Source: Verrucomicrobiaceae bacterium
GTDB lineage: Bacteria > Verrucomicrobiota > Verrucomicrobiia > Verrucomicrobiales > Verrucomicrobiaceae
DNA length: 46,647 bases
Direction: 5' to 3'
Assembly: GCA_027487315.1 (NCBI GenBank)
Contig: JAIYDW010000097.1
Span: 1 to 46,647 of the forward strand
In this document: in pieces, positions 1 through 46,647 of the stretch
How the letters are laid out: each line of letters begins with the position of its first letter
How positions within the stretch are numbered: the stretch's first letter is position 1
The notes under the pieces: model-generated
The model's database searches: none
Told to the model about the DNA's origin: nothing
The model's input: only the letters and a program-made list of their open reading frames with translations
Translations under genes and position numbers: made by a program

Positions 1-2352
1 GATGCGTGAGTACGACAGCGCGATGGGGAAAAGGGCGCGGAACTCATCGAAGGCGGTCTCGAAGCGTGCGCGGGCCTCGCTGGCGTCACTCACGATGATC
101 GGAGCGCTGTGCTGCGTGATGAGATTGGTGTCACTCCACTGGCCGCTCTTCTGAGCAGACTCCGATTTGCCCACGACTAGGCCGGTGGAGCTTTCCGGCT
201 TTTGCGTGAGGACCTGCATTTGCACGCTGCCACGATTCTGGGAGGCGAGTCTGCCGGTGACAACGAACTCGGTGCCCCTGGCGAGAGCGGCGGGTATTTG
301 GACTTCGAGGGTGGTGGGTGCTTTGGCACGAAGGCTTGCCTTCTCAGACGAGTCCAACCGGTCGGACAGAAAAGGCCGCAGCAACGGTGAGTTGAGAGGA
401 AAATCCTTCTCCAAAAGTTGCCTCACTTTGGCGGCCAGCTCCGGCGAAGGCTTCTTCCGCCACTCGGCAATCACTGCAGGCACATCGGGCGCGGCTTCGA
501 GAGTGGCGGGTTGGCTGAGGAAGTGCCACGCGCCATGCGGATTGCTTTTGAGGATATTCGGTGAGACATCCTTCGCGAGATCCCAAGTCTTCTGGCCATC
601 GTTGAGCGTGAGATTGATGCCGGTGAGATCGCAAGCGTGGTTGCCATCGCGTGGGCCGACGACGACGGCGACGACTTGTCCGGGCTCGACACGCACGTTT
701 TCAAACGGCCCCATCTTCATCACCTGCGCACCTTTGGTTTCACCTTTCGCAAGCACCTCGCTCGTGTAGCCGCGACGCACTTCAAGGGCCCAGGTGACAC
801 CGTTGCCACACTCGGGATGTGCATCGGCCACATCGCCGTGGATGCGGAGCGTGCCAGCTTTTTCACAGCGCCACGCGATGACCGACGCTCGTGTCGGCGA
901 GGGATGAGTGGCGACGCTGTGGGCCTTCATCACGCCCGGCGTGCGCACAGTGGCCTCGGAGGAGTTCGCCATCACGCTGAGGGCTTGCTCGCCCTGCCAG
1001 CCTTGGATGAAGGCGTAATCCGGTGTGCCCTTCATTTGCTTGGTGAGCAACGGTTCGAGCTTCGTGGTGCCGTAGCCGAGGTATTCACGCCATGCGGTCA
1101 TCGAAGTGGGATCAGCATCGTCTTTGCCGCTCGCAATGGCATTCAGGCACTGCTCGGTGTTGGCGATGATCCTCGTGCGTTGCGCTTCAAGATGCTTCAG
1201 GAGCGCTGGAAGACCACTGATGGGAAGATCCGGCCTGCCGGGTGCCACGAGGCGCGGATTTTCCCAAATCACGTCATCATCGGCGCTGCCATCGCCGGCA
1301 TCGGTGGTGGTCAAATAGAGCGTCACATCGCGATCTGAAGCGAGTTTGACGCGCATCTCATGTTTCGGCACGAGCGGCGTGACTGGCTCCTGCCAAGCCT
1401 TCGGGCCCTTTTCTTTGCCGATGTGCCCGACGTTGGCAAATCGCCACAAACCCTGCTGCCAGGGCTCGATGTCAGCAGCGGTGAGTTTTTTCTCGCGGAA
1501 CTTGGCGCGAAGCGGATCAAGCAAAACGGACGGCTTTGTGCTCGTGAGTGCCTCGCGAAGGATTTGCAGGTATTTCGGGCTCAAGCCTTCATCGCTGCCG
1601 TGGCCTTGCAGCTGATTTAGGTAGCGAGCGATTGGAGACCCACCTCCAACACTCTTCACCTTTCCGGCACCGCCGACTTCGTTGACGACCTCCATTTTCG
1701 ATGTGTACCTGGCGTAGATACCACGAATCCGCGCCAGAGCCTCGTCGGTCCAATCCTGCGCCGAACTGCTGGCGGACCAGCGCATGCCATGCGGCGTGAA
1801 CACCGCGTGACTCGCGATGTCCTTCGCCGCATCGAGATACTTCGTGAGCAAAGCGGGCGACATCACGAGCGCCGCGCCTGCATTGGTAAAGCCTTCGCCA
1901 GCCGCGCCATCGACCGGAAACTCCTTCGCCGGATCGAGCGACTCGATGCCCGTGAGATCACGCAGCGTGTAGGTGTATTCCATGTTCGATAGCCGCCGCA
2001 ACACGACGGGGCCGGGATCGCCCGCGTTCGCGAGCGCGATTTGATCCAGTGTGCCGCGCACCCAGTCGGTGAGCTGTTTTTTCTCCGCTGAGGATAGCTG
2101 CTTCTCCTTCTTCGGTGGCATCTCACCCAGCTCGATTTGATCGAGTACGTTTTCCCAGATGTGCGGTTCCTTTAGAATGTCGGAGGCTTCAAGATCGAGG
2201 TCGCCTTTCTGCTTCTCGGTCGAGTGGCAGTTGAGGCAATACTTGTTCAGCACGGGCTGAATGGTTTGCTCAAAGGTCTGCTTTTGATCGGCAAAAAGTG
2301 ATGGAGCAACGAACGAGACGCTACAGAGGATGAGGGCGGAGATCGTTTTCAT
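1..2352 (-). CDS. DUF1587-family planctomycete-type cytochrome c protein (3' end cut by window edge)
   Basis: The reading frame stays open from the ATG at 2352 to base 1 (784 codons, no stop), so the C-terminus is missing. A signal peptide is followed by a c-type heme site, CLNCH (residues 39-43), then EMPP (a PSCyt1-type feature), and about residue 115 the DUF1587 signature LRRLSNMEYTYTLRDLTGI. Members of this family usually continue into DUF1592, DUF1588 and DUF1585, which would lie beyond the edge. It is expected to be a periplasmic heme protein; the reaction is not established for the family. Such proteins are commonly encoded beside a DUF1552 protein. Here the DUF1552 gene is in the same operon but separated by two sulfatases and an alpha-galactosidase. 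The family call is firm; the function is unknown. Confidence 0.9.
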   Translation of the reverse strand, partial: MKTISALILCSVSFVAPSLFADQKQTFEQTIQPVLNKYCLNCHSTEKQKGDLDLEASDILKEPHIWENVLDQIELGEMPPKKEKQLSSAEKKQLTDWVRGTLDQIALANAGDPGPVVLRRLSNMEYTYTLRDLTGIESLDPAKEFPVDGAAGEGFTNAGAALVMSPALLTKYLDAAKDIASHAVFTPHGMRWSASSSAQDWTDEALARIRGIYARYTSKMEVVNEVGGAGKVKSVGGGSPIARYLNQLQGHGSDEGLSPKYLQILREALTSTKPSVLLDPLRAKFREKKLTAADIEPWQQGLWRFANVGHIGKEKGPKAWQEPVTPLVPKHEMRVKLASDRDVTLYLTTTDAGDGSADDDVIWENPRLVAPGRPDLPISGLPALLKHLEAQRTRIIANTEQCLNAIASGKDDADPTSMTAWREYLGYGTTKLEPLLTKQMKGTPDYAFIQGWQGEQALSVMANSSEATVRTPGVMKAHSVATHPSPTRASVIAWRCEKAGTLRIHGDVADAHPECGNGVTWALEVRRGYTSEVLAKGETKGAQVMKMGPFENVRVEPGQVVAVVVGPRDGNHACDLTGINLTLNDGQKTWDLAKDVSPNILKSNPHGAWHFLSQPATLEAAPDVPAVIAEWRKKPSPELAAKVRQLLEKDFPLNSPLLRPFLSDRLDSSEKASLRAKAPTTLEVQIPAALARGTEFVVTGRLASQNRGSVQMQVLTQKPESSTGLVVGKSESAQKSGQWSDTNLITQHSAPIIVSDASEARARFETAFDEFRALFPIALSYSRI

Positions 2353-2367
2353 GGCGTTCGGTCTGAA

Positions 2368-2427
2368 TCAAAAATCACGATGGTAACCAGCGGTCCAACC
2401 GCCATCGACGACGAGGATGGATCGCAT
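2368..2427 (-). pseudogene. 3' remnant of a short-chain dehydrogenase/reductase gene
   Basis: The 83-bp gap between the alpha-galactosidase and the cytochrome gene encodes, on the operon strand, MRSILVVDGGWTAGYHRDF followed by TGA (2368-2370). LVVDGGWTA near the extreme C-terminus is a hallmark of classical short-chain dehydrogenases. An in-frame TGA lies two codons upstream (2431-2433) and nothing SDR-like precedes it, so only about 19 codons survive. The simplest reading is that an SDR gene once stood between the two neighbours and was lost by a deletion that left its tail. A chance match to so characteristic a C-terminus in the right strand and position seems unlikely, but the peptide is short. 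Confidence 0.6.
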
Positions 2428-2435
2428 GAATCAAC

Positions 2436-4298
2436 TCAGTTAATGGCTTTTATCACGAGCACTGCGGCAGCGGGTTTCTCGCGTAGAGTGATGGCGTGAC
2501 CGCGCATGAGCTCCGCGCCGCTGCGGACTTCTTTGCCGCCGTCGAGGTCTTCAATTTCGTAGCGTTGCTGAGGGTCAAGGCCTCGCAGTTTTACCGTGAG
2601 TATTTCGATCTCAGCATCGGGGCGTCGGAAAACTTGGATGACGCCTTCATTCAAATCACCCCGATGGAATTGCCAAGCGATCCACCCGTCCTTGTCGAGA
2701 CTGTGGGGTGTGAGTGGATAGAAGTCACCGGTGTAAAGCGGGCGGACTTTGAGAAAACTATCGAGATGCTTCCGCAAGGCAGCGACGGCCTTCGGGTTGC
2801 GAAAGTTGATCGAGAAGCCACTACACGCGCCCATGCCGCTGCGGAGAGCCAGAACGTCGGTGGCGGCAGCACCGAGTCCATGCAGCGGCAGCCAGTGGGA
2901 AAGGCCATGGGTCATCGCCTGGACATTCTGCGGAAAGGTTTCATGCCCCCAAGTGTTGTCGCTGCGCCAAAGCACGATGCATCGGCGCATCATCTCAAAG
3001 TCGAGACGCCGGCCACCCGCTGCGCAGTTGTCGAGTATCAGGCCGGGATGGCGACGGGCCAGTTCATCGAGAAAATGGTAGAGGCCGTTGATGTGGCGGA
3101 TCTCGCGCAGGCCGATCTCATCCGGCTTTTCATTCGTGTGCCAGAAATACGCGGGATAGAGATTGAAATCCTGCCGGTAAAAATCGAGGCCAGAGCGGGT
3201 GACCTCTTTTGAGACGGATTCGATGGCCCACTGCCTTGCCTCGGGATGACCGAGATTGAGGAGGAAAAACCCATCTCGCTCCTGATAGCGCAGCCGATCC
3301 GGTGTGCCCGTCGGTTTCAGCAACCAGTCGGGATGCTCTTGCTCTAGCCAGGTGCCGCGCATGGCCCGCTCCGGTTCGAACCACGCAAGGAAACGCATCC
3401 CAGTCTTGCGCACAGCTTCCCCGACGGGGGCGAGACCGTTGGGAAAACGCACGGAGTCGGCCTGAGGATTGCCTTGGCCTTTCGGAAAACCTCCTTCGTT
3501 CCAGCCGGCATCAAGGTGATAGCAGTCGAGCGGCAGCTTGAGCGCGGCCACGTCGGTGGCGAGCTTGACGAGCTTTTCTTCGGAGGTCTCGTTGAAGGGA
3601 AAGATGCCATGCACACCTGCCTGCACCGGCATCAGGGTCATGAGCGGATGATTCTTCGGCGTGCAGTGCGCCAGCATCAGACGGCGAAACTCGTTCTGCC
3701 CGTCGATCCAGTCGCCAACGTAGTTCATGACGAGGATGGAAGGCAGTCGCACTTCCTCGCCCGGAGCGAGGCGGAAACGCGTGCGTTTCAGGCCGGCGGT
3801 GATACGAACGCTGCCCTTCTCTTGAAGTACGAAAGACGCCTTCCAATCTCCGGTCCAACCGACGGCCACGATCAGCCCGCCACCTTCGCCCGCGAGATTG
3901 AAGTAAGGCATCACGCCATCTGAGGAACGGCCGCCGAAGGATTCGAGAACGAATGGGTTGCCTGGGACGAGTGCTTCAATCTTCGGCTCGAAATCACCCG
4001 GCTCAGAATGGCTGCCTTTGCTCCAGTGCAGCCGCACAGGGGTGTCGGCAGGAAAAGCGACATCGAAATCGGCTGACTTCAGATTTTCATAGAGCGGAGA
4101 CTCACCTGCCTCGGGTGCCCGAAGGTGGAACTGCCATTCGGTCGCGGCGTGTTCACGGTAGTCACGCGATTCGATGCGCAGGCCCGTAACGGTGCCGCGT
4201 AACGGCGAGGCGGGAAGCTCAATGCCATAGGCTGCAGCCGAAATACATGACGCTAGAAGGCTTAGGAATGAGGGAAGGGATTTCATCGTGGGATGCAT
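2436..4298 (-). CDS. Exported alpha-galactosidase, GH36-like (melibiase)
   Basis: A 620-residue retaining glycosidase predicted to release terminal alpha-linked galactose. A signal peptide is present; translation may begin at 4298 or at the internal ATG at 4286 (MKSLPSF), the more usual form for an export signal. An N-terminal beta-sandwich domain (to about residue 215) leads into a TIM barrel. Visible motifs are DAGW (263-266), WFEPERAM (306-313), YRQDFN with the likely nucleophile Asp377, and DNCAAGGRRLDFE...WRSD with the likely acid/base Asp447. The spacing is typical of GH36/GH27 enzymes. It begins three bases after the stop of the upstream sulfatase, so it is co-transcribed with two sulfatases. 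Together they fit removal of sulfate and then galactose from a sulfated galactan or a similarly decorated glycan. The substrate is inferred. Confidence 0.88.
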   Translation of the reverse strand: MHPTMKSLPSFLSLLASCISAAAYGIELPASPLRGTVTGLRIESRDYREHAATEWQFHLRAPEAGESPLYENLKSADFDVAFPADTPVRLHWSKGSHSEPGDFEPKIEALVPGNPFVLESFGGRSSDGVMPYFNLAGEGGGLIVAVGWTGDWKASFVLQEKGSVRITAGLKRTRFRLAPGEEVRLPSILVMNYVGDWIDGQNEFRRLMLAHCTPKNHPLMTLMPVQAGVHGIFPFNETSEEKLVKLATDVAALKLPLDCYHLDAGWNEGGFPKGQGNPQADSVRFPNGLAPVGEAVRKTGMRFLAWFEPERAMRGTWLEQEHPDWLLKPTGTPDRLRYQERDGFFLLNLGHPEARQWAIESVSKEVTRSGLDFYRQDFNLYPAYFWHTNEKPDEIGLREIRHINGLYHFLDELARRHPGLILDNCAAGGRRLDFEMMRRCIVLWRSDNTWGHETFPQNVQAMTHGLSHWLPLHGLGAAATDVLALRSGMGACSGFSINFRNPKAVAALRKHLDSFLKVRPLYTGDFYPLTPHSLDKDGWIAWQFHRGDLNEGVIQVFRRPDAEIEILTVKLRGLDPQQRYEIEDLDGGKEVRSGAELMRGHAITLREKPAAAVLVIKAIN

Positions 4299-4301
4299 TG
4301 G

Positions 4302-5858
4302 CTACTGGCGTGCGGGCAGGTGAGGCAGCAGTCGGTCGAAGATGGCCTGCTGCTCTTTCAGCACGGCGGTGTGATCGGCTTTGTCGGCGAGGTTCTCGCG
4401 TTCGAGCGGATCGGTCTCGTAGTCGTAGAGTTCGGCAGCCTGCGCGCGGTTTCCAAAGATAGCTTTGTCGGCGCTGAAGTCGGCGGATCGCCATTCGATG
4501 TAGCGATAATGCGGTGTGCGGATGGACCAGCCCATGGTGGCATTTTCCCCTCGACTATGACTCATCTGAGTGAGAGCGGCTTCGTGGAGGGTCACGTCCT
4601 CGCCGCGCATCAGCGGCACGAGACTCTTGCCTTCGGCGTGGGCCGGGATTGGCAGGCCGACCAGCTCGCAGAGCGTCGGATAGACATCGAGGAACTCAGT
4701 GAGTTTCGTGACGCGGTTGCCTCCGTCGAAACCGGGTGCGGAGATGATGAGCGGTGCGCGCGCGGCGTCTTCGTAGTTGGTGACCTTTCCCCAGTGCCCG
4801 TGCTCACCGAGATGCCATCCGTGGTCGCCCCAGAAGCAGATGATGGTGTTGTCCGCCACACCCGTCTCTTTGAGCGTCTCCATCAACAAGCCGACCTGCG
4901 CATCAATGAAGGAGACGCAGGCGGCGTAACCGTGGACGAGTTCGCGCTGCTGCGGCTCGGGGATCGGTCCCGTTTTGGGCAAATCCGCGTAATCCCGCAG
5001 TTCGCCCGAGTTGCTGTAGAAGGCGAGATCGTGAGGGCTTCCCTGAGGGAGCTCTTGGAACGACGCGAGCGGAAGCGTGCTGCGGTCGTAGAGGTCCCAA
5101 TACTTCTTCGGCGCGATGAAGGGCAGGTGCGGCTTTACAAAACCGACCGCTAGAAAAAACGGTTTCTTTTGCGTGACGAACTCGCGAATGCGCTTCGCTG
5201 CAGTGTGGGCCACACCGCCATCGTGATAGGCGTGGTCGGGGATGTCGCACGCCTCCGTCGCGGGGCCTGAGATGGGCTTACCCTGCTTCAGGGCCTCGGC
5301 GAGCCGCGCCTTTGTCGCGGGATCCTGGTAGCCGCCCGGCGCGGGTTTCTCACCCGGTGCCAGTTCCCAGGGGCCGTAGGGCACCGTCCATGACACGGCG
5401 TCGTGCCCCTTGTCCACGGTGCGACCATCAAAGACCTTGTGGAGCGGATGCGTGGTGTAGCCATGATTCTTGAAATGCTGCGGAAGCGTCACCACGTCCG
5501 GCAACCGGGTGCGGAGCAGGTCCTGCGTCTGATCCGGATTGAGATACATACCGGTGCCGTCTGGTCGCAGACCGGTGAGCAAACTGAACCGCGTCGGCGC
5601 GCAGAAAGCTACCTGGCAGTAGTTAGCCATGAAGACCGTTCCCCGCGCCGCCAGCCGGTCGATATTCGGCGACTTGATCCAAGACGTGCCGTAACAGCCA
5701 AGCAAGGGCTTCAAATCATCGGAGACAACAAAGAGGACGTTAGGCTTCTTCAGGGATGCATGTGCGAACATTCCAGCCATCGGAGCAAGCAGCAGCAGCG
5801 CGATGAAAAAAGCGCGATGAAAAAGTTGGAGACAGAAAAATGGATTTCTGTTCCTCAT
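4302..5858 (-). CDS. Sulfatase, iduronate-2-sulfatase-like (S1 formylglycine family)
   Basis: A 518-residue secreted sulfatase. After an N-terminal signal (hydrophobic to about residue 34) comes the metal-binding strand VLFVVSDDLKPLLGCYG. The formylglycine site CAPTR has its cysteine at 86, in the canonical C-x-P-x-R form. Later motifs include WGDHGWHLGEHGHWGK and TNYEDAARAPL, typical of iduronate-2-sulfatase-like enzymes. Maturation would need a formylglycine-generating enzyme, and none is encoded in this window. Its ATG overlaps the TGA of the upstream sulfatase by four bases, implying translational coupling. The substrate cannot be read from sequence; the alpha-galactosidase downstream suggests a galactose-containing sulfated polysaccharide. 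Confidence 0.92.
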   Translation of the reverse strand: MRNRNPFFCLQLFHRAFFIALLLLAPMAGMFAHASLKKPNVLFVVSDDLKPLLGCYGTSWIKSPNIDRLAARGTVFMANYCQVAFCAPTRFSLLTGLRPDGTGMYLNPDQTQDLLRTRLPDVVTLPQHFKNHGYTTHPLHKVFDGRTVDKGHDAVSWTVPYGPWELAPGEKPAPGGYQDPATKARLAEALKQGKPISGPATEACDIPDHAYHDGGVAHTAAKRIREFVTQKKPFFLAVGFVKPHLPFIAPKKYWDLYDRSTLPLASFQELPQGSPHDLAFYSNSGELRDYADLPKTGPIPEPQQRELVHGYAACVSFIDAQVGLLMETLKETGVADNTIICFWGDHGWHLGEHGHWGKVTNYEDAARAPLIISAPGFDGGNRVTKLTEFLDVYPTLCELVGLPIPAHAEGKSLVPLMRGEDVTLHEAALTQMSHSRGENATMGWSIRTPHYRYIEWRSADFSADKAIFGNRAQAAELYDYETDPLERENLADKADHTAVLKEQQAIFDRLLPHLPARQ

Positions 5859-7324
5859 CTTTTTGTCTCCAATCTTTTTGTCGTTATAAACCGGAGCTGC
5901 TCAGCCAGCGCGGGAATCTGTGCACCAGCTTCGACAGTTCCAGCGAGGTTCACCGTTTCGAGCGGGTCGGCCTTTTCGTCGTAGAGTTCCCTTGCGACGA
6001 CATCACCGGTTTTGAAGTCGCGCCACTCATGGTAGCTCCAGCGGTCGGTTTTGAGAGCGTAGCCCATCACTTGCGGCAAGGCCTTCGGACCGCCGCCCCA
6101 GTAGAGCGCGGGGCGTGGATGCTGCGTGAGCGCGGCAGCTTTGACGGACGCACTGAAGTCCTTCAGAACTGGCACGAGGCTGGTGCCTTCAAGCTGAGGA
6201 GGAGAGGGAAGGCCACTGAGGTCCGTGAGCGTGGGAAAGATGTCGATCAACTCACTGATGGCGCTCGTCTTCGCGCCGCCCTTTCCGATGCCAGGCGCGC
6301 TGATGATGAGCGGCACTCGCGCGTCCCACCCGAACAAGGTCATCTTGCCCCAAACATCGTGCTCGCCCAGATGGAAGCCGTTGTCGCCAATGATGACAAC
6401 GATCGTGTTGTCGCGGAGCTTCAGTTCATCAAGCGCATCCAGCACGCGGCCAAACTGCGCGTCAGCGAAACTCATCGCGGCATAGTAGCCGTGGCGGATC
6501 TCGCGCTTCGTTTCCTCATCGAGCGTGCGAGGGGCATTCGGCTCGCCGAGAATTTCGTGGTTCGCGTGAAAAGCGATCTCGGGCGCGTTGCGAGGCCGCG
6601 CCGGCGTCTCGATGGCCGGAATGTCCTCGCGGCGATACATGTCCCAGTAGCGCTTCGGGACCTTGTAAGGCGTGTGCGGCTTGAACAGGCCCAGCGCAAG
6701 AAAAAAAGGCTCCGGCTTCTTCGCAAGCGCACGCAACTCGGTGATCGCAAGGCTGGCTGACACATGGTCAAAGCAAGCGTCATCCGGCAAATCACGATTC
6801 TCGCATAGCAGATCCTTCGCAAGGTTCGGCGGCAAAGCGGCCCTATTTGGCAATGCAAACTCATCCTTCGTTTTGCCGCCGGTGCGACGATCCGGCACGC
6901 TCAGCGTCTTAAAGTCCGCCTCCTTGCCATAACCGCCAAGCACCTTGCCGATGCTCATGGACGTGTAGCCGTGCTGCATGAACCACTGCGGCATCGTGAC
7001 CACATCGGGATGCAGATCATACAGATACTTCGTCATGCTCGTGATTCCGAGCGAATCCGGCCTGCGCCCGCTCATGAACGAAGCGCGTGATGGTCCGCAG
7101 ATCGGCTGCTGACAGAAGTTCCGCGTGAACACCGTGCCCCGAGCCGCAAGCCGGTCGAGGTTCGGTGACTTCGCCACGGGATCACCGTAGCAACCCAGGC
7201 GGTTGTTCAGATCGTCGAAGACGACGAAGAGAACGTTGGGCATTTTCGCTGGCGCAGCATCGGCGGCTGGCGCGGCTTGGCACGCCAGCGCGAGAAGAAA
7301 AAGAGCCCGCATGACGGTCGGCAT
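5855..7324 (-). CDS. Sulfatase, iduronate-2-sulfatase-like (S1 formylglycine family)
   Basis: A sulfatase of about 490 residues with a signal peptide ending near AADAAPA. The metal site is VLFVVFDDLNNRLGCYGD and the formylglycine site is CGPSR (Cys78 counting from a GTG at 7330). Further motifs are IGDNGFHLGEHDVWGK and ARVPLIISAPG. Two starts are possible. A GTG at 7330 gives a four-base overlap with the stop of the DUF1552 gene, and an ATG at 7324 lies just after that stop; the ATG is used here. Its stop overlaps the next sulfatase's start (ATGA). The two adjacent sulfatases are clearly related but diverged, so they probably act on different sulfate positions rather than being a recent duplication. 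Confidence 0.92.
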   Translation of the reverse strand: MPTVMRALFLLALACQAAPAADAAPAKMPNVLFVVFDDLNNRLGCYGDPVAKSPNLDRLAARGTVFTRNFCQQPICGPSRASFMSGRRPDSLGITSMTKYLYDLHPDVVTMPQWFMQHGYTSMSIGKVLGGYGKEADFKTLSVPDRRTGGKTKDEFALPNRAALPPNLAKDLLCENRDLPDDACFDHVSASLAITELRALAKKPEPFFLALGLFKPHTPYKVPKRYWDMYRREDIPAIETPARPRNAPEIAFHANHEILGEPNAPRTLDEETKREIRHGYYAAMSFADAQFGRVLDALDELKLRDNTIVVIIGDNGFHLGEHDVWGKMTLFGWDARVPLIISAPGIGKGGAKTSAISELIDIFPTLTDLSGLPSPPQLEGTSLVPVLKDFSASVKAAALTQHPRPALYWGGGPKALPQVMGYALKTDRWSYHEWRDFKTGDVVARELYDEKADPLETVNLAGTVEAGAQIPALAEQLRFITTKRLETKR

Positions 7325-7326
7325 GA

Positions 7327-8658
7327 TCACACTTCCTCCAGCATGAGTTTCGCATCGCCGAAGGCCTTCGGGCGCACTTCCATCTTGTCCATCATCGACA
7401 TGAAGAGGCGGCAGAGTTGGCGGTCGGGTTTGTCTTGGTAGTCGAGCGTGCGGCCAGTCTTGAGACGGCCACCGGCACCGCCGAGCACGATCACGGGGAG
7501 CTGGTCGTTGTCGTGCTTCGCTCCCGCCATCATGCTGGAGCAGTGCATGAGCATGGTGTTGTCCAACAGCGTGCGTTCGCCTTCCTGGATGCTCTCGAGC
7601 TTCCGGGCGAGGTAGGCGAGCTGCTCCATGAAGAGCTGGTTCACTTTGAGATAGTCCTCGCCGTCACTGTGGCTCAGCAGGTGGTGAATCATGTAGTCGA
7701 TGCCGTGACCGGGCTGCTGAATGCTCGGCAGGTTCGGGAAGCGCAGGGCGCTGTGGTCGTTGTTGAGCTTCAGCGTGGTGATGCGCGTGGTGTCGGTCTG
7801 GAAGCCGAGCACGAGGATGTCGCACATCAGCTTCATGTGCTCCGCGATGTCCTGCGGGATGCCGTCGGCGGGGCGGTGCATGTTCGGTTTTTCCAAAGTG
7901 GGCCGCCAGCCTTGCAACTCGCCGCGCTTGCCTGCGTTTTCGATGCGCTTCTCCACCTCACGCACACTGTCGAGATACTCGTCAAGCTTGCGTTGGTCGC
8001 TGGCACTGATGTCACGGCGCAAATCCTGAGCATCGCCCAAAACAGCATCCAACACGCTCTTGTCGGCGGGTGAGGCGTCGTCTTTGAAGAGACGATCAAA
8101 CGCGAGCGCAGGATAAAGCTCCAGCGGTGTCGGCGTTGTGGGCGATGACCACGAAATATGCGAGCTGTAGAGCATCGAATAGTTCTTGTGCACCGACGGG
8201 TTCGACTTCTCACACGCGAGCACAAGGCTCGGCACCTTGGTGCTGCGGCCATACGTTTGCGCGAGCATCTGATCAAAGCTCGTGCCCGAGCGAATCTCAC
8301 CGCCACTCGCGATAGGCGCACCAGAGAGCATGTTTCCCGTCTGCGAGGAGTGGATGTTCCCCTTGCGAGCTTCCTCATGATAGAGGCCGCGCACAAACAG
8401 CAGCTTCTCTTTGAACTCACTCAAAGGTGCGAGCACACGGCCAAGCTCCATCGCCTTCCCTTCCCCCTTGGCCCACCATTCCTTGGATTGGAAGCCATTG
8501 CCGGAAAAAGTCACGCACAGCCGCACGGGGGCTTCGCTGGCCGGTTTGTTCTTTTTCGGCTCATCACCCCAGACATTGACGGATTCCATCCACGGCAGTG
8601 CCATGGTGACGCCAGTCCCGCGAAGGAAGGCACGACGGTTGAAATGGTGGGTGTTCAT
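7327..8658 (-). CDS. DUF1552 family protein with twin-arginine signal
   Basis: A 443-residue protein with a Tat signal, NRRAFLRGTG (Arg8-Arg9), so it is probably exported folded. The body matches DUF1552: VRLCVTFSGNGFQSKEWW near the start, SRKLESIQEGERTLLDN-like helical segments, and the ending MSMMDKMEVRPKAFGD. Genes of this family in Planctomycetes and Verrucomicrobia usually sit beside DUF1587/DUF1592 cytochrome proteins, as does the gene at the left edge here. The biochemical role is unknown. It is the second gene of the operon, 26 bp after the regulator, and its end overlaps the first sulfatase. Confidence 0.9.
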   Translation of the reverse strand: MNTHHFNRRAFLRGTGVTMALPWMESVNVWGDEPKKNKPASEAPVRLCVTFSGNGFQSKEWWAKGEGKAMELGRVLAPLSEFKEKLLFVRGLYHEEARKGNIHSSQTGNMLSGAPIASGGEIRSGTSFDQMLAQTYGRSTKVPSLVLACEKSNPSVHKNYSMLYSSHISWSSPTTPTPLELYPALAFDRLFKDDASPADKSVLDAVLGDAQDLRRDISASDQRKLDEYLDSVREVEKRIENAGKRGELQGWRPTLEKPNMHRPADGIPQDIAEHMKLMCDILVLGFQTDTTRITTLKLNNDHSALRFPNLPSIQQPGHGIDYMIHHLLSHSDGEDYLKVNQLFMEQLAYLARKLESIQEGERTLLDNTMLMHCSSMMAGAKHDNDQLPVIVLGGAGGRLKTGRTLDYQDKPDRQLCRLFMSMMDKMEVRPKAFGDAKLMLEEV

Positions 8659-8684
8659 GGTTTTTCTGTGTCCCTAGTTCTTGT

Positions 8685-9356
8685 TTACTGATCAGACCAC
8701 TCACTTTCAGGCAGCACCGGCAGCCACTCGCGCCAGCCAGTGATGTGCTTGCGCGTCAAAGCTTCGCAAGCGTCCGGCGTTTGCTGTTTGAAACAATCCA
8801 CGATGGTTCGATGCGAACGAATCGTCTCAGCCCGAGTGTCGAGTTTCTGCACCTGATGACGACGATGCAGTCTTCCGAGCCATAGCTCCAATTCACCCCG
8901 CAGGGAGCGCCATAGTTTGAGCAGACGTCCATTGCCTGAGGCCTCAAGAATGATCTCGTGAAACTCCAAGTCAAGCCTGGTGACATCCAGCATAGTCTTT
9001 GCCCGACCTGTGTCTTTGATATTCTTTTCCAGAAGGCTGGTATCGGCTTTGAGCGACGAAGACGCAAGCCTCGCCGCAAGTGGTTCCATCAACAGCCTTA
9101 GCTTGTAGAGTTCTTCAAAATCCTGCGGCGACAGCGCCTTCACAAAAGCCCGACCCGTGCCACTGAATTCAACAAATCCTTCACGCTCCAAGGTAAACAG
9201 CGCCTCTCTCACCGGCATTCGGCTCACTCCCAGTCGCACGGCTACCGCCGATTCTGCCAGCAGATTTCCTGGTTCTATTTGACCATTGAGGATCTCCTGT
9301 CTCAAAAGCGACGTTGTTTGATCAGTGCGTGAGGTGTATGCGGAGTTGGTGGTCAT
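8685..9356 (-). CDS. GntR-family regulator, FadR/FCD subfamily
   Basis: A regulator of about 223 residues. The N-terminal winged helix-turn-helix includes LLRQEILNGQIEPGN, ESAVAVRLGVSRMPVREAL and LEREGFVE. The C-terminal all-helical FCD domain carries probable metal or effector ligands in LDLEFHE and SHRTIVDCF. FCD regulators commonly respond to sugar acids or other small carboxylates. The frame also opens at ATG 9374, but that codon lies inside a 33-bp palindrome (9359-9391), so ATG 9356, just after it, is preferred. No clear Shine-Dalgarno precedes either. As first gene of the operon it probably represses itself and the downstream sulfatases and galactosidase until a breakdown product binds; that is inference. 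Confidence 0.92.
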   Translation of the reverse strand: MTTNSAYTSRTDQTTSLLRQEILNGQIEPGNLLAESAVAVRLGVSRMPVREALFTLEREGFVEFSGTGRAFVKALSPQDFEELYKLRLLMEPLAARLASSSLKADTSLLEKNIKDTGRAKTMLDVTRLDLEFHEIILEASGNGRLLKLWRSLRGELELWLGRLHRRHQVQKLDTRAETIRSHRTIVDCFKQQTPDACEALTRKHITGWREWLPVLPESEWSDQ

Positions 9357-9358
9357 TT

Positions 9359-9391
9359 GGTATACCGTTTGCATACTACAAACAGTATACC
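9359..9391. promoter_or_regulatory. 33-bp palindrome, probable operator of the GntR/FCD regulator
   Basis: Thirteen of sixteen base pairs match about a centre at 9375. The arms are GGTATACCGTTTG and CAAACAGTATACC, flanking seven bases. Each outer end also contains GTATAC, itself a palindrome, so GTATACCGT appears twice on one strand at a 25-bp interval. GGTATA/GTATAC elements are known targets of FadR-type regulators such as NanR. On the operon strand TATACT (9389-9384) could serve as a -10 element, so bound repressor would cover the promoter. No good -35 was found. Confidence 0.7.
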
Positions 9392-9545
9392 GTCTGATTT
9401 TCTTTCAGCAGATTTGAAAAGAAAAACACAGGTCCTAGACACTATGCTACGATTCAATCTGGAATCCGACACTTGACGTTCGTGAAAGACGCAGAGGCGC
9501 TTTTTGTTAAAGCCTGCCGGGTGCCTCCAAGATCGGATTTCGGAA

Positions 9546-10901
9546 TCATCTCGGCTTCACCGTGTAGCTATGCTCGACCGCACCGTTCTCGAGTTCCGAG
9601 CGCGTCACGCCAGGCACGATGCTGCGCACGTAATCCACCTTGGCCTGATTCTCCTCAACAGTGACACGAACGTGACCTGCACTCCCGAGGATGACGCCCC
9701 CGTAGCCATATTCCTCTGCGCTTCGCGTCCCGCCACTTGGATGACCGGGCTGCGGCACATCCTGGTAGACGATCCCATCCAAATCCTCTTTGACAAAAAG
9801 ATGGTCGTGACCGTGAAACACGACGTTCACACCGTGTTTCACAAAAAGCTGATGCAGCGGCATCTCCCAGCCTGGACGGTTCTGTTTGAAGCCCTCGCTG
9901 CCGTCGGCGTTCTTGCCGCCCCATTCCATGTAGTCAGCAGGTTTGGCTCCACCCCGCACATCCCGCCCCAACCCGCCAACCAAGTGGTGAATGAACACGA
10001 ACCTCATCGCCGCCTTGCTGCTCGCGAGCATGTGGGCCAACCAGCGATACTGAGTCTCGCCAAGCGTCATGTCCCAACCGGACGCTCCGCGTTGCATGGT
10101 CGCCCAAAAGGGATCAATCCCGATGAAGAGCGCGTTGCCCCACTCAAAAGCAAAGTAGCTATGCTTGTCGTTCCCATTCGTGGGATTCGGAAAATAGGTG
10201 TGACGCTTGCCGAGCGACCACTCCGACATCACAGGATCACTGCCACGCTCGCCATCATGATTGCCCAGCACCATGAAAATCGGCACACTGTGCGCGACCC
10301 GGCCCATGTAATAGCGCTGCGCCTTGTATTGCGACTCTGCGCGGCGGAAGAACTTGCCGAATTTATCCACCATCGTCGTGTCGCCCAGGTCGATCATAAA
10401 ATCCGGCTTATCCGCCAGCATGTTGTTCAGCGTTTGCTGATAAACCCGCACATCGGTGTTGTTGTCGAGATGCGAGTCCGCCTGCATGACAAAGCGGAAG
10501 CTCGATCCCGCCTTCCGCTGCGTTTGAAAGCTGCGCGTCGCATCCTGCACCGCCTCACCCCCCGCGCGGCGGTAAGTGACATGGTAGTTGTAGCGCGTGT
10601 CGGGCTTCAATCCGCCCAGAACCATGTTCTCAGGAACCCCAGCCTTCAGTTTCACCGCTACCGTCTTTAAGCCGTCACCATACTCAATAAACGCCTCCAT
10701 GTCCTCCCACGCCAACACGCTGACCGTCACCGATTCCGCACCCGGCCTGCAAAGCCACACATTGAACAAATACGGCGGCACCTCCGCCGGCTCCACCTGC
10801 CCTCCCTGACCCGCGCCCTGACCCTTCAGTTTGCCCTCGGGCGCAGCGACAATGAAGGCGATGGGCAGCAGCCCGATCAGTAACAGATAGCAGTGTTTCA
10901 T
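9546..10901 (-). CDS. Exported metallophosphoesterase with N-terminal fibronectin-like domain
   Basis: A 451-residue calcineurin-type phosphoesterase. A signal peptide and a Gly/Gln-rich linker precede a purple-acid-phosphatase-like beta domain (about 50-128, including GLKPDTRYNYHVTYR). All metal-site motifs are present: ADSHLD (Asp142, His144), DLGD (171-174), GNHD (213-216), IHH and GHDH. It is homologous along its whole length to the C-terminal ~560 residues of the giant protein at 23006-30973, sharing blocks such as YEWGGKN/MEWGGKN, VNVVFHGHDHL and HIRVTV. It is a single gene, about 150 bp upstream of the GntR operon on the same strand and divergent from the sigma-factor operon. It probably hydrolyses extracytoplasmic phosphate mono- or diesters; the substrate is unknown. 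Confidence 0.88.
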   Translation of the reverse strand: MKHCYLLLIGLLPIAFIVAAPEGKLKGQGAGQGGQVEPAEVPPYLFNVWLCRPGAESVTVSVLAWEDMEAFIEYGDGLKTVAVKLKAGVPENMVLGGLKPDTRYNYHVTYRRAGGEAVQDATRSFQTQRKAGSSFRFVMQADSHLDNNTDVRVYQQTLNNMLADKPDFMIDLGDTTMVDKFGKFFRRAESQYKAQRYYMGRVAHSVPIFMVLGNHDGERGSDPVMSEWSLGKRHTYFPNPTNGNDKHSYFAFEWGNALFIGIDPFWATMQRGASGWDMTLGETQYRWLAHMLASSKAAMRFVFIHHLVGGLGRDVRGGAKPADYMEWGGKNADGSEGFKQNRPGWEMPLHQLFVKHGVNVVFHGHDHLFVKEDLDGIVYQDVPQPGHPSGGTRSAEEYGYGGVILGSAGHVRVTVEENQAKVDYVRSIVPGVTRSELENGAVEHSYTVKPR

Positions 10902-11078
10902 CCCTTTAGTATCACCATGCAGGTCAGTAAAGCATCAAGCGCCTGGCAGAGTTATGTCAAGAAACTGTCAGTTTCAATCGGACCAAGTCGTGCACGCATG
11001 CCTAAAGCTCGTCCCCTCAAAATCCAATAATCAAAACTTTCTCGGCAAACGAGCCGCGTTCGTGGAGTGTGTCCATGA
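10902..11078. promoter_or_regulatory. Divergent promoter region, metallophosphoesterase / ECF sigma operon
   Basis: This 177-bp non-coding segment lies between two divergent genes and should hold both promoters. It contains the 15-bp palindrome at 10961-10975. Upstream of the sigma factor a GGAG at 11064-11067 is a possible ribosome site for ATG 11079. No confident -35/-10 pair was identified. Confidence 0.5.
10961..10975. promoter_or_regulatory. 15-bp palindrome GAAACTG-T-CAGTTTC
   Basis: A perfect inverted repeat of seven bases around one central base, in the intergenic region between the metallophosphoesterase and the ECF sigma factor. It could be an operator for either gene. It is short of a run of T and faces no gene end, so a terminator is unlikely. 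Confidence 0.4.
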
Positions 11079-11615
11079 ATGCCAGATAATGACAACGACG
11101 AAAGCCACGATCTATTTCTCCGTCTCTATGTGGAGCATGAGGAGGCTTTGCGCTGTTTTCTGCTTACGCTACTGCCCGGCCGCGAGGAGGCGCGGGAGGT
11201 GATGCAGGGTGTGGCCATGGTGCTGTGGCGAAAGTTCAGCAGCCTCTCATCGCCTTCGAATTTCCGACCCTGGGCTTTCGGCGTGGCAAGGATGCAAGCC
11301 CTCACTTTCAATCGGGATCGACAGCGCGACCGCCTGGTCTTTGACGAGGAGGTGCTGGCCCTGCTGGCCGACGAGGCGGATCACGAGGCGGATGCCCACG
11401 CTGCCGAGCGCGCGGCTCTGGATGAGTGCCTTGGCAAGCTCGATCCCGCTCAACGCAAGCTCCTCGAGGCCGCCTACGAGCCAGGCACTCGCATCGACGA
11501 GCTGGCGGTGACGATGGGCCGCACACCCATGTCCTTCTACAAAGCGCTGCACCGCATCCGGCTGGCGCTAATGGATTGCACGCAACGGGTGCTCACACGC
11601 GAAGGCATGGCATGA
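11079..11615 (+). CDS. ECF-type RNA polymerase sigma factor (sigma-70 family)
   Basis: A 178-residue sigma factor of the Rhodopirellula/Verrucomicrobium type. Region 2 spans about residues 10-75 (LFLRLYVEHEEALRCFLLTL, SNFRPWAFGVARMQAL). Region 4 spans about 115-170 (LGKLDPAQRKLLEAAY, IDELAVTMGRTPMSFYKALH). Extra domains seen in cytoplasmic one-component ECF factors are absent. The stop overlaps the start of the following membrane protein by four bases (ATGA), the usual arrangement for a sigma/anti-sigma pair. The operon continues into YHYH, alginate lyase and sulfatase genes, so its likely regulon includes this polysaccharide cluster. Confidence 0.9.
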   Translation: MPDNDNDESHDLFLRLYVEHEEALRCFLLTLLPGREEAREVMQGVAMVLWRKFSSLSSPSNFRPWAFGVARMQALTFNRDRQRDRLVFDEEVLALLADEADHEADAHAAERAALDECLGKLDPAQRKLLEAAYEPGTRIDELAVTMGRTPMSFYKALHRIRLALMDCTQRVLTREGMA

Positions 11616-12568
11616 ACTCAGAATACAAAACCATGGACACACTTGAACTCATCCGCCGCACCGTGGACAGCACTGCATCTGCGGAAGACTTCCAAGTCTT
11701 GCAGTCAAGGATGCTGAATGACTCCGAAACCCGTCGTCAGTATGCCCGCTACGCCAATTTGCACGCTGCTCTCAGCGACGGCCGTCTAGCATCTCGCCCA
11801 AATGCGGTTCCACCGACAGCGCCTGCCGCGATCAAAGCCTTCTCCTGGCTCCACTGGCGCCCCATCACTGCTGTAGCCGCTGGGATCGTGATTGGATTGT
11901 TCAGCGCGACAGTCGTGTTTGGCTACGTCATGCCTCTGGCACGCTCTTTGACATTGCTGGAGGAGAGTTTTGAGGGAGCCTCTCCGCTGGCCTCGAAGGT
12001 GGTGCTGGAGCCGGGCGTGTGGCGCGGCGATCAGGCGGTGATCGTCAGCGCGGAACAGCAGGTGCAGCCCGTGAGCGGTCAGCGCATGCTGCGCTTTTTG
12101 CGGCAGGATCATCAGGGCAAAGCAAGGCTCGCAGGCGGTCATATCGCCGATGTGTATCGCCTCATTGATCTGCGCGGGCATCGCGACGATGTCGCCCAAG
12201 GTGACGTGGTAATACAGGCTTCGGCCAGTGTGAATGCGATTCCCTTTTCCAATGAGGAGAAGTTCGGCTGTGCGATCTCGTTGTTTGCGCTGGATGCACA
12301 CTCGGTGCCCGAAAGCGCAAGCTACATTGGCACTGCCTTGGAGAGTGAGGCAAATGCCATGGCTCGCAGCAGTCGCACCAAGTTGGACCGTGAACTTGCA
12401 AGCTGGCAGCGACTGACCACCGAGATGCGTTTGCCTGCCAACACGGACTACATCGTGGTGCGCCTGCATATCAGCCAATCTTTTGATTCGAATGGAGCAC
12501 CCGTCTTCACAGGCAGCTATGCCGATGATGTGCGGGTAACACTCACTCGACGCTCTCCGCTGCCTTAA
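11612..12568 (+). CDS. Membrane-anchored anti-sigma-like (FecR-type) protein
   Basis: A 318-residue protein starting at the ATG that overlaps the sigma-factor stop. The frame is open further upstream, but that part lies inside the sigma gene. The N-terminal cytoplasmic part (about 1-80: LELIRRTVDSTASAEDFQVL, NDSETRRQYARYANLHAAL) resembles the zinc-less anti-sigma region of planctomycete/verrucomicrobial FecR-like proteins. One transmembrane helix lies at about 84-107. The remaining ~210 residues should be outside the cytoplasm and look like a single beta-sandwich, with EESFEGASPLASKVV at its start and a predicted exposed face with few cysteines. A ligand, perhaps an oligosaccharide, may be sensed there. 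Anti-sigma function rests on context and N-terminal resemblance. Confidence 0.75.
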   Translation: MNSEYKTMDTLELIRRTVDSTASAEDFQVLQSRMLNDSETRRQYARYANLHAALSDGRLASRPNAVPPTAPAAIKAFSWLHWRPITAVAAGIVIGLFSATVVFGYVMPLARSLTLLEESFEGASPLASKVVLEPGVWRGDQAVIVSAEQQVQPVSGQRMLRFLRQDHQGKARLAGGHIADVYRLIDLRGHRDDVAQGDVVIQASASVNAIPFSNEEKFGCAISLFALDAHSVPESASYIGTALESEANAMARSSRTKLDRELASWQRLTTEMRLPANTDYIVVRLHISQSFDSNGAPVFTGSYADDVRVTLTRRSPLP

Positions 12569-12589
12569 GGTCATGCCTTTTCGCCCTCC

Positions 12590-14266
12590 ATGCACCGCAC
12601 CTCACTGATGAAACGCACCCACAATCGAAACAGTTCCCGCACGCTCAGCATCGATTGCTTTCAATTAGCCGTCACCGGGCTCATCGCGGCATCTTTGTCC
12701 ACTGCCCACGCTGATCCCATTCTGAACTCCTGGTTCACTCAAAACTCAACAAAGCTCGCGCGTGTCGTACAGACAACGAGCACCTCGACCGGCACGCGCA
12801 ATACGAACGCTGTCACCACATGGCCAAGCGTGACGCCAAACAATAACACGGGTGCTGCGGCGCAAACGGTGCCGGTTTATGCCGATGTGCAACGCATCCA
12901 CTACACAGCCACGGATGTGTATATCAATGCCAGCGGCCTCGCGTCCTACACAATGGGCCCGTGGCTCACGGCTGGCAATGGCTTGTTCGGCTTCTGGCCT
13001 CTGGCACGGGATTATTCGACACGCATCACGTGCAATCCAGTGCCCGCGCCGACGAAGGCGCGCCACGGTGGCGGCATGATCGGCATGATGGTCAATGGCG
13101 TGGCCATCTATGATCTGGGCGATGCGTTCTCCTTCAACCAAACCAACACCACGGCTCCAACGGCGACCACCGTGACGGGCTCCGATGCCATGGGTGCGAC
13201 GGGTGACGGCTTCTGGTCACGCGACGCACTGGCGGTGGAGGTGGTGACGTTTGATCCGGGTTTTGCGCATCAACCGGGCAACAACGGCCAGTATCACTAT
13301 CACGCCGAGCCAAAGGCGCTACGCTATCAACTCGGCGACAACATGACGGCCACGTTCAATGCCACCAACAACACCAACAGCTACACGGAGACCGATCCAA
13401 GCGGAACCGTGACGCCACTGCAGCACTCGCCGATCCTTGGCTGGTGCTTTGATGGCTACCCGATCTACGGGCCGTATGGTTACTCGTCAGCGATCGATCC
13501 AAACAGCGCGGTGAAGCGGATGCGCACGGGCTTTGTGCTGCGGAATGCGGCGAACAAGGCCACTTATGGCACCGCAGACATCGTCGCTGATGGGCGCACT
13601 ACTTTGCCCAAATGGGTCGCCATCGCACATGGCTACACCTTCACGCCGAATGCGAACAACGACCACACGCTCACGCCGCTAAATGGGTATGGCCCCACTA
13701 CGGCAACGCTGGCCCTGGGCCGCTACACGGGTGACTACGATTTTCTCGGGGATCGCGGACAGACGCAAGGCCCCACGGGCACCTTTGATCTCGATCAATA
13801 CAATGGCCGCAACTGCGTCACGCCCGAGTTTCCGGGCGGCACTTACGCTTACTTCGTCACCATCGATGCCAGCGGGAACACGGCCTTCCCGCACATGCTC
13901 AGCAAGCAATACTACGGCACTCAAAACGCTGCCAACAATGCCACCATCCCGGCCGGTGCTACCTTACTCTTCAACGGTGGCCCCAATAGCACCGAGAGCT
14001 TCAAGAGCGGCCCCGCGATCACGCCGGCGAATGGTAATGTCACGCTGACCTGGAGCAGCGTGGAAGGCGGCACCTATCAGGTGGAGGCCTCAAACAACCT
14101 CAGCACCTGGACACCGGTCGCCACGGGCGTTTCGGCGGCATCGAACAGCACTCAGACTTCATTCACAGAGAACGCCGCCGCTTTGCCCGCGAACAACACG
14201 AAGCGCTTCTACAAGGTCACACGCACCGCCACCGCTGCCTACGACCCTGCTTACACCGGACAATAA
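12590..14266 (+). CDS. Secreted YHYH-domain protein
   Basis: A 558-residue exported protein. Translation may begin at 12590 or at ATG 12608 (MKRTHNRN). The signal ends near AHA-DP (about residue 41). The YHYH family core is clear: GGGMIGMMVNGVAIYD, YHYHAEP (Tyr235-His238) and LGWCFDGYPIYGPYGY (283-298). The molecular function of the family is not established; its paired His/Tyr motifs suggest metal binding. The C-terminal ~80 residues form a small beta module (VTLTWSSVEGGTYQVEASNN) common at the end of verrucomicrobial secreted proteins and like that ending the giant protein. It lies 21 bp after the anti-sigma gene and four bases before the alginate lyase, so it is part of the ECF operon. Confidence 0.85.
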   Translation: MHRTSLMKRTHNRNSSRTLSIDCFQLAVTGLIAASLSTAHADPILNSWFTQNSTKLARVVQTTSTSTGTRNTNAVTTWPSVTPNNNTGAAAQTVPVYADVQRIHYTATDVYINASGLASYTMGPWLTAGNGLFGFWPLARDYSTRITCNPVPAPTKARHGGGMIGMMVNGVAIYDLGDAFSFNQTNTTAPTATTVTGSDAMGATGDGFWSRDALAVEVVTFDPGFAHQPGNNGQYHYHAEPKALRYQLGDNMTATFNATNNTNSYTETDPSGTVTPLQHSPILGWCFDGYPIYGPYGYSSAIDPNSAVKRMRTGFVLRNAANKATYGTADIVADGRTTLPKWVAIAHGYTFTPNANNDHTLTPLNGYGPTTATLALGRYTGDYDFLGDRGQTQGPTGTFDLDQYNGRNCVTPEFPGGTYAYFVTIDASGNTAFPHMLSKQYYGTQNAANNATIPAGATLLFNGGPNSTESFKSGPAITPANGNVTLTWSSVEGGTYQVEASNNLSTWTPVATGVSAASNSTQTSFTENAAALPANNTKRFYKVTRTATAAYDPAYTGQ

Positions 14267-14270
14267 ATCC

Positions 14271-15461
14271 ATGAAACTCGCTCTCCTTCTCGGCCTCCTC
14301 ACTGCCTCGGCCATCGCTGCCGAACCTAACTACTTCAGTGCAAAACCCGGAGCGCTTGCCAAATCGAAGCAGCAACTTGTCGCAGGCGATAAGCAACTCG
14401 CCAAAGCACTCAAAAAACTCATCAAAGACGCCGACAAGGCATTGGGCGAGGCACCACCCTCGGTGATGAGCAAAGACAAGCTGCCGCCCAGTGGCGACAA
14501 GCATGACTACATGAGCCTCGCGCCGTATTTTTGGCCGAATCCCGACACCAAAGACGGCCTGCCCTACCTGCGCCACGACGGCAAGGTGAATCCCGAAAGC
14601 CGCGATCCCAAAGCGAATGACAGCCCCACCATCAAGATCATGGGCGATAACGTGGAGACTCTCGCGCTGGCCTACTACTTCACCGGCAATGAAACATATG
14701 CCGAAGGGGCTGCCAAAGTGGCCCGCGTCTGGTTCCTCGACCCCGCCACACGCATGAATCCGCATCTGAAGTATGCACAAGCCATCATGGGCGTGAATGA
14801 CGGCCGCGGCACCGGCATCCTCGAAGCTCTGCACATCTCTGTCGCTGCGGATGCGTTGGGTTTGCTCGCTGAATCCAAAGCCTGGCCCAAGGATGACCAA
14901 AAAGCGCTCAAGGAGTGGCTGCGCACCTACCACGACTGGCTCATTCAGAGCGATCCCGGGAAAGACGAGCACCGCGCCAAAAACAATCACGGCACCTTCT
15001 ACGACGTGCAGGCCGTGCGAATCGCGCTCGTGATAGGTCGTATCGAACCCGCCAAGCGCATCCTCGAAGATGCCAAACAACACCGCATTGCGGTTCAGAT
15101 CGAACCTGATGGCAAACAACCGCTCGAACTAGACCGCACCACTTCCTTTAGCTACTCACGCTTCAATCTCTTCGCACTCACCGAACTTGCCACCCTGGGC
15201 GAACATGCCGGAGTCGATCTCTGGAACTTCACAACCGAAGACGGCCGCAGTATCCGCAAGGCAATCGACTTCATGCTGCCCTACGCCGACGTGCCACCAA
15301 AGCCTTGGACGCGACCGCAGATCAAAGACAAGCACGAGTCCGAGTTCATGCCCATCTTCCGCCAGGCCACCCTAGCCTATGGCGGCGATGCGTATGAGGC
15401 GGTCATATCCAAGTATGAGGACTCGCCCAGCAAGCGCTTTCAGCTCTTGATGGCCAAGTAA
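14271..15461 (+). CDS. Alginate lyase family protein, PL5-like
   Basis: A 396-residue exported lyase. The signal peptide ends near AIAA-EP. The family signature PPSGDKHDYMSLAPYFWPNP (72-91) is followed by an all-helical toroid. Likely catalytic residues by analogy with PL5 alginate lyases are Asn239-His240 in KNNHGTFYD, Arg289 in LDRTTSF and Tyr295 in YSRFNL. Expected reaction: beta-elimination of uronate-containing polymer such as mannuronan, giving unsaturated ends. The setting, followed by two sulfatases, makes a sulfated uronate polymer as plausible as plain alginate. No unsaturated-uronate reductase or KDG pathway gene is in view. The start follows four bases after the YHYH stop. Confidence 0.86.
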   Translation: MKLALLLGLLTASAIAAEPNYFSAKPGALAKSKQQLVAGDKQLAKALKKLIKDADKALGEAPPSVMSKDKLPPSGDKHDYMSLAPYFWPNPDTKDGLPYLRHDGKVNPESRDPKANDSPTIKIMGDNVETLALAYYFTGNETYAEGAAKVARVWFLDPATRMNPHLKYAQAIMGVNDGRGTGILEALHISVAADALGLLAESKAWPKDDQKALKEWLRTYHDWLIQSDPGKDEHRAKNNHGTFYDVQAVRIALVIGRIEPAKRILEDAKQHRIAVQIEPDGKQPLELDRTTSFSYSRFNLFALTELATLGEHAGVDLWNFTTEDGRSIRKAIDFMLPYADVPPKPWTRPQIKDKHESEFMPIFRQATLAYGGDAYEAVISKYEDSPSKRFQLLMAK

Positions 15462-15486
15462 ATCCATAACATCGAACCCTTTCATC

Positions 15487-17010
15487 ATGAAACACTTACT
15501 CACCCTTTTTTCGGCCATTTTCGTTCTTTTCGGCCAGACCCAAGCCGCAGATAAACCCAACGTCATCTTCATCCTCGCGGACGATCTCGGCATCGGGAAT
15601 GTCGGCTGCTATAGCGCGGACAACTACAAGACACCGCACATCGACAAACTCGCGGCCGAGGGCACGCGGTTCACCCAGTGCTTCACGGCGGCGCTTTGCG
15701 GCCCGTCGCGGGCAATGATCATGACCGGGCGCTATGCCTTCCGCAACGGTTCGAGCAATCAAGACGCCTGCATGGTGATGCCCAACAAGGAACTGCAACT
15801 GGCGCGGGTTTTCAAAAGCGCAGGCTATGAGACCTCCTTCATCGGCAAATGGGGACAACTTCCGGGCGATCCTGATGAGGCGGGCTTTGACGATTATCTG
15901 CGCTTCAACGGCAGCGGCGTTTACTGGAGCCGCAAGCCCGATAAGCTCGAAGAATACCTCGTGAACGGTCAGGAGCAGGAACTGGGCGTGAAGGAATACA
16001 TGCCAGACCTCATGCACGAGCGTGCCGTCCGCTTTCTGAAGTCCAGTCAGGACAAGCCTTTTTTCCTCTACTACTCCCTCGTCCATGTGCATGGCGACAT
16101 TCAGCCCACGCCCGATAGCTCAGCGGACAGCAAGGACCTCTTTGGCGACAACATCCTCTACATGGACAAACTCGTCGGTAAACTCGTCGCCGAACTCGAT
16201 GCGCTGAAACTCCGCGAGAAGACGCTCATCATCTTCATGGGCGACAACGGCACCGGCAAAGGCCAGAACCCGCTGTCCACCATCGGCGGGCGCAATCTCT
16301 CCGGCATGAAGGGCAGCATGCTCGAATGCGGCGGCCTCGTGCCCATGATTGCCAATTGGCCAGGCAAGACACCCGCTGGCAAAGTCAGCGCTGACTTGAT
16401 CGACTCGTCGGACTTTCTCACCACATTCGCGGAGCTCTCTGGCGGCAATTTGCCCAAAAACACGATCTTCGACGGTCACAGCATGGCCCCGCAACTCCGT
16501 GGTGAGGCCGGCCAGCCACGTGAGTGGGTCTTTAACCAACTCGCCGCCATGTGGTATGTGCGGGACGCGAAATGGAAGCTCAACGAGAAGAACGAACTCT
16601 ATGACATGAGCGAGGCCCCCTTTGCCGAAAAACTCGTTGCTGGCGATCATCCCGCTCGCGCTAAACTCGCCGCCGTGCTTGCAAAATTGAACCCCGCAGG
16701 CGGAATCCCCGACAGTGGCGACGGCACCGGTCGTCATGCGAACAAGGACAAGAAAAAGAAGGGCGAGGAACCCATGAAGAAGCCCGAGACGCCGCCAACG
16801 ACGCCTCTAACGGCGGAAGAGCAGGAGCGTGCCGCCAAGTTCGACAAACTCGACGACGCCAAGGCCGGCAAGCTCACCCGTGACTACTACACCACCCACC
16901 AATCCGATGCCGCTGCCGCTACGGAGCGATTCGACAAATACGACAGTGACAAAGACGGCTTCGTGAGCCGTGAGGAATACATCCTCAAAGGCAAGATGAC
17001 GAAGAACTAG
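15487..17010 (+). CDS. Sulfatase with C-terminal EF-hand-like tail
   Basis: A 507-residue secreted sulfatase. The signal peptide ends near TQA-AD. The metal strand is VIFILADDLGIGNVGCY and the formylglycine site CGPSR has its cysteine at 71. FIGKW and MGDNGTGKG follow. After the catalytic body (to about residue 415) comes a Lys/Pro-rich linker and a tail with TRDYYTTHQSDAAAA and a perfect EF-hand loop DSDKDGFVSREE (486-497), predicted to bind calcium. The next gene carries nearly the same tail. It may anchor the enzyme or bind calcium-bridged polyanions; that is inference. It is 25 bp downstream of the alginate lyase. Confidence 0.92.
   Translation: MKHLLTLFSAIFVLFGQTQAADKPNVIFILADDLGIGNVGCYSADNYKTPHIDKLAAEGTRFTQCFTAALCGPSRAMIMTGRYAFRNGSSNQDACMVMPNKELQLARVFKSAGYETSFIGKWGQLPGDPDEAGFDDYLRFNGSGVYWSRKPDKLEEYLVNGQEQELGVKEYMPDLMHERAVRFLKSSQDKPFFLYYSLVHVHGDIQPTPDSSADSKDLFGDNILYMDKLVGKLVAELDALKLREKTLIIFMGDNGTGKGQNPLSTIGGRNLSGMKGSMLECGGLVPMIANWPGKTPAGKVSADLIDSSDFLTTFAELSGGNLPKNTIFDGHSMAPQLRGEAGQPREWVFNQLAAMWYVRDAKWKLNEKNELYDMSEAPFAEKLVAGDHPARAKLAAVLAKLNPAGGIPDSGDGTGRHANKDKKKKGEEPMKKPETPPTTPLTAEEQERAAKFDKLDDAKAGKLTRDYYTTHQSDAAAATERFDKYDSDKDGFVSREEYILKGKMTKN
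16874..16913 (+). repeat. 40-bp direct repeat, copy 1 (inside sulfatase tail)
   Basis: These 40 bases, encoding THQSDAA and flanking residues of the tail domain, are identical to 18639-18678 in the next sulfatase gene, although the catalytic parts of the two genes are well diverged. This points to a recently shared or converted tail module. Confidence 0.85.
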
Positions 17011-17029
17011 TCTCAAATCCATCCCAACC

Positions 17030-18763
17030 ATGAAAACGATTCTCACCGCCTTCCTGCTAACCCTACCCACGCTCCAAGCAGCGACTAAACCGAACATCCT
17101 TTTCATCTCCGTCGATGACCTGCGACCCCAGCTCGGTTGCTACGGAGACAAGCTGATCCAATCGCCCAACATCGACCGCATCGCCGCACGCGGTATCGTC
17201 TTCAACAAAGCCTACACTCAGCAGGCGGTGTGCAGTCCGTCACGCACGGCGATCATGACCGGTCTGCGACCCGATGTAACGAAGGTTTGGGACTTGGACA
17301 CTCATTTCCGCCCAGCACAGCCGGATTGCATCACGCTGCCCCAGCATTTCAAAGCGAACGGCTATCAGTGTGAAGCGCTAAGCAAGATCTATCATAAAGG
17401 GCATGAAGACGGTCGCTCTTGGACCGCGCCGCATTGGTATCCGTTTGGTCGATCCGTGGACACCGATCTCGTGGACTGGACCAAGCAGATTGTCACCAAG
17501 CACGACGTCAACGTCTTGGAATACTCCTCGCCTGAAGCCAACGACACCTCGGTGAAAAAGAAGGACAAAGAAGCCAAGGCCGGGCCTTCATTTGAAGTCA
17601 GCTCCAAGGACGACAGTGAGCTTCCTGATGGTGCCACAGCGGCAGAGGCCGTGAAGCGGCTCGCAACGCTCAAAGCCAAGGGTCAACCCTTTTTCCTCGC
17701 GGTGGGTTTCTTGAAACCGCATCTGCCTTTCGTCGCACCAAAGAAATATTGGGACCTCTACGACCCCAACAGCATCCCTTTGCCGGCCATCGATCATCTC
17801 CCTGAAGGGGCTCCGCCGTATGTCGGCCACACCAACGGCGAAGTTCACAACTATCCAGGTGTGCCAAAGGGAGACCCCATCCAAGCTGACTTCGCCAAGA
17901 ATCTGCGTCATGGCTACTATGCCTGCATCAGCTACATGGATGCTCAGGTCGGGAAGGTGCTTGACGCGCTCGAAAAGGAAGGTCTCGCCGACAATACCAT
18001 CATTGTCCTCTGGGGTGATCACGGCTGGCAGCTCGGTGATCACGGCTTGTGGCACAAGCACACCAACTTCGAACTCGCCACCCGTGCGCCGTTGCTCATC
18101 AGCGTTCCAGGTTCGAAGACCGCCGGTCAAAAGTGCTCCGCGACCGTCGAGTTTGTCGATGTGTATCCCACTCTCGCGGAGCTGTGTGGCCTCCCGAATC
18201 CCACCGGTCTCTCGGGCCGCAGCTTGAAGGCCTTCATCAACAATCCATCGGCACCGTCCACCAAAGTCGCCATCAGCCAATACCCGAAAAAAGCCCCGGA
18301 AGGCCAAGTCATGGGCTACAGCATTCGCAACGACCGCTACCGCGTCACCTTCTACCGCCTACGCAACGGCTCCCAAGTCGTCGGCACCGAGCTTTACGAT
18401 GAACAAAACGACCCCAACGAAACAGTCAGCCTCGCCAACAAACCCGAGCACAAAGACCTGCTCGAAACCCTCGCCAAACACCTCCCGCCCGTCGGCTCCG
18501 ATGCCAAACCCGAAGGCGCAGAACCCGTGAAGAGCAAAAAGAAAAACAAGGACAGGCCCGAGGCTCCCACCACAACCGCCGGGACTGAAGATCGCGGTGC
18601 CCGCTTCGACAAACTCGACAAGGACAAGCTCGGCAAAATCACCCGTGACTACTACACCACCCACCAATCCGATGCCGCCGCTGCAGCCGAACGCTTCACG
18701 AATTGGGATACCGACAAAGACGGCTCCCTCTCGCGCGATGAATACATAAAGCAAGGGAAGTGA
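17030..18763 (+). CDS. Sulfatase, iduronate-2-sulfatase-like, with C-terminal EF-hand-like tail
   Basis: A 577-residue secreted sulfatase. The signal peptide ends near LQA-AT. The metal site is ILFISVDDLRPQLGCYGD and the formylglycine site CSPSR has its cysteine at 68. WGDHGWQLGDHGLWHKH and TNFELATRAPL place it with iduronate-2-sulfatase-like enzymes, closer to the sulfatase at 4302 than to its immediate neighbour. After the catalytic body there is a Lys-rich linker and a tail repeating that of the preceding sulfatase, with EF-hand loop DTDKDGSLSRDE (560-571). It is the last gene of the ECF operon, converging on the minus-strand sulfatase at 18847. Confidence 0.92.
   Translation: MKTILTAFLLTLPTLQAATKPNILFISVDDLRPQLGCYGDKLIQSPNIDRIAARGIVFNKAYTQQAVCSPSRTAIMTGLRPDVTKVWDLDTHFRPAQPDCITLPQHFKANGYQCEALSKIYHKGHEDGRSWTAPHWYPFGRSVDTDLVDWTKQIVTKHDVNVLEYSSPEANDTSVKKKDKEAKAGPSFEVSSKDDSELPDGATAAEAVKRLATLKAKGQPFFLAVGFLKPHLPFVAPKKYWDLYDPNSIPLPAIDHLPEGAPPYVGHTNGEVHNYPGVPKGDPIQADFAKNLRHGYYACISYMDAQVGKVLDALEKEGLADNTIIVLWGDHGWQLGDHGLWHKHTNFELATRAPLLISVPGSKTAGQKCSATVEFVDVYPTLAELCGLPNPTGLSGRSLKAFINNPSAPSTKVAISQYPKKAPEGQVMGYSIRNDRYRVTFYRLRNGSQVVGTELYDEQNDPNETVSLANKPEHKDLLETLAKHLPPVGSDAKPEGAEPVKSKKKNKDRPEAPTTTAGTEDRGARFDKLDKDKLGKITRDYYTTHQSDAAAAAERFTNWDTDKDGSLSRDEYIKQGK
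18639..18678 (+). repeat. 40-bp direct repeat, copy 2 (inside sulfatase tail)
   Basis: Identical to 16874-16913. It lies in the tail-coding part of the second tandem sulfatase. Confidence 0.85.
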
Positions 18764-18808
18764 CAACGAGGGTTACACGTGAAGCTTCGATGGGACTTTG
18801 AATGGCGT

Positions 18809-18822
18809 TTCGCAATCGCGAA
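18809..18822. terminator. Possible hairpin between convergent sulfatase genes
   Basis: TTCGC-AATC-GCGAA lies in the 83-bp gap between two converging genes. The five-pair stem has no clear T-run on either side. Position rather than strength suggests a bidirectional transcription end. Confidence 0.2.
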
Positions 18823-18846
18823 CCGGTGCGGGCTACGATCTCAGCA

Positions 18847-20214
18847 CTACTTTTTGCCTCCTTTCTTCCCACCCTTGCCTCCACCCTTCCTTGCAGGCTC
18901 CTTGGAGGAATCGTAGTTGGGATTCGGTTTGGGCATCGCAGCCCCCACTTCACGCAAATAGTCCGCAAGCTGTTTGGCAAGGCTTGTTGCCAGCTCCGGC
19001 TTGGCTTCAGCGAGGTTCCGACTCTCGCCGATGTCGGCTTGGAGATCGAAGAGCTGGTTTTGACCGCTTTCGTAGAAGTGAATAAGCTTCATGTTTCCAC
19101 TAAAAATCGCCGAGTGCGGGGAGTCGCCCTGATAGTGCGGAAAATGAAACACCAACTCCTCGCGAAGCCGCCCCACACGATCGGACGAGCCACTCAGCAG
19201 ATGCGAAAGGTCGCCGCCGTCGAGCTGTTTGGGCAGCGCTGCCTTCCCACCCGCCCAACGACAAAACGTCGGGAAAAAATCATACCCGACAACTCGTTGA
19301 TGACACCACGAGTTCGCCTCGATGCCTGGCCCCCGAATGATCAAGGGCACACGAATACCGCCCTCCCACACATCTCCCTTTCCGCCACTCAACGTGCGGC
19401 GATTCGATCCGCCGTTGTCGGACATGTAGATGACGATGGTGTTCTTCGAGAGCTCCATGGCATCCAGCTTGGTCAGCAACTCGCCCACACCGCGATCCAG
19501 ATCCTCCGCGATGGCTGCACGACCGACTTCCTTGTCGTCTCTGCCACCGGCGAGCTTCCGGTATTTCTCTATCAGCGTGGGAGTGGCGTTTTCAGGATAA
19601 TGCAGTGCATTGTAGCTCATCTGGATGAAGAACGGCTTCCTGGCCGCCTGGCTGCGCTTCATGAAATCCACCGCTCTTGCTCCCATGCCAAAGATGTCCA
19701 CGGGATTGGGCGGCAAATGCGGCCCGGCATCCTGATTGCCGGTGTCGCCATCGCTCTCATCGTAGCCGTGAGCGGCGGGGCCACCGCCCGAGAGATGCCA
19801 TTTGCCGTAGTGGGCCGTCGCGTAGCCCGCCGACTTCAACATATTTCCGATCGTGACCTCGTCATCGCGAATGCTTTTGCGATTGTCGCCTTCGATCAAA
19901 CGATGCCCCATCTCAGGCGGAGCCGCTTTCGTCCACCCCAGCGCCGCCGGATTGCGCCCCGTTTGCAGGCTGATGCGTGTCGGCGAGCACACCGGCGCGG
20001 GCGCATACGCCGCGCTGAATCTCATGCCCTGTTCCGCGAGTCGCGCGATGTTCGGTGTCTGCACGATGCTGCTCTTGGAGTCCGGCATGTCCGGATGCAT
20101 CTGGCAGGACAGCCCGCTCCACGCCTGATCATCCGAAAGCATGAACAGGATGTTCGGCGGCGCGGCGGCGAAGGCACCGGAGGCTACGAGTAGCAGGAGG
20201 AGAAGCGATTTCAT
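18847..20214 (-). CDS. Sulfatase (arylsulfatase-like) with basic Lys/Gly tail
   Basis: A 455-residue secreted sulfatase. The signal peptide ends near AFA-AA. The metal strand is ILFMLSDDQAWSGLSC and the formylglycine site is CSPTR (Cys76). HYGKWHLSGGG and YMSDNGGSNRRTLSGGKGDVWEGG are typical of arylsulfatase-A-like enzymes acting on external substrates. It ends in KGGGKGGKKGGKK, a strongly basic low-complexity tail that could bind sulfated polyanions or the cell envelope (inference). The upstream neighbour on the same strand, 18 bp away, contains similar Lys/Gly runs. It is the last gene of the minus-strand operon headed by the giant fusion. Confidence 0.92.
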   Translation of the reverse strand: MKSLLLLLLVASGAFAAAPPNILFMLSDDQAWSGLSCQMHPDMPDSKSSIVQTPNIARLAEQGMRFSAAYAPAPVCSPTRISLQTGRNPAALGWTKAAPPEMGHRLIEGDNRKSIRDDEVTIGNMLKSAGYATAHYGKWHLSGGGPAAHGYDESDGDTGNQDAGPHLPPNPVDIFGMGARAVDFMKRSQAARKPFFIQMSYNALHYPENATPTLIEKYRKLAGGRDDKEVGRAAIAEDLDRGVGELLTKLDAMELSKNTIVIYMSDNGGSNRRTLSGGKGDVWEGGIRVPLIIRGPGIEANSWCHQRVVGYDFFPTFCRWAGGKAALPKQLDGGDLSHLLSGSSDRVGRLREELVFHFPHYQGDSPHSAIFSGNMKLIHFYESGQNQLFDLQADIGESRNLAEAKPELATSLAKQLADYLREVGAAMPKPNPNYDSSKEPARKGGGKGGKKGGKK

Positions 20215-20232
20215 ATTCGTGCAGGAGAAGAG

Positions 20233-22935
20233 TTATCGTTGAGGCACGCCACTCACATCCAAATCCGGCTTCGTGTTCCATCTTGGCGTCCAGCCGGTTT
20301 TTTCGACCTTGGTGCGGAAGATGACGGTGTTGTCGAGGGCGATGTCGTCGCTCCAGATGAACTTGGCGCCTTCGAAGTCGTTGTCGAAGTAGGGCTGCTT
20401 GGGATCGACTACTTCGACGGCGTATTCTTTGGCGTTCTGCCAGGTGCTGTCGTCGAAGTCGGTGTCCCACCAGTTCTCGGGAAGAGGCTCTTGTTTGACC
20501 TGCGGGTTAGCGGTGTCGCCGTTGATGGGGCCGTGGAAGAAGTTTTTGGCCTTCCAGGTCGCGTTGGTGACGGTGCCGTCGACGAATTTCAGGCAAAAAC
20601 CGCCGTCACCGATGCTGGTGCCGTATTCCATGCCGGTCTTGGGGTCAGCGTTGTCCTTCGCGAGGACGGCGATGGTCATGGGATACTCGGGGAGGAAATC
20701 GACACTGACAACGTTGTGCGGCGTGAATTGGATCGGATCCACGGCGACGAGACGACCGTTCACGTAGAGGATGAACCAGTTGTCGGCATAGATGTTGAGT
20801 TTGATCGTGTCGGCGATACTGGGCTTCACGAGGCCGGGCGGGCCTCCTTTGCCTTTTCCTTTGCCGCCGCCTTTTTTAGGTTCTGCGGCAACAGAGGGAG
20901 GTGGTGACGCCTCCGCCGTTTTGGGTCCGACTTGTCCGACCGGTCGGGCCTGTCCGACAGCACCGCCGCTGCTATGAACGACGCGTAGCGAGGAACTCGC
21001 CAGCACCTTATCCTTCATCGCCGCGATGAGTTCTTCGCGTCCCGGCGAGCCTGCGACCTTCAGCGGCTCAGTGAGGGCATACATCGTGATCACATAGGTC
21101 TTCGCGCCTGGGCCTTTCGAGTGCGGCGGTTCGTAGCCGACTTCGCCTTTGAAGCCGGTGCCGATCTTGCCGATGCGCTGCGAATCCTTCGGAAGGCTCG
21201 TAGTACTCGCGGGGATTTCATAGACGGTCCAATACCACTTCTTGTCACCATCAGGTGTCACATGATCCATGATCAGGGCGTAGCTCTGTGTGCCTGCGGG
21301 AGCGTCCGACCATTCCAAGGGCGGGCTGAGGCCATCGCCATCACCGGTGAACTCCACTGGCAGCTTCTGAAGGTCTTCGACGACGGAACTCATCAACATG
21401 AATTTGCCATCGCTGCTGCGGGGTTGATCCGGCAGCGCGACAAAGGCTTCCTGCTTGCCGCCACGACCACCGCCTTCGCCTTTCTTCATCTCTTTGCGTG
21501 CGGGAGGCTCCTCACCACGTGGCTGCGGAGCGCCGGGGGCAGGCGCTTTGCCAGCGAGTTCATCGAGTTCCGGTGTGTCGAGTTTGCCATCGCGATTGTG
21601 ATCGAAGGTATTGAACTGCTCTTTGGCTTTCGCCATCGCTTCGGGAATGGCGATGCCTTTCTTCGTGGCATTCGACTTCGCGTTATCGGCGAACTCCTGC
21701 GCGGTGACAACGCCGTCGCCATTCACATCGAGGAGGCCTTCGATGGCGGCCTGCGGACTCGGCGGGCGACCACCTTCTTCACCGGGACGCGGCGGTGGTA
21801 CATCACCGCGACGCATCTCGCCTTCGCGACCACCTTTGCCCTGTCCCTTGCCTTTTCCTTTGCCCTTCATGCCTTCGGGGCCACCACCACCGGGCGGGCG
21901 ATCACCGCCACCACCGCCGCCTTGGCGACGTGCGGTGTAAACTTCATCCGCCGTGCCTTCGCGACCATTGTCGAAGTGGAAGGGATAGGTGCCATCGGCC
22001 TTGATCGAGTAGCTGACGCTGCGTTTGTCGCCATTCACGTCGTAGCTGAGCTTGTAGCTGTCCTTGCCGGTGCTTTCAAAGGCGGTGATCTTGGCACCGC
22101 GAAGCGCCGTGCGGGCCTCGCGCACGCCTTGGGCTCGCGGTTGCGGATCGACCTGCTCTCCCGCCTCCACGACCTCGCCGTGGAAGCCACCGATGACATA
22201 CGGATACTTGTTCGACGCATGATAATGATAGCCGCCGGGCGATTCATGACCGTGACACTCGTCGAGATTCGCCACGGGCGAGCCATCCGGCTCCGTGAGG
22301 CCATAGATCGGATAACCATCGAGCGCATATGCCACCGGCATGCCTTTCCCCGCCTGCGCCTGGAGATGCAGCGGCGTGATGTGGTAGTGGTAATCATCCG
22401 CACGTCCGCAATGCCCGCCCCACTCGTCCAGCTCGCCGATTTCATAGCTGATCTCGCCGCGATTGTTCTGCGGGTTGAAGATCGGAATCCCATTCACCGC
22501 CAAAGCGATCGCACCGCGCAGGAAGTGGCCTTTGATCATCGCAGGCTCCTTCGCGGGCACCGGCTTCAGCGGGATGCGCCAAGCATTGTCATCGAAATAC
22601 GGCTGCGGCAGCGGCACCTGCTGCTGCCACGCGGTGATGCCGACCATCATGTTGTGATCCGGCAGGCCATTCGAGCCCACATAGAGAAACTCACCGTCCG
22701 CACGCAGATCGAGCTTCGTGAAGGGCAGAAAAGCCTTCGCGGTCTGCGGTGCATTCGCCGCGTTCGCGACTGCCGCAGCGGCGAGTTGCAGCGTCGAAGC
22801 CGTGGAGGCCACTTCGGCGTGCTCTCGCTTCCACTCATCCAGAATATGCGCTCGCAGCACCTCCCGGTCGGTAGTGGCCAGATCATGCGCGGCGAGGCTT
22901 GTCGCGAACAGCAGGAGGACAGAGAACGTTTTCAT
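20233..22935 (-). CDS. YHYH / EF-hand / PEBP multidomain secreted protein
   Basis: A 900-residue protein with a signal peptide (to about residue 16). The YHYH domain spans about 70-330, with two YHYH motifs (182-185 and 236-239), WQQQVPLP and LDGYPIYG. A Gly/Lys/Arg/Pro-rich linker follows (about 340-395). Two EF-hand loops are DVNGDGVVTAQE (403-414) and DHNRDGKLDTPE (445-456). A phosphatidylethanolamine-binding-protein (YbhB/YbcL-like) domain lies at about 505-655, with LSPPLEWSDAPAGTQSYAL. A second GKGKGKGG linker precedes a C-terminal beta domain (about 705-895, FILYVNGRLV, WWDTDFDDSTW) resembling galactose-binding-like folds. Its N-terminus is homologous to that of the giant protein 70 bp upstream. 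The function of each half is unknown; calcium binding is likely. Confidence 0.88.
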   Translation of the reverse strand: MKTFSVLLLFATSLAAHDLATTDREVLRAHILDEWKREHAEVASTASTLQLAAAAVANAANAPQTAKAFLPFTKLDLRADGEFLYVGSNGLPDHNMMVGITAWQQQVPLPQPYFDDNAWRIPLKPVPAKEPAMIKGHFLRGAIALAVNGIPIFNPQNNRGEISYEIGELDEWGGHCGRADDYHYHITPLHLQAQAGKGMPVAYALDGYPIYGLTEPDGSPVANLDECHGHESPGGYHYHASNKYPYVIGGFHGEVVEAGEQVDPQPRAQGVREARTALRGAKITAFESTGKDSYKLSYDVNGDKRSVSYSIKADGTYPFHFDNGREGTADEVYTARRQGGGGGGDRPPGGGGPEGMKGKGKGKGQGKGGREGEMRRGDVPPPRPGEEGGRPPSPQAAIEGLLDVNGDGVVTAQEFADNAKSNATKKGIAIPEAMAKAKEQFNTFDHNRDGKLDTPELDELAGKAPAPGAPQPRGEEPPARKEMKKGEGGGRGGKQEAFVALPDQPRSSDGKFMLMSSVVEDLQKLPVEFTGDGDGLSPPLEWSDAPAGTQSYALIMDHVTPDGDKKWYWTVYEIPASTTSLPKDSQRIGKIGTGFKGEVGYEPPHSKGPGAKTYVITMYALTEPLKVAGSPGREELIAAMKDKVLASSSLRVVHSSGGAVGQARPVGQVGPKTAEASPPPSVAAEPKKGGGKGKGKGGPPGLVKPSIADTIKLNIYADNWFILYVNGRLVAVDPIQFTPHNVVSVDFLPEYPMTIAVLAKDNADPKTGMEYGTSIGDGGFCLKFVDGTVTNATWKAKNFFHGPINGDTANPQVKQEPLPENWWDTDFDDSTWQNAKEYAVEVVDPKQPYFDNDFEGAKFIWSDDIALDNTVIFRTKVEKTGWTPRWNTKPDLDVSGVPQR

Positions 22936-23005
22936 GTTGTGTGACTCTAACCGCAGGCGAGTCAGGATGGCTTCAATGATTCGGCGAAGATTTGTCAGGA
23001 TTGAG

Positions 23006-26000
23006 TCAAGGAGTGTAACTCACTCGATAGAATGCCCGCAGTCCGTTCACGCGGGCGGGAAGCGTATCGGTGTAAGTGGCATTCGTGTTCGTGTTGGTGA
23101 AGGTGAGGGTGTCGATGGTGGTCCAGGTGATCAAATCGGTGCTCCATTGAATTTGATACGGTTTGTTGGGGATCGCGTTCCAGCGGAGGCCGACTTGGCC
23201 GGGGGCGACATTGGCGACTTCGATGGGGGGGCTGACCTTTGGCGCGAGGACGAAGCTGTGGGAGATGCTGCGGTTGATGCGGGTGGGGGTTTCGTCGTTG
23301 AAGACGCTGGTGGCATCGGGCGGCATGGGGTCGGTGGCGGTGCGGTAGCTGCGGACGTAGTCGGCTACGGCTTGATCGGGGCCGACGGTGACGCGGATGT
23401 GGCCGCTGTTGGGCAGGAGGTAGCTGGTGCTGTTGGCTCCGAGATTGACGTATTGGCCGTCCACGGCGCTGCCGAGGCTGGTGTAGTTCGGTGTGCCGGG
23501 CTGCGGGCATTCGAGATAGACGACACCGTCGCGAGTCTGGTAGCCGTAGAGGTGATCGTGGCCGTGGAAGACGACGTTGACCTTGTTTTGCACGAGCAAA
23601 TCATGGATCGGCATGTCCCAGCCGGGGCGCTTGGTGGCAAAGCCGGGGCTGCCGTCGATGTTCTTGCCGCCCCACTCGTATTTGTCGCTCACTTCGATGC
23701 CGCCACGTGCGGCGAACTGCGGGGTGGGCACGTTGTTGATGATGGCCTGGGTGCTGCCGCCGACGATGTGGTGCATGAAGACGAACTTGTATCTCGCGCT
23801 GCTGTTTTTGAGCGTGTCGCGCAGCCAGTCATACTGCGCTTTGCCGAGGCTCCAGTTCCACGCGTCGTTGGAGGAGTTGGGGTTCGTGTTCGTGTTCCAG
23901 AACGGATCGAGCATGATGAAGAGGGCTTCGCCCCACTCGAAGGCGTAGTAGTCTTCCAACAAGCCAAGCGTGCCGCCGGTGTAGTCCTTCGGTGTGGGAT
24001 TGCCAGCGTAGAAGCCATCGGGTGTCGGTGCGGGGTAGAAGGCTTTGCGGGCCTTCAAATCCCAGGCGGGGATGTTGTTCTGCTTGTCGGTGGCGGCGTT
24101 GAAAAGGTAGCCGTATTCTGCCTCGTGATTGCCGAGGCCGAAGAAGAACGGGATGCTGTGGCAGGCACGCTCAAAGGCATTGCGGAAGATGATGGCGCGG
24201 TTGTTGATGCTCGTCTGATTGATCGTCACGCCGCCGCCCCACTTCGGTGGCACGCCGAGCAGGCCGTCGGCGAGCTTGTCGGTCATGAAGATGTCGCCCA
24301 CGTCCATGTGGAGGTCGGGCGCATCGAGGCTGATGTTCTGCATGGCACGCCAGAAGAGCTGCATGTCGGTGTTCACGTCGATATGCGGGTCCGCAGTGAC
24401 GGTGAAGCTGAACGTCGTGCCGCGAGGCCGAGCGGTGTGGAAGCTGCGCTCGCCGCGAGCATTGTAGAACGTCGCCCCGACATTGCGATGGCGCACGCGG
24501 TAGTAATACTCGGTGTCAGGCTGCAAGCCGGTGATCGGGATGCGGATGGGGTTCTTGAACTCAGGCTTGGCGTTGTCGATGTTGAACGTCGTGGGCGTGG
24601 TGGCGAGCGTGTATTGGCCGGGAGCGGTGCCGTATTCGACAAAGACCTGCTGATTGGCCGAGGCGATGAGGTTCACAGTCACGCCGTCAGTTTTCGGCAA
24701 GGTGAGGAACTCCGCGCCGAGGATGGTCGCGTCAGTCAAAGCGGAGTTGACGGTGTAAGTGTAGTTACTGGACGTTGGGCTCATGGTGGTGGTGCCATTG
24801 TTGTTGGTGGCCGTGACGTGGAAGCTCACCGTCCGGCCTCCCGCCTGAGCAGGGATCAATGCTCCCCACACGCCATCATTGGCCGTGCCATCGCCGTGAT
24901 TGCCATCGTCAAACATGGCCAGTGTCACTGGCGGCGAGGGTGCGTTGGTGACGACGATGATGTCGTCAATCTGCACCTTGGATGCGCTCGCTCCTCCGAG
25001 ACCGTTCCCGGCGAACTGGAAGCGCAACTTGAGCGTGCTCACCAACTCCGATGGCGCGAGATCATAGTGATAGACGCTGGTGTAGCTGTGATTACTTCCA
25101 TCCACTTCGCTCAGGCGCGTGTTCCAGGTGATGCCATCCGTGGAGGTTTGGAAGGTCCAACCGAGGCCCGCAGTGAGGTTGGATGTTGCCACCCAGAACT
25201 CGACATAGCCAGCGCTGCCAGCGGCGTTGATTGCGCTCGCGGTGGTCACGGAGCGGTCGCCCATCGTGGTGGTGCCCCGCTTGAACTCCAGGCCACAAGG
25301 ATTGCCTGCGCCGTGGTTGGCATTCGTGGTCTGCCCGATGTCCGTGGTGGATGCTGGCGTGGGCAGCCAGGCATTGTCGCAGCCATCACCGGTCCAAGGC
25401 GTGGCTGCTGCCGAGCGCATCGTCTCGGCAAACAACGGGTTGGTCTGCGGCACGCCATTGTCATAGATCAACTGCACCTGTGAAACGGAAGTGCCTGCTG
25501 TCGGTGTCACCGTGGCGAGCACATACGTTGCGTCCAAATACGTGGGAGCAGTGGGGCCGGTGCCCACATTGGCAATCGTTGGTCCACCTGCGGTCACCGT
25601 GAGCGTGCCCGCATCGCTCGTGGTGCTGCCGATGTTGTTCGAGACGATGACATCATACAAGCCTGCATCGCTGGGAGCGACGTTTGTCAGCGTCAATGTG
25701 GCCGCATAAGTGCCTCGGACGGCGACCGCCAAATCATCGGTGATCTGCGTGACGATTCCGCCAGCGACATTCGAACCACCTTTGCGCCACTGCACGGTCG
25801 GTATCGCGCCTGGCCAACTGGTGAATGGCGCATACAGCGTGATGGTGCCGCCTTGAGGCACGCTGTTTGTGATGAGCGGCGGGCCAACATAGGGTTTCAT
25901 GTTTCCGACGCTGATCGCCGTGATCGCATTGGTCAATGTGGTGACGATGCTGGCATAGGCGCTATTGGCGATGAGGTCCGTGGTCTCCTGCGGATCGTCG

Positions 26001-29000
26001 GTGAGGTTGTAAAGCTCGGGCGTGAGCACGTTGTTCACGCGGCCACGGATGAGTTTAAAATCCTTCACGCCGCCGTTCACCGGATCGGTGAACTGATAGA
26101 TCGCAATCGGCGCTGCACTCACGGTGACGAGTGGCGAGCCACGCGAGACAGTGGTGCTGTTACTGGCAGAAAGCAGAGCGGGCCAGAGATTCACGCCATC
26201 CAGCGGCTTGGTGTTTTGCGGCGTCACACCGACAGCCGCGCAGAGGGTGGGGAAGACATCGCCGACCCACATGGATTGATTACTGATGACACCAGCGGGC
26301 AGCACACCGGGCCATTTGATGCCTGCGACTTCACGCATCCCGCCTTCATAGCTGTCGCCCTTCGTGCCACGCAGCGGATCATTGAGCGAGCCTTTGGTTT
26401 CATCGCCACCGTTGTCACCAAACCAGACGACGAGCGTGTTGTTGGCGATGCCTGCTGTATCGAGCGCGGCCAGCACCCGGCCAATCTCCTGATCCATGCC
26501 ATCCACAGCAGCGGAGATAAGGCGACGATTGGCATTCGTGACGCCGAGGTTTTGATATTTCGTAATCAAGCTCGCCGGAGCCGAAACGGGGCCGTGGATC
26601 GAGTTGAAGGCCAAGTGCAGCAACATCGGCTGCGCAGGGTTGCGGTTCTGAATGTGAGCGATGGCCTTGTCCGCGAGCAATGTGGGCGACCAGCCGCCAT
26701 AGCCACGTGAATCGGTGTGTTCGCTAGGTCCATCTTGCTGCACGCCATTCAGCCACCAGTCAGGAATGTCGAGCGACTCGGCCTCGGCGCTGTGGTGAGT
26801 GTAGTAATCAATCGCGCCGGAATACTGCCCGTAGAACGAGTCCCAACCGCGATTGTGCGGCGCATATTGCAGACCTTCCTTGATCACGCGCACCGGGCTG
26901 CCGTTCACGTTGAAGTGATACAAGTTCTTGTCGCTGCCGCCGAGATGCCACTTGCCGCACATGAATGTCTGGTAGCCCGCCGCCTTGAAGGTCTGAGGCA
27001 TGAGATGCTCGCTCAAATCAAGGCCACGCTCGTTGTTAGTGCCGTGACGAATCGCGTTGCGGCCCGTCATCAAGGTGGAGCGAGTCACACTACAAACTGT
27101 CGTCGCATAGAAGCGCTCCAGACGAATGCCCGTCGTCGCAAAGCTATCCATGTTCGGCGTCTGAATCGGCACCTGGCCTGCGGGCGTGTGATAGCCGACA
27201 TCGCCCCAACCTTGGTCATCGGTGACGATGATGACAACGTTCGGAGGTGTGACATTGGCACCGCTGATCGTGAGCGTGAAGACTCGTGTGGCAATGCGGC
27301 CTACGCTATCGGTTACCTTCAACGTGAAGTTAAAGGTGCCGTTCGCTGTTGGCGTGCCACTGAGGACACCCGCACTGCTCAAGGTAAGACCCGCTGGCAA
27401 AGTGGAGCCTGCATTAACGCTCCAGGCATAGCCCGAGCCACTGCCACCACTGGCGACAAGCGTCTGTGAGTAAGCACCAGTGGCATTGGGCAAGGTGGCT
27501 CCCGTCGTGATGCTAGGTGCCGGACCGGTGGTGTAACTGCCCGCATTGGTGATCGCCGTTGTCTGAGCATTGCTGTCCGTCGCGACGATGGAGTAAGTGA
27601 TCGTCGTTCCCGAAACCTGCGCTGGAATGACGGCAGTGAAGCTGCCGCCATTCGCAGGCCCGCTCATCGTCACCGGAGTCGGCGCTGAACCGGATGTCGA
27701 GACGACCACGATGTCATCAATGTTCACCGTCGAGCCTGTGGGGCCGCCAACACCATTGCCGACAAAGCCGAATCGCATCTTCAGAGTGCTGGTCAGGTCA
27801 GTGGCGAGGAGGTTGTAATGATAGAGCTGGTAGCCATGCACGCTGCCACTGAACTCCGATACTCTCTCGGTGAATGTTGTGCCATTTGGCGCAAGTTGGA
27901 AGGACCAGCCGTTCGTGCCCGTGAGTCCAACCGTTCGCAGCCAGAACTCGACATAGTTTGTCGTGGTCGATCCGCTGGTGAAGGTGCCCGTCGCATTGAT
28001 CGGATTCGTTGTCGTGATCATCGTTCGCGTCGGGTCCGTGGTGGCGGCTGAGCCTTTGCTAAAGACCACGCCACAACTACCCGTGATGCCCGTCGTGTGA
28101 TTCGACGTGCCAGCCGTCTGTTTGATATTGCCCGCGCCATCTTGCGAGTTCACCGTCCACGCATACGTCGCGCCCGAGCCATCCCAGCCGCCGGTGGTCG
28201 TCGCCGTGGTGGACATGGGTTCATTAAAGATGGTGGACGTTGTCTGCGCACCGGTGCTGTAGGTCAAAGTCGCGCTGGTGATCGTGGCACCACTGGCGGG
28301 CGTGATCGTTACGCTGACCGTCGGGGTGTCCACATCGCTCGGCACGGCGGGACTGGTGGCAATGCCAGTGATCATCGGAGCTGGAATGGCACCCGTGCCC
28401 GTGAGAGCGATATCAAAAGCCGCGCCCACGCTGCTGTCACTGCTGGCGATGTGCAGCGCGGCTGTTTTTGCGCCAGCGCTGCTCGCATTGAAATGCACGA
28501 CAAAATCCGAAGTCGCTCCGATGGCGATGCTCGATGCTGGCGATGTCGTCACGGTGAAAAGCGAGCTGTGCGTGCCGTCGATGCTCAAGCTGATGCCCGT
28601 GAGCGCGGTGGTGCCATTGTTGGTGATCGTGAAGGTCTTCGACAGCGTGCTGCCCACATTCACACTGCCATAGCCGACCGTGCTGAGGCCATCCGTCAGC
28701 ATCGTCGCCCCTTGCGACACCGCGATCTGCGTCGGCGTGAGTGCGGCTGTGCGCACGGCAAAGACAGGATACGACGAGGTCTTTGGCTCATGGCTGATGA
28801 TGCCCTGCGCATTACGCTGTGGATTGGAGGTCGTATTCAATCCAAACTCCACGACCAGCGCGGCGAGCGCGTCATTGTTCTGCGTCGTCGATGTCCAATA
28901 CGAAGTCGCCGTGGCCGATGGGAAGAGCAACCGATGCGCTGGCGGCTTGATGTTCGTGAGGCTGGTGAAAGTGGTCATCGTGTAATCCACCAGCGACTCC

Positions 29001-30973
29001 ATTTCCTTCACGTTCGGCATGCGCCAGTCGCTGAAGCCCGCATCCGTGAGTCCTTCGATGTCTGCCAAAGCCGCTGACCATGTCGCCGCTGTGCGAGGCA
29101 ACTGCTTCCACATCAAACCCGTATCGAGGTCCGTGACGGTGCCGTCGTTGTTGCTCACGTAGTTGTGGCCGTTCGTCTGCTTGGCGCCGCGCACATAGCG
29201 GGCGTGATAGCGCAGGGTGCCACCTGCGCTGATGGTTTCCGACTTCGGCTTCGGCCCCAGACCGCCGCCTTCATTCGTGCACCACACATTTGTCGTGCTC
29301 GTGCCGTAAAGATCGCTGCTCCACCAGTAGCCCGCCCGTGCCACGGGATGGTTCGGGAAGAAGGCCGTGTTCAGGGCCGGGTTCGATACCTGATGATTGA
29401 ACAGGCAGAACAACTCATGCGGTGTCGGCAGCCGCCAATCATTGTAGCCGCCCGTGGTCACGCTCGCTGCATTCGCGACGGCGTTTTCCCAAGTGGACTC
29501 GCCATTGTCCACGCTCTGCCACATCAGGCCGGTGACGTTGTCGGTGATGGTGCCGTTGCCGTTGTTGGTGAAAGCCTGGGCATGGATCGTGTAGTCGCTG
29601 TCCTCGCCATCACCTGCCGAACCGGTGAAATTGCCCGTCTGTGAGGTGTCCGGCAGCGCGATCATGCTCTTGCCGCTCATCGGGTAGGTGGTGACGCGAT
29701 TGCCGTTGCTCGTGTAAGTCGTCGTCGTTGTGCCGGTGGTCGGATGCCGATAGGTCATCGTGTAGCTCTTGGGCACCGCTTTGCGGTTCAAACGCCAGCA
29801 CACGTCATACGTCACGCTGCTCACCGTGTAGCGCATGAGGAAATCATCCTCGCTCGGCGTTCCGCTCACGTTTTCGATAAAGTGACCGCTGCCATCCACG
29901 CTCAGCGCCACGGGATTTTTGAAGGCGATGATCGCCGCGCCTGGCACCTGCTGCGCCGTGTAGCCACCGGTGCCTGAGGCACGCATGTTCGACACACTCG
30001 GCTGGGGATCGATCTGCGAGTCAAAATTCACCACCACGCCATGCATGGCATTCATCATGAAAGGGTTCGAAGGCGTCCAGCTCGCCGTGCCCGAGTTGTA
30101 AGTGCCTCGTGCATGATAATGATAGCCCCAGGTGCCGTGATCGTGGCCGCCATCTGCATCCAGCGTCTGCATGGGCGAGCCATCCGGCTCCACATAACCA
30201 TACACCGGATAGCCATCCAGCGCCCAGGCGATGGGTTTGTCATTCCCCAGCACCGGGATCAAATGCACCGGATAAATGTGGTAGTGATAATCATCCGCCA
30301 GACCGCAGTGACCGCCATAGATGTCCAGCTCGCCGATATCATAGCTGAACTGCCCGGTATTGTTGCGCGGATTAAAAATCGGCACGCCATCCGACCCTAG
30401 CGCCACCGCCCCGCGCAGAAAGTTCCCATTCAGCGAGATCGGCGATGCCGCAGGCACGGGCACCAGCGGCAGCTTCCACACATTCGGCTGCCCAAAGCCC
30501 AGCGAACCCGCGTTATTCGTCCCATTCGTCGTCCCGATGAAATACGAAACTGGCATCGGCACCTGCTGCTGCCACGTCGTGATCCCCACCATCAGATTCG
30601 GCTGCCGCGTGCGATCCGGGATACCGTCGCTCTCGACGTAAAAGTAGTTCGCGTCATTGTAGAACCGCAGCTTCGGCTTGAACGGCAAAAACGAAGCTGA
30701 CATCAGCTCCCCATTCCCCGGAGCCGTCAAAGTCGAGCCTTGAGCGAGCATCGCGAGGTTTGTCATCATTGAGGCCACCTGCACGTCCTCCGTCACCACT
30801 GGCTTCGGTGCTGGTTTGTAGTCCGCCTTCGCCAAAGCCATCCGCTTGGCCATAAACTCATCCGCGATGTGCTTTCGCAGCATTTCCTTGTCCATCGGCA
30901 GCCCGCTGGAGTCGGTGGTATGAGCATGCAGCGCCAGCGGCGCGAGGCAGAGAAGGGCAACAAAAGGTTTCAT
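23006..30973 (-). CDS. Giant secreted YHYH / DUF1566 / sulfatase / metallophosphoesterase fusion
   Basis: A 2,655-residue exported protein (signal to about residue 18). Domains in order: YHYH (about 85-330, motifs at 229-232 and 284-287); two DUF1566/Lcl-type domains (about 470-600 and 610-745; GLMWQ...NDWRLP, GLMWK...SDWRMP); choice-of-anchor-D-like domain (746-860); module A (861-1150); putative Ig domain (1150-1240); sulfatase (about 1243-1690; VTDDQGWGD, GKWHLGG, WFGDNGGDE); Ig-like domain (1698-1795); module B (1796-2075), homologous to module A; fibronectin-like plus metallophosphoesterase (2075-2590; Asp2195, His2197, GNHE, MHH, GHDH); and a short C-terminal beta module. The formylglycine site reads C-S-V-T-R (Cys1294) rather than C-x-P/A-x-R. 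The frame is unbroken throughout. The related single-domain proteins in this window support the domain calls. A dual sulfo- and phospho-esterase role is inferred. Confidence 0.9.
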   Translation of the reverse strand: MKPFVALLCLAPLALHAHTTDSSGLPMDKEMLRKHIADEFMAKRMALAKADYKPAPKPVVTEDVQVASMMTNLAMLAQGSTLTAPGNGELMSASFLPFKPKLRFYNDANYFYVESDGIPDRTRQPNLMVGITTWQQQVPMPVSYFIGTTNGTNNAGSLGFGQPNVWKLPLVPVPAASPISLNGNFLRGAVALGSDGVPIFNPRNNTGQFSYDIGELDIYGGHCGLADDYHYHIYPVHLIPVLGNDKPIAWALDGYPVYGYVEPDGSPMQTLDADGGHDHGTWGYHYHARGTYNSGTASWTPSNPFMMNAMHGVVVNFDSQIDPQPSVSNMRASGTGGYTAQQVPGAAIIAFKNPVALSVDGSGHFIENVSGTPSEDDFLMRYTVSSVTYDVCWRLNRKAVPKSYTMTYRHPTTGTTTTTYTSNGNRVTTYPMSGKSMIALPDTSQTGNFTGSAGDGEDSDYTIHAQAFTNNGNGTITDNVTGLMWQSVDNGESTWENAVANAASVTTGGYNDWRLPTPHELFCLFNHQVSNPALNTAFFPNHPVARAGYWWSSDLYGTSTTNVWCTNEGGGLGPKPKSETISAGGTLRYHARYVRGAKQTNGHNYVSNNDGTVTDLDTGLMWKQLPRTAATWSAALADIEGLTDAGFSDWRMPNVKEMESLVDYTMTTFTSLTNIKPPAHRLLFPSATATSYWTSTTQNNDALAALVVEFGLNTTSNPQRNAQGIISHEPKTSSYPVFAVRTAALTPTQIAVSQGATMLTDGLSTVGYGSVNVGSTLSKTFTITNNGTTALTGISLSIDGTHSSLFTVTTSPASSIAIGATSDFVVHFNASSAGAKTAALHIASSDSSVGAAFDIALTGTGAIPAPMITGIATSPAVPSDVDTPTVSVTITPASGATITSATLTYSTGAQTTSTIFNEPMSTTATTTGGWDGSGATYAWTVNSQDGAGNIKQTAGTSNHTTGITGSCGVVFSKGSAATTDPTRTMITTTNPINATGTFTSGSTTTNYVEFWLRTVGLTGTNGWSFQLAPNGTTFTERVSEFSGSVHGYQLYHYNLLATDLTSTLKMRFGFVGNGVGGPTGSTVNIDDIVVVSTSGSAPTPVTMSGPANGGSFTAVIPAQVSGTTITYSIVATDSNAQTTAITNAGSYTTGPAPSITTGATLPNATGAYSQTLVASGGSGSGYAWSVNAGSTLPAGLTLSSAGVLSGTPTANGTFNFTLKVTDSVGRIATRVFTLTISGANVTPPNVVIIVTDDQGWGDVGYHTPAGQVPIQTPNMDSFATTGIRLERFYATTVCSVTRSTLMTGRNAIRHGTNNERGLDLSEHLMPQTFKAAGYQTFMCGKWHLGGSDKNLYHFNVNGSPVRVIKEGLQYAPHNRGWDSFYGQYSGAIDYYTHHSAEAESLDIPDWWLNGVQQDGPSEHTDSRGYGGWSPTLLADKAIAHIQNRNPAQPMLLHLAFNSIHGPVSAPASLITKYQNLGVTNANRRLISAAVDGMDQEIGRVLAALDTAGIANNTLVVWFGDNGGDETKGSLNDPLRGTKGDSYEGGMREVAGIKWPGVLPAGVISNQSMWVGDVFPTLCAAVGVTPQNTKPLDGVNLWPALLSASNSTTVSRGSPLVTVSAAPIAIYQFTDPVNGGVKDFKLIRGRVNNVLTPELYNLTDDPQETTDLIANSAYASIVTTLTNAITAISVGNMKPYVGPPLITNSVPQGGTITLYAPFTSWPGAIPTVQWRKGGSNVAGGIVTQITDDLAVAVRGTYAATLTLTNVAPSDAGLYDVIVSNNIGSTTSDAGTLTVTAGGPTIANVGTGPTAPTYLDATYVLATVTPTAGTSVSQVQLIYDNGVPQTNPLFAETMRSAAATPWTGDGCDNAWLPTPASTTDIGQTTNANHGAGNPCGLEFKRGTTTMGDRSVTTASAINAAGSAGYVEFWVATSNLTAGLGWTFQTSTDGITWNTRLSEVDGSNHSYTSVYHYDLAPSELVSTLKLRFQFAGNGLGGASASKVQIDDIIVVTNAPSPPVTLAMFDDGNHGDGTANDGVWGALIPAQAGGRTVSFHVTATNNNGTTTMSPTSSNYTYTVNSALTDATILGAEFLTLPKTDGVTVNLIASANQQVFVEYGTAPGQYTLATTPTTFNIDNAKPEFKNPIRIPITGLQPDTEYYYRVRHRNVGATFYNARGERSFHTARPRGTTFSFTVTADPHIDVNTDMQLFWRAMQNISLDAPDLHMDVGDIFMTDKLADGLLGVPPKWGGGVTINQTSINNRAIIFRNAFERACHSIPFFFGLGNHEAEYGYLFNAATDKQNNIPAWDLKARKAFYPAPTPDGFYAGNPTPKDYTGGTLGLLEDYYAFEWGEALFIMLDPFWNTNTNPNSSNDAWNWSLGKAQYDWLRDTLKNSSARYKFVFMHHIVGGSTQAIINNVPTPQFAARGGIEVSDKYEWGGKNIDGSPGFATKRPGWDMPIHDLLVQNKVNVVFHGHDHLYGYQTRDGVVYLECPQPGTPNYTSLGSAVDGQYVNLGANSTSYLLPNSGHIRVTVGPDQAVADYVRSYRTATDPMPPDATSVFNDETPTRINRSISHSFVLAPKVSPPIEVANVAPGQVGLRWNAIPNKPYQIQWSTDLITWTTIDTLTFTNTNTNATYTDTLPARVNGLRAFYRVSYTP

Positions 30974-31119
30974 GGCTAACCTCAGACTGCCGGGAACGTG
31001 TCAGCCCCTCTTCACCGAACTCAGGCAGAATTGTCGGATTTGTGTAAAGAGTGATGCAGGCTTCAGTCTGCGCCTCGAATATACTTTGATACAGGCTAAA
31101 GCCACACCACCTTTTCCCC
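30974..31119. promoter_or_regulatory. Divergent promoter region, giant fusion operon / two-component operon
   Basis: 146 bp separate the start codons of the giant gene (minus) and the response regulator (plus), so both promoters must lie here or in flanking coding DNA. TATACT at 31079-31084 is a possible -10 for the plus strand, without a recognisable -35. GCAG/CTGC arms at 31055-31070 form a weak dyad. Confidence 0.45.
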
Positions 31120-31818
31120 ATGCGACTCCTCATCATCGACGACGACACCGAGCTCTGCCAGCTTGTGGCCGATTACCTCAAGCCCATGGGTTTCGAGGTC
31201 GAAATGGAGCACAATGGCGAACTCGGAGCCGAACGCGCCACCACCGAGGCCTGGGCCGCCATCATCCTCGATGTCATGATGCCCGGCTGCGATGGCTTTG
31301 AGGTCCTCCGCCGCATCCGCGCAAAATCGAAGGTGCCCGTCATGATGCTCACCGGCCGCGGCGAGGAGGTGGACCGCATCGTCGGCCTCGAACTCGGTGC
31401 CGACGACTACCTGCCGAAGACTTTTTCCTCCCGAGAGCTGCTTGCCCGACTCCGTGCCCTCCTCCGTCGGACCGGCTGGATCGCGGAGACCGCTCCGCAG
31501 GCCCCCGTCAAAGAACTCGTCATTGGCGAACTGCGTATCAATCCGGAAACCCACGATGTCATCCTTGGCGACCAGTCCTTGCAGCTCACCCCCGCCGAGT
31601 TTGGCCTCCTGCTCTCGCTCGCCAAAGCCCATGGCCGTGTCAAAACCCGCGAGCAGCTCATTGAAGAGGTCGCCGACCGCGAGTGGGATGTCTTTGACCG
31701 CGCCATCGACATGCACATCTCCACGCTCCGCAAAAAACTCGGCGATGACCCCAAGGAGCCGCGCTTCATCAAAACCGTGCGCGGCTATGGCTATCAACTC
31801 GTGACTCCCGGACGATGA
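31120..31818 (+). CDS. OmpR/PhoB-family response regulator (CpxR-like)
   Basis: A 232-residue transcription factor. The receiver domain (1-118) has the acidic pair Asp7/Asp8, phospho-acceptor Asp51 in ILDVMMPG, Thr78 and Lys100. The last reads LPKTF where most relatives have LPKPF. The C-terminal winged helix (about 130-230) has LTPAEFGLLLSLAKAHGRV, DRAIDMHISTLRKKLGDD and IKTVRGYGYQ. The stop overlaps the kinase start by four bases (ATGA), indicating a cognate pair. It is divergent from the giant fusion gene, an obvious candidate target. Confidence 0.93.
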   Translation: MRLLIIDDDTELCQLVADYLKPMGFEVEMEHNGELGAERATTEAWAAIILDVMMPGCDGFEVLRRIRAKSKVPVMMLTGRGEEVDRIVGLELGADDYLPKTFSSRELLARLRALLRRTGWIAETAPQAPVKELVIGELRINPETHDVILGDQSLQLTPAEFGLLLSLAKAHGRVKTREQLIEEVADREWDVFDRAIDMHISTLRKKLGDDPKEPRFIKTVRGYGYQLVTPGR

Positions 31819-33278
31819 GCCGAGTCAAACTCCCGCTCTACGGCAAGATTCTTTCGTGGTTCGCTCTGAACCTTGCCGTGCTTGCGGTGCTGTTCATTTT
31901 CTTCCTCAAAGCACAATTCAAACTCGGGCTCGACTGGATGCTCTCTGGCGAACCGGGTGATCGCATCGCAGCCATCGGAGAGAGCGTGACGTTCGAGTTC
32001 TCGCGCCTCGCGGAAAGCGAGTGGCCCGCTCGTTTGAGCGAGCACGATCAAAAACACGGCGTCACCTTCGGCCTCTTCGACGGACGCGGCGAGCAGGTCT
32101 TTGGCAAAACCATCGAGCCACCTGCCGAGGTGCTCCCCAAACTCATCGACCGCCGTCCTCCCGGCGATGGCAGTCCGCGCCGCCAGCCCGGCCCCGTCTC
32201 CAAACGACCTGCGGACGCACCGCCGAAGCCGCGCTTCATGCTTCGTGCGGGCGATCCCGCCCGTTACTGGGCAGGCATTCATCTCGACCTCGTCGCCCAA
32301 GGCGGCCGCTCACTCACGCTCGTCATGGTTTCGGATAGCATCAGCGGCGGTGGCCTCTTTTTTGATCTGCGTCCGTGGCTCTGGCTCGCCGCTGCCGCAC
32401 TCCTCATCTCCGCACTCATGTGGATGCCCTTTGTGCGTGGGATTACTGGATTTATCCGCACGCTCAACACCGCCGCAGGTCGCATCGCGCATGGCAAATT
32501 CGACGAGCGCATCGACAAGCAGCGCAACGACGAGCTCGGCGAACTCTCTAGCTCCGTGAACACCATGGCCGCCCAACTCGGCGACTACATGACGCAGCAG
32601 CGCCGCATCACGGCCGATGTCGCTCATGAGCTGTGCAGCCCCATCGCGAGAATGCAAATGGCCCTCGGCGTGGTGGAGCAACGCAGCACGCCTGATCAGG
32701 CCACCTACCTGCAAAAGCTCGATCGCGAACTCCAGCACATGGCCAAGCTCGTCGAAGAAGTCCTCGCCTTCACCAAAGCCGAAACCATCCCCGACCGCGA
32801 AACGCCCAAAGACATCGACTTGCGCGAACTGCTCCAAAACGTCCTCGCCCGCGAAGCCCCCGAAAACGGCATCCAACTCGACATCGGCGACATCAAGCTC
32901 CACAGCCTCCGAAACGCCCTCGATCGCGGCATCGGCAACGTCGTGCGCAATTCCGTCCGCTACGCAAAAGACATCGAAATCACCGCCAAAGCTGAAAAAG
33001 ACCTGGTGACGATCGAAATCGCCGATCGCGGCCCCGGCGTTCCCGAAGAGGCCATCTCACGCCTTTTCGAACCCTTTTACCGCCCCGAAGCTGCCCGCGG
33101 TCGCAACACCGGCGGCAGCGGCCTCGGCCTCGCGATCACCAAACGCTGCATCGAAGCCTGTGGTGGCAAAGTCATCGCCCGAAACCGCCCCGGAGGCGGC
33201 CTGGAGGTGCAAATCACCCTTCAGATAGGGAAAGTCAGCTCATTTTCTCCGGTTGTGCGCTTCGAAAATGGCGCTTAA
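31815..33278 (+). CDS. Sensor histidine kinase (CpxA-like)
   Basis: A 487-residue membrane kinase. TM1 lies at about 13-31, an extracytoplasmic sensor region of about 150 residues (32-184) is rich in Pro/Arg near 110-140, and TM2 lies at about 185-207. A HAMP domain follows (208-262). The H-box ADVAHELCSPIARMQ carries His271, the N-box NVVRNSVRYA has Asn379, and G1 (DRGPGVPEE) and G2 (GGSGLGLA) are intact, so it should be active. The phospho-acceptor region is HELCSP where HELRTP is common. The signal is unknown; the organisation matches envelope-stress kinases. The serA gene follows after 12 bp. Confidence 0.92.
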   Translation: MSRVKLPLYGKILSWFALNLAVLAVLFIFFLKAQFKLGLDWMLSGEPGDRIAAIGESVTFEFSRLAESEWPARLSEHDQKHGVTFGLFDGRGEQVFGKTIEPPAEVLPKLIDRRPPGDGSPRRQPGPVSKRPADAPPKPRFMLRAGDPARYWAGIHLDLVAQGGRSLTLVMVSDSISGGGLFFDLRPWLWLAAAALLISALMWMPFVRGITGFIRTLNTAAGRIAHGKFDERIDKQRNDELGELSSSVNTMAAQLGDYMTQQRRITADVAHELCSPIARMQMALGVVEQRSTPDQATYLQKLDRELQHMAKLVEEVLAFTKAETIPDRETPKDIDLRELLQNVLAREAPENGIQLDIGDIKLHSLRNALDRGIGNVVRNSVRYAKDIEITAKAEKDLVTIEIADRGPGVPEEAISRLFEPFYRPEAARGRNTGGSGLGLAITKRCIEACGGKVIARNRPGGGLEVQITLQIGKVSSFSPVVRFENGA

Positions 33279-33290
33279 CTGAGCGGCCCT

Positions 33291-34892
33291 ATGGCAAAAT
33301 ATCAGATTCTCGTCGCCGACCCCATTTCCGACAAAGGCATTGAACTGCTTCAGTCCGAGCCCTCCTTTGACGTGGTCGTCAACCTCGGCCTCAAACAAGA
33401 GGCCGATTTCGCCGCTGCCGCAGTAGGGGCCCACGCCATCATCGTCCGCAGCGGCGTTAAAGTCACCGCCAAGGTCATCGAAGCCGCTCCAAATCTTAAA
33501 GCCATCGGTCGTGCGGGAGTCGGCGTGGACAACATCGACGTTCCTTCCGCCAGCAAGCGCGGCGTCGTCGTCATGAATACCCCCGGTGGCAACACCATCT
33601 CCACCGCCGAGCAGGCCTTCACCCTCATGATGTCCCTGGCGCGCAAAACGCCTCAAGCTCACGCCACCATCATCGACGGCCGCTGGGACCGCAAAAAATT
33701 CCAGGGCACCGAAGTCTTCGGAAAAACCCTCACCGTCCTCGGCATGGGCCGCATCGGCGCCGAGTATGCCAAACGCGCTAAAGCCTTTGGCATGCGCGTC
33801 GTCGCCTATGACCCCTACCTTTCCAAAAACCGCGCTGAAAGCCTTGGCGTCGAGCTTTGCGGAGACCTGGATGCCGCCGTCATCCAAGCCGACTTCATCA
33901 CCATGCACATGCCGATGACGCCGGAGACCAAACACATGATCAATGCCGAGCGCCTCGCCAAACTCAAAAAAGGCGTCCGCATCATCAACTGCGCTCGCGG
34001 TGGCCTTATCGACGACAACGCCCTCGCAGCAGCTCTCGAATCCGGCCAAGTCGGTGGCGCAGCTTTGGACGTCTTCGAGGTCGAACCCCCTCCAGCCGAC
34101 TACCCCCTTTTGAAGGCCCCCAACACGGTCTTCACCCCCCACCTCGGTGCATCCACGGATGAAGCCCAGGAAAATGTTGGTATCGAGATCGCCGAAACCA
34201 TTCGGGAAAATCTTCTCAAAGGCACTGTCGTCAATGCCGTCAATATGCCCAACGTGGATCCCACCACCTTGGCTGCACTCGGCCCCTTCCTGCACTTCGG
34301 CGAACTCCTCGGCCGACTCGTCTCTCAGCTCGCCCCTTCCCACTCCAACGTCGTGCGAATCAGCTACTGCGGGAAAGTCGGTCAAGGCGACACCACCCTC
34401 ATTTCCCGAGCCGTATTGAAAGGCTTCCTGGAACGCCCCGTCGGTGCCGATCAGGTAAACTACATCAATGCCAATGGCGTCGCCGACAACCTCGGGATCC
34501 GTTTCACCGAAAGCCGTCTCCCCGAACCCTCTGAATTCAATGACCTCATCGAAGTCGAAGCCTCAAATGGCACCGAGACAGCAAACATCACCGGCACCTT
34601 CTTCGGCGGTGATCCACGCATCGTCAAAGTCAACGGCCGCCGCATCGATGCGAAACCTGAGGGAACCCTCTTGTTGATCGAAAACATCGACCGGCCCGGC
34701 ATGATCGCGGCCTACTCCGCCACCCTTGGCCAAAACAAAGTCAACATCGCGGACATGTCCCTTGCCCGTGATAAGGAAACCGGTAAAGCCCTCACCTTGC
34801 TCACCCTCGATTCCGTCCCTTCAGAAGCCGTCATCGCCGAGCTCGAGAAAATCGAAGGCATCAGCCGCATCCACGTCGTCGCTGTGCAGTAG
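33291..34892 (+). CDS. serA: D-3-phosphoglycerate dehydrogenase, long form with ACT domain
   Basis: A 533-residue enzyme oxidising 3-phosphoglycerate to 3-phosphohydroxypyruvate with NAD+, the first step of serine synthesis in the cytoplasm. The NAD motif is GMGRIG (151-156). Catalytic residues by family are Arg236 (CARGGLID), Glu265 (FEVEPP) and His284 (TPHLGAST). An intervening domain (about 320-450) and a C-terminal ACT domain (about 455-533, IENIDRPGMIAAYSATL) make it the long type with possible serine feedback. It starts 12 bp after the kinase, so it is probably co-transcribed with the two-component genes, which is an unexpected partner for a housekeeping enzyme. Confidence 0.95.
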   Translation: MAKYQILVADPISDKGIELLQSEPSFDVVVNLGLKQEADFAAAAVGAHAIIVRSGVKVTAKVIEAAPNLKAIGRAGVGVDNIDVPSASKRGVVVMNTPGGNTISTAEQAFTLMMSLARKTPQAHATIIDGRWDRKKFQGTEVFGKTLTVLGMGRIGAEYAKRAKAFGMRVVAYDPYLSKNRAESLGVELCGDLDAAVIQADFITMHMPMTPETKHMINAERLAKLKKGVRIINCARGGLIDDNALAAALESGQVGGAALDVFEVEPPPADYPLLKAPNTVFTPHLGASTDEAQENVGIEIAETIRENLLKGTVVNAVNMPNVDPTTLAALGPFLHFGELLGRLVSQLAPSHSNVVRISYCGKVGQGDTTLISRAVLKGFLERPVGADQVNYINANGVADNLGIRFTESRLPEPSEFNDLIEVEASNGTETANITGTFFGGDPRIVKVNGRRIDAKPEGTLLLIENIDRPGMIAAYSATLGQNKVNIADMSLARDKETGKALTLLTLDSVPSEAVIAELEKIEGISRIHVVAVQ

Positions 34893-35077
34893 ACCCGTCT
34901 AAAGAACATACTGAATAGCGCAAATGACGTGCGGATTCCCGGCTTCGCAGCAGCACCGTTGATCTAACAGCAAGGAGGAAACTTGCCAACCTTCGCAAAC
35001 TCGGCTTCCTCCGGCATTGACTCCTCTGCGAAATCGGAATTCCGCCACCAGTACAAAGTCTGGGCTCCCTTGCCCGG

Positions 35078-35455
35078 CTACTTCTTCCCGAGCCACTCCA
35101 CACTTAACACCTGCTCCACGTCGATTTTGCCGCCCGCCTCAGGGATGTCTTCCTGACTGGCCTTCCAGGTGATGCGGCACCGCCTGCCCACGTAAGCCGC
35201 CGGCTCCTCAACGACTTTGTCAACGGTCGCGTCCGGCTTCAGGATGAAAAAGGAGCGCTCCCCGCCGTCCGCCGTCTTCATCACCCAATGGAAGTAGTCG
35301 CCTTCGTCAATTCGCAAAAACGTGCCCTCCAGCGTTTTCGCCTTGGCCGCCTTGACCTTCTCCGCCAAGGGTGACAAACAGAGCTCTACCGCGCACGCAT
35401 GAGTCAATGCAATCAACAGAACAGGGATCAAACAGAGGAAGGCGAGGCGTCTCAT
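35078..35455 (-). CDS. Small exported protein of unknown function
   Basis: A 125-residue protein, not recognised. The signal peptide is MRRLAFLCLIPVLLIALTHA, followed by a charged helix and a beta-rich body: FLRIDEGDYFHWVMK, RSFFILKPDA and YVGRRCRITWKA. The pattern suggests a single small OB- or SH3-like barrel, but that is a guess. It converges with serA and is divergent from the next exported protein. Codon use and GC-rich third positions look like the neighbours, supporting a real gene. Confidence 0.65.
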   Translation of the reverse strand: MRRLAFLCLIPVLLIALTHACAVELCLSPLAEKVKAAKAKTLEGTFLRIDEGDYFHWVMKTADGGERSFFILKPDATVDKVVEEPAAYVGRRCRITWKASQEDIPEAGGKIDVEQVLSVEWLGKK

Positions 35456-35557
35456 CCCGGCATGGTGCTAGAATCCTAACGCAGCGCAAGCGTGCCAGAC
35501 AAACTTTTCCCTGAACAAACATTTGGCATTTCACCCATTTCACGTTCTCGTTTGCTA

Positions 35558-36346
35558 ATGCGGTTACTCCCCCTGCTGACACTCTGCGTTTTGGGCATCA
35601 CATCATCCGGCGCCTCCGGTGCCTTGAAGATTTACGGCTCCTCCAAGTTCCAATTCAGCGCCGGCAACAGTAAGGTCACCTTCGGCTGCGGTGGTATCAA
35701 CAACCCCAGTTCCGAAAACGCCACCGGAACCATCCAGGTCCGCCTTTGGGCACTAGACAAGCCCTATGCTGGCGGCTCCATCAGTGGCAAAGTCATCGCC
35801 AATTACAAATACGATGGCCTCTCACCCAAAGCCTACTACAGCCCTGTCAGCCGAACCGTTACCGCCTCCATGCCAGGCACCAAAAAAGCCTATTACCTTT
35901 GTCTCACCGTCATGGAGTACAAAGCCGACGGCTACGTCGTCTCCGACTACCGAAACTTCGACGGCACCACCGTTCTCGGCCCCTTGAAAACCTTCACCCT
36001 CAGTGGCCCCTGGTCCTGGCAGACCCACCCCGAAGGCGGCATCATCGACATGAAAGTCGCCAAGATCGCCCACATACGCACCGGAAATACGGGCACCCTC
36101 AAACTCGCCGTCTGGGCCACCAAATCCCCATACAAAGGAGGCGCTATCAACGGCTGGGAACTCGGCAGCGTCATAAAGGCCGCGCTCAAACCGGGCTACA
36201 CCTACTCTGATGTCAGCAACACCGCCAAATACACCAAGCCCCCCGCCGGCAACTACTACGTGCACATTCTCCTCTCCGAGTTTCAAGACGGTGGTTACAA
36301 GACCGTCGCCCACCTGACCTCCGGAAACACCACGGACTTCAAATAG
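35558..36346 (+). CDS. Secreted protein with two internal repeats, unknown function
   Basis: About 262 residues from ATG 35558, chosen because it directly begins a signal peptide (MRLLPLLTLCVLGITSSGAS); the frame is open to an ATG at 35492. The mature part is two diverged copies of one ~110-residue beta domain. TGTIQVRLWALDKPYAGGSI in the first aligns with TGTLKLAVWATKSPYKGGAI in the second, and KKAYYLCLTVMEYKADGY aligns with GNYYVHILLSEFQDGGY. Resemblance to cell-surface adhesion-type beta sandwiches is general only. No enzyme motif was seen. Confidence 0.7.
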   Translation: MRLLPLLTLCVLGITSSGASGALKIYGSSKFQFSAGNSKVTFGCGGINNPSSENATGTIQVRLWALDKPYAGGSISGKVIANYKYDGLSPKAYYSPVSRTVTASMPGTKKAYYLCLTVMEYKADGYVVSDYRNFDGTTVLGPLKTFTLSGPWSWQTHPEGGIIDMKVAKIAHIRTGNTGTLKLAVWATKSPYKGGAINGWELGSVIKAALKPGYTYSDVSNTAKYTKPPAGNYYVHILLSEFQDGGYKTVAHLTSGNTTDFK

Positions 36347-36756
36347 GGCAAGGACAGCAGCTCACCAATCCGCGGCCTCCAACTCCATGAGGTCATGTCC
36401 AAACGGAGCGGCGCCGCCCGGGGCACCCCGAATGGTACGCGCTCCTTTCAGTCCAAACAAGGTGGCAGGCGGTGCGGATGGAAGTGGCTTCTCAGCCCCA
36501 CAACTGTCCCACGCTCGGCCGCGTCCCCTTCCATGCACATTCTGGGGACCTGCGGCATCACAAAATGGGACGTGCCCACCCAGGAACACGACTGGGAACA
36601 AGTGGAAGGGGACAAGCATGTATGGGTTACAGGGACCGCGTTTGCCTAAACTTTCTGGATCCATGCCAGGATCAACTTGGTGAAATGAGGCTATGAAGAA
36701 TCTGAGCCTCCTCATGGCAATACAGGAATCCATCACCAGGTCAGGCACCGTGCACA
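36347..36756. other. 410-bp stretch without a convincing gene
   Basis: Short frames occur on both strands (for example 36395-36649 plus and 36362-36793 minus) but none has a signal peptide, known motif or neighbour-like codon use. The stretch includes a CGGGG-CA-CCCCG hairpin near 36416. Its composition and the mix of open frames would fit a decayed gene or a genome-interspersed repeat. Confidence 0.4.
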
Positions 36757-38127
36757 ATGGCCATCCCTGCCTCCGTTTTCCTTTGCATGACATCCACCGA
36801 CTCCTTCCTGCGCCTCTTCGCCGCTTGCTGGATTTCTGTCGCGCCTGTTTCCCTCGCGAGCGAGCTTTCGGATTGGTCCTTTCATTTCCCCCGTCCCGAG
36901 GCTAAGCCAACGCACCAGTTCTCCCCGTCTGCGGGTCGCGATGGCAGCGCCTCCCTGGTCATCGAAACCGGTCCAGGTCGCCATTGGATGGGGCACTGGA
37001 GCCAAACTCTGCCAGTCACTGGCGGTGCGCACTACCTATTCAGCGCCTCGCGAAAAATTGAGACCCAGTCCGCTGAACCTTTGCGGCGGGGCGTCTATGC
37101 CCGTGTCATCTGGCAGGACGCCGATGGCAAACCCGTCACTTGGGAAGAGCCCGCCAAGGCCGGTTATGCCATCGGCACGATACCCCGGGCGGAACCCGAA
37201 TACCCGCGCGACCTTGGCAGCGCGCCAGGCGATTGGGGCCGATTCGAGGACATCCTTCGCGCGCCACTTCAGGCCCAGCAGGCTCGCATCGAGCTGTATC
37301 TCCAGTGGCTGCCAAACACCCGTGTGACTTGGAGCGACATCACCCTCGCAGAAATCCCCGCACCTGCGCCGCGCAAAGTCCGTCTCGCCACGATTCATCT
37401 TCAACCCCGCGAAGGCAAACGCCCCCAGGACAAGCCCCCGCAGTTTGCACCCCTCATCGCCGAAGCCGCCGCGCAGAAGGCCGACCTCGTTGTCCTCCCC
37501 GAGACCCTCACCTACTACGGCACGGGCTTGAAAATGCACGAGTGCGCTGAGCCTGTTCCCGGGCCCAGCACCGCCTACTTTGGCCAACTCGCCAAACAAC
37601 ACCGCCTCCACCTCGTCGTCGGCTTGATCGAGCAGGACGGCCCCACCCTTTACAACATCGCCGCCCTCATCGGACCGGATGGCACACTCATCGGCAAATA
37701 CCGCAAAGTCTGCCTGCCACGCGGCGAGATCGAAGCCGGCCTCACCCCCGGCACCGACTACCCCGTCTTCAACACTGCCATTGGCAAAATCGGCATGATG
37801 GTCTGCTATGACGGCTTCTTTCCTGAGGTCGCACGCGAACTCGGCAATAACGGCGCGGAAATCATCGCCTGGCCCGTCTGGGGCTGCAATCCTCTCCTAG
37901 CCGCCGCGCGTGCTTGTGAGAACCACGTTTACCTGGTCTCGTCCACCTACACGGACTCATCCAAGCACGACTGGATGATCTCCGGCATCTTCGACCACTA
38001 CGGGCGCGTGCTCGCCAAGGCGGAAAAGTGGGGCACGTTGGCGATCACCGAAGTCGATCTGAACGAGCGCACCCACTGGAACAGCCTCGGCGATTTCAAA
38101 GCCCAGCTCCCCAGCCACCGCCCCTGA
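36757..38127 (+). CDS. Exported nitrilase-superfamily (carbon-nitrogen hydrolase) protein
   Basis: A 456-residue protein (446 if it starts at ATG 36787, which better fits a signal peptide, [17 protein letters not shown]). An N-terminal beta-sandwich domain of about 185 residues ([37 protein letters not shown]) resembles carbohydrate-binding-like modules. It precedes a CN-hydrolase domain with the full triad Glu249 (VLPETL), Lys317 (GKYRKVCLP) and Cys350 (MMVCYDGFF). Expected chemistry is hydrolysis of an amide or nitrile C-N bond. Most nitrilase relatives are cytoplasmic, so export plus a binding module is notable. The substrate is unknown. Confidence 0.85.
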
Positions 38128-38137
38128 CTGACGGCCA

Positions 38138-40933
38138 TCAGCGCGCCGCCACCCCACCAGGCTTGCGCACCTTCAAGAGCACCGGGCGACTCGTCTGCAC
38201 TCCATCCACCGTCGTTCGCAGATGGAAAAAACGAGTGGTATCTGGCAGCCACTTCGGCCCGGCCGTAATGAAGAATTTCCGCTCACTCTCAACCGCCGGC
38301 ACCAGCAATCCATTCAGCCCTACGTTATCGACATAAACTCCAAATGGAAGATTCCTCCCCGCGTCATCCTTCCCGAACGGCACCGCCTCCTTAAATCCAC
38401 CCAACCGCGTCACCTTAACCACAGCGCTGATCGTCTCCCCAGGCTCAATCGTCAGTTCCAGCGCTTTCCCAGGCTCAACTCTCGGCGATCCCACCACTCC
38501 ATCTGGCGCCACCTCAATCACGACTTGCGCTGCCTTCCCCAACTTGATGTTTCCCAGCCCCCCAAGCTCTTTCACGAACTTCTTCCCACGCACCATCGCC
38601 GTCGCCGTCAACCTCACCGCTTTCACCTGCTCCGGCGTGGGCATCGGCGCATCCAATTCGGCAAAAAGCAGCCCGTCAGCTGTCATTTGCTCCCTCTCCA
38701 AAACAACCGGCGTCGTCGCACTAAAGCCCTTTGGCAATCCCGTCACCTCCACCTGCACTTCTCCGTCAAACCCATCCACTCGGTCCACCTTGAACCCGAA
38801 CTCTTTCCCACTCCCTGGGCTCACCACCGGATTCAATCCTGATACTGTAACCTTAAAATCCTCCTGCCGTTCGCGCACCGTCATTTGATACTTGAACTCT
38901 GGTCCTCCCCTCTGCGTCACATCCCCCAGCCTCACCACATACTCCCCCGCCTCTCTCGCAGTAAACAAAAGATGCGAGTCCTTCCCCCAGCGCCTCATCG
39001 GATCATCATCGTTCTGATAGTAAAGCCGAAACACAGGCAGACCATTCGGACTCGGTTCCGACCCGGGTGGCAACTCCTGAACCACATAACATGGCTCTCC
39101 AAGGGGATGACTCTGTGGCGTCGTTCCAAAATACGTGTTCCTCTTCCCTTCCCCGGGATAGACCTTGAATCCCGAATCCGGCCCGCGCGGATACAGCCAA
39201 AACTTCACCACCTCTCCATTGGCAAAAAGATACTCATTCAAATCCATCTCCTCCCAGTTGTGAATGCGGAAATCATCACTCGTGTCCGAGTCTTTTCCCC
39301 GAAACGTAAACCACGAGTCCCGCACAGCACGCAGCACCACCTGCTCCACCGCACGCCCATCCGCATGCAGAATCTCCAATTTCGAATCCAGCGGCGACTT
39401 CATCCGCTCCGCCTTCACATCAAACACCCATTCCTCGCCCGCACCTGAACGGAATCGATACAAATCCAAGTCCCCGAGTCCACCCACCACACCAGACACC
39501 TCCGAGTTCTTCTTCAAACGCATCGCCTGCCCTGGCGAATCATTGGGCTCCATCTCGACCACCTGAGACATGCCAGCCACTGCCACCAAATCCTTTGCTT
39601 TCACCACCACCTTTTGATCCCCCTCTTCCTTCGCCACCTTCACCTCCGCTGGTAACAAATAGCTCTCCATGCTGCCATCCATCCGCGCCACCAAAACCTT
39701 GTCCATCCCGGACTCCATCGCAAGAGCGGCTCCCACATCCGACTGTTTCCCAAGAACCGCCAACTGCTCGACCCGTGGCAAAGACCACGCCTTCACGGTC
39801 AGATCCGACGATGACGAAACCAGCGTCTTCCCATCGCCCGCTAACGCCAACTTCACCACATCGCCTTCATGCGCAAACCTCGCCTGCACGAGCGGATTGA
39901 TCTGCGGCTTGTCGACCGACAGCAATCTCCACATCCGAATCCGATTGTCCGCCCCACCCGCAATCACATGCTTGCCATCCGGCGTAAACAACACCGAATA
40001 CTGCTCGTCCTGAGGTTGGTTCAAAGTATCCAAACGCTCGCCCGTTCGCGTGTTCCAAAGCTTCACCGTCTGGTCCGCGCTTGCACTCGCCAGCACCTTC
40101 CCATCCGGACTGAACGCCAAGTCAAAGACCGCCCCATTGTGCACCTCGATTCGGTGCTTCACCTCGCCGCTCTCCGCATCCCAAATCGTCACCATCCGGT
40201 CATAGCCACCCGTCGCCACGAACTTCCCATCCGGCGAAAACGCCGCATCATAAAACGTATCGCGACTCCCCCCACCAAACTCCCGCACCTTCTCCCCGCT
40301 CGCCACATCCCACATCACCGCCACCCCGCGCACACCCGTCACTCCACTCGCCGTCAGCAACCGCTTGCCATCCGCCGAAAAACTCACCGCATTGACAGCC
40401 CCAGGATGCCCACGAAAAACCGACTTCATCTCCCTCGTCTTCGCATCCAAAAGCTCCACCGAATCCTGCTGAGCCACTGCAAGCCATCGCCCATCAGGTG
40501 AAAACGCCACCGCCGAAATCGGCCGTTTGATCCCGGCCCGCGCCGCAATCTCAGGCACCACCAAAGTGGACAAAATGGACACATCCTTCGCCTTCTCCGG
40601 CCCCTTCGCTCCCGCATCCACCCACGCCTGCAAAATCGCAATTTCCTTCTCACTCGGTTGCGGTTCTTTCTTCGGTGGCATCGACGGCTTTTCCTCTTTT
40701 GTCACTGTCCGCACCAGGAAACTCTCCTTAGCCTTCCCCGGCACAATCGAAGGCCCACTCTCTCCACCCCGCATCATCTCACCAAACGTCTCCACCGAAA
40801 GATCCCCCTCGCGGTCCGAATCATTGTGACACCCCACGCAGTACTCCCTCAGCACAGGCGCCACATCCGCATGAAAGTCCGGAGCCGCCAGCCCAATGGA
40901 CGGCGCAATCATCAAAGCAACAAACAGTCTCAT
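38138..40933 (-). CDS. c-type cytochrome / WD40 / pre-peptidase-like domain protein
   Basis: A 931-residue exported protein. The signal peptide ends near GLA-AP. A PSCyt1-type heme site CVGCH lies at 32-36, with SMPPKKEPQPS near 85. A WD40 propeller (about 135-435) has repeats such as VAFSPDGRWLA, VSFSADGKRLL, AAFSPDGKFVA and LAFSPDGKVLASASADQTVKLW. VVEMEPNDSPGQAM (about 461) opens a pre-peptidase C-terminal-like beta domain, and further beta domains follow to the end. It is probably a periplasmic heme protein with a protein-interaction propeller. It starts 16 bp after the DUF1549/1553 gene, within one operon with it and the DUF1501 gene. Confidence 0.88.
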   Translation of the reverse strand: MRLFVALMIAPSIGLAAPDFHADVAPVLREYCVGCHNDSDREGDLSVETFGEMMRGGESGPSIVPGKAKESFLVRTVTKEEKPSMPPKKEPQPSEKEIAILQAWVDAGAKGPEKAKDVSILSTLVVPEIAARAGIKRPISAVAFSPDGRWLAVAQQDSVELLDAKTREMKSVFRGHPGAVNAVSFSADGKRLLTASGVTGVRGVAVMWDVASGEKVREFGGGSRDTFYDAAFSPDGKFVATGGYDRMVTIWDAESGEVKHRIEVHNGAVFDLAFSPDGKVLASASADQTVKLWNTRTGERLDTLNQPQDEQYSVLFTPDGKHVIAGGADNRIRMWRLLSVDKPQINPLVQARFAHEGDVVKLALAGDGKTLVSSSSDLTVKAWSLPRVEQLAVLGKQSDVGAALAMESGMDKVLVARMDGSMESYLLPAEVKVAKEEGDQKVVVKAKDLVAVAGMSQVVEMEPNDSPGQAMRLKKNSEVSGVVGGLGDLDLYRFRSGAGEEWVFDVKAERMKSPLDSKLEILHADGRAVEQVVLRAVRDSWFTFRGKDSDTSDDFRIHNWEEMDLNEYLFANGEVVKFWLYPRGPDSGFKVYPGEGKRNTYFGTTPQSHPLGEPCYVVQELPPGSEPSPNGLPVFRLYYQNDDDPMRRWGKDSHLLFTAREAGEYVVRLGDVTQRGGPEFKYQMTVRERQEDFKVTVSGLNPVVSPGSGKEFGFKVDRVDGFDGEVQVEVTGLPKGFSATTPVVLEREQMTADGLLFAELDAPMPTPEQVKAVRLTATAMVRGKKFVKELGGLGNIKLGKAAQVVIEVAPDGVVGSPRVEPGKALELTIEPGETISAVVKVTRLGGFKEAVPFGKDDAGRNLPFGVYVDNVGLNGLLVPAVESERKFFITAGPKWLPDTTRFFHLRTTVDGVQTSRPVLLKVRKPGGVAAR

Positions 40934-40949
40934 AAAATGGTCCTCAAGC

Positions 40950-43493
40950 CTAATGTTGAAACAAAAACTCCCGACTCGTCATCAACGCCCAAAACAAGTC
41001 CTCCAACGCCTCCCGCCTTGCACCTCCAGACCCCTTCGCAAACGCATCAACAAAGGGCTTCTTCTCTGCGTCCGTCGGCTTTCTCGACAGGCACAACATG
41101 AACGCTTCCTCGACCAACCGCTCACTGTCCGACCCAGCCTTCGCCATCAGCTTCGTCACTCGACTGTCCGGCTTCGCCAGTTTTTGATTCACCGTATCGC
41201 CATTCGACAGGTGCATCGCCTGTACCATGCTCGGTTGAATGGATCGCTCGCACTCACAGGCAATGTCACGATCATTCCGCCCAAACGTCTGAAGAAAATA
41301 CGACGCCACCGCCGAATCATACAACTGCAAGGCACGCGTCCCCTTCGGATAAAAATCCGTCTTCTGCATGCTGCCATCCTGCAACTTGACCGATGTAAAC
41401 TCGCCCGGAATATCCGTGATGCCAGCAATCGCATCGTGCAGCACTTCCGCAATCAATCGCCTCGGATAGTATCGGGAAAAATAGCGCGTATCGCCTGCAT
41501 TCTCAGGCAGCGTGACGCTGCTGCGCTGATAAGTCTCACTCTGGAGGATGAGCCGCATCAAGGCCTTCAAATCATATCCATTGCTCACCAAAGAATCCGC
41601 CAAAGCCGTCAGCAGTGGCTCATTGCTCGCCGGATTGGAAGCCCGCAAATCATCCACCGGATCCACGATCCCCATCCCAAAAAAGGCCGCCCACACCCGA
41701 TTCGCAATCGTTCGCGTGAAGTAAGGATTCTCCGGTGCCGTCAACCACTTCGCCAGATGGTAACGCCGATCCTCCGGATCCTCCGGATCCAGCGCCTCTC
41801 CATCCAGTGGCGCAGGAATTTGCGGCCTGCCAGTGCGCGGCTGCAGCAACTCCCCACGTGGCTCCACATACAGCGTCCGAACCCCGTCGCCATTGCGCGT
41901 GTCGCCACCCCATCCCTTCGCTCGAACCCGCGAAAACAAATTCGCAAACGCATAATACTGATCATTCGTCCACTTCTCTAAAGGATGGTTGTGGCACTTC
42001 GCACAATTGATCGAGAGCGCCAGGAAAGTCTGACTCACATTCTCCGCCATCGTCTCGGGATCTTGATTCACCGCATAAAAATTTGTCGCTCCATTCTTCA
42101 TGCTGTCGCCCGATGCCGTCACCAACTGCCTCGCCAACTCATCCCAAGGCGTGTTCTCCGCCACCCGTTCCCGCAGCCACAGGTAGTAAGCCTTCACCGC
42201 CTCCGGCCGCATCAGCTTCCCGTTGATCATCAGCATGTCCGCCCACCGATACGTCCAGTAGTCCACAAACTCCGGCCGCGCCAAAAGGGCATCAATCAAC
42301 CGGTCCCTCTTGTCACTGCCATCAGCCGCCAAAAACGCCCTCGTCTCCTCTGGAGTCGGCAACACCCCGATCGTATCCAGATAAGCCCTCCTCACAAATT
42401 CCGCATCCGTCGCCTGAGGTGAGGGCTTCAAGTTGAGCCTCTGCAATTGCTCCAACACCTTGTCATCGATCACATTCCGGCGCGGCGCCTTCGCGTAATC
42501 CATCTTCGCCAAATCATACGCAAATGGCGAGGTCAAACGAGCCAGCACAATCTGGCTGTCAAACCAGGCCGTCACCGCCCCCTCACCATGTCCGGTCACA
42601 CTCACCAAACCAGACTTCCCGTCCACCGACGCCACCACCTCATTCGATGAGGTAAACTTCGCCCACCGTGTCACATCCCGCACCCGCCCATCACTGTAAT
42701 GCGCCCTCACCATCAACTGCTGCTTCTCCCCAGGCTTCAAGAGTGACAACTCCGGCAGCACCTCGATCCGCTTCACCCGCGCCTCTTCCTCCACCGGCCC
42801 CGGCGCACCCGCCGCCACCCACTCCGCCAAAATCTGATAATCCAACGACTTCACCTCAATCAACTTCCCCCCCTTATGCTTCGTCGCCACCGTCGGCTTC
42901 GTCAGCAAAAGACTCTTCGCCGGTTGCGCCAAGTCCACCCGCCGCCCGCGCACGCCCCTCGTGATCGTCTGAAAATCAGATTCGATGTCATAGCCCATCA
43001 GACTCAATCGAAACCCGCCCTTTCCAGCCAACGCCCCATGGCATCCCCCCGAATTGCACGTCGCCTTCGTCAGCACCGGTATCACATCATTTCGGAAACT
43101 CCACTCATGCGCACCCGCCATGCCCTTCACCGTCACCTGAGCAGTCGCCACCGCACCATCTGCATCCGTCGCTGTGATCACCGCCTCCCCATCTTTCACC
43201 GGCACCAGAACACCTTCCGCATCCACACGCACCACTCCCGCATCAGACGAACGCAAAGTCACCTTCTCCACCGGACCCGCAAACCCATCCCCCATCCGCA
43301 CCGCCAGCACTCCGTGCCGAGCCTCCATCCCATCCAGGGTCACTCGCTCAGGCAGCAACTTCAACTCCGCCGCCCCCGCATCAGCGATCAAACCCGCAGC
43401 CACAAAGCAATGCAACCATCTTGGTTGCACGACTCGCCGCCCCTTCACCAAACAAGCTGCAAGCTTGCCCCACTTTGAATTCGTCTTCATCAC
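40950..43493 (-). CDS. Ig-like / DUF1549 / DUF1553 cytochrome-like protein
   Basis: An 847-residue exported protein. A long basic N-terminus leads to a hydrophobic segment (about 28-42). A bacterial Ig-like (BIG2) domain lies at about 45-123. The heme-like motif is C-N-S-G-G-C-H (Cys146, Cys151, His152), with four rather than two residues between the cysteines, then GGFRLSLMGYDIESD. DUF1549 (about 335-540: DAEFVRRAYLDTIGVLPTPEE, INCAKCHNHPLEKW, where CAKCH is a canonical CxxCH) and DUF1553 (about 570-830: TRTIANRVWAAFFGMGIVDP) follow. Its ATG overlaps the stop of the DUF1501 gene by four bases. DUF1501 and DUF1549/1553 proteins are commonly paired in Planctomycetes and Verrucomicrobia, and their joint function is unknown. 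Confidence 0.9.
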   Translation of the reverse strand: MMKTNSKWGKLAACLVKGRRVVQPRWLHCFVAAGLIADAGAAELKLLPERVTLDGMEARHGVLAVRMGDGFAGPVEKVTLRSSDAGVVRVDAEGVLVPVKDGEAVITATDADGAVATAQVTVKGMAGAHEWSFRNDVIPVLTKATCNSGGCHGALAGKGGFRLSLMGYDIESDFQTITRGVRGRRVDLAQPAKSLLLTKPTVATKHKGGKLIEVKSLDYQILAEWVAAGAPGPVEEEARVKRIEVLPELSLLKPGEKQQLMVRAHYSDGRVRDVTRWAKFTSSNEVVASVDGKSGLVSVTGHGEGAVTAWFDSQIVLARLTSPFAYDLAKMDYAKAPRRNVIDDKVLEQLQRLNLKPSPQATDAEFVRRAYLDTIGVLPTPEETRAFLAADGSDKRDRLIDALLARPEFVDYWTYRWADMLMINGKLMRPEAVKAYYLWLRERVAENTPWDELARQLVTASGDSMKNGATNFYAVNQDPETMAENVSQTFLALSINCAKCHNHPLEKWTNDQYYAFANLFSRVRAKGWGGDTRNGDGVRTLYVEPRGELLQPRTGRPQIPAPLDGEALDPEDPEDRRYHLAKWLTAPENPYFTRTIANRVWAAFFGMGIVDPVDDLRASNPASNEPLLTALADSLVSNGYDLKALMRLILQSETYQRSSVTLPENAGDTRYFSRYYPRRLIAEVLHDAIAGITDIPGEFTSVKLQDGSMQKTDFYPKGTRALQLYDSAVASYFLQTFGRNDRDIACECERSIQPSMVQAMHLSNGDTVNQKLAKPDSRVTKLMAKAGSDSERLVEEAFMLCLSRKPTDAEKKPFVDAFAKGSGGARREALEDLFWALMTSREFLFQH
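41768..41795 (-). repeat. Three 9-bp tandem units within the DUF1549/1553 gene
   Basis: Consecutive CCGGATCCT-type units encode the acidic run DPEDPED between DUF1549 and DUF1553. This is a small slippage-prone repeat in a linker. Confidence 0.5.
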
Positions 43494-44875
43494 GCAAACA
43501 ATTCCTTAACAGCTTCCGATCCAAAATCCGTCAGCGGAAACGGCCTCCCCGCTGGCCCCGGCAAATGACTGTGCGAATCCAGCCCCAGACTGTGAAAAAT
43601 CGTCGCCACCACATCTCCCGGCGTCACCGGACGCTCCGCCGGAAACCCTCCAATCGGATCACTCTTCCCAATCACTCTCCCACCCTTCACACCACCACCC
43701 GCAAACGACACCGTGAAACACTGCGGCCAGTGATCGCGCCCACCCGCCGGATTCACCTTCGGCGTCCGCCCAAACTCACACAACCCCGTCACCAACGTGT
43801 CCTCCAACATCCCCCGCTGATCCAAATCCTCAATCAAGGCCGAATACGCCTGATCATACATCGGCGCCACCTGGTCCTTCATCTGCGGCACATCAATGAA
43901 CGGCTTCGATCCGTGAATGTCCCAGGACAACTCATTGAACACAGTCAAAAACGTGTTCACCGTCACAAACCTCACCCCGTTCTCCACCAACCGCCGCGCC
44001 AGCAGCATGCACTGCCCCACCCGGTTCATCCCATACCGCTCCCGCACCTTCTTCGGCTCCTTCGACAAATCAAAAGCCGTCCGCGCTTGCGGACTCGTCA
44101 TGATCCGATACGCCGATTGAAAATTGTCATCATACAATCGCGCATCCTCGCTCGACTCAAATTGCTTCATCGTCTGCTCAATGATCGCCCGCATCCCCCG
44201 GCGACGCTCCAACCTCGCCGCTCCGATCTGATCCGGCGGCAGCAAATCCGGCACATTGAAATTCTCCGCCGAAGGATCCGCCATCAGCGCAAATGGATCA
44301 AATGCCTTCCCCAAAAAGCCGCCCGCCTGCCCGTTCGGCAAATTGCCACCCCCGCGACCCATCAACTCAGGCAGCACCACAAACGGCGGCAAATCCGACC
44401 GCTGCCTCATCAGGTAGCTCGCCACCGACCCCGCATGCGGCGTGTTGATTCCACCCGTAAACCGCCTCCCCGTCTGCATGATCTGCCACCCCGCATCATG
44501 CACCGCCGCCCCATCATGATGACACGAGCGAATCAAAGAAAACTTGTCCGCGATCTTCGCATGCATTGGCAAAATCTCCGAAAGATCAATGTCCGGCGAC
44601 TTCGTCCGAATCGGCTTGAACGGCCCCCGCACCTCGCTCGGCGCATCCGGCTTCATGTCCCAAAGATCAATGTGACTCGGCCCCCCCAAGTTGAAAATCA
44701 TGATGCACGACCGCTGATCATGCCCCGCCTTCACCGCCCCCGCCTGCTTGGCACTCAAATACTGCGGCAGCGAAAGCCCCGCCGCACTCAACACACCCAA
44801 CTGCAAAAATTCACGCCGCTTCAGGTGGCTTCCACCACAAAGATTGGCCCTTTGATCAGCTAAGAAATCAAACAT
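43490..44875 (-). CDS. DUF1501 family protein with twin-arginine signal
   Basis: A 461-residue protein. The Tat motif KRREFLQLG (Arg20-Arg21) follows a short N-terminal extension. The body shows family blocks: IMIFNLGGPSHIDLWDMKPD, MHAKIADKFSLIRSCHHDG, ENGVRFVTVN, VTGLCEFGRTPKVN and GRDHWPQ. The last blocks resemble the alkaline-phosphatase/sulfatase fold that DUF1501 proteins are thought to share. It is the first gene of the operon DUF1501, DUF1549/1553, WD40-cytochrome, and overlaps the next gene by four bases. It is probably exported folded; the substrate is not known. Confidence 0.92.
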   Translation of the reverse strand: MFDFLADQRANLCGGSHLKRREFLQLGVLSAAGLSLPQYLSAKQAGAVKAGHDQRSCIMIFNLGGPSHIDLWDMKPDAPSEVRGPFKPIRTKSPDIDLSEILPMHAKIADKFSLIRSCHHDGAAVHDAGWQIMQTGRRFTGGINTPHAGSVASYLMRQRSDLPPFVVLPELMGRGGGNLPNGQAGGFLGKAFDPFALMADPSAENFNVPDLLPPDQIGAARLERRRGMRAIIEQTMKQFESSEDARLYDDNFQSAYRIMTSPQARTAFDLSKEPKKVRERYGMNRVGQCMLLARRLVENGVRFVTVNTFLTVFNELSWDIHGSKPFIDVPQMKDQVAPMYDQAYSALIEDLDQRGMLEDTLVTGLCEFGRTPKVNPAGGRDHWPQCFTVSFAGGGVKGGRVIGKSDPIGGFPAERPVTPGDVVATIFHSLGLDSHSHLPGPAGRPFPLTDFGSEAVKELFA

Positions 44876-45126
44876 AAACGTGCGCGTGTCGGTTCAAACA
44901 TCTACTCCCGCTCATCCAATACGAACGAGAGCACCAACAAAATACGCACCTTCCATCCCGCTCCTATCGCTTTCACATGGCTGAACGGACCCTATCATTT
45001 GTATTATCCAATCATCTCTCATCTCCACGACGCTGGCAATCGCCTCTCTGCGCCAACCCTCCCCAAAAGACTTTCGAATCGCCAAACATCCCTCCGCTTT
45101 GCTAGGCTCCTCTGGAATTCATCCCC
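44876..45126. promoter_or_regulatory. Divergent promoter region, DUF1501 operon / thioredoxin-PDZ gene
   Basis: 251 bp of relatively AT-richer non-coding DNA lie between two divergent start codons and should carry both promoters. No palindrome or confident promoter hexamer pair stood out. Confidence 0.45.
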
Positions 45127-46461
45127 ATGAACCTTTCACGCTCTCTAACCCTGGCACTGTCTCTCGCCTTCACCCAGACAACTCTCGCCGAAGCCGTCAA
45201 AGATCGCGAAGGCGCCGTCCGCAATGACCGCGCCAAAATGGAAAACGACGCCCGCTGGATCTACAACGACGTCGAACAAGGCTTCACCGAAGCCGCAAAA
45301 TCAGGCAAACCCCTCCTTGTCGTCCTCCGCTGCGTTCCTTGCCTCGCCTGCATGGGCATGGACGCCGCCGTCCTCGCCTCCGACGAACTCTCTCCCCTTC
45401 TCGATCAGTTCGTGTGCGTCCGCCTCATCAACGCCAACGCCATCGATCTGCAACTCTTCCAGTTCGACTACGACCTCTCCTTCTCCACCCTCATCTTCAA
45501 TGCCGACCGCACCATCTACGGTCGCTACGGCTCCTGGCAGCACCAAAAGGACTCACAAGATACCAGCCTCGAAACCTACACCAGCGCCCTCCAGCGCGCT
45601 CTCGAACTCCACCGCGCCTATCCTGGCAACAAAGAATCTCTCACAGGCAAACAGGGCGGCCCCACCCCCTTTCGCACACCTGTCGACATCCCCAAACTCG
45701 CCGAACGCTACGGCCGCGAACTCGACTGGAAAGGCAATGTCGTCAAAAGCTGCGTCCACTGCCATCAAATTGGCGATGCCTTCCGCGCTTCCTACCATGA
45801 CAACAACAAACCCGTTACCCTCGAATTCATCTACCCCATGCCCACCCCCGAAACCCTCGGCATGACCCTCACCGCCACCGACACCTTGCGCATCGATCAA
45901 GTCGCCCCGAACTCCGCCGCCGCCAAAGCAGGCCTGCAGCCCGGCGATCTCATCGAAACCTTCAACAACCAACCCCTCGTCTCCGTCGCAGACGCCGCCT
46001 GGGTCCTCCACCGCAGCCCCGCAGCAGGCACCCTCCCTCTCACCATCCGACGCAATGGCGAACCTATGTCCCTCTCCATCACCCTTGAACCCGACTGGCG
46101 CTACAAAACCGACATCTCACGCCGCGTCGGTGCCTGGTCCCTGCGCGGCATGGCCACCGGCGGCCTGGTGCTCGAAGACCTCGACGACACCGCCCGCGCC
46201 GAGCGAGGACTTGACACCCAAAGCCTCGCCCTCTGGGTCAAAGGCCTCGGCCAGTACGGCCCCCACGGCCTCGCCAAACGCTCAGGCTTCCAAAAAGACG
46301 ACGTCCTCATCGAGATCAACGGCATCAAAAACCGCCTTTCCGAAAGCGAACTCCTCGGTCGCCTCCTAAGCGATCCCAAAGGCAAACACCCCCTCCCCAT
46401 CACCCTCCTCCGCAACAAAAAACGCCTCGCCCTCACCCTCCCCATCGCAACAGAACAGTGA
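45127..46461 (+). CDS. Exported thioredoxin-fold / CxxCH / PDZ protein
   Basis: A 444-residue protein with a signal peptide ending near TLA-EA. The thioredoxin-like domain (about 40-165) has GKPLLVVLRCVPCLACMGMD; the cysteines at 69, 72 and 75 give CxxCxxC rather than a plain CxxC. A canonical heme-type CVHCH lies at 209-213. A PDZ domain spans about 240-320 (IDQVAPNSAAAKAGLQPGDLIE) and a second, weaker one about 350-440 (AKRSGFQKDDVLIEING). The mix suggests an envelope redox or heme-handling scaffold. A link to the adjacent heme-protein operon is plausible but inferred. It converges with the VCBS-repeat gene. Confidence 0.82.
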   Translation: MNLSRSLTLALSLAFTQTTLAEAVKDREGAVRNDRAKMENDARWIYNDVEQGFTEAAKSGKPLLVVLRCVPCLACMGMDAAVLASDELSPLLDQFVCVRLINANAIDLQLFQFDYDLSFSTLIFNADRTIYGRYGSWQHQKDSQDTSLETYTSALQRALELHRAYPGNKESLTGKQGGPTPFRTPVDIPKLAERYGRELDWKGNVVKSCVHCHQIGDAFRASYHDNNKPVTLEFIYPMPTPETLGMTLTATDTLRIDQVAPNSAAAKAGLQPGDLIETFNNQPLVSVADAAWVLHRSPAAGTLPLTIRRNGEPMSLSITLEPDWRYKTDISRRVGAWSLRGMATGGLVLEDLDDTARAERGLDTQSLALWVKGLGQYGPHGLAKRSGFQKDDVLIEINGIKNRLSESELLGRLLSDPKGKHPLPITLLRNKKRLALTLPIATEQ

Positions 46462-46476
46462 CGCACGCTGGTCGCC

Positions 46477-46647
46477 TCACTTCCCCTTCACCCGCGGATT
46501 ACTCATGTAATACAGCCTCCCATCCTCCGCCCCCCCCACAAAATCCGGCACCCCGTCCCCATCAAAGTCCACCACCGTTGGACTCACATCGTGTCCCTCA
46601 ATGTTCACCTCCGCCAGCAACCCGCGATCCGCAAAAAACCACTTCCC
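46477..46647 (-). CDS. VCBS/FG-GAP repeat protein, C-terminal end only
   Basis: The frame is open from the right edge to TGA at 46477-46479, giving 56 residues. PTVVDFDGDGVPDFVGGAED is a typical VCBS/FG-GAP calcium-binding beta-propeller unit (DFDGDG loop), followed by GRLYYMSNPRVKGK and the stop. The rest lies outside the window, so overall size and other domains are unknown. It lies 15 bp from the convergent thioredoxin/PDZ gene. Confidence 0.75.
   Translation of the reverse strand, partial: GKWFFADRGLLAEVNIEGHDVSPTVVDFDGDGVPDFVGGAEDGRLYYMSNPRVKGK

Follow-up and report, generated by a model that had tools for sequence, protein, structure and literature searches.

The window, a 46,647-nucleotide contig (JAIYDW010000097.1; C118 in our numbering) from Verrucomicrobiaceae assembly GCA_027487315.1, contains one very long minus-strand gene and, downstream of it, separate genes for relatives of three of its domains. 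The assembly totals 5.87 Mb, is 98.7% complete, and has close relatives in the public collection labelled Verrucomicrobiaceae and Prosthecobacter. The features considered here are as follows, with MPE standing for metallophosphoesterase.

23006..30973, minus strand: giant fusion gene, an unbroken frame of 2,655 codons; about 282 kDa, predicted pI 5.5
30914..30973, minus strand: signal-peptide-like N-terminus MKPFVALLCLAPLALHAHTT (aa 1-20), read from the sequence
29939..30718, minus strand: YHYH domain (aa 86-345); PF14240 at 31.9 bits when scanned alone, and alignments
28709..29608, minus strand: two Lcl_C/DUF1566 domains (aa 456-755); PF07603 at 134 bits in two stretches, cut-off 34.9
28379..28732, minus strand: Ig-like 'choice-of-anchor D' spacer (aa 748-865); NF012200 at 57.5 bits, PF22073 at 36.7 bits
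27554..28378, minus strand: jelly-roll-like spacer repeat 1 (aa 866-1140); local profile CHX, no Pfam name
25874..27256, minus strand: S1 sulfatase domain (aa 1240-1700) with motif C1294-S-V-T-R1298; PF00884 at 149 bits
25610..25864, minus strand: Ig I-set-like spacer (aa 1704-1788); PF07679 at 29.4 bits
24749..25591, minus strand: jelly-roll-like spacer repeat 2 (aa 1795-2075); local profile CHX, with choice-of-anchor X at 2018-2046
23339..24709, minus strand: FN3 (PAP-N) and calcineurin-like MPE (aa 2089-2545); PF16656, PF00149 and metal-ligand motifs
23009..23263, minus strand: C-terminal FN3-like 'YQIQWSTDLITW' module (aa 2571-2655); local profile CTD
31031..31048, minus strand: conserved element TTTACACAAATCCGACAA ahead of the giant gene, with no other exact copy in the genome
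31120..33278, plus strand: OmpR/CpxA-like pair of response regulator and histidine kinase, upstream of the giant and divergent from it, retained beside it in several relatives
20233..22935, minus strand: YHYH-PBP, 900 aa (PF14240, PF01161), the next gene after the giant across a 70-bp gap
18847..20214, minus strand: stand-alone sulfatase, 455 aa, motif CSPTR; PF00884 at 147 bits, after an 18-bp gap from YHYH-PBP
9546..10901, minus strand: stand-alone MPE, 451 aa; PF00149, 44% identical to the fused MPE

Translation of the giant gene from the ATG at 30973 gives 2,655 residues with no internal stop, confirming the unbroken frame that an earlier note on this DNA had described. From N- to C-terminus the chain comprises a signal-peptide-like start, the YHYH domain, two Lcl_C domains, Ig-like and jelly-roll-like spacers, the S1 sulfatase, further spacers, FN3 with MPE, and an FN3-like C-terminal module of a type that the local profile also detects in further large proteins from this group. 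From the signal-peptide-like start we infer that the protein is probably exported. The earlier note had placed YHYH, DUF1566, sulfatase and MPE in this single chain, and all four exceed their Pfam cut-offs, YHYH when scanned alone. Its picture of two hydrolase classes combined with Ig-like spacers also holds: the domains are found, the metal-site motifs are kept, and Pfam places Ig-like domains at aa 749-861 and 1704-1788. The CHX spacer repeats are best called jelly-roll-like, a description that goes no further than their sequence. Each single domain is known, and neither the combination of YHYH, sulfatase and MPE nor the sulfatase motif discussed below is described in the literature searched. 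Within open-access text we found no paper pairing YHYH with a sulfatase, and a wider query was likewise empty, so that the claim of an architecture without a described precedent is not contradicted there.

A scan of genome contigs gave 38 loci. The architecture search across genomes that the earlier note had proposed showed that at least 12 distinct assemblies, that of the window among them, encode YHYH, sulfatase and MPE in a single open frame, at lengths of 2,357-5,354 codons (L005 3,449; L007 3,620; L009 3,637; L011 3,644; L012 3,651; L014 5,354; L015 5,190; L016 3,618; L017 3,627; L018 2,357; L132 5,168). L128, whose frame of 3,958 codons was covered in part, also carries the three domains together. 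Of 68 genomes within the family, 20 have a YHYH frame no shorter than 1,500 codons. The arrangement varies: in L018, from a Verrucomicrobiales assembly that is less closely related, the order is permuted to YHYH-sulfatase-MPE-Lcl_C, L026 has sulfatase and MPE in one chain with a separate YHYH-PBP alongside, and forms lacking the MPE are common (L004, L019, L021, L024, L025, L129, L130). A further frame, L131:1992-10259 on the minus strand, is a giant of 2,756 codons with YHYH and Lcl_C in which no sulfatase or MPE domain was detected.

Relative to L004, L005 and L007, the giant gene is, by sequence comparison, a mosaic. Residues 1-840 agree at 92-100% with L005 and with L004, a short form from the same genus, residues 841-1140 match well only to short forms, residues 1261-1800 match L005 and L007 at 87-100%, residues 1801-2040 match nothing above 60%, and residues 2041-2655 match L005, L007 and L009 at 67-100%. 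The enzyme domains resemble conserved cassettes set between linkers that are exchanged. In comparisons with five long-form relatives, the sulfatase has dN/dS values of 0.03-0.15 and the MPE values of 0.08-0.23, and this range (0.03-0.23 across both enzyme domains) indicates purifying selection for function. The mosaic, and the metagenome-type origin of all the assemblies, are what one might expect had a metagenome assembler merged adjacent genes, or related genes from different strains, into a single frame. We consider this highly improbable, however, because the borders of the mosaic fall in variable linkers, the open frame shows purifying selection, and no fewer than 12 distinct assemblies have the same three domains in a single frame. 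The 11 assemblies other than the window rule out that the fusion arose by chance or misassembly, and we reject an artefact on that ground. The fusion is real and widespread in freshwater-type Verrucomicrobiota.

The sulfatase domain passes the PF00884 cut-off of 25 with 149.2 bits over aa 1244-1583, and its nearest solved structure is human arylsulfatase B (N-acetylgalactosamine-4-sulfatase, 1fsu; 3.9e-55), followed by carrageenan and other polysaccharide sulfatases. With this branch of the S1 sulfatases it shares the PF00884 domain, the nucleophile Cys, the motif Arg, and the metal and substrate residues D1252/D1253, K1341/H1343 (GKWH), H1460, D1520/N1521 and K1538. It differs in being part of a chain that exceeds 2,600 residues and also carries a phosphoesterase, and in having Val or Thr rather than Pro or Ala at the +2 position of the motif. 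Alanine is tolerated at the proline position of the formylglycine motif, and CSVTR in the giant departs even from the resulting C/S-x-P/A-x-R pattern. The accepted motif for formylglycine maturation is C/S-x-P-x-R (PMC8746622), and in mouse iduronate sulfatase a Pro-to-Leu change in the maturation motif is impairing (PMC10185571). Every fused relative that we read has C[SA][VT]TR and none has canonical CxPxR or CxAxR, most stand-alone sulfatases here have CxPxR, and in a tree the fused sulfatases group in a single, fully supported clade. A degenerate DNA pattern for CxVxR, run against the whole genome, was not specific enough to be informative.

In the same genome, PF03781 (the FGE family) gave 16 matches, with a CxxxxC pair in none of the 12 that were read, and the best match in a search for radical-SAM maturases fell below cut-off. 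This genome encodes many sulfatases, yet no maturase was identified among its FGE-family or radical-SAM matches. Since the fused domain has a non-canonical motif and CxxxxC is missing from all 12 of the FGE-family sequences that were read, it cannot be taken for granted that this domain is an active sulfatase. The protein might instead be an adhesin or surface-display protein, in which an unmatured, non-catalytic sulfatase-like domain binds and the other domains serve attachment. C[SA][VT]TR in all fused members read, the want of an identified maturase in FGE-family and radical-SAM searches of the genome, the many Ig, jelly-roll and Lcl_C modules of the kind found in adhesins, and the persistence of the L131 giant frame with neither enzyme domain all speak for this explanation. 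We nevertheless judge it unlikely, since the remaining catalytic residues of the sulfatase are kept, the motif Cys and Arg included, dN/dS is very low, and the metal-ligand motifs of the MPE are intact.

The MPE reaches 28.9 bits with PF00149 (cut-off 21.5) over aa 2189-2475 and is preceded by a purple-acid-phosphatase-type FN3 at aa 2096-2178. It carries the motif series D-x-H/GD/GNH/H/GHxH at D2195-H2197, D2227, N2282-H2283, H2401-H2402 and H2472/H2474. It therefore has the FN3 and metallophos domains and the generic metal-ligand motifs of calcineurin-like MPEs with this type of FN3, but its first motif is D-P-H and its second GDIFM, rather than the DxG and GDxxY of purple acid phosphatases, and it lacks the Tyr ligand that marks those enzymes. 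The best solved relatives of the MPE profile are acid phosphatases. In a tree the fused MPEs split into two groups.

The YHYH domain exceeds the PF14240 cut-off of 25 both alone (31.9 bits) and in a genome search (33.1 bits), although it falls under the reporting limit in a scan of the whole chain. D217, H222, Y229, H230, H232 and D253 are invariant in an alignment of 46 sequences. YHYH has been predicted to be a Zn- or metal-dependent hydrolase with three His and an Asp as predicted Zn ligands (PMC7824862). The giant shares the invariant Asp/His set and a score above the Pfam cut-off with known YHYH proteins, including those of cyanophages and jumbo phages, but it is fused to sulfatase and MPE where those proteins have tail or lectin domains. 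Structure prediction, as the earlier note had suggested, succeeded in part: a first model from a long stretch of the giant itself was poor (pLDDT 58) and had no structural match, whereas AlphaFold2 gave pLDDT 91 for the paralogous YHYH domain of the window (22108-22743), used in its place for its deeper alignment. Against the PDB, the best Foldseek E-value for the paralog model was 2.1 and VIA-align returned nothing with a Z of 2 or more. This absence of a PDB match does not prove a new fold. In a viral structure library the same model matches YHYH proteins of cyanophages, which supports it; a pattern search of viral contigs for YHYH relatives confirmed none.

The Lcl_C domains recall the C-terminal domain of the Legionella collagen-like protein Lcl, which binds sulfated glycosaminoglycans (PMC11162425). 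The giant has two Lcl_C domains above the Pfam cut-off. However, it has no collagen-like region, and its two Lcl_C domains are acidic (pI 5.6 and 4.9) where the Lcl surface is positively charged, so that the parallel in glycosaminoglycan binding is weak. A binding role for these domains may be proposed by analogy with Lcl only.

The earlier note had also pointed to separate YHYH, sulfatase and MPE genes in the window, at 12590, 15487 and 9546. All three exist, but the closest YHYH paralog of the giant is YHYH-PBP at 20233-22935 (52%), and the sulfatase of the conserved cluster is the one at 18847-20214. The genes at 12590 and 15487 belong to a plus-strand cluster (12590-18763) of YHYH, alginate lyase and two sulfatases, which splits the minus-strand set between 18847 and 10901. 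We rejected them as true partners: their YHYH and sulfatase are distant relatives of the fused domains, and the intervening segment that includes this cluster has no counterpart in the syntenic L005 locus. There the MPE gene directly follows the sulfatase, whereas in the window it sits apart at 9546-10901.

The claim that the fusion links functions which also exist separately comes out stronger than it was made. We sampled 20 genomes around YHYH-PBP, none of which has a giant YHYH frame in the family survey. A sulfatase is adjacent or one gene off in 18 of them (the exceptions are L114 and L124), and an MPE lies within about 8 kb in half (10/20). YHYH-PBP, sulfatase and MPE form a recurrent separate-gene cluster, also in genomes where no giant was found. 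Directly upstream of YHYH-PBP in L112, a minus-strand frame of 169 codons (L112:8878-9384) contains a piece of MPE and the C-terminal module of the giant, and is probably what remains of a giant gene that was deleted. The partner sulfatase beside YHYH-PBP or the giant is of the HCKCECSRAAIQ type (C-E-C-S-R) in L110, L112, L116, L118, L120-L122, L125, L127 and L129, and has CSPTR or CTPTR in other genomes. C-E-C-S-R is the second variant here that does not follow the formylglycine motif.

About 10 loci conserve TTTACACAAATCCGACAA ahead of the giant gene, together with a CTGACA farther along. A reading of TTTACACAAATCCGACAA as a Pho box was discarded, there being no second exact copy in the genome and one other match with three mismatches; the reversed control also gave one match. 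The best models for the adjacent two-component pair are OmpR/CpxR and CpxA, all below cut-off, with no clear PhoBR. Neither the regulator models nor the genome search for the element revealed a Pho-regulon link for the giant. These results bear on a nutrient-scavenging role, in which sulfate and phosphate would be released from a wide range of organic esters, dissolved or bound, rather than from one doubly modified substrate, and the fusion would simply co-export two ester hydrolases on one carrier. Such a role agrees with a calcineurin-like MPE that carries FN3 and whose profile has acid phosphatases as best solved relatives, with the parallel existence of separate sulfatase and MPE genes, and with the frequency of MPE-less forms, which implies that the two activities are not obligately coupled. 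Given the absence of a clear PhoBR in the divergent regulator and of a second exact copy of the upstream element, we regard scavenging as somewhat unlikely.

We favor, at roughly even odds (about 0.5), the interpretation that the giant is an exported Verrucomicrobiota multi-enzyme for anionic organic polymers, whose modules bind while the sulfatase, MPE and YHYH domains hydrolyse. The Lcl_C and jelly-roll modules would hold the protein on an anionic polymer, perhaps an algal or bacterial exopolysaccharide or one resembling glycosaminoglycans, where the arylsulfatase-B-like domain would strip sulfate esters, the MPE would take off phosphate esters, and YHYH would act as a metal-dependent hydrolase on an unspecified bond. 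The downstream YHYH-PBP, sulfatase and MPE could be the same set in separate chains, acting together with the giant, and the exchanged modules and variable linkers would be as in a surface-exposed protein adapting to changing substrates. This interpretation draws on the recurrence of the fusion, the low dN/dS and kept catalytic residues of both enzyme domains, the polysaccharide sulfatases among the nearest solved structures, the separate-gene cluster, and the published YHYH and Lcl results; the sulfatase motif, the acidic Lcl_C region and the relatives that lack one or both enzymes weigh against it. A narrower proposal, that three hydrolase activities in one exported chain act on a polymer which carries sulfate as well as phosphate groups, with a sulfatase clade matured at C[SA][VT]TR outside the CxP/AxR rule, we hold to be doubtful. 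The earlier note had suggested a glycan or lipid with both groups as a possible substrate. Sulfatases are very numerous in this genome, and the fusion alone is therefore weak evidence for one shared substrate.

These data document a family of giant, probably exported enzymes, the longest of 5,354 codons, in a phylum common in freshwater, and a sulfatase clade that departs from the textbook formylglycine motif. The unexplained YHYH domain gains a repeated functional neighborhood of sulfatase and phosphoesterase, as well as a confident predicted structure for which the PDB searches gave no relative. L030:4731-10313, from an assembly labelled Methanofastidiosum (an archaeon), holds three consecutive genes, two for MPEs and one for a DUF1566 protein.

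Follow-up and report, generated by a model that had tools for sequence, protein, structure and literature searches.

The window analysed here, a stretch of 46,647 nucleotides from a Verrucomicrobiaceae bacterium, carries on its reverse strand an open reading frame (23006-30973) for a giant multi-domain protein of 2655 amino acids, with an N-terminal hydrophobic stretch that, judged by eye, resembles a secretion signal. Pfam finds in this protein a full Sulfatase domain (PF00884, residues 1244-1583; 2e-43 and 149 bits against a cut-off of 25 bits), together with two Lcl_C stretches (the better at 28823-29143), Ig-type domains, one of them an Ig I-set domain that follows the sulfatase and is retained in homologues (25610-25864), a purple acid phosphatase N-terminal domain (24440-24688) and a calcineurin-like metallophosphoesterase domain (23549-24409), all on the reverse strand. 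The S1-type sulfatase domain with its C-terminal part (ORF residues 1243-1700; 25874-27247, reverse strand) was delimited from Pfam, the PDB sequence match, an AlphaFold2 model and Foldseek. A sulfatase and a phosphoesterase are joined in one chain, with the calcineurin-like domain behind the purple acid phosphatase N-terminal domain (23549-24688, reverse strand), and a calcineurin-like phosphoesterase is likewise present in three homologues (L062, L068 and L077). Another homologue of the giant protein (L034, on contig C11 of genome G044) has an open frame of 5354 amino acids. An Rfam scan of the window and a PADLOC search with the giant protein gave no match.

The formylglycine site of this domain reads C-S-V-T-R. 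It is encoded at 27080-27094 on the reverse strand, by the codons TGT AGT GTG ACT CGC from 27094 to 27080, and corresponds to residues 1294-1298 of the giant protein, with the cysteine at position 1294. An earlier note on this DNA had placed the site here and had described the motifs TDDQ, GKWHLG and GDNGG as intact; translation of the ORF bears out both statements, and all three motifs are found in the domain. It also contains the auxiliary LMTGR motif, a second His (in SIHGP) and the Lys of RGTKG. The earlier note was also correct that the five remaining sulfatases in this stretch have C-A/G/S-P-S/T-R: their translations read CAPTR (4302-5858) and CGPSR (5855-7330) on the reverse strand, CGPSR (15487-17010) and CSPSR (17030-18763) on the forward strand, and CSPTR (18847-20214) on the reverse strand.

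C-x-P-x-R is the textbook formylglycine tag, on which the aldehyde tag of biotechnology is based. Among the 4058 sequences of SulfAtlas, position 3 of the motif is Pro in 87% and Ala in 369, while each other residue accounts for less than 1% (passages of PMC5066984), which agrees with the claim of the earlier note that Val is unusual here. The consensus is printed as [CS]-x-P-x-R, or with Pro or Ala at position 3 (passages of PMC5066984 and PMC6189696), and the window domain, with Val, fails the updated PROSITE-style pattern, in which position 3 is Pro or Ala. The same passages of PMC5066984 keep the rarer position-3 residues within the sulfatase family; Val is a departure from the PROSITE-style pattern, not an exclusion from the S1 family. 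A known parallel, the C-x-A-x-R sulfatases, similarly lacks Pro at position 3 and keeps the Cys and Arg, but Val, Ile and Thr are bulkier than Ala and branched. No literature on Val at position 3 was found in titles and abstract openings, and published Val substitutions may exist beyond that scope.

The modelled domain has an intact S1 sulfatase fold, with no sign of a decayed enzyme. The AlphaFold2 model built from 51 sequences has a pLDDT of 91.3 and a pTM of 0.92, and supersedes an earlier model from 22 sequences (pLDDT 62). With this model as query, Foldseek ranks human arylsulfatase B (1fsu) first (1.1e-36), followed by S1_19 carrageenan sulfatases, and arylsulfatase B is also first in the PDB sequence search (7.3e-55). 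The site cysteine begins a helix in the model (residues 52-61 of the domain), in agreement with the catalytic helix described for sulfatases in passages of PMC5066984. The fold and active-site residues are like those of arylsulfatase B and the S1_19 enzymes; the window domain differs from them in having Val for Pro and in sitting within a 2655-residue chain with Ig and phosphoesterase domains.

The residue at position 3 is conserved, as Val, Ile or Thr, among the orthologues of the domain. From a scan of genome contigs we kept 80 loci; close domains (at least 58% identity) occur in 13 of 57 related genomes, and at the aligned site the near relatives read CSVTR, CAVTR, CSITR or CATTR. At 42% identity, the outlying L044 reads CSLTR, and the next relatives, at ∼35% identity, have CTPTR or CSPTR. 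In an alignment of 22 domains from the clade of giant proteins, 52-99% identical to that of the window, every domain has Val, Ile or Thr at position 3 and none has Pro or Ala. The earlier note had proposed this alignment as a check, and had named orthologues with Pro or Ala as the outcome that would speak for a strain-specific change. Such a change, or a sequencing or assembly error, is ruled out by this uniformity across many assemblies, among them the complete genome CP011265.1 (IMCC26134), which has a CSVTR member of the clade at ∼76% identity, and we give it next to no credence even though GTG is a single base from the Ala codon GCG. The Val codons themselves differ between genomes (GTG and GTC).

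The rest of the site does not vary. The residues that are invariant in all 22 clade domains, in domain numbering, are C52, T55, R56, T61-G62-R63, the metal-site pairs D10-D11 (27215-27220) and D278-N279 (26411-26416), the active-site K99 and H101 of K99-W-H101 (26945-26953), H218 (26594-26596) and K296 (26360-26362), all on the reverse strand. In the wider alignment of 51 domains, there is still no variation at C52, R56, D10, D11, K99, H101, H218, D278 or K296, and almost none at N279. Because Val, Ile or Thr occurs throughout the clade, with varying codons and an invariant site around it, the change at position 3 in the giant clade is old and has been retained.

This conservation also bears on the alternatives that the earlier note had left side by side, a modifying enzyme that tolerates Val, or an unmodified domain that acts as a binder or a phosphatase-like enzyme. 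A catalytically dead sugar binder within an adhesive giant protein could be imagined from the Ig, Lcl_C and other non-catalytic modules that surround the domain, and from a motif that departs from the textbook rule. We consider this quite improbable. The metal and catalytic residues are invariant down to ∼50% identity, and a binder has no need for a Cys, an Arg, two Lys and two His. Tolerance of Val by the modifying enzyme fits better than binding, because the invariant Cys, Arg, Asp pair, D278/N279, K99, H101, H218 and K296 would be needless for a binder.

Val at position 3 is also found outside the giant clade. The genome from which the window comes has 117 sulfatase matches, and we transcribed by hand the motifs of 106 of these, leaving out nine partial matches and two loci with no readable site (L225 and L228). 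Position 1 is Cys at all 106 sites; position 3 is Pro at 95, Ala at 5, Val at 3, Ser at 2 and Thr at 1. Two sulfatase-like proteins of this genome are without the position-5 Arg (L206 on contig C113, CRPAL; L221 on contig C76, CSPSK) and are possibly inactive. A second very long sulfatase protein (L161, C56:68966-69886; open frame of 1756 amino acids) has an ordinary CSPTR. At the DNA level, the pattern C-x-V-[ST]-R..L.TG is present in 24 of 59 genomes of the family, with none in the backward control, and in 15 of 247 genomes of the phylum, with one in the backward control. On a tree of 169 domains (one midpoint-rooted FastTree run that includes some duplicate tips), residues of the Val type have about seven separate locations, namely the giant clade, groups with CSVSRAQ (16 tips), CVV[ST]RTS (4 tips), CGVSR (3 tips) and CTVSR (3 tips, adjoining a node with a support of 0), and two single tips. 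Based on these separate places on the tree and the three of 106 sites in the genome itself, we read Val at position 3 as a minor but recurrent variant at the level of the family, not a one-off.

Neither of the known maturases is recognisable in this genome. The yardstick for the formylglycine-generating enzyme (FGE) was an FGE encoded by another genome of this order; its matches to solved FGEs reach 4.6e-119, and it shares with the best of them the stretch GGSFLCHESYC. The genome has 16 PF03781 matches, the best of which is 28.6% identical to this yardstick. The C-x4-C pair of FGE, which we take to be its copper ligands, is present at the FGE site in none of these 16 proteins. One of them (L148) has a C-x4-C among its first residues, unrelated to the FGE site. 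The best match to the anSME family TIGR03942 scores 45.9 bits, where the cut-off is 349.45; this radical-SAM protein, on contig C13, was rejected as an anSME since it resembles NirJ1/AhbC. Copper FGEs bind Cu(I) with two active-site cysteines, and their minimum consensus is given as CXPXR (passages of PMC12123546). In two Kiritimatiellales strains with one anSME each, 20 and 11 genes have FGE domains, which the authors suspect of being inactive or of serving a different function (passages of PMC6388578); this accords with the idea that many of the PF03781 proteins found in these phyla are something other than FGEs. The maturase of this genome seems, as judged by homology, to be neither a recognisable copper FGE nor an anSME, and the CxPxR rule may not be the relevant rule here, because it was derived from FGEs and none is recognisable in this genome.

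The same lack extends through much of the family. A recognised or possible maturase was found in 16 of the 57 related genomes: 12 have an ordinary FGE, two have a divergent FGE-like protein with the cysteine pair and two have anSME only. A narrower FGE pattern had missed G004, G008, G014, G020, G022 and others, and was replaced by a protein search and a looser pattern. The FGE-like subgroup scored as a possible maturase (L299, L300 and L309) has GGSWWC with a second Cys five residues on and a divergent tail. A further protein (L297, in G044) has ∼39% identity to FGE along most of its sequence and is without the cysteine pair; its genome contains the giant clade, and no maturase was otherwise recognised there. 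Within the family, neither FGE nor anSME was recognised in 27 of 36 genomes, that of the window included. Eighteen of these 27 are at least 95% complete, and the median number of sulfatase candidates over all 27 is 130, in first-look counts that exceed confirmed matches (146 versus 117 for the genome of the window). Titles and abstract openings gave no literature on missing maturases in this bacterial family, or on Prosthecobacter in combination with sulfatase and formylglycine. Across the phylum sample, the FGE pattern is present in 57 of 247 genomes; absence of FGE in CP011265.1 and other phylum genomes is judged by this DNA pattern, not by protein search.

The lack of a recognisable maturase is one reason to consider that Cys1294 remains unmodified, the domain being a slow sulfatase or a phosphatase-like hydrolase that uses the Cys itself. 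An unmodified choline sulfatase with a CxPxR site still catalysed many turnovers, at a low kcat (passages of PMC6189696), and a phosphoesterase domain is present on the same chain. This is the leading rival to modification, and we still regard it as unlikely. The site, Arg included, does not vary across the 22 clade domains, and a general failure to modify in this lineage would affect all 106 Cys sites read in the genome, which is hard to reconcile with the keeping of more than 100 sulfatases.

The idea that Val at position 3 marks genomes without a known maturase is supported within the family: C-x-V sites occur in 15 of the 27 genomes that have no known maturase and in none of the nine that have one (Fisher 0.005, uncorrected for kinship). 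Likewise, none of the 13 relatives with the giant clade has a recognised FGE or anSME, compared to 16 of 57 relatives overall (Fisher 0.012), and the complete genome CP011265.1, taken from its coordinates to be G218 of the phylum sample, has the giant clade, with neither the FGE pattern nor an anSME match. Across the phylum, the idea is rejected: the FGE pattern is present in 8 of 15 C-x-V genomes, a higher share than among other genomes and so in the opposite direction (Fisher 0.008), and 7 of 14 have anSME (the genome of the window being scored separately). Since the genomes are related and not independent, all of these P values are a guide only, and the link within the family may reflect kinship. 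Genomes with C-x-V sulfatases variously contain FGE, anSME, both enzymes or neither of them; this distribution makes a special maturase for Val unlikely and is most simply read as tolerance of Val by several kinds of maturase. The presence of Val-type sulfatases in genomes with an ordinary FGE or anSME further favours the tolerance that the earlier note had suggested.

A related proposal is that a third, undescribed maturase with a looser rule for position 3 serves the family. The many sulfatase-rich family genomes without FGE or anSME, and the association with C-x-V within the family, point in this direction, while the FGE- and anSME-containing C-x-V genomes of the phylum indicate that tolerance of Val is not special to genomes lacking these enzymes. 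We consider the proposal possible, although on balance we lean against it. We are more doubtful still of its full form, in which an undescribed enzyme, distinct from both copper FGE and anSME, would mature ∼100 Cys-type sulfatases in most members of the family, with the giant C-x-[V/I/T]-T-R sulfatases as natural substrates read by a rule unlike CxPxR. A third maturase is compatible with our preferred explanation, as it concerns only which enzyme acts, and our confidences in the several readings do not sum to one.

Our preferred explanation, which we consider probable on the comparative evidence, is that the domain is a working S1 formylglycine sulfatase whose maturase tolerates Val. In the ancestor of the giant multi-domain clade, the Pro of C-x-P-x-R would have been replaced by a branched residue, Val here and Ile or Thr in relatives. 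The maturase of the cell would read the Cys, the Arg and the downstream T-G-R, accept Val at position 3 and convert Cys1294 to formylglycine, the hydrate of which would attack sulfate esters in the usual way. The substrate is probably an extracellular polysaccharide, and the phosphoesterase and Ig modules may serve as additional tools in the same polypeptide. The analysis itself shows the site and its conservation, an intact fold with the active-site residues in place, and repeated origins of Val; conversion, activity, location and substrate are inferred. Against it stand the printed requirement for Pro, or Pro and Ala, at position 3, and the confinement of the giant clade, as found here, to genomes in which neither FGE nor anSME was recognised, such that the known maturases could refuse the giant-clade site.

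Two points go beyond the earlier note, the repeated occurrence of Val at the level of the family and the genome without a recognisable maturase. A precedent for the latter exists in Escherichia coli, in which Cys-type sulfatases are matured with no identified enzyme (Benjdia 2007, as given in passages of PMC6189696); there, mostly foreign sulfatases were expressed, whereas here the genome itself has more than 100 sulfatase matches. The sulfatase families with a conserved Val are ready tests of what maturases read, and could yield new tag sequences. The apparent absence of both known maturases from much of a family rich in sulfatases bears on the question of a third maturation system, for which the family genomes without a recognised maturase are named places to look.
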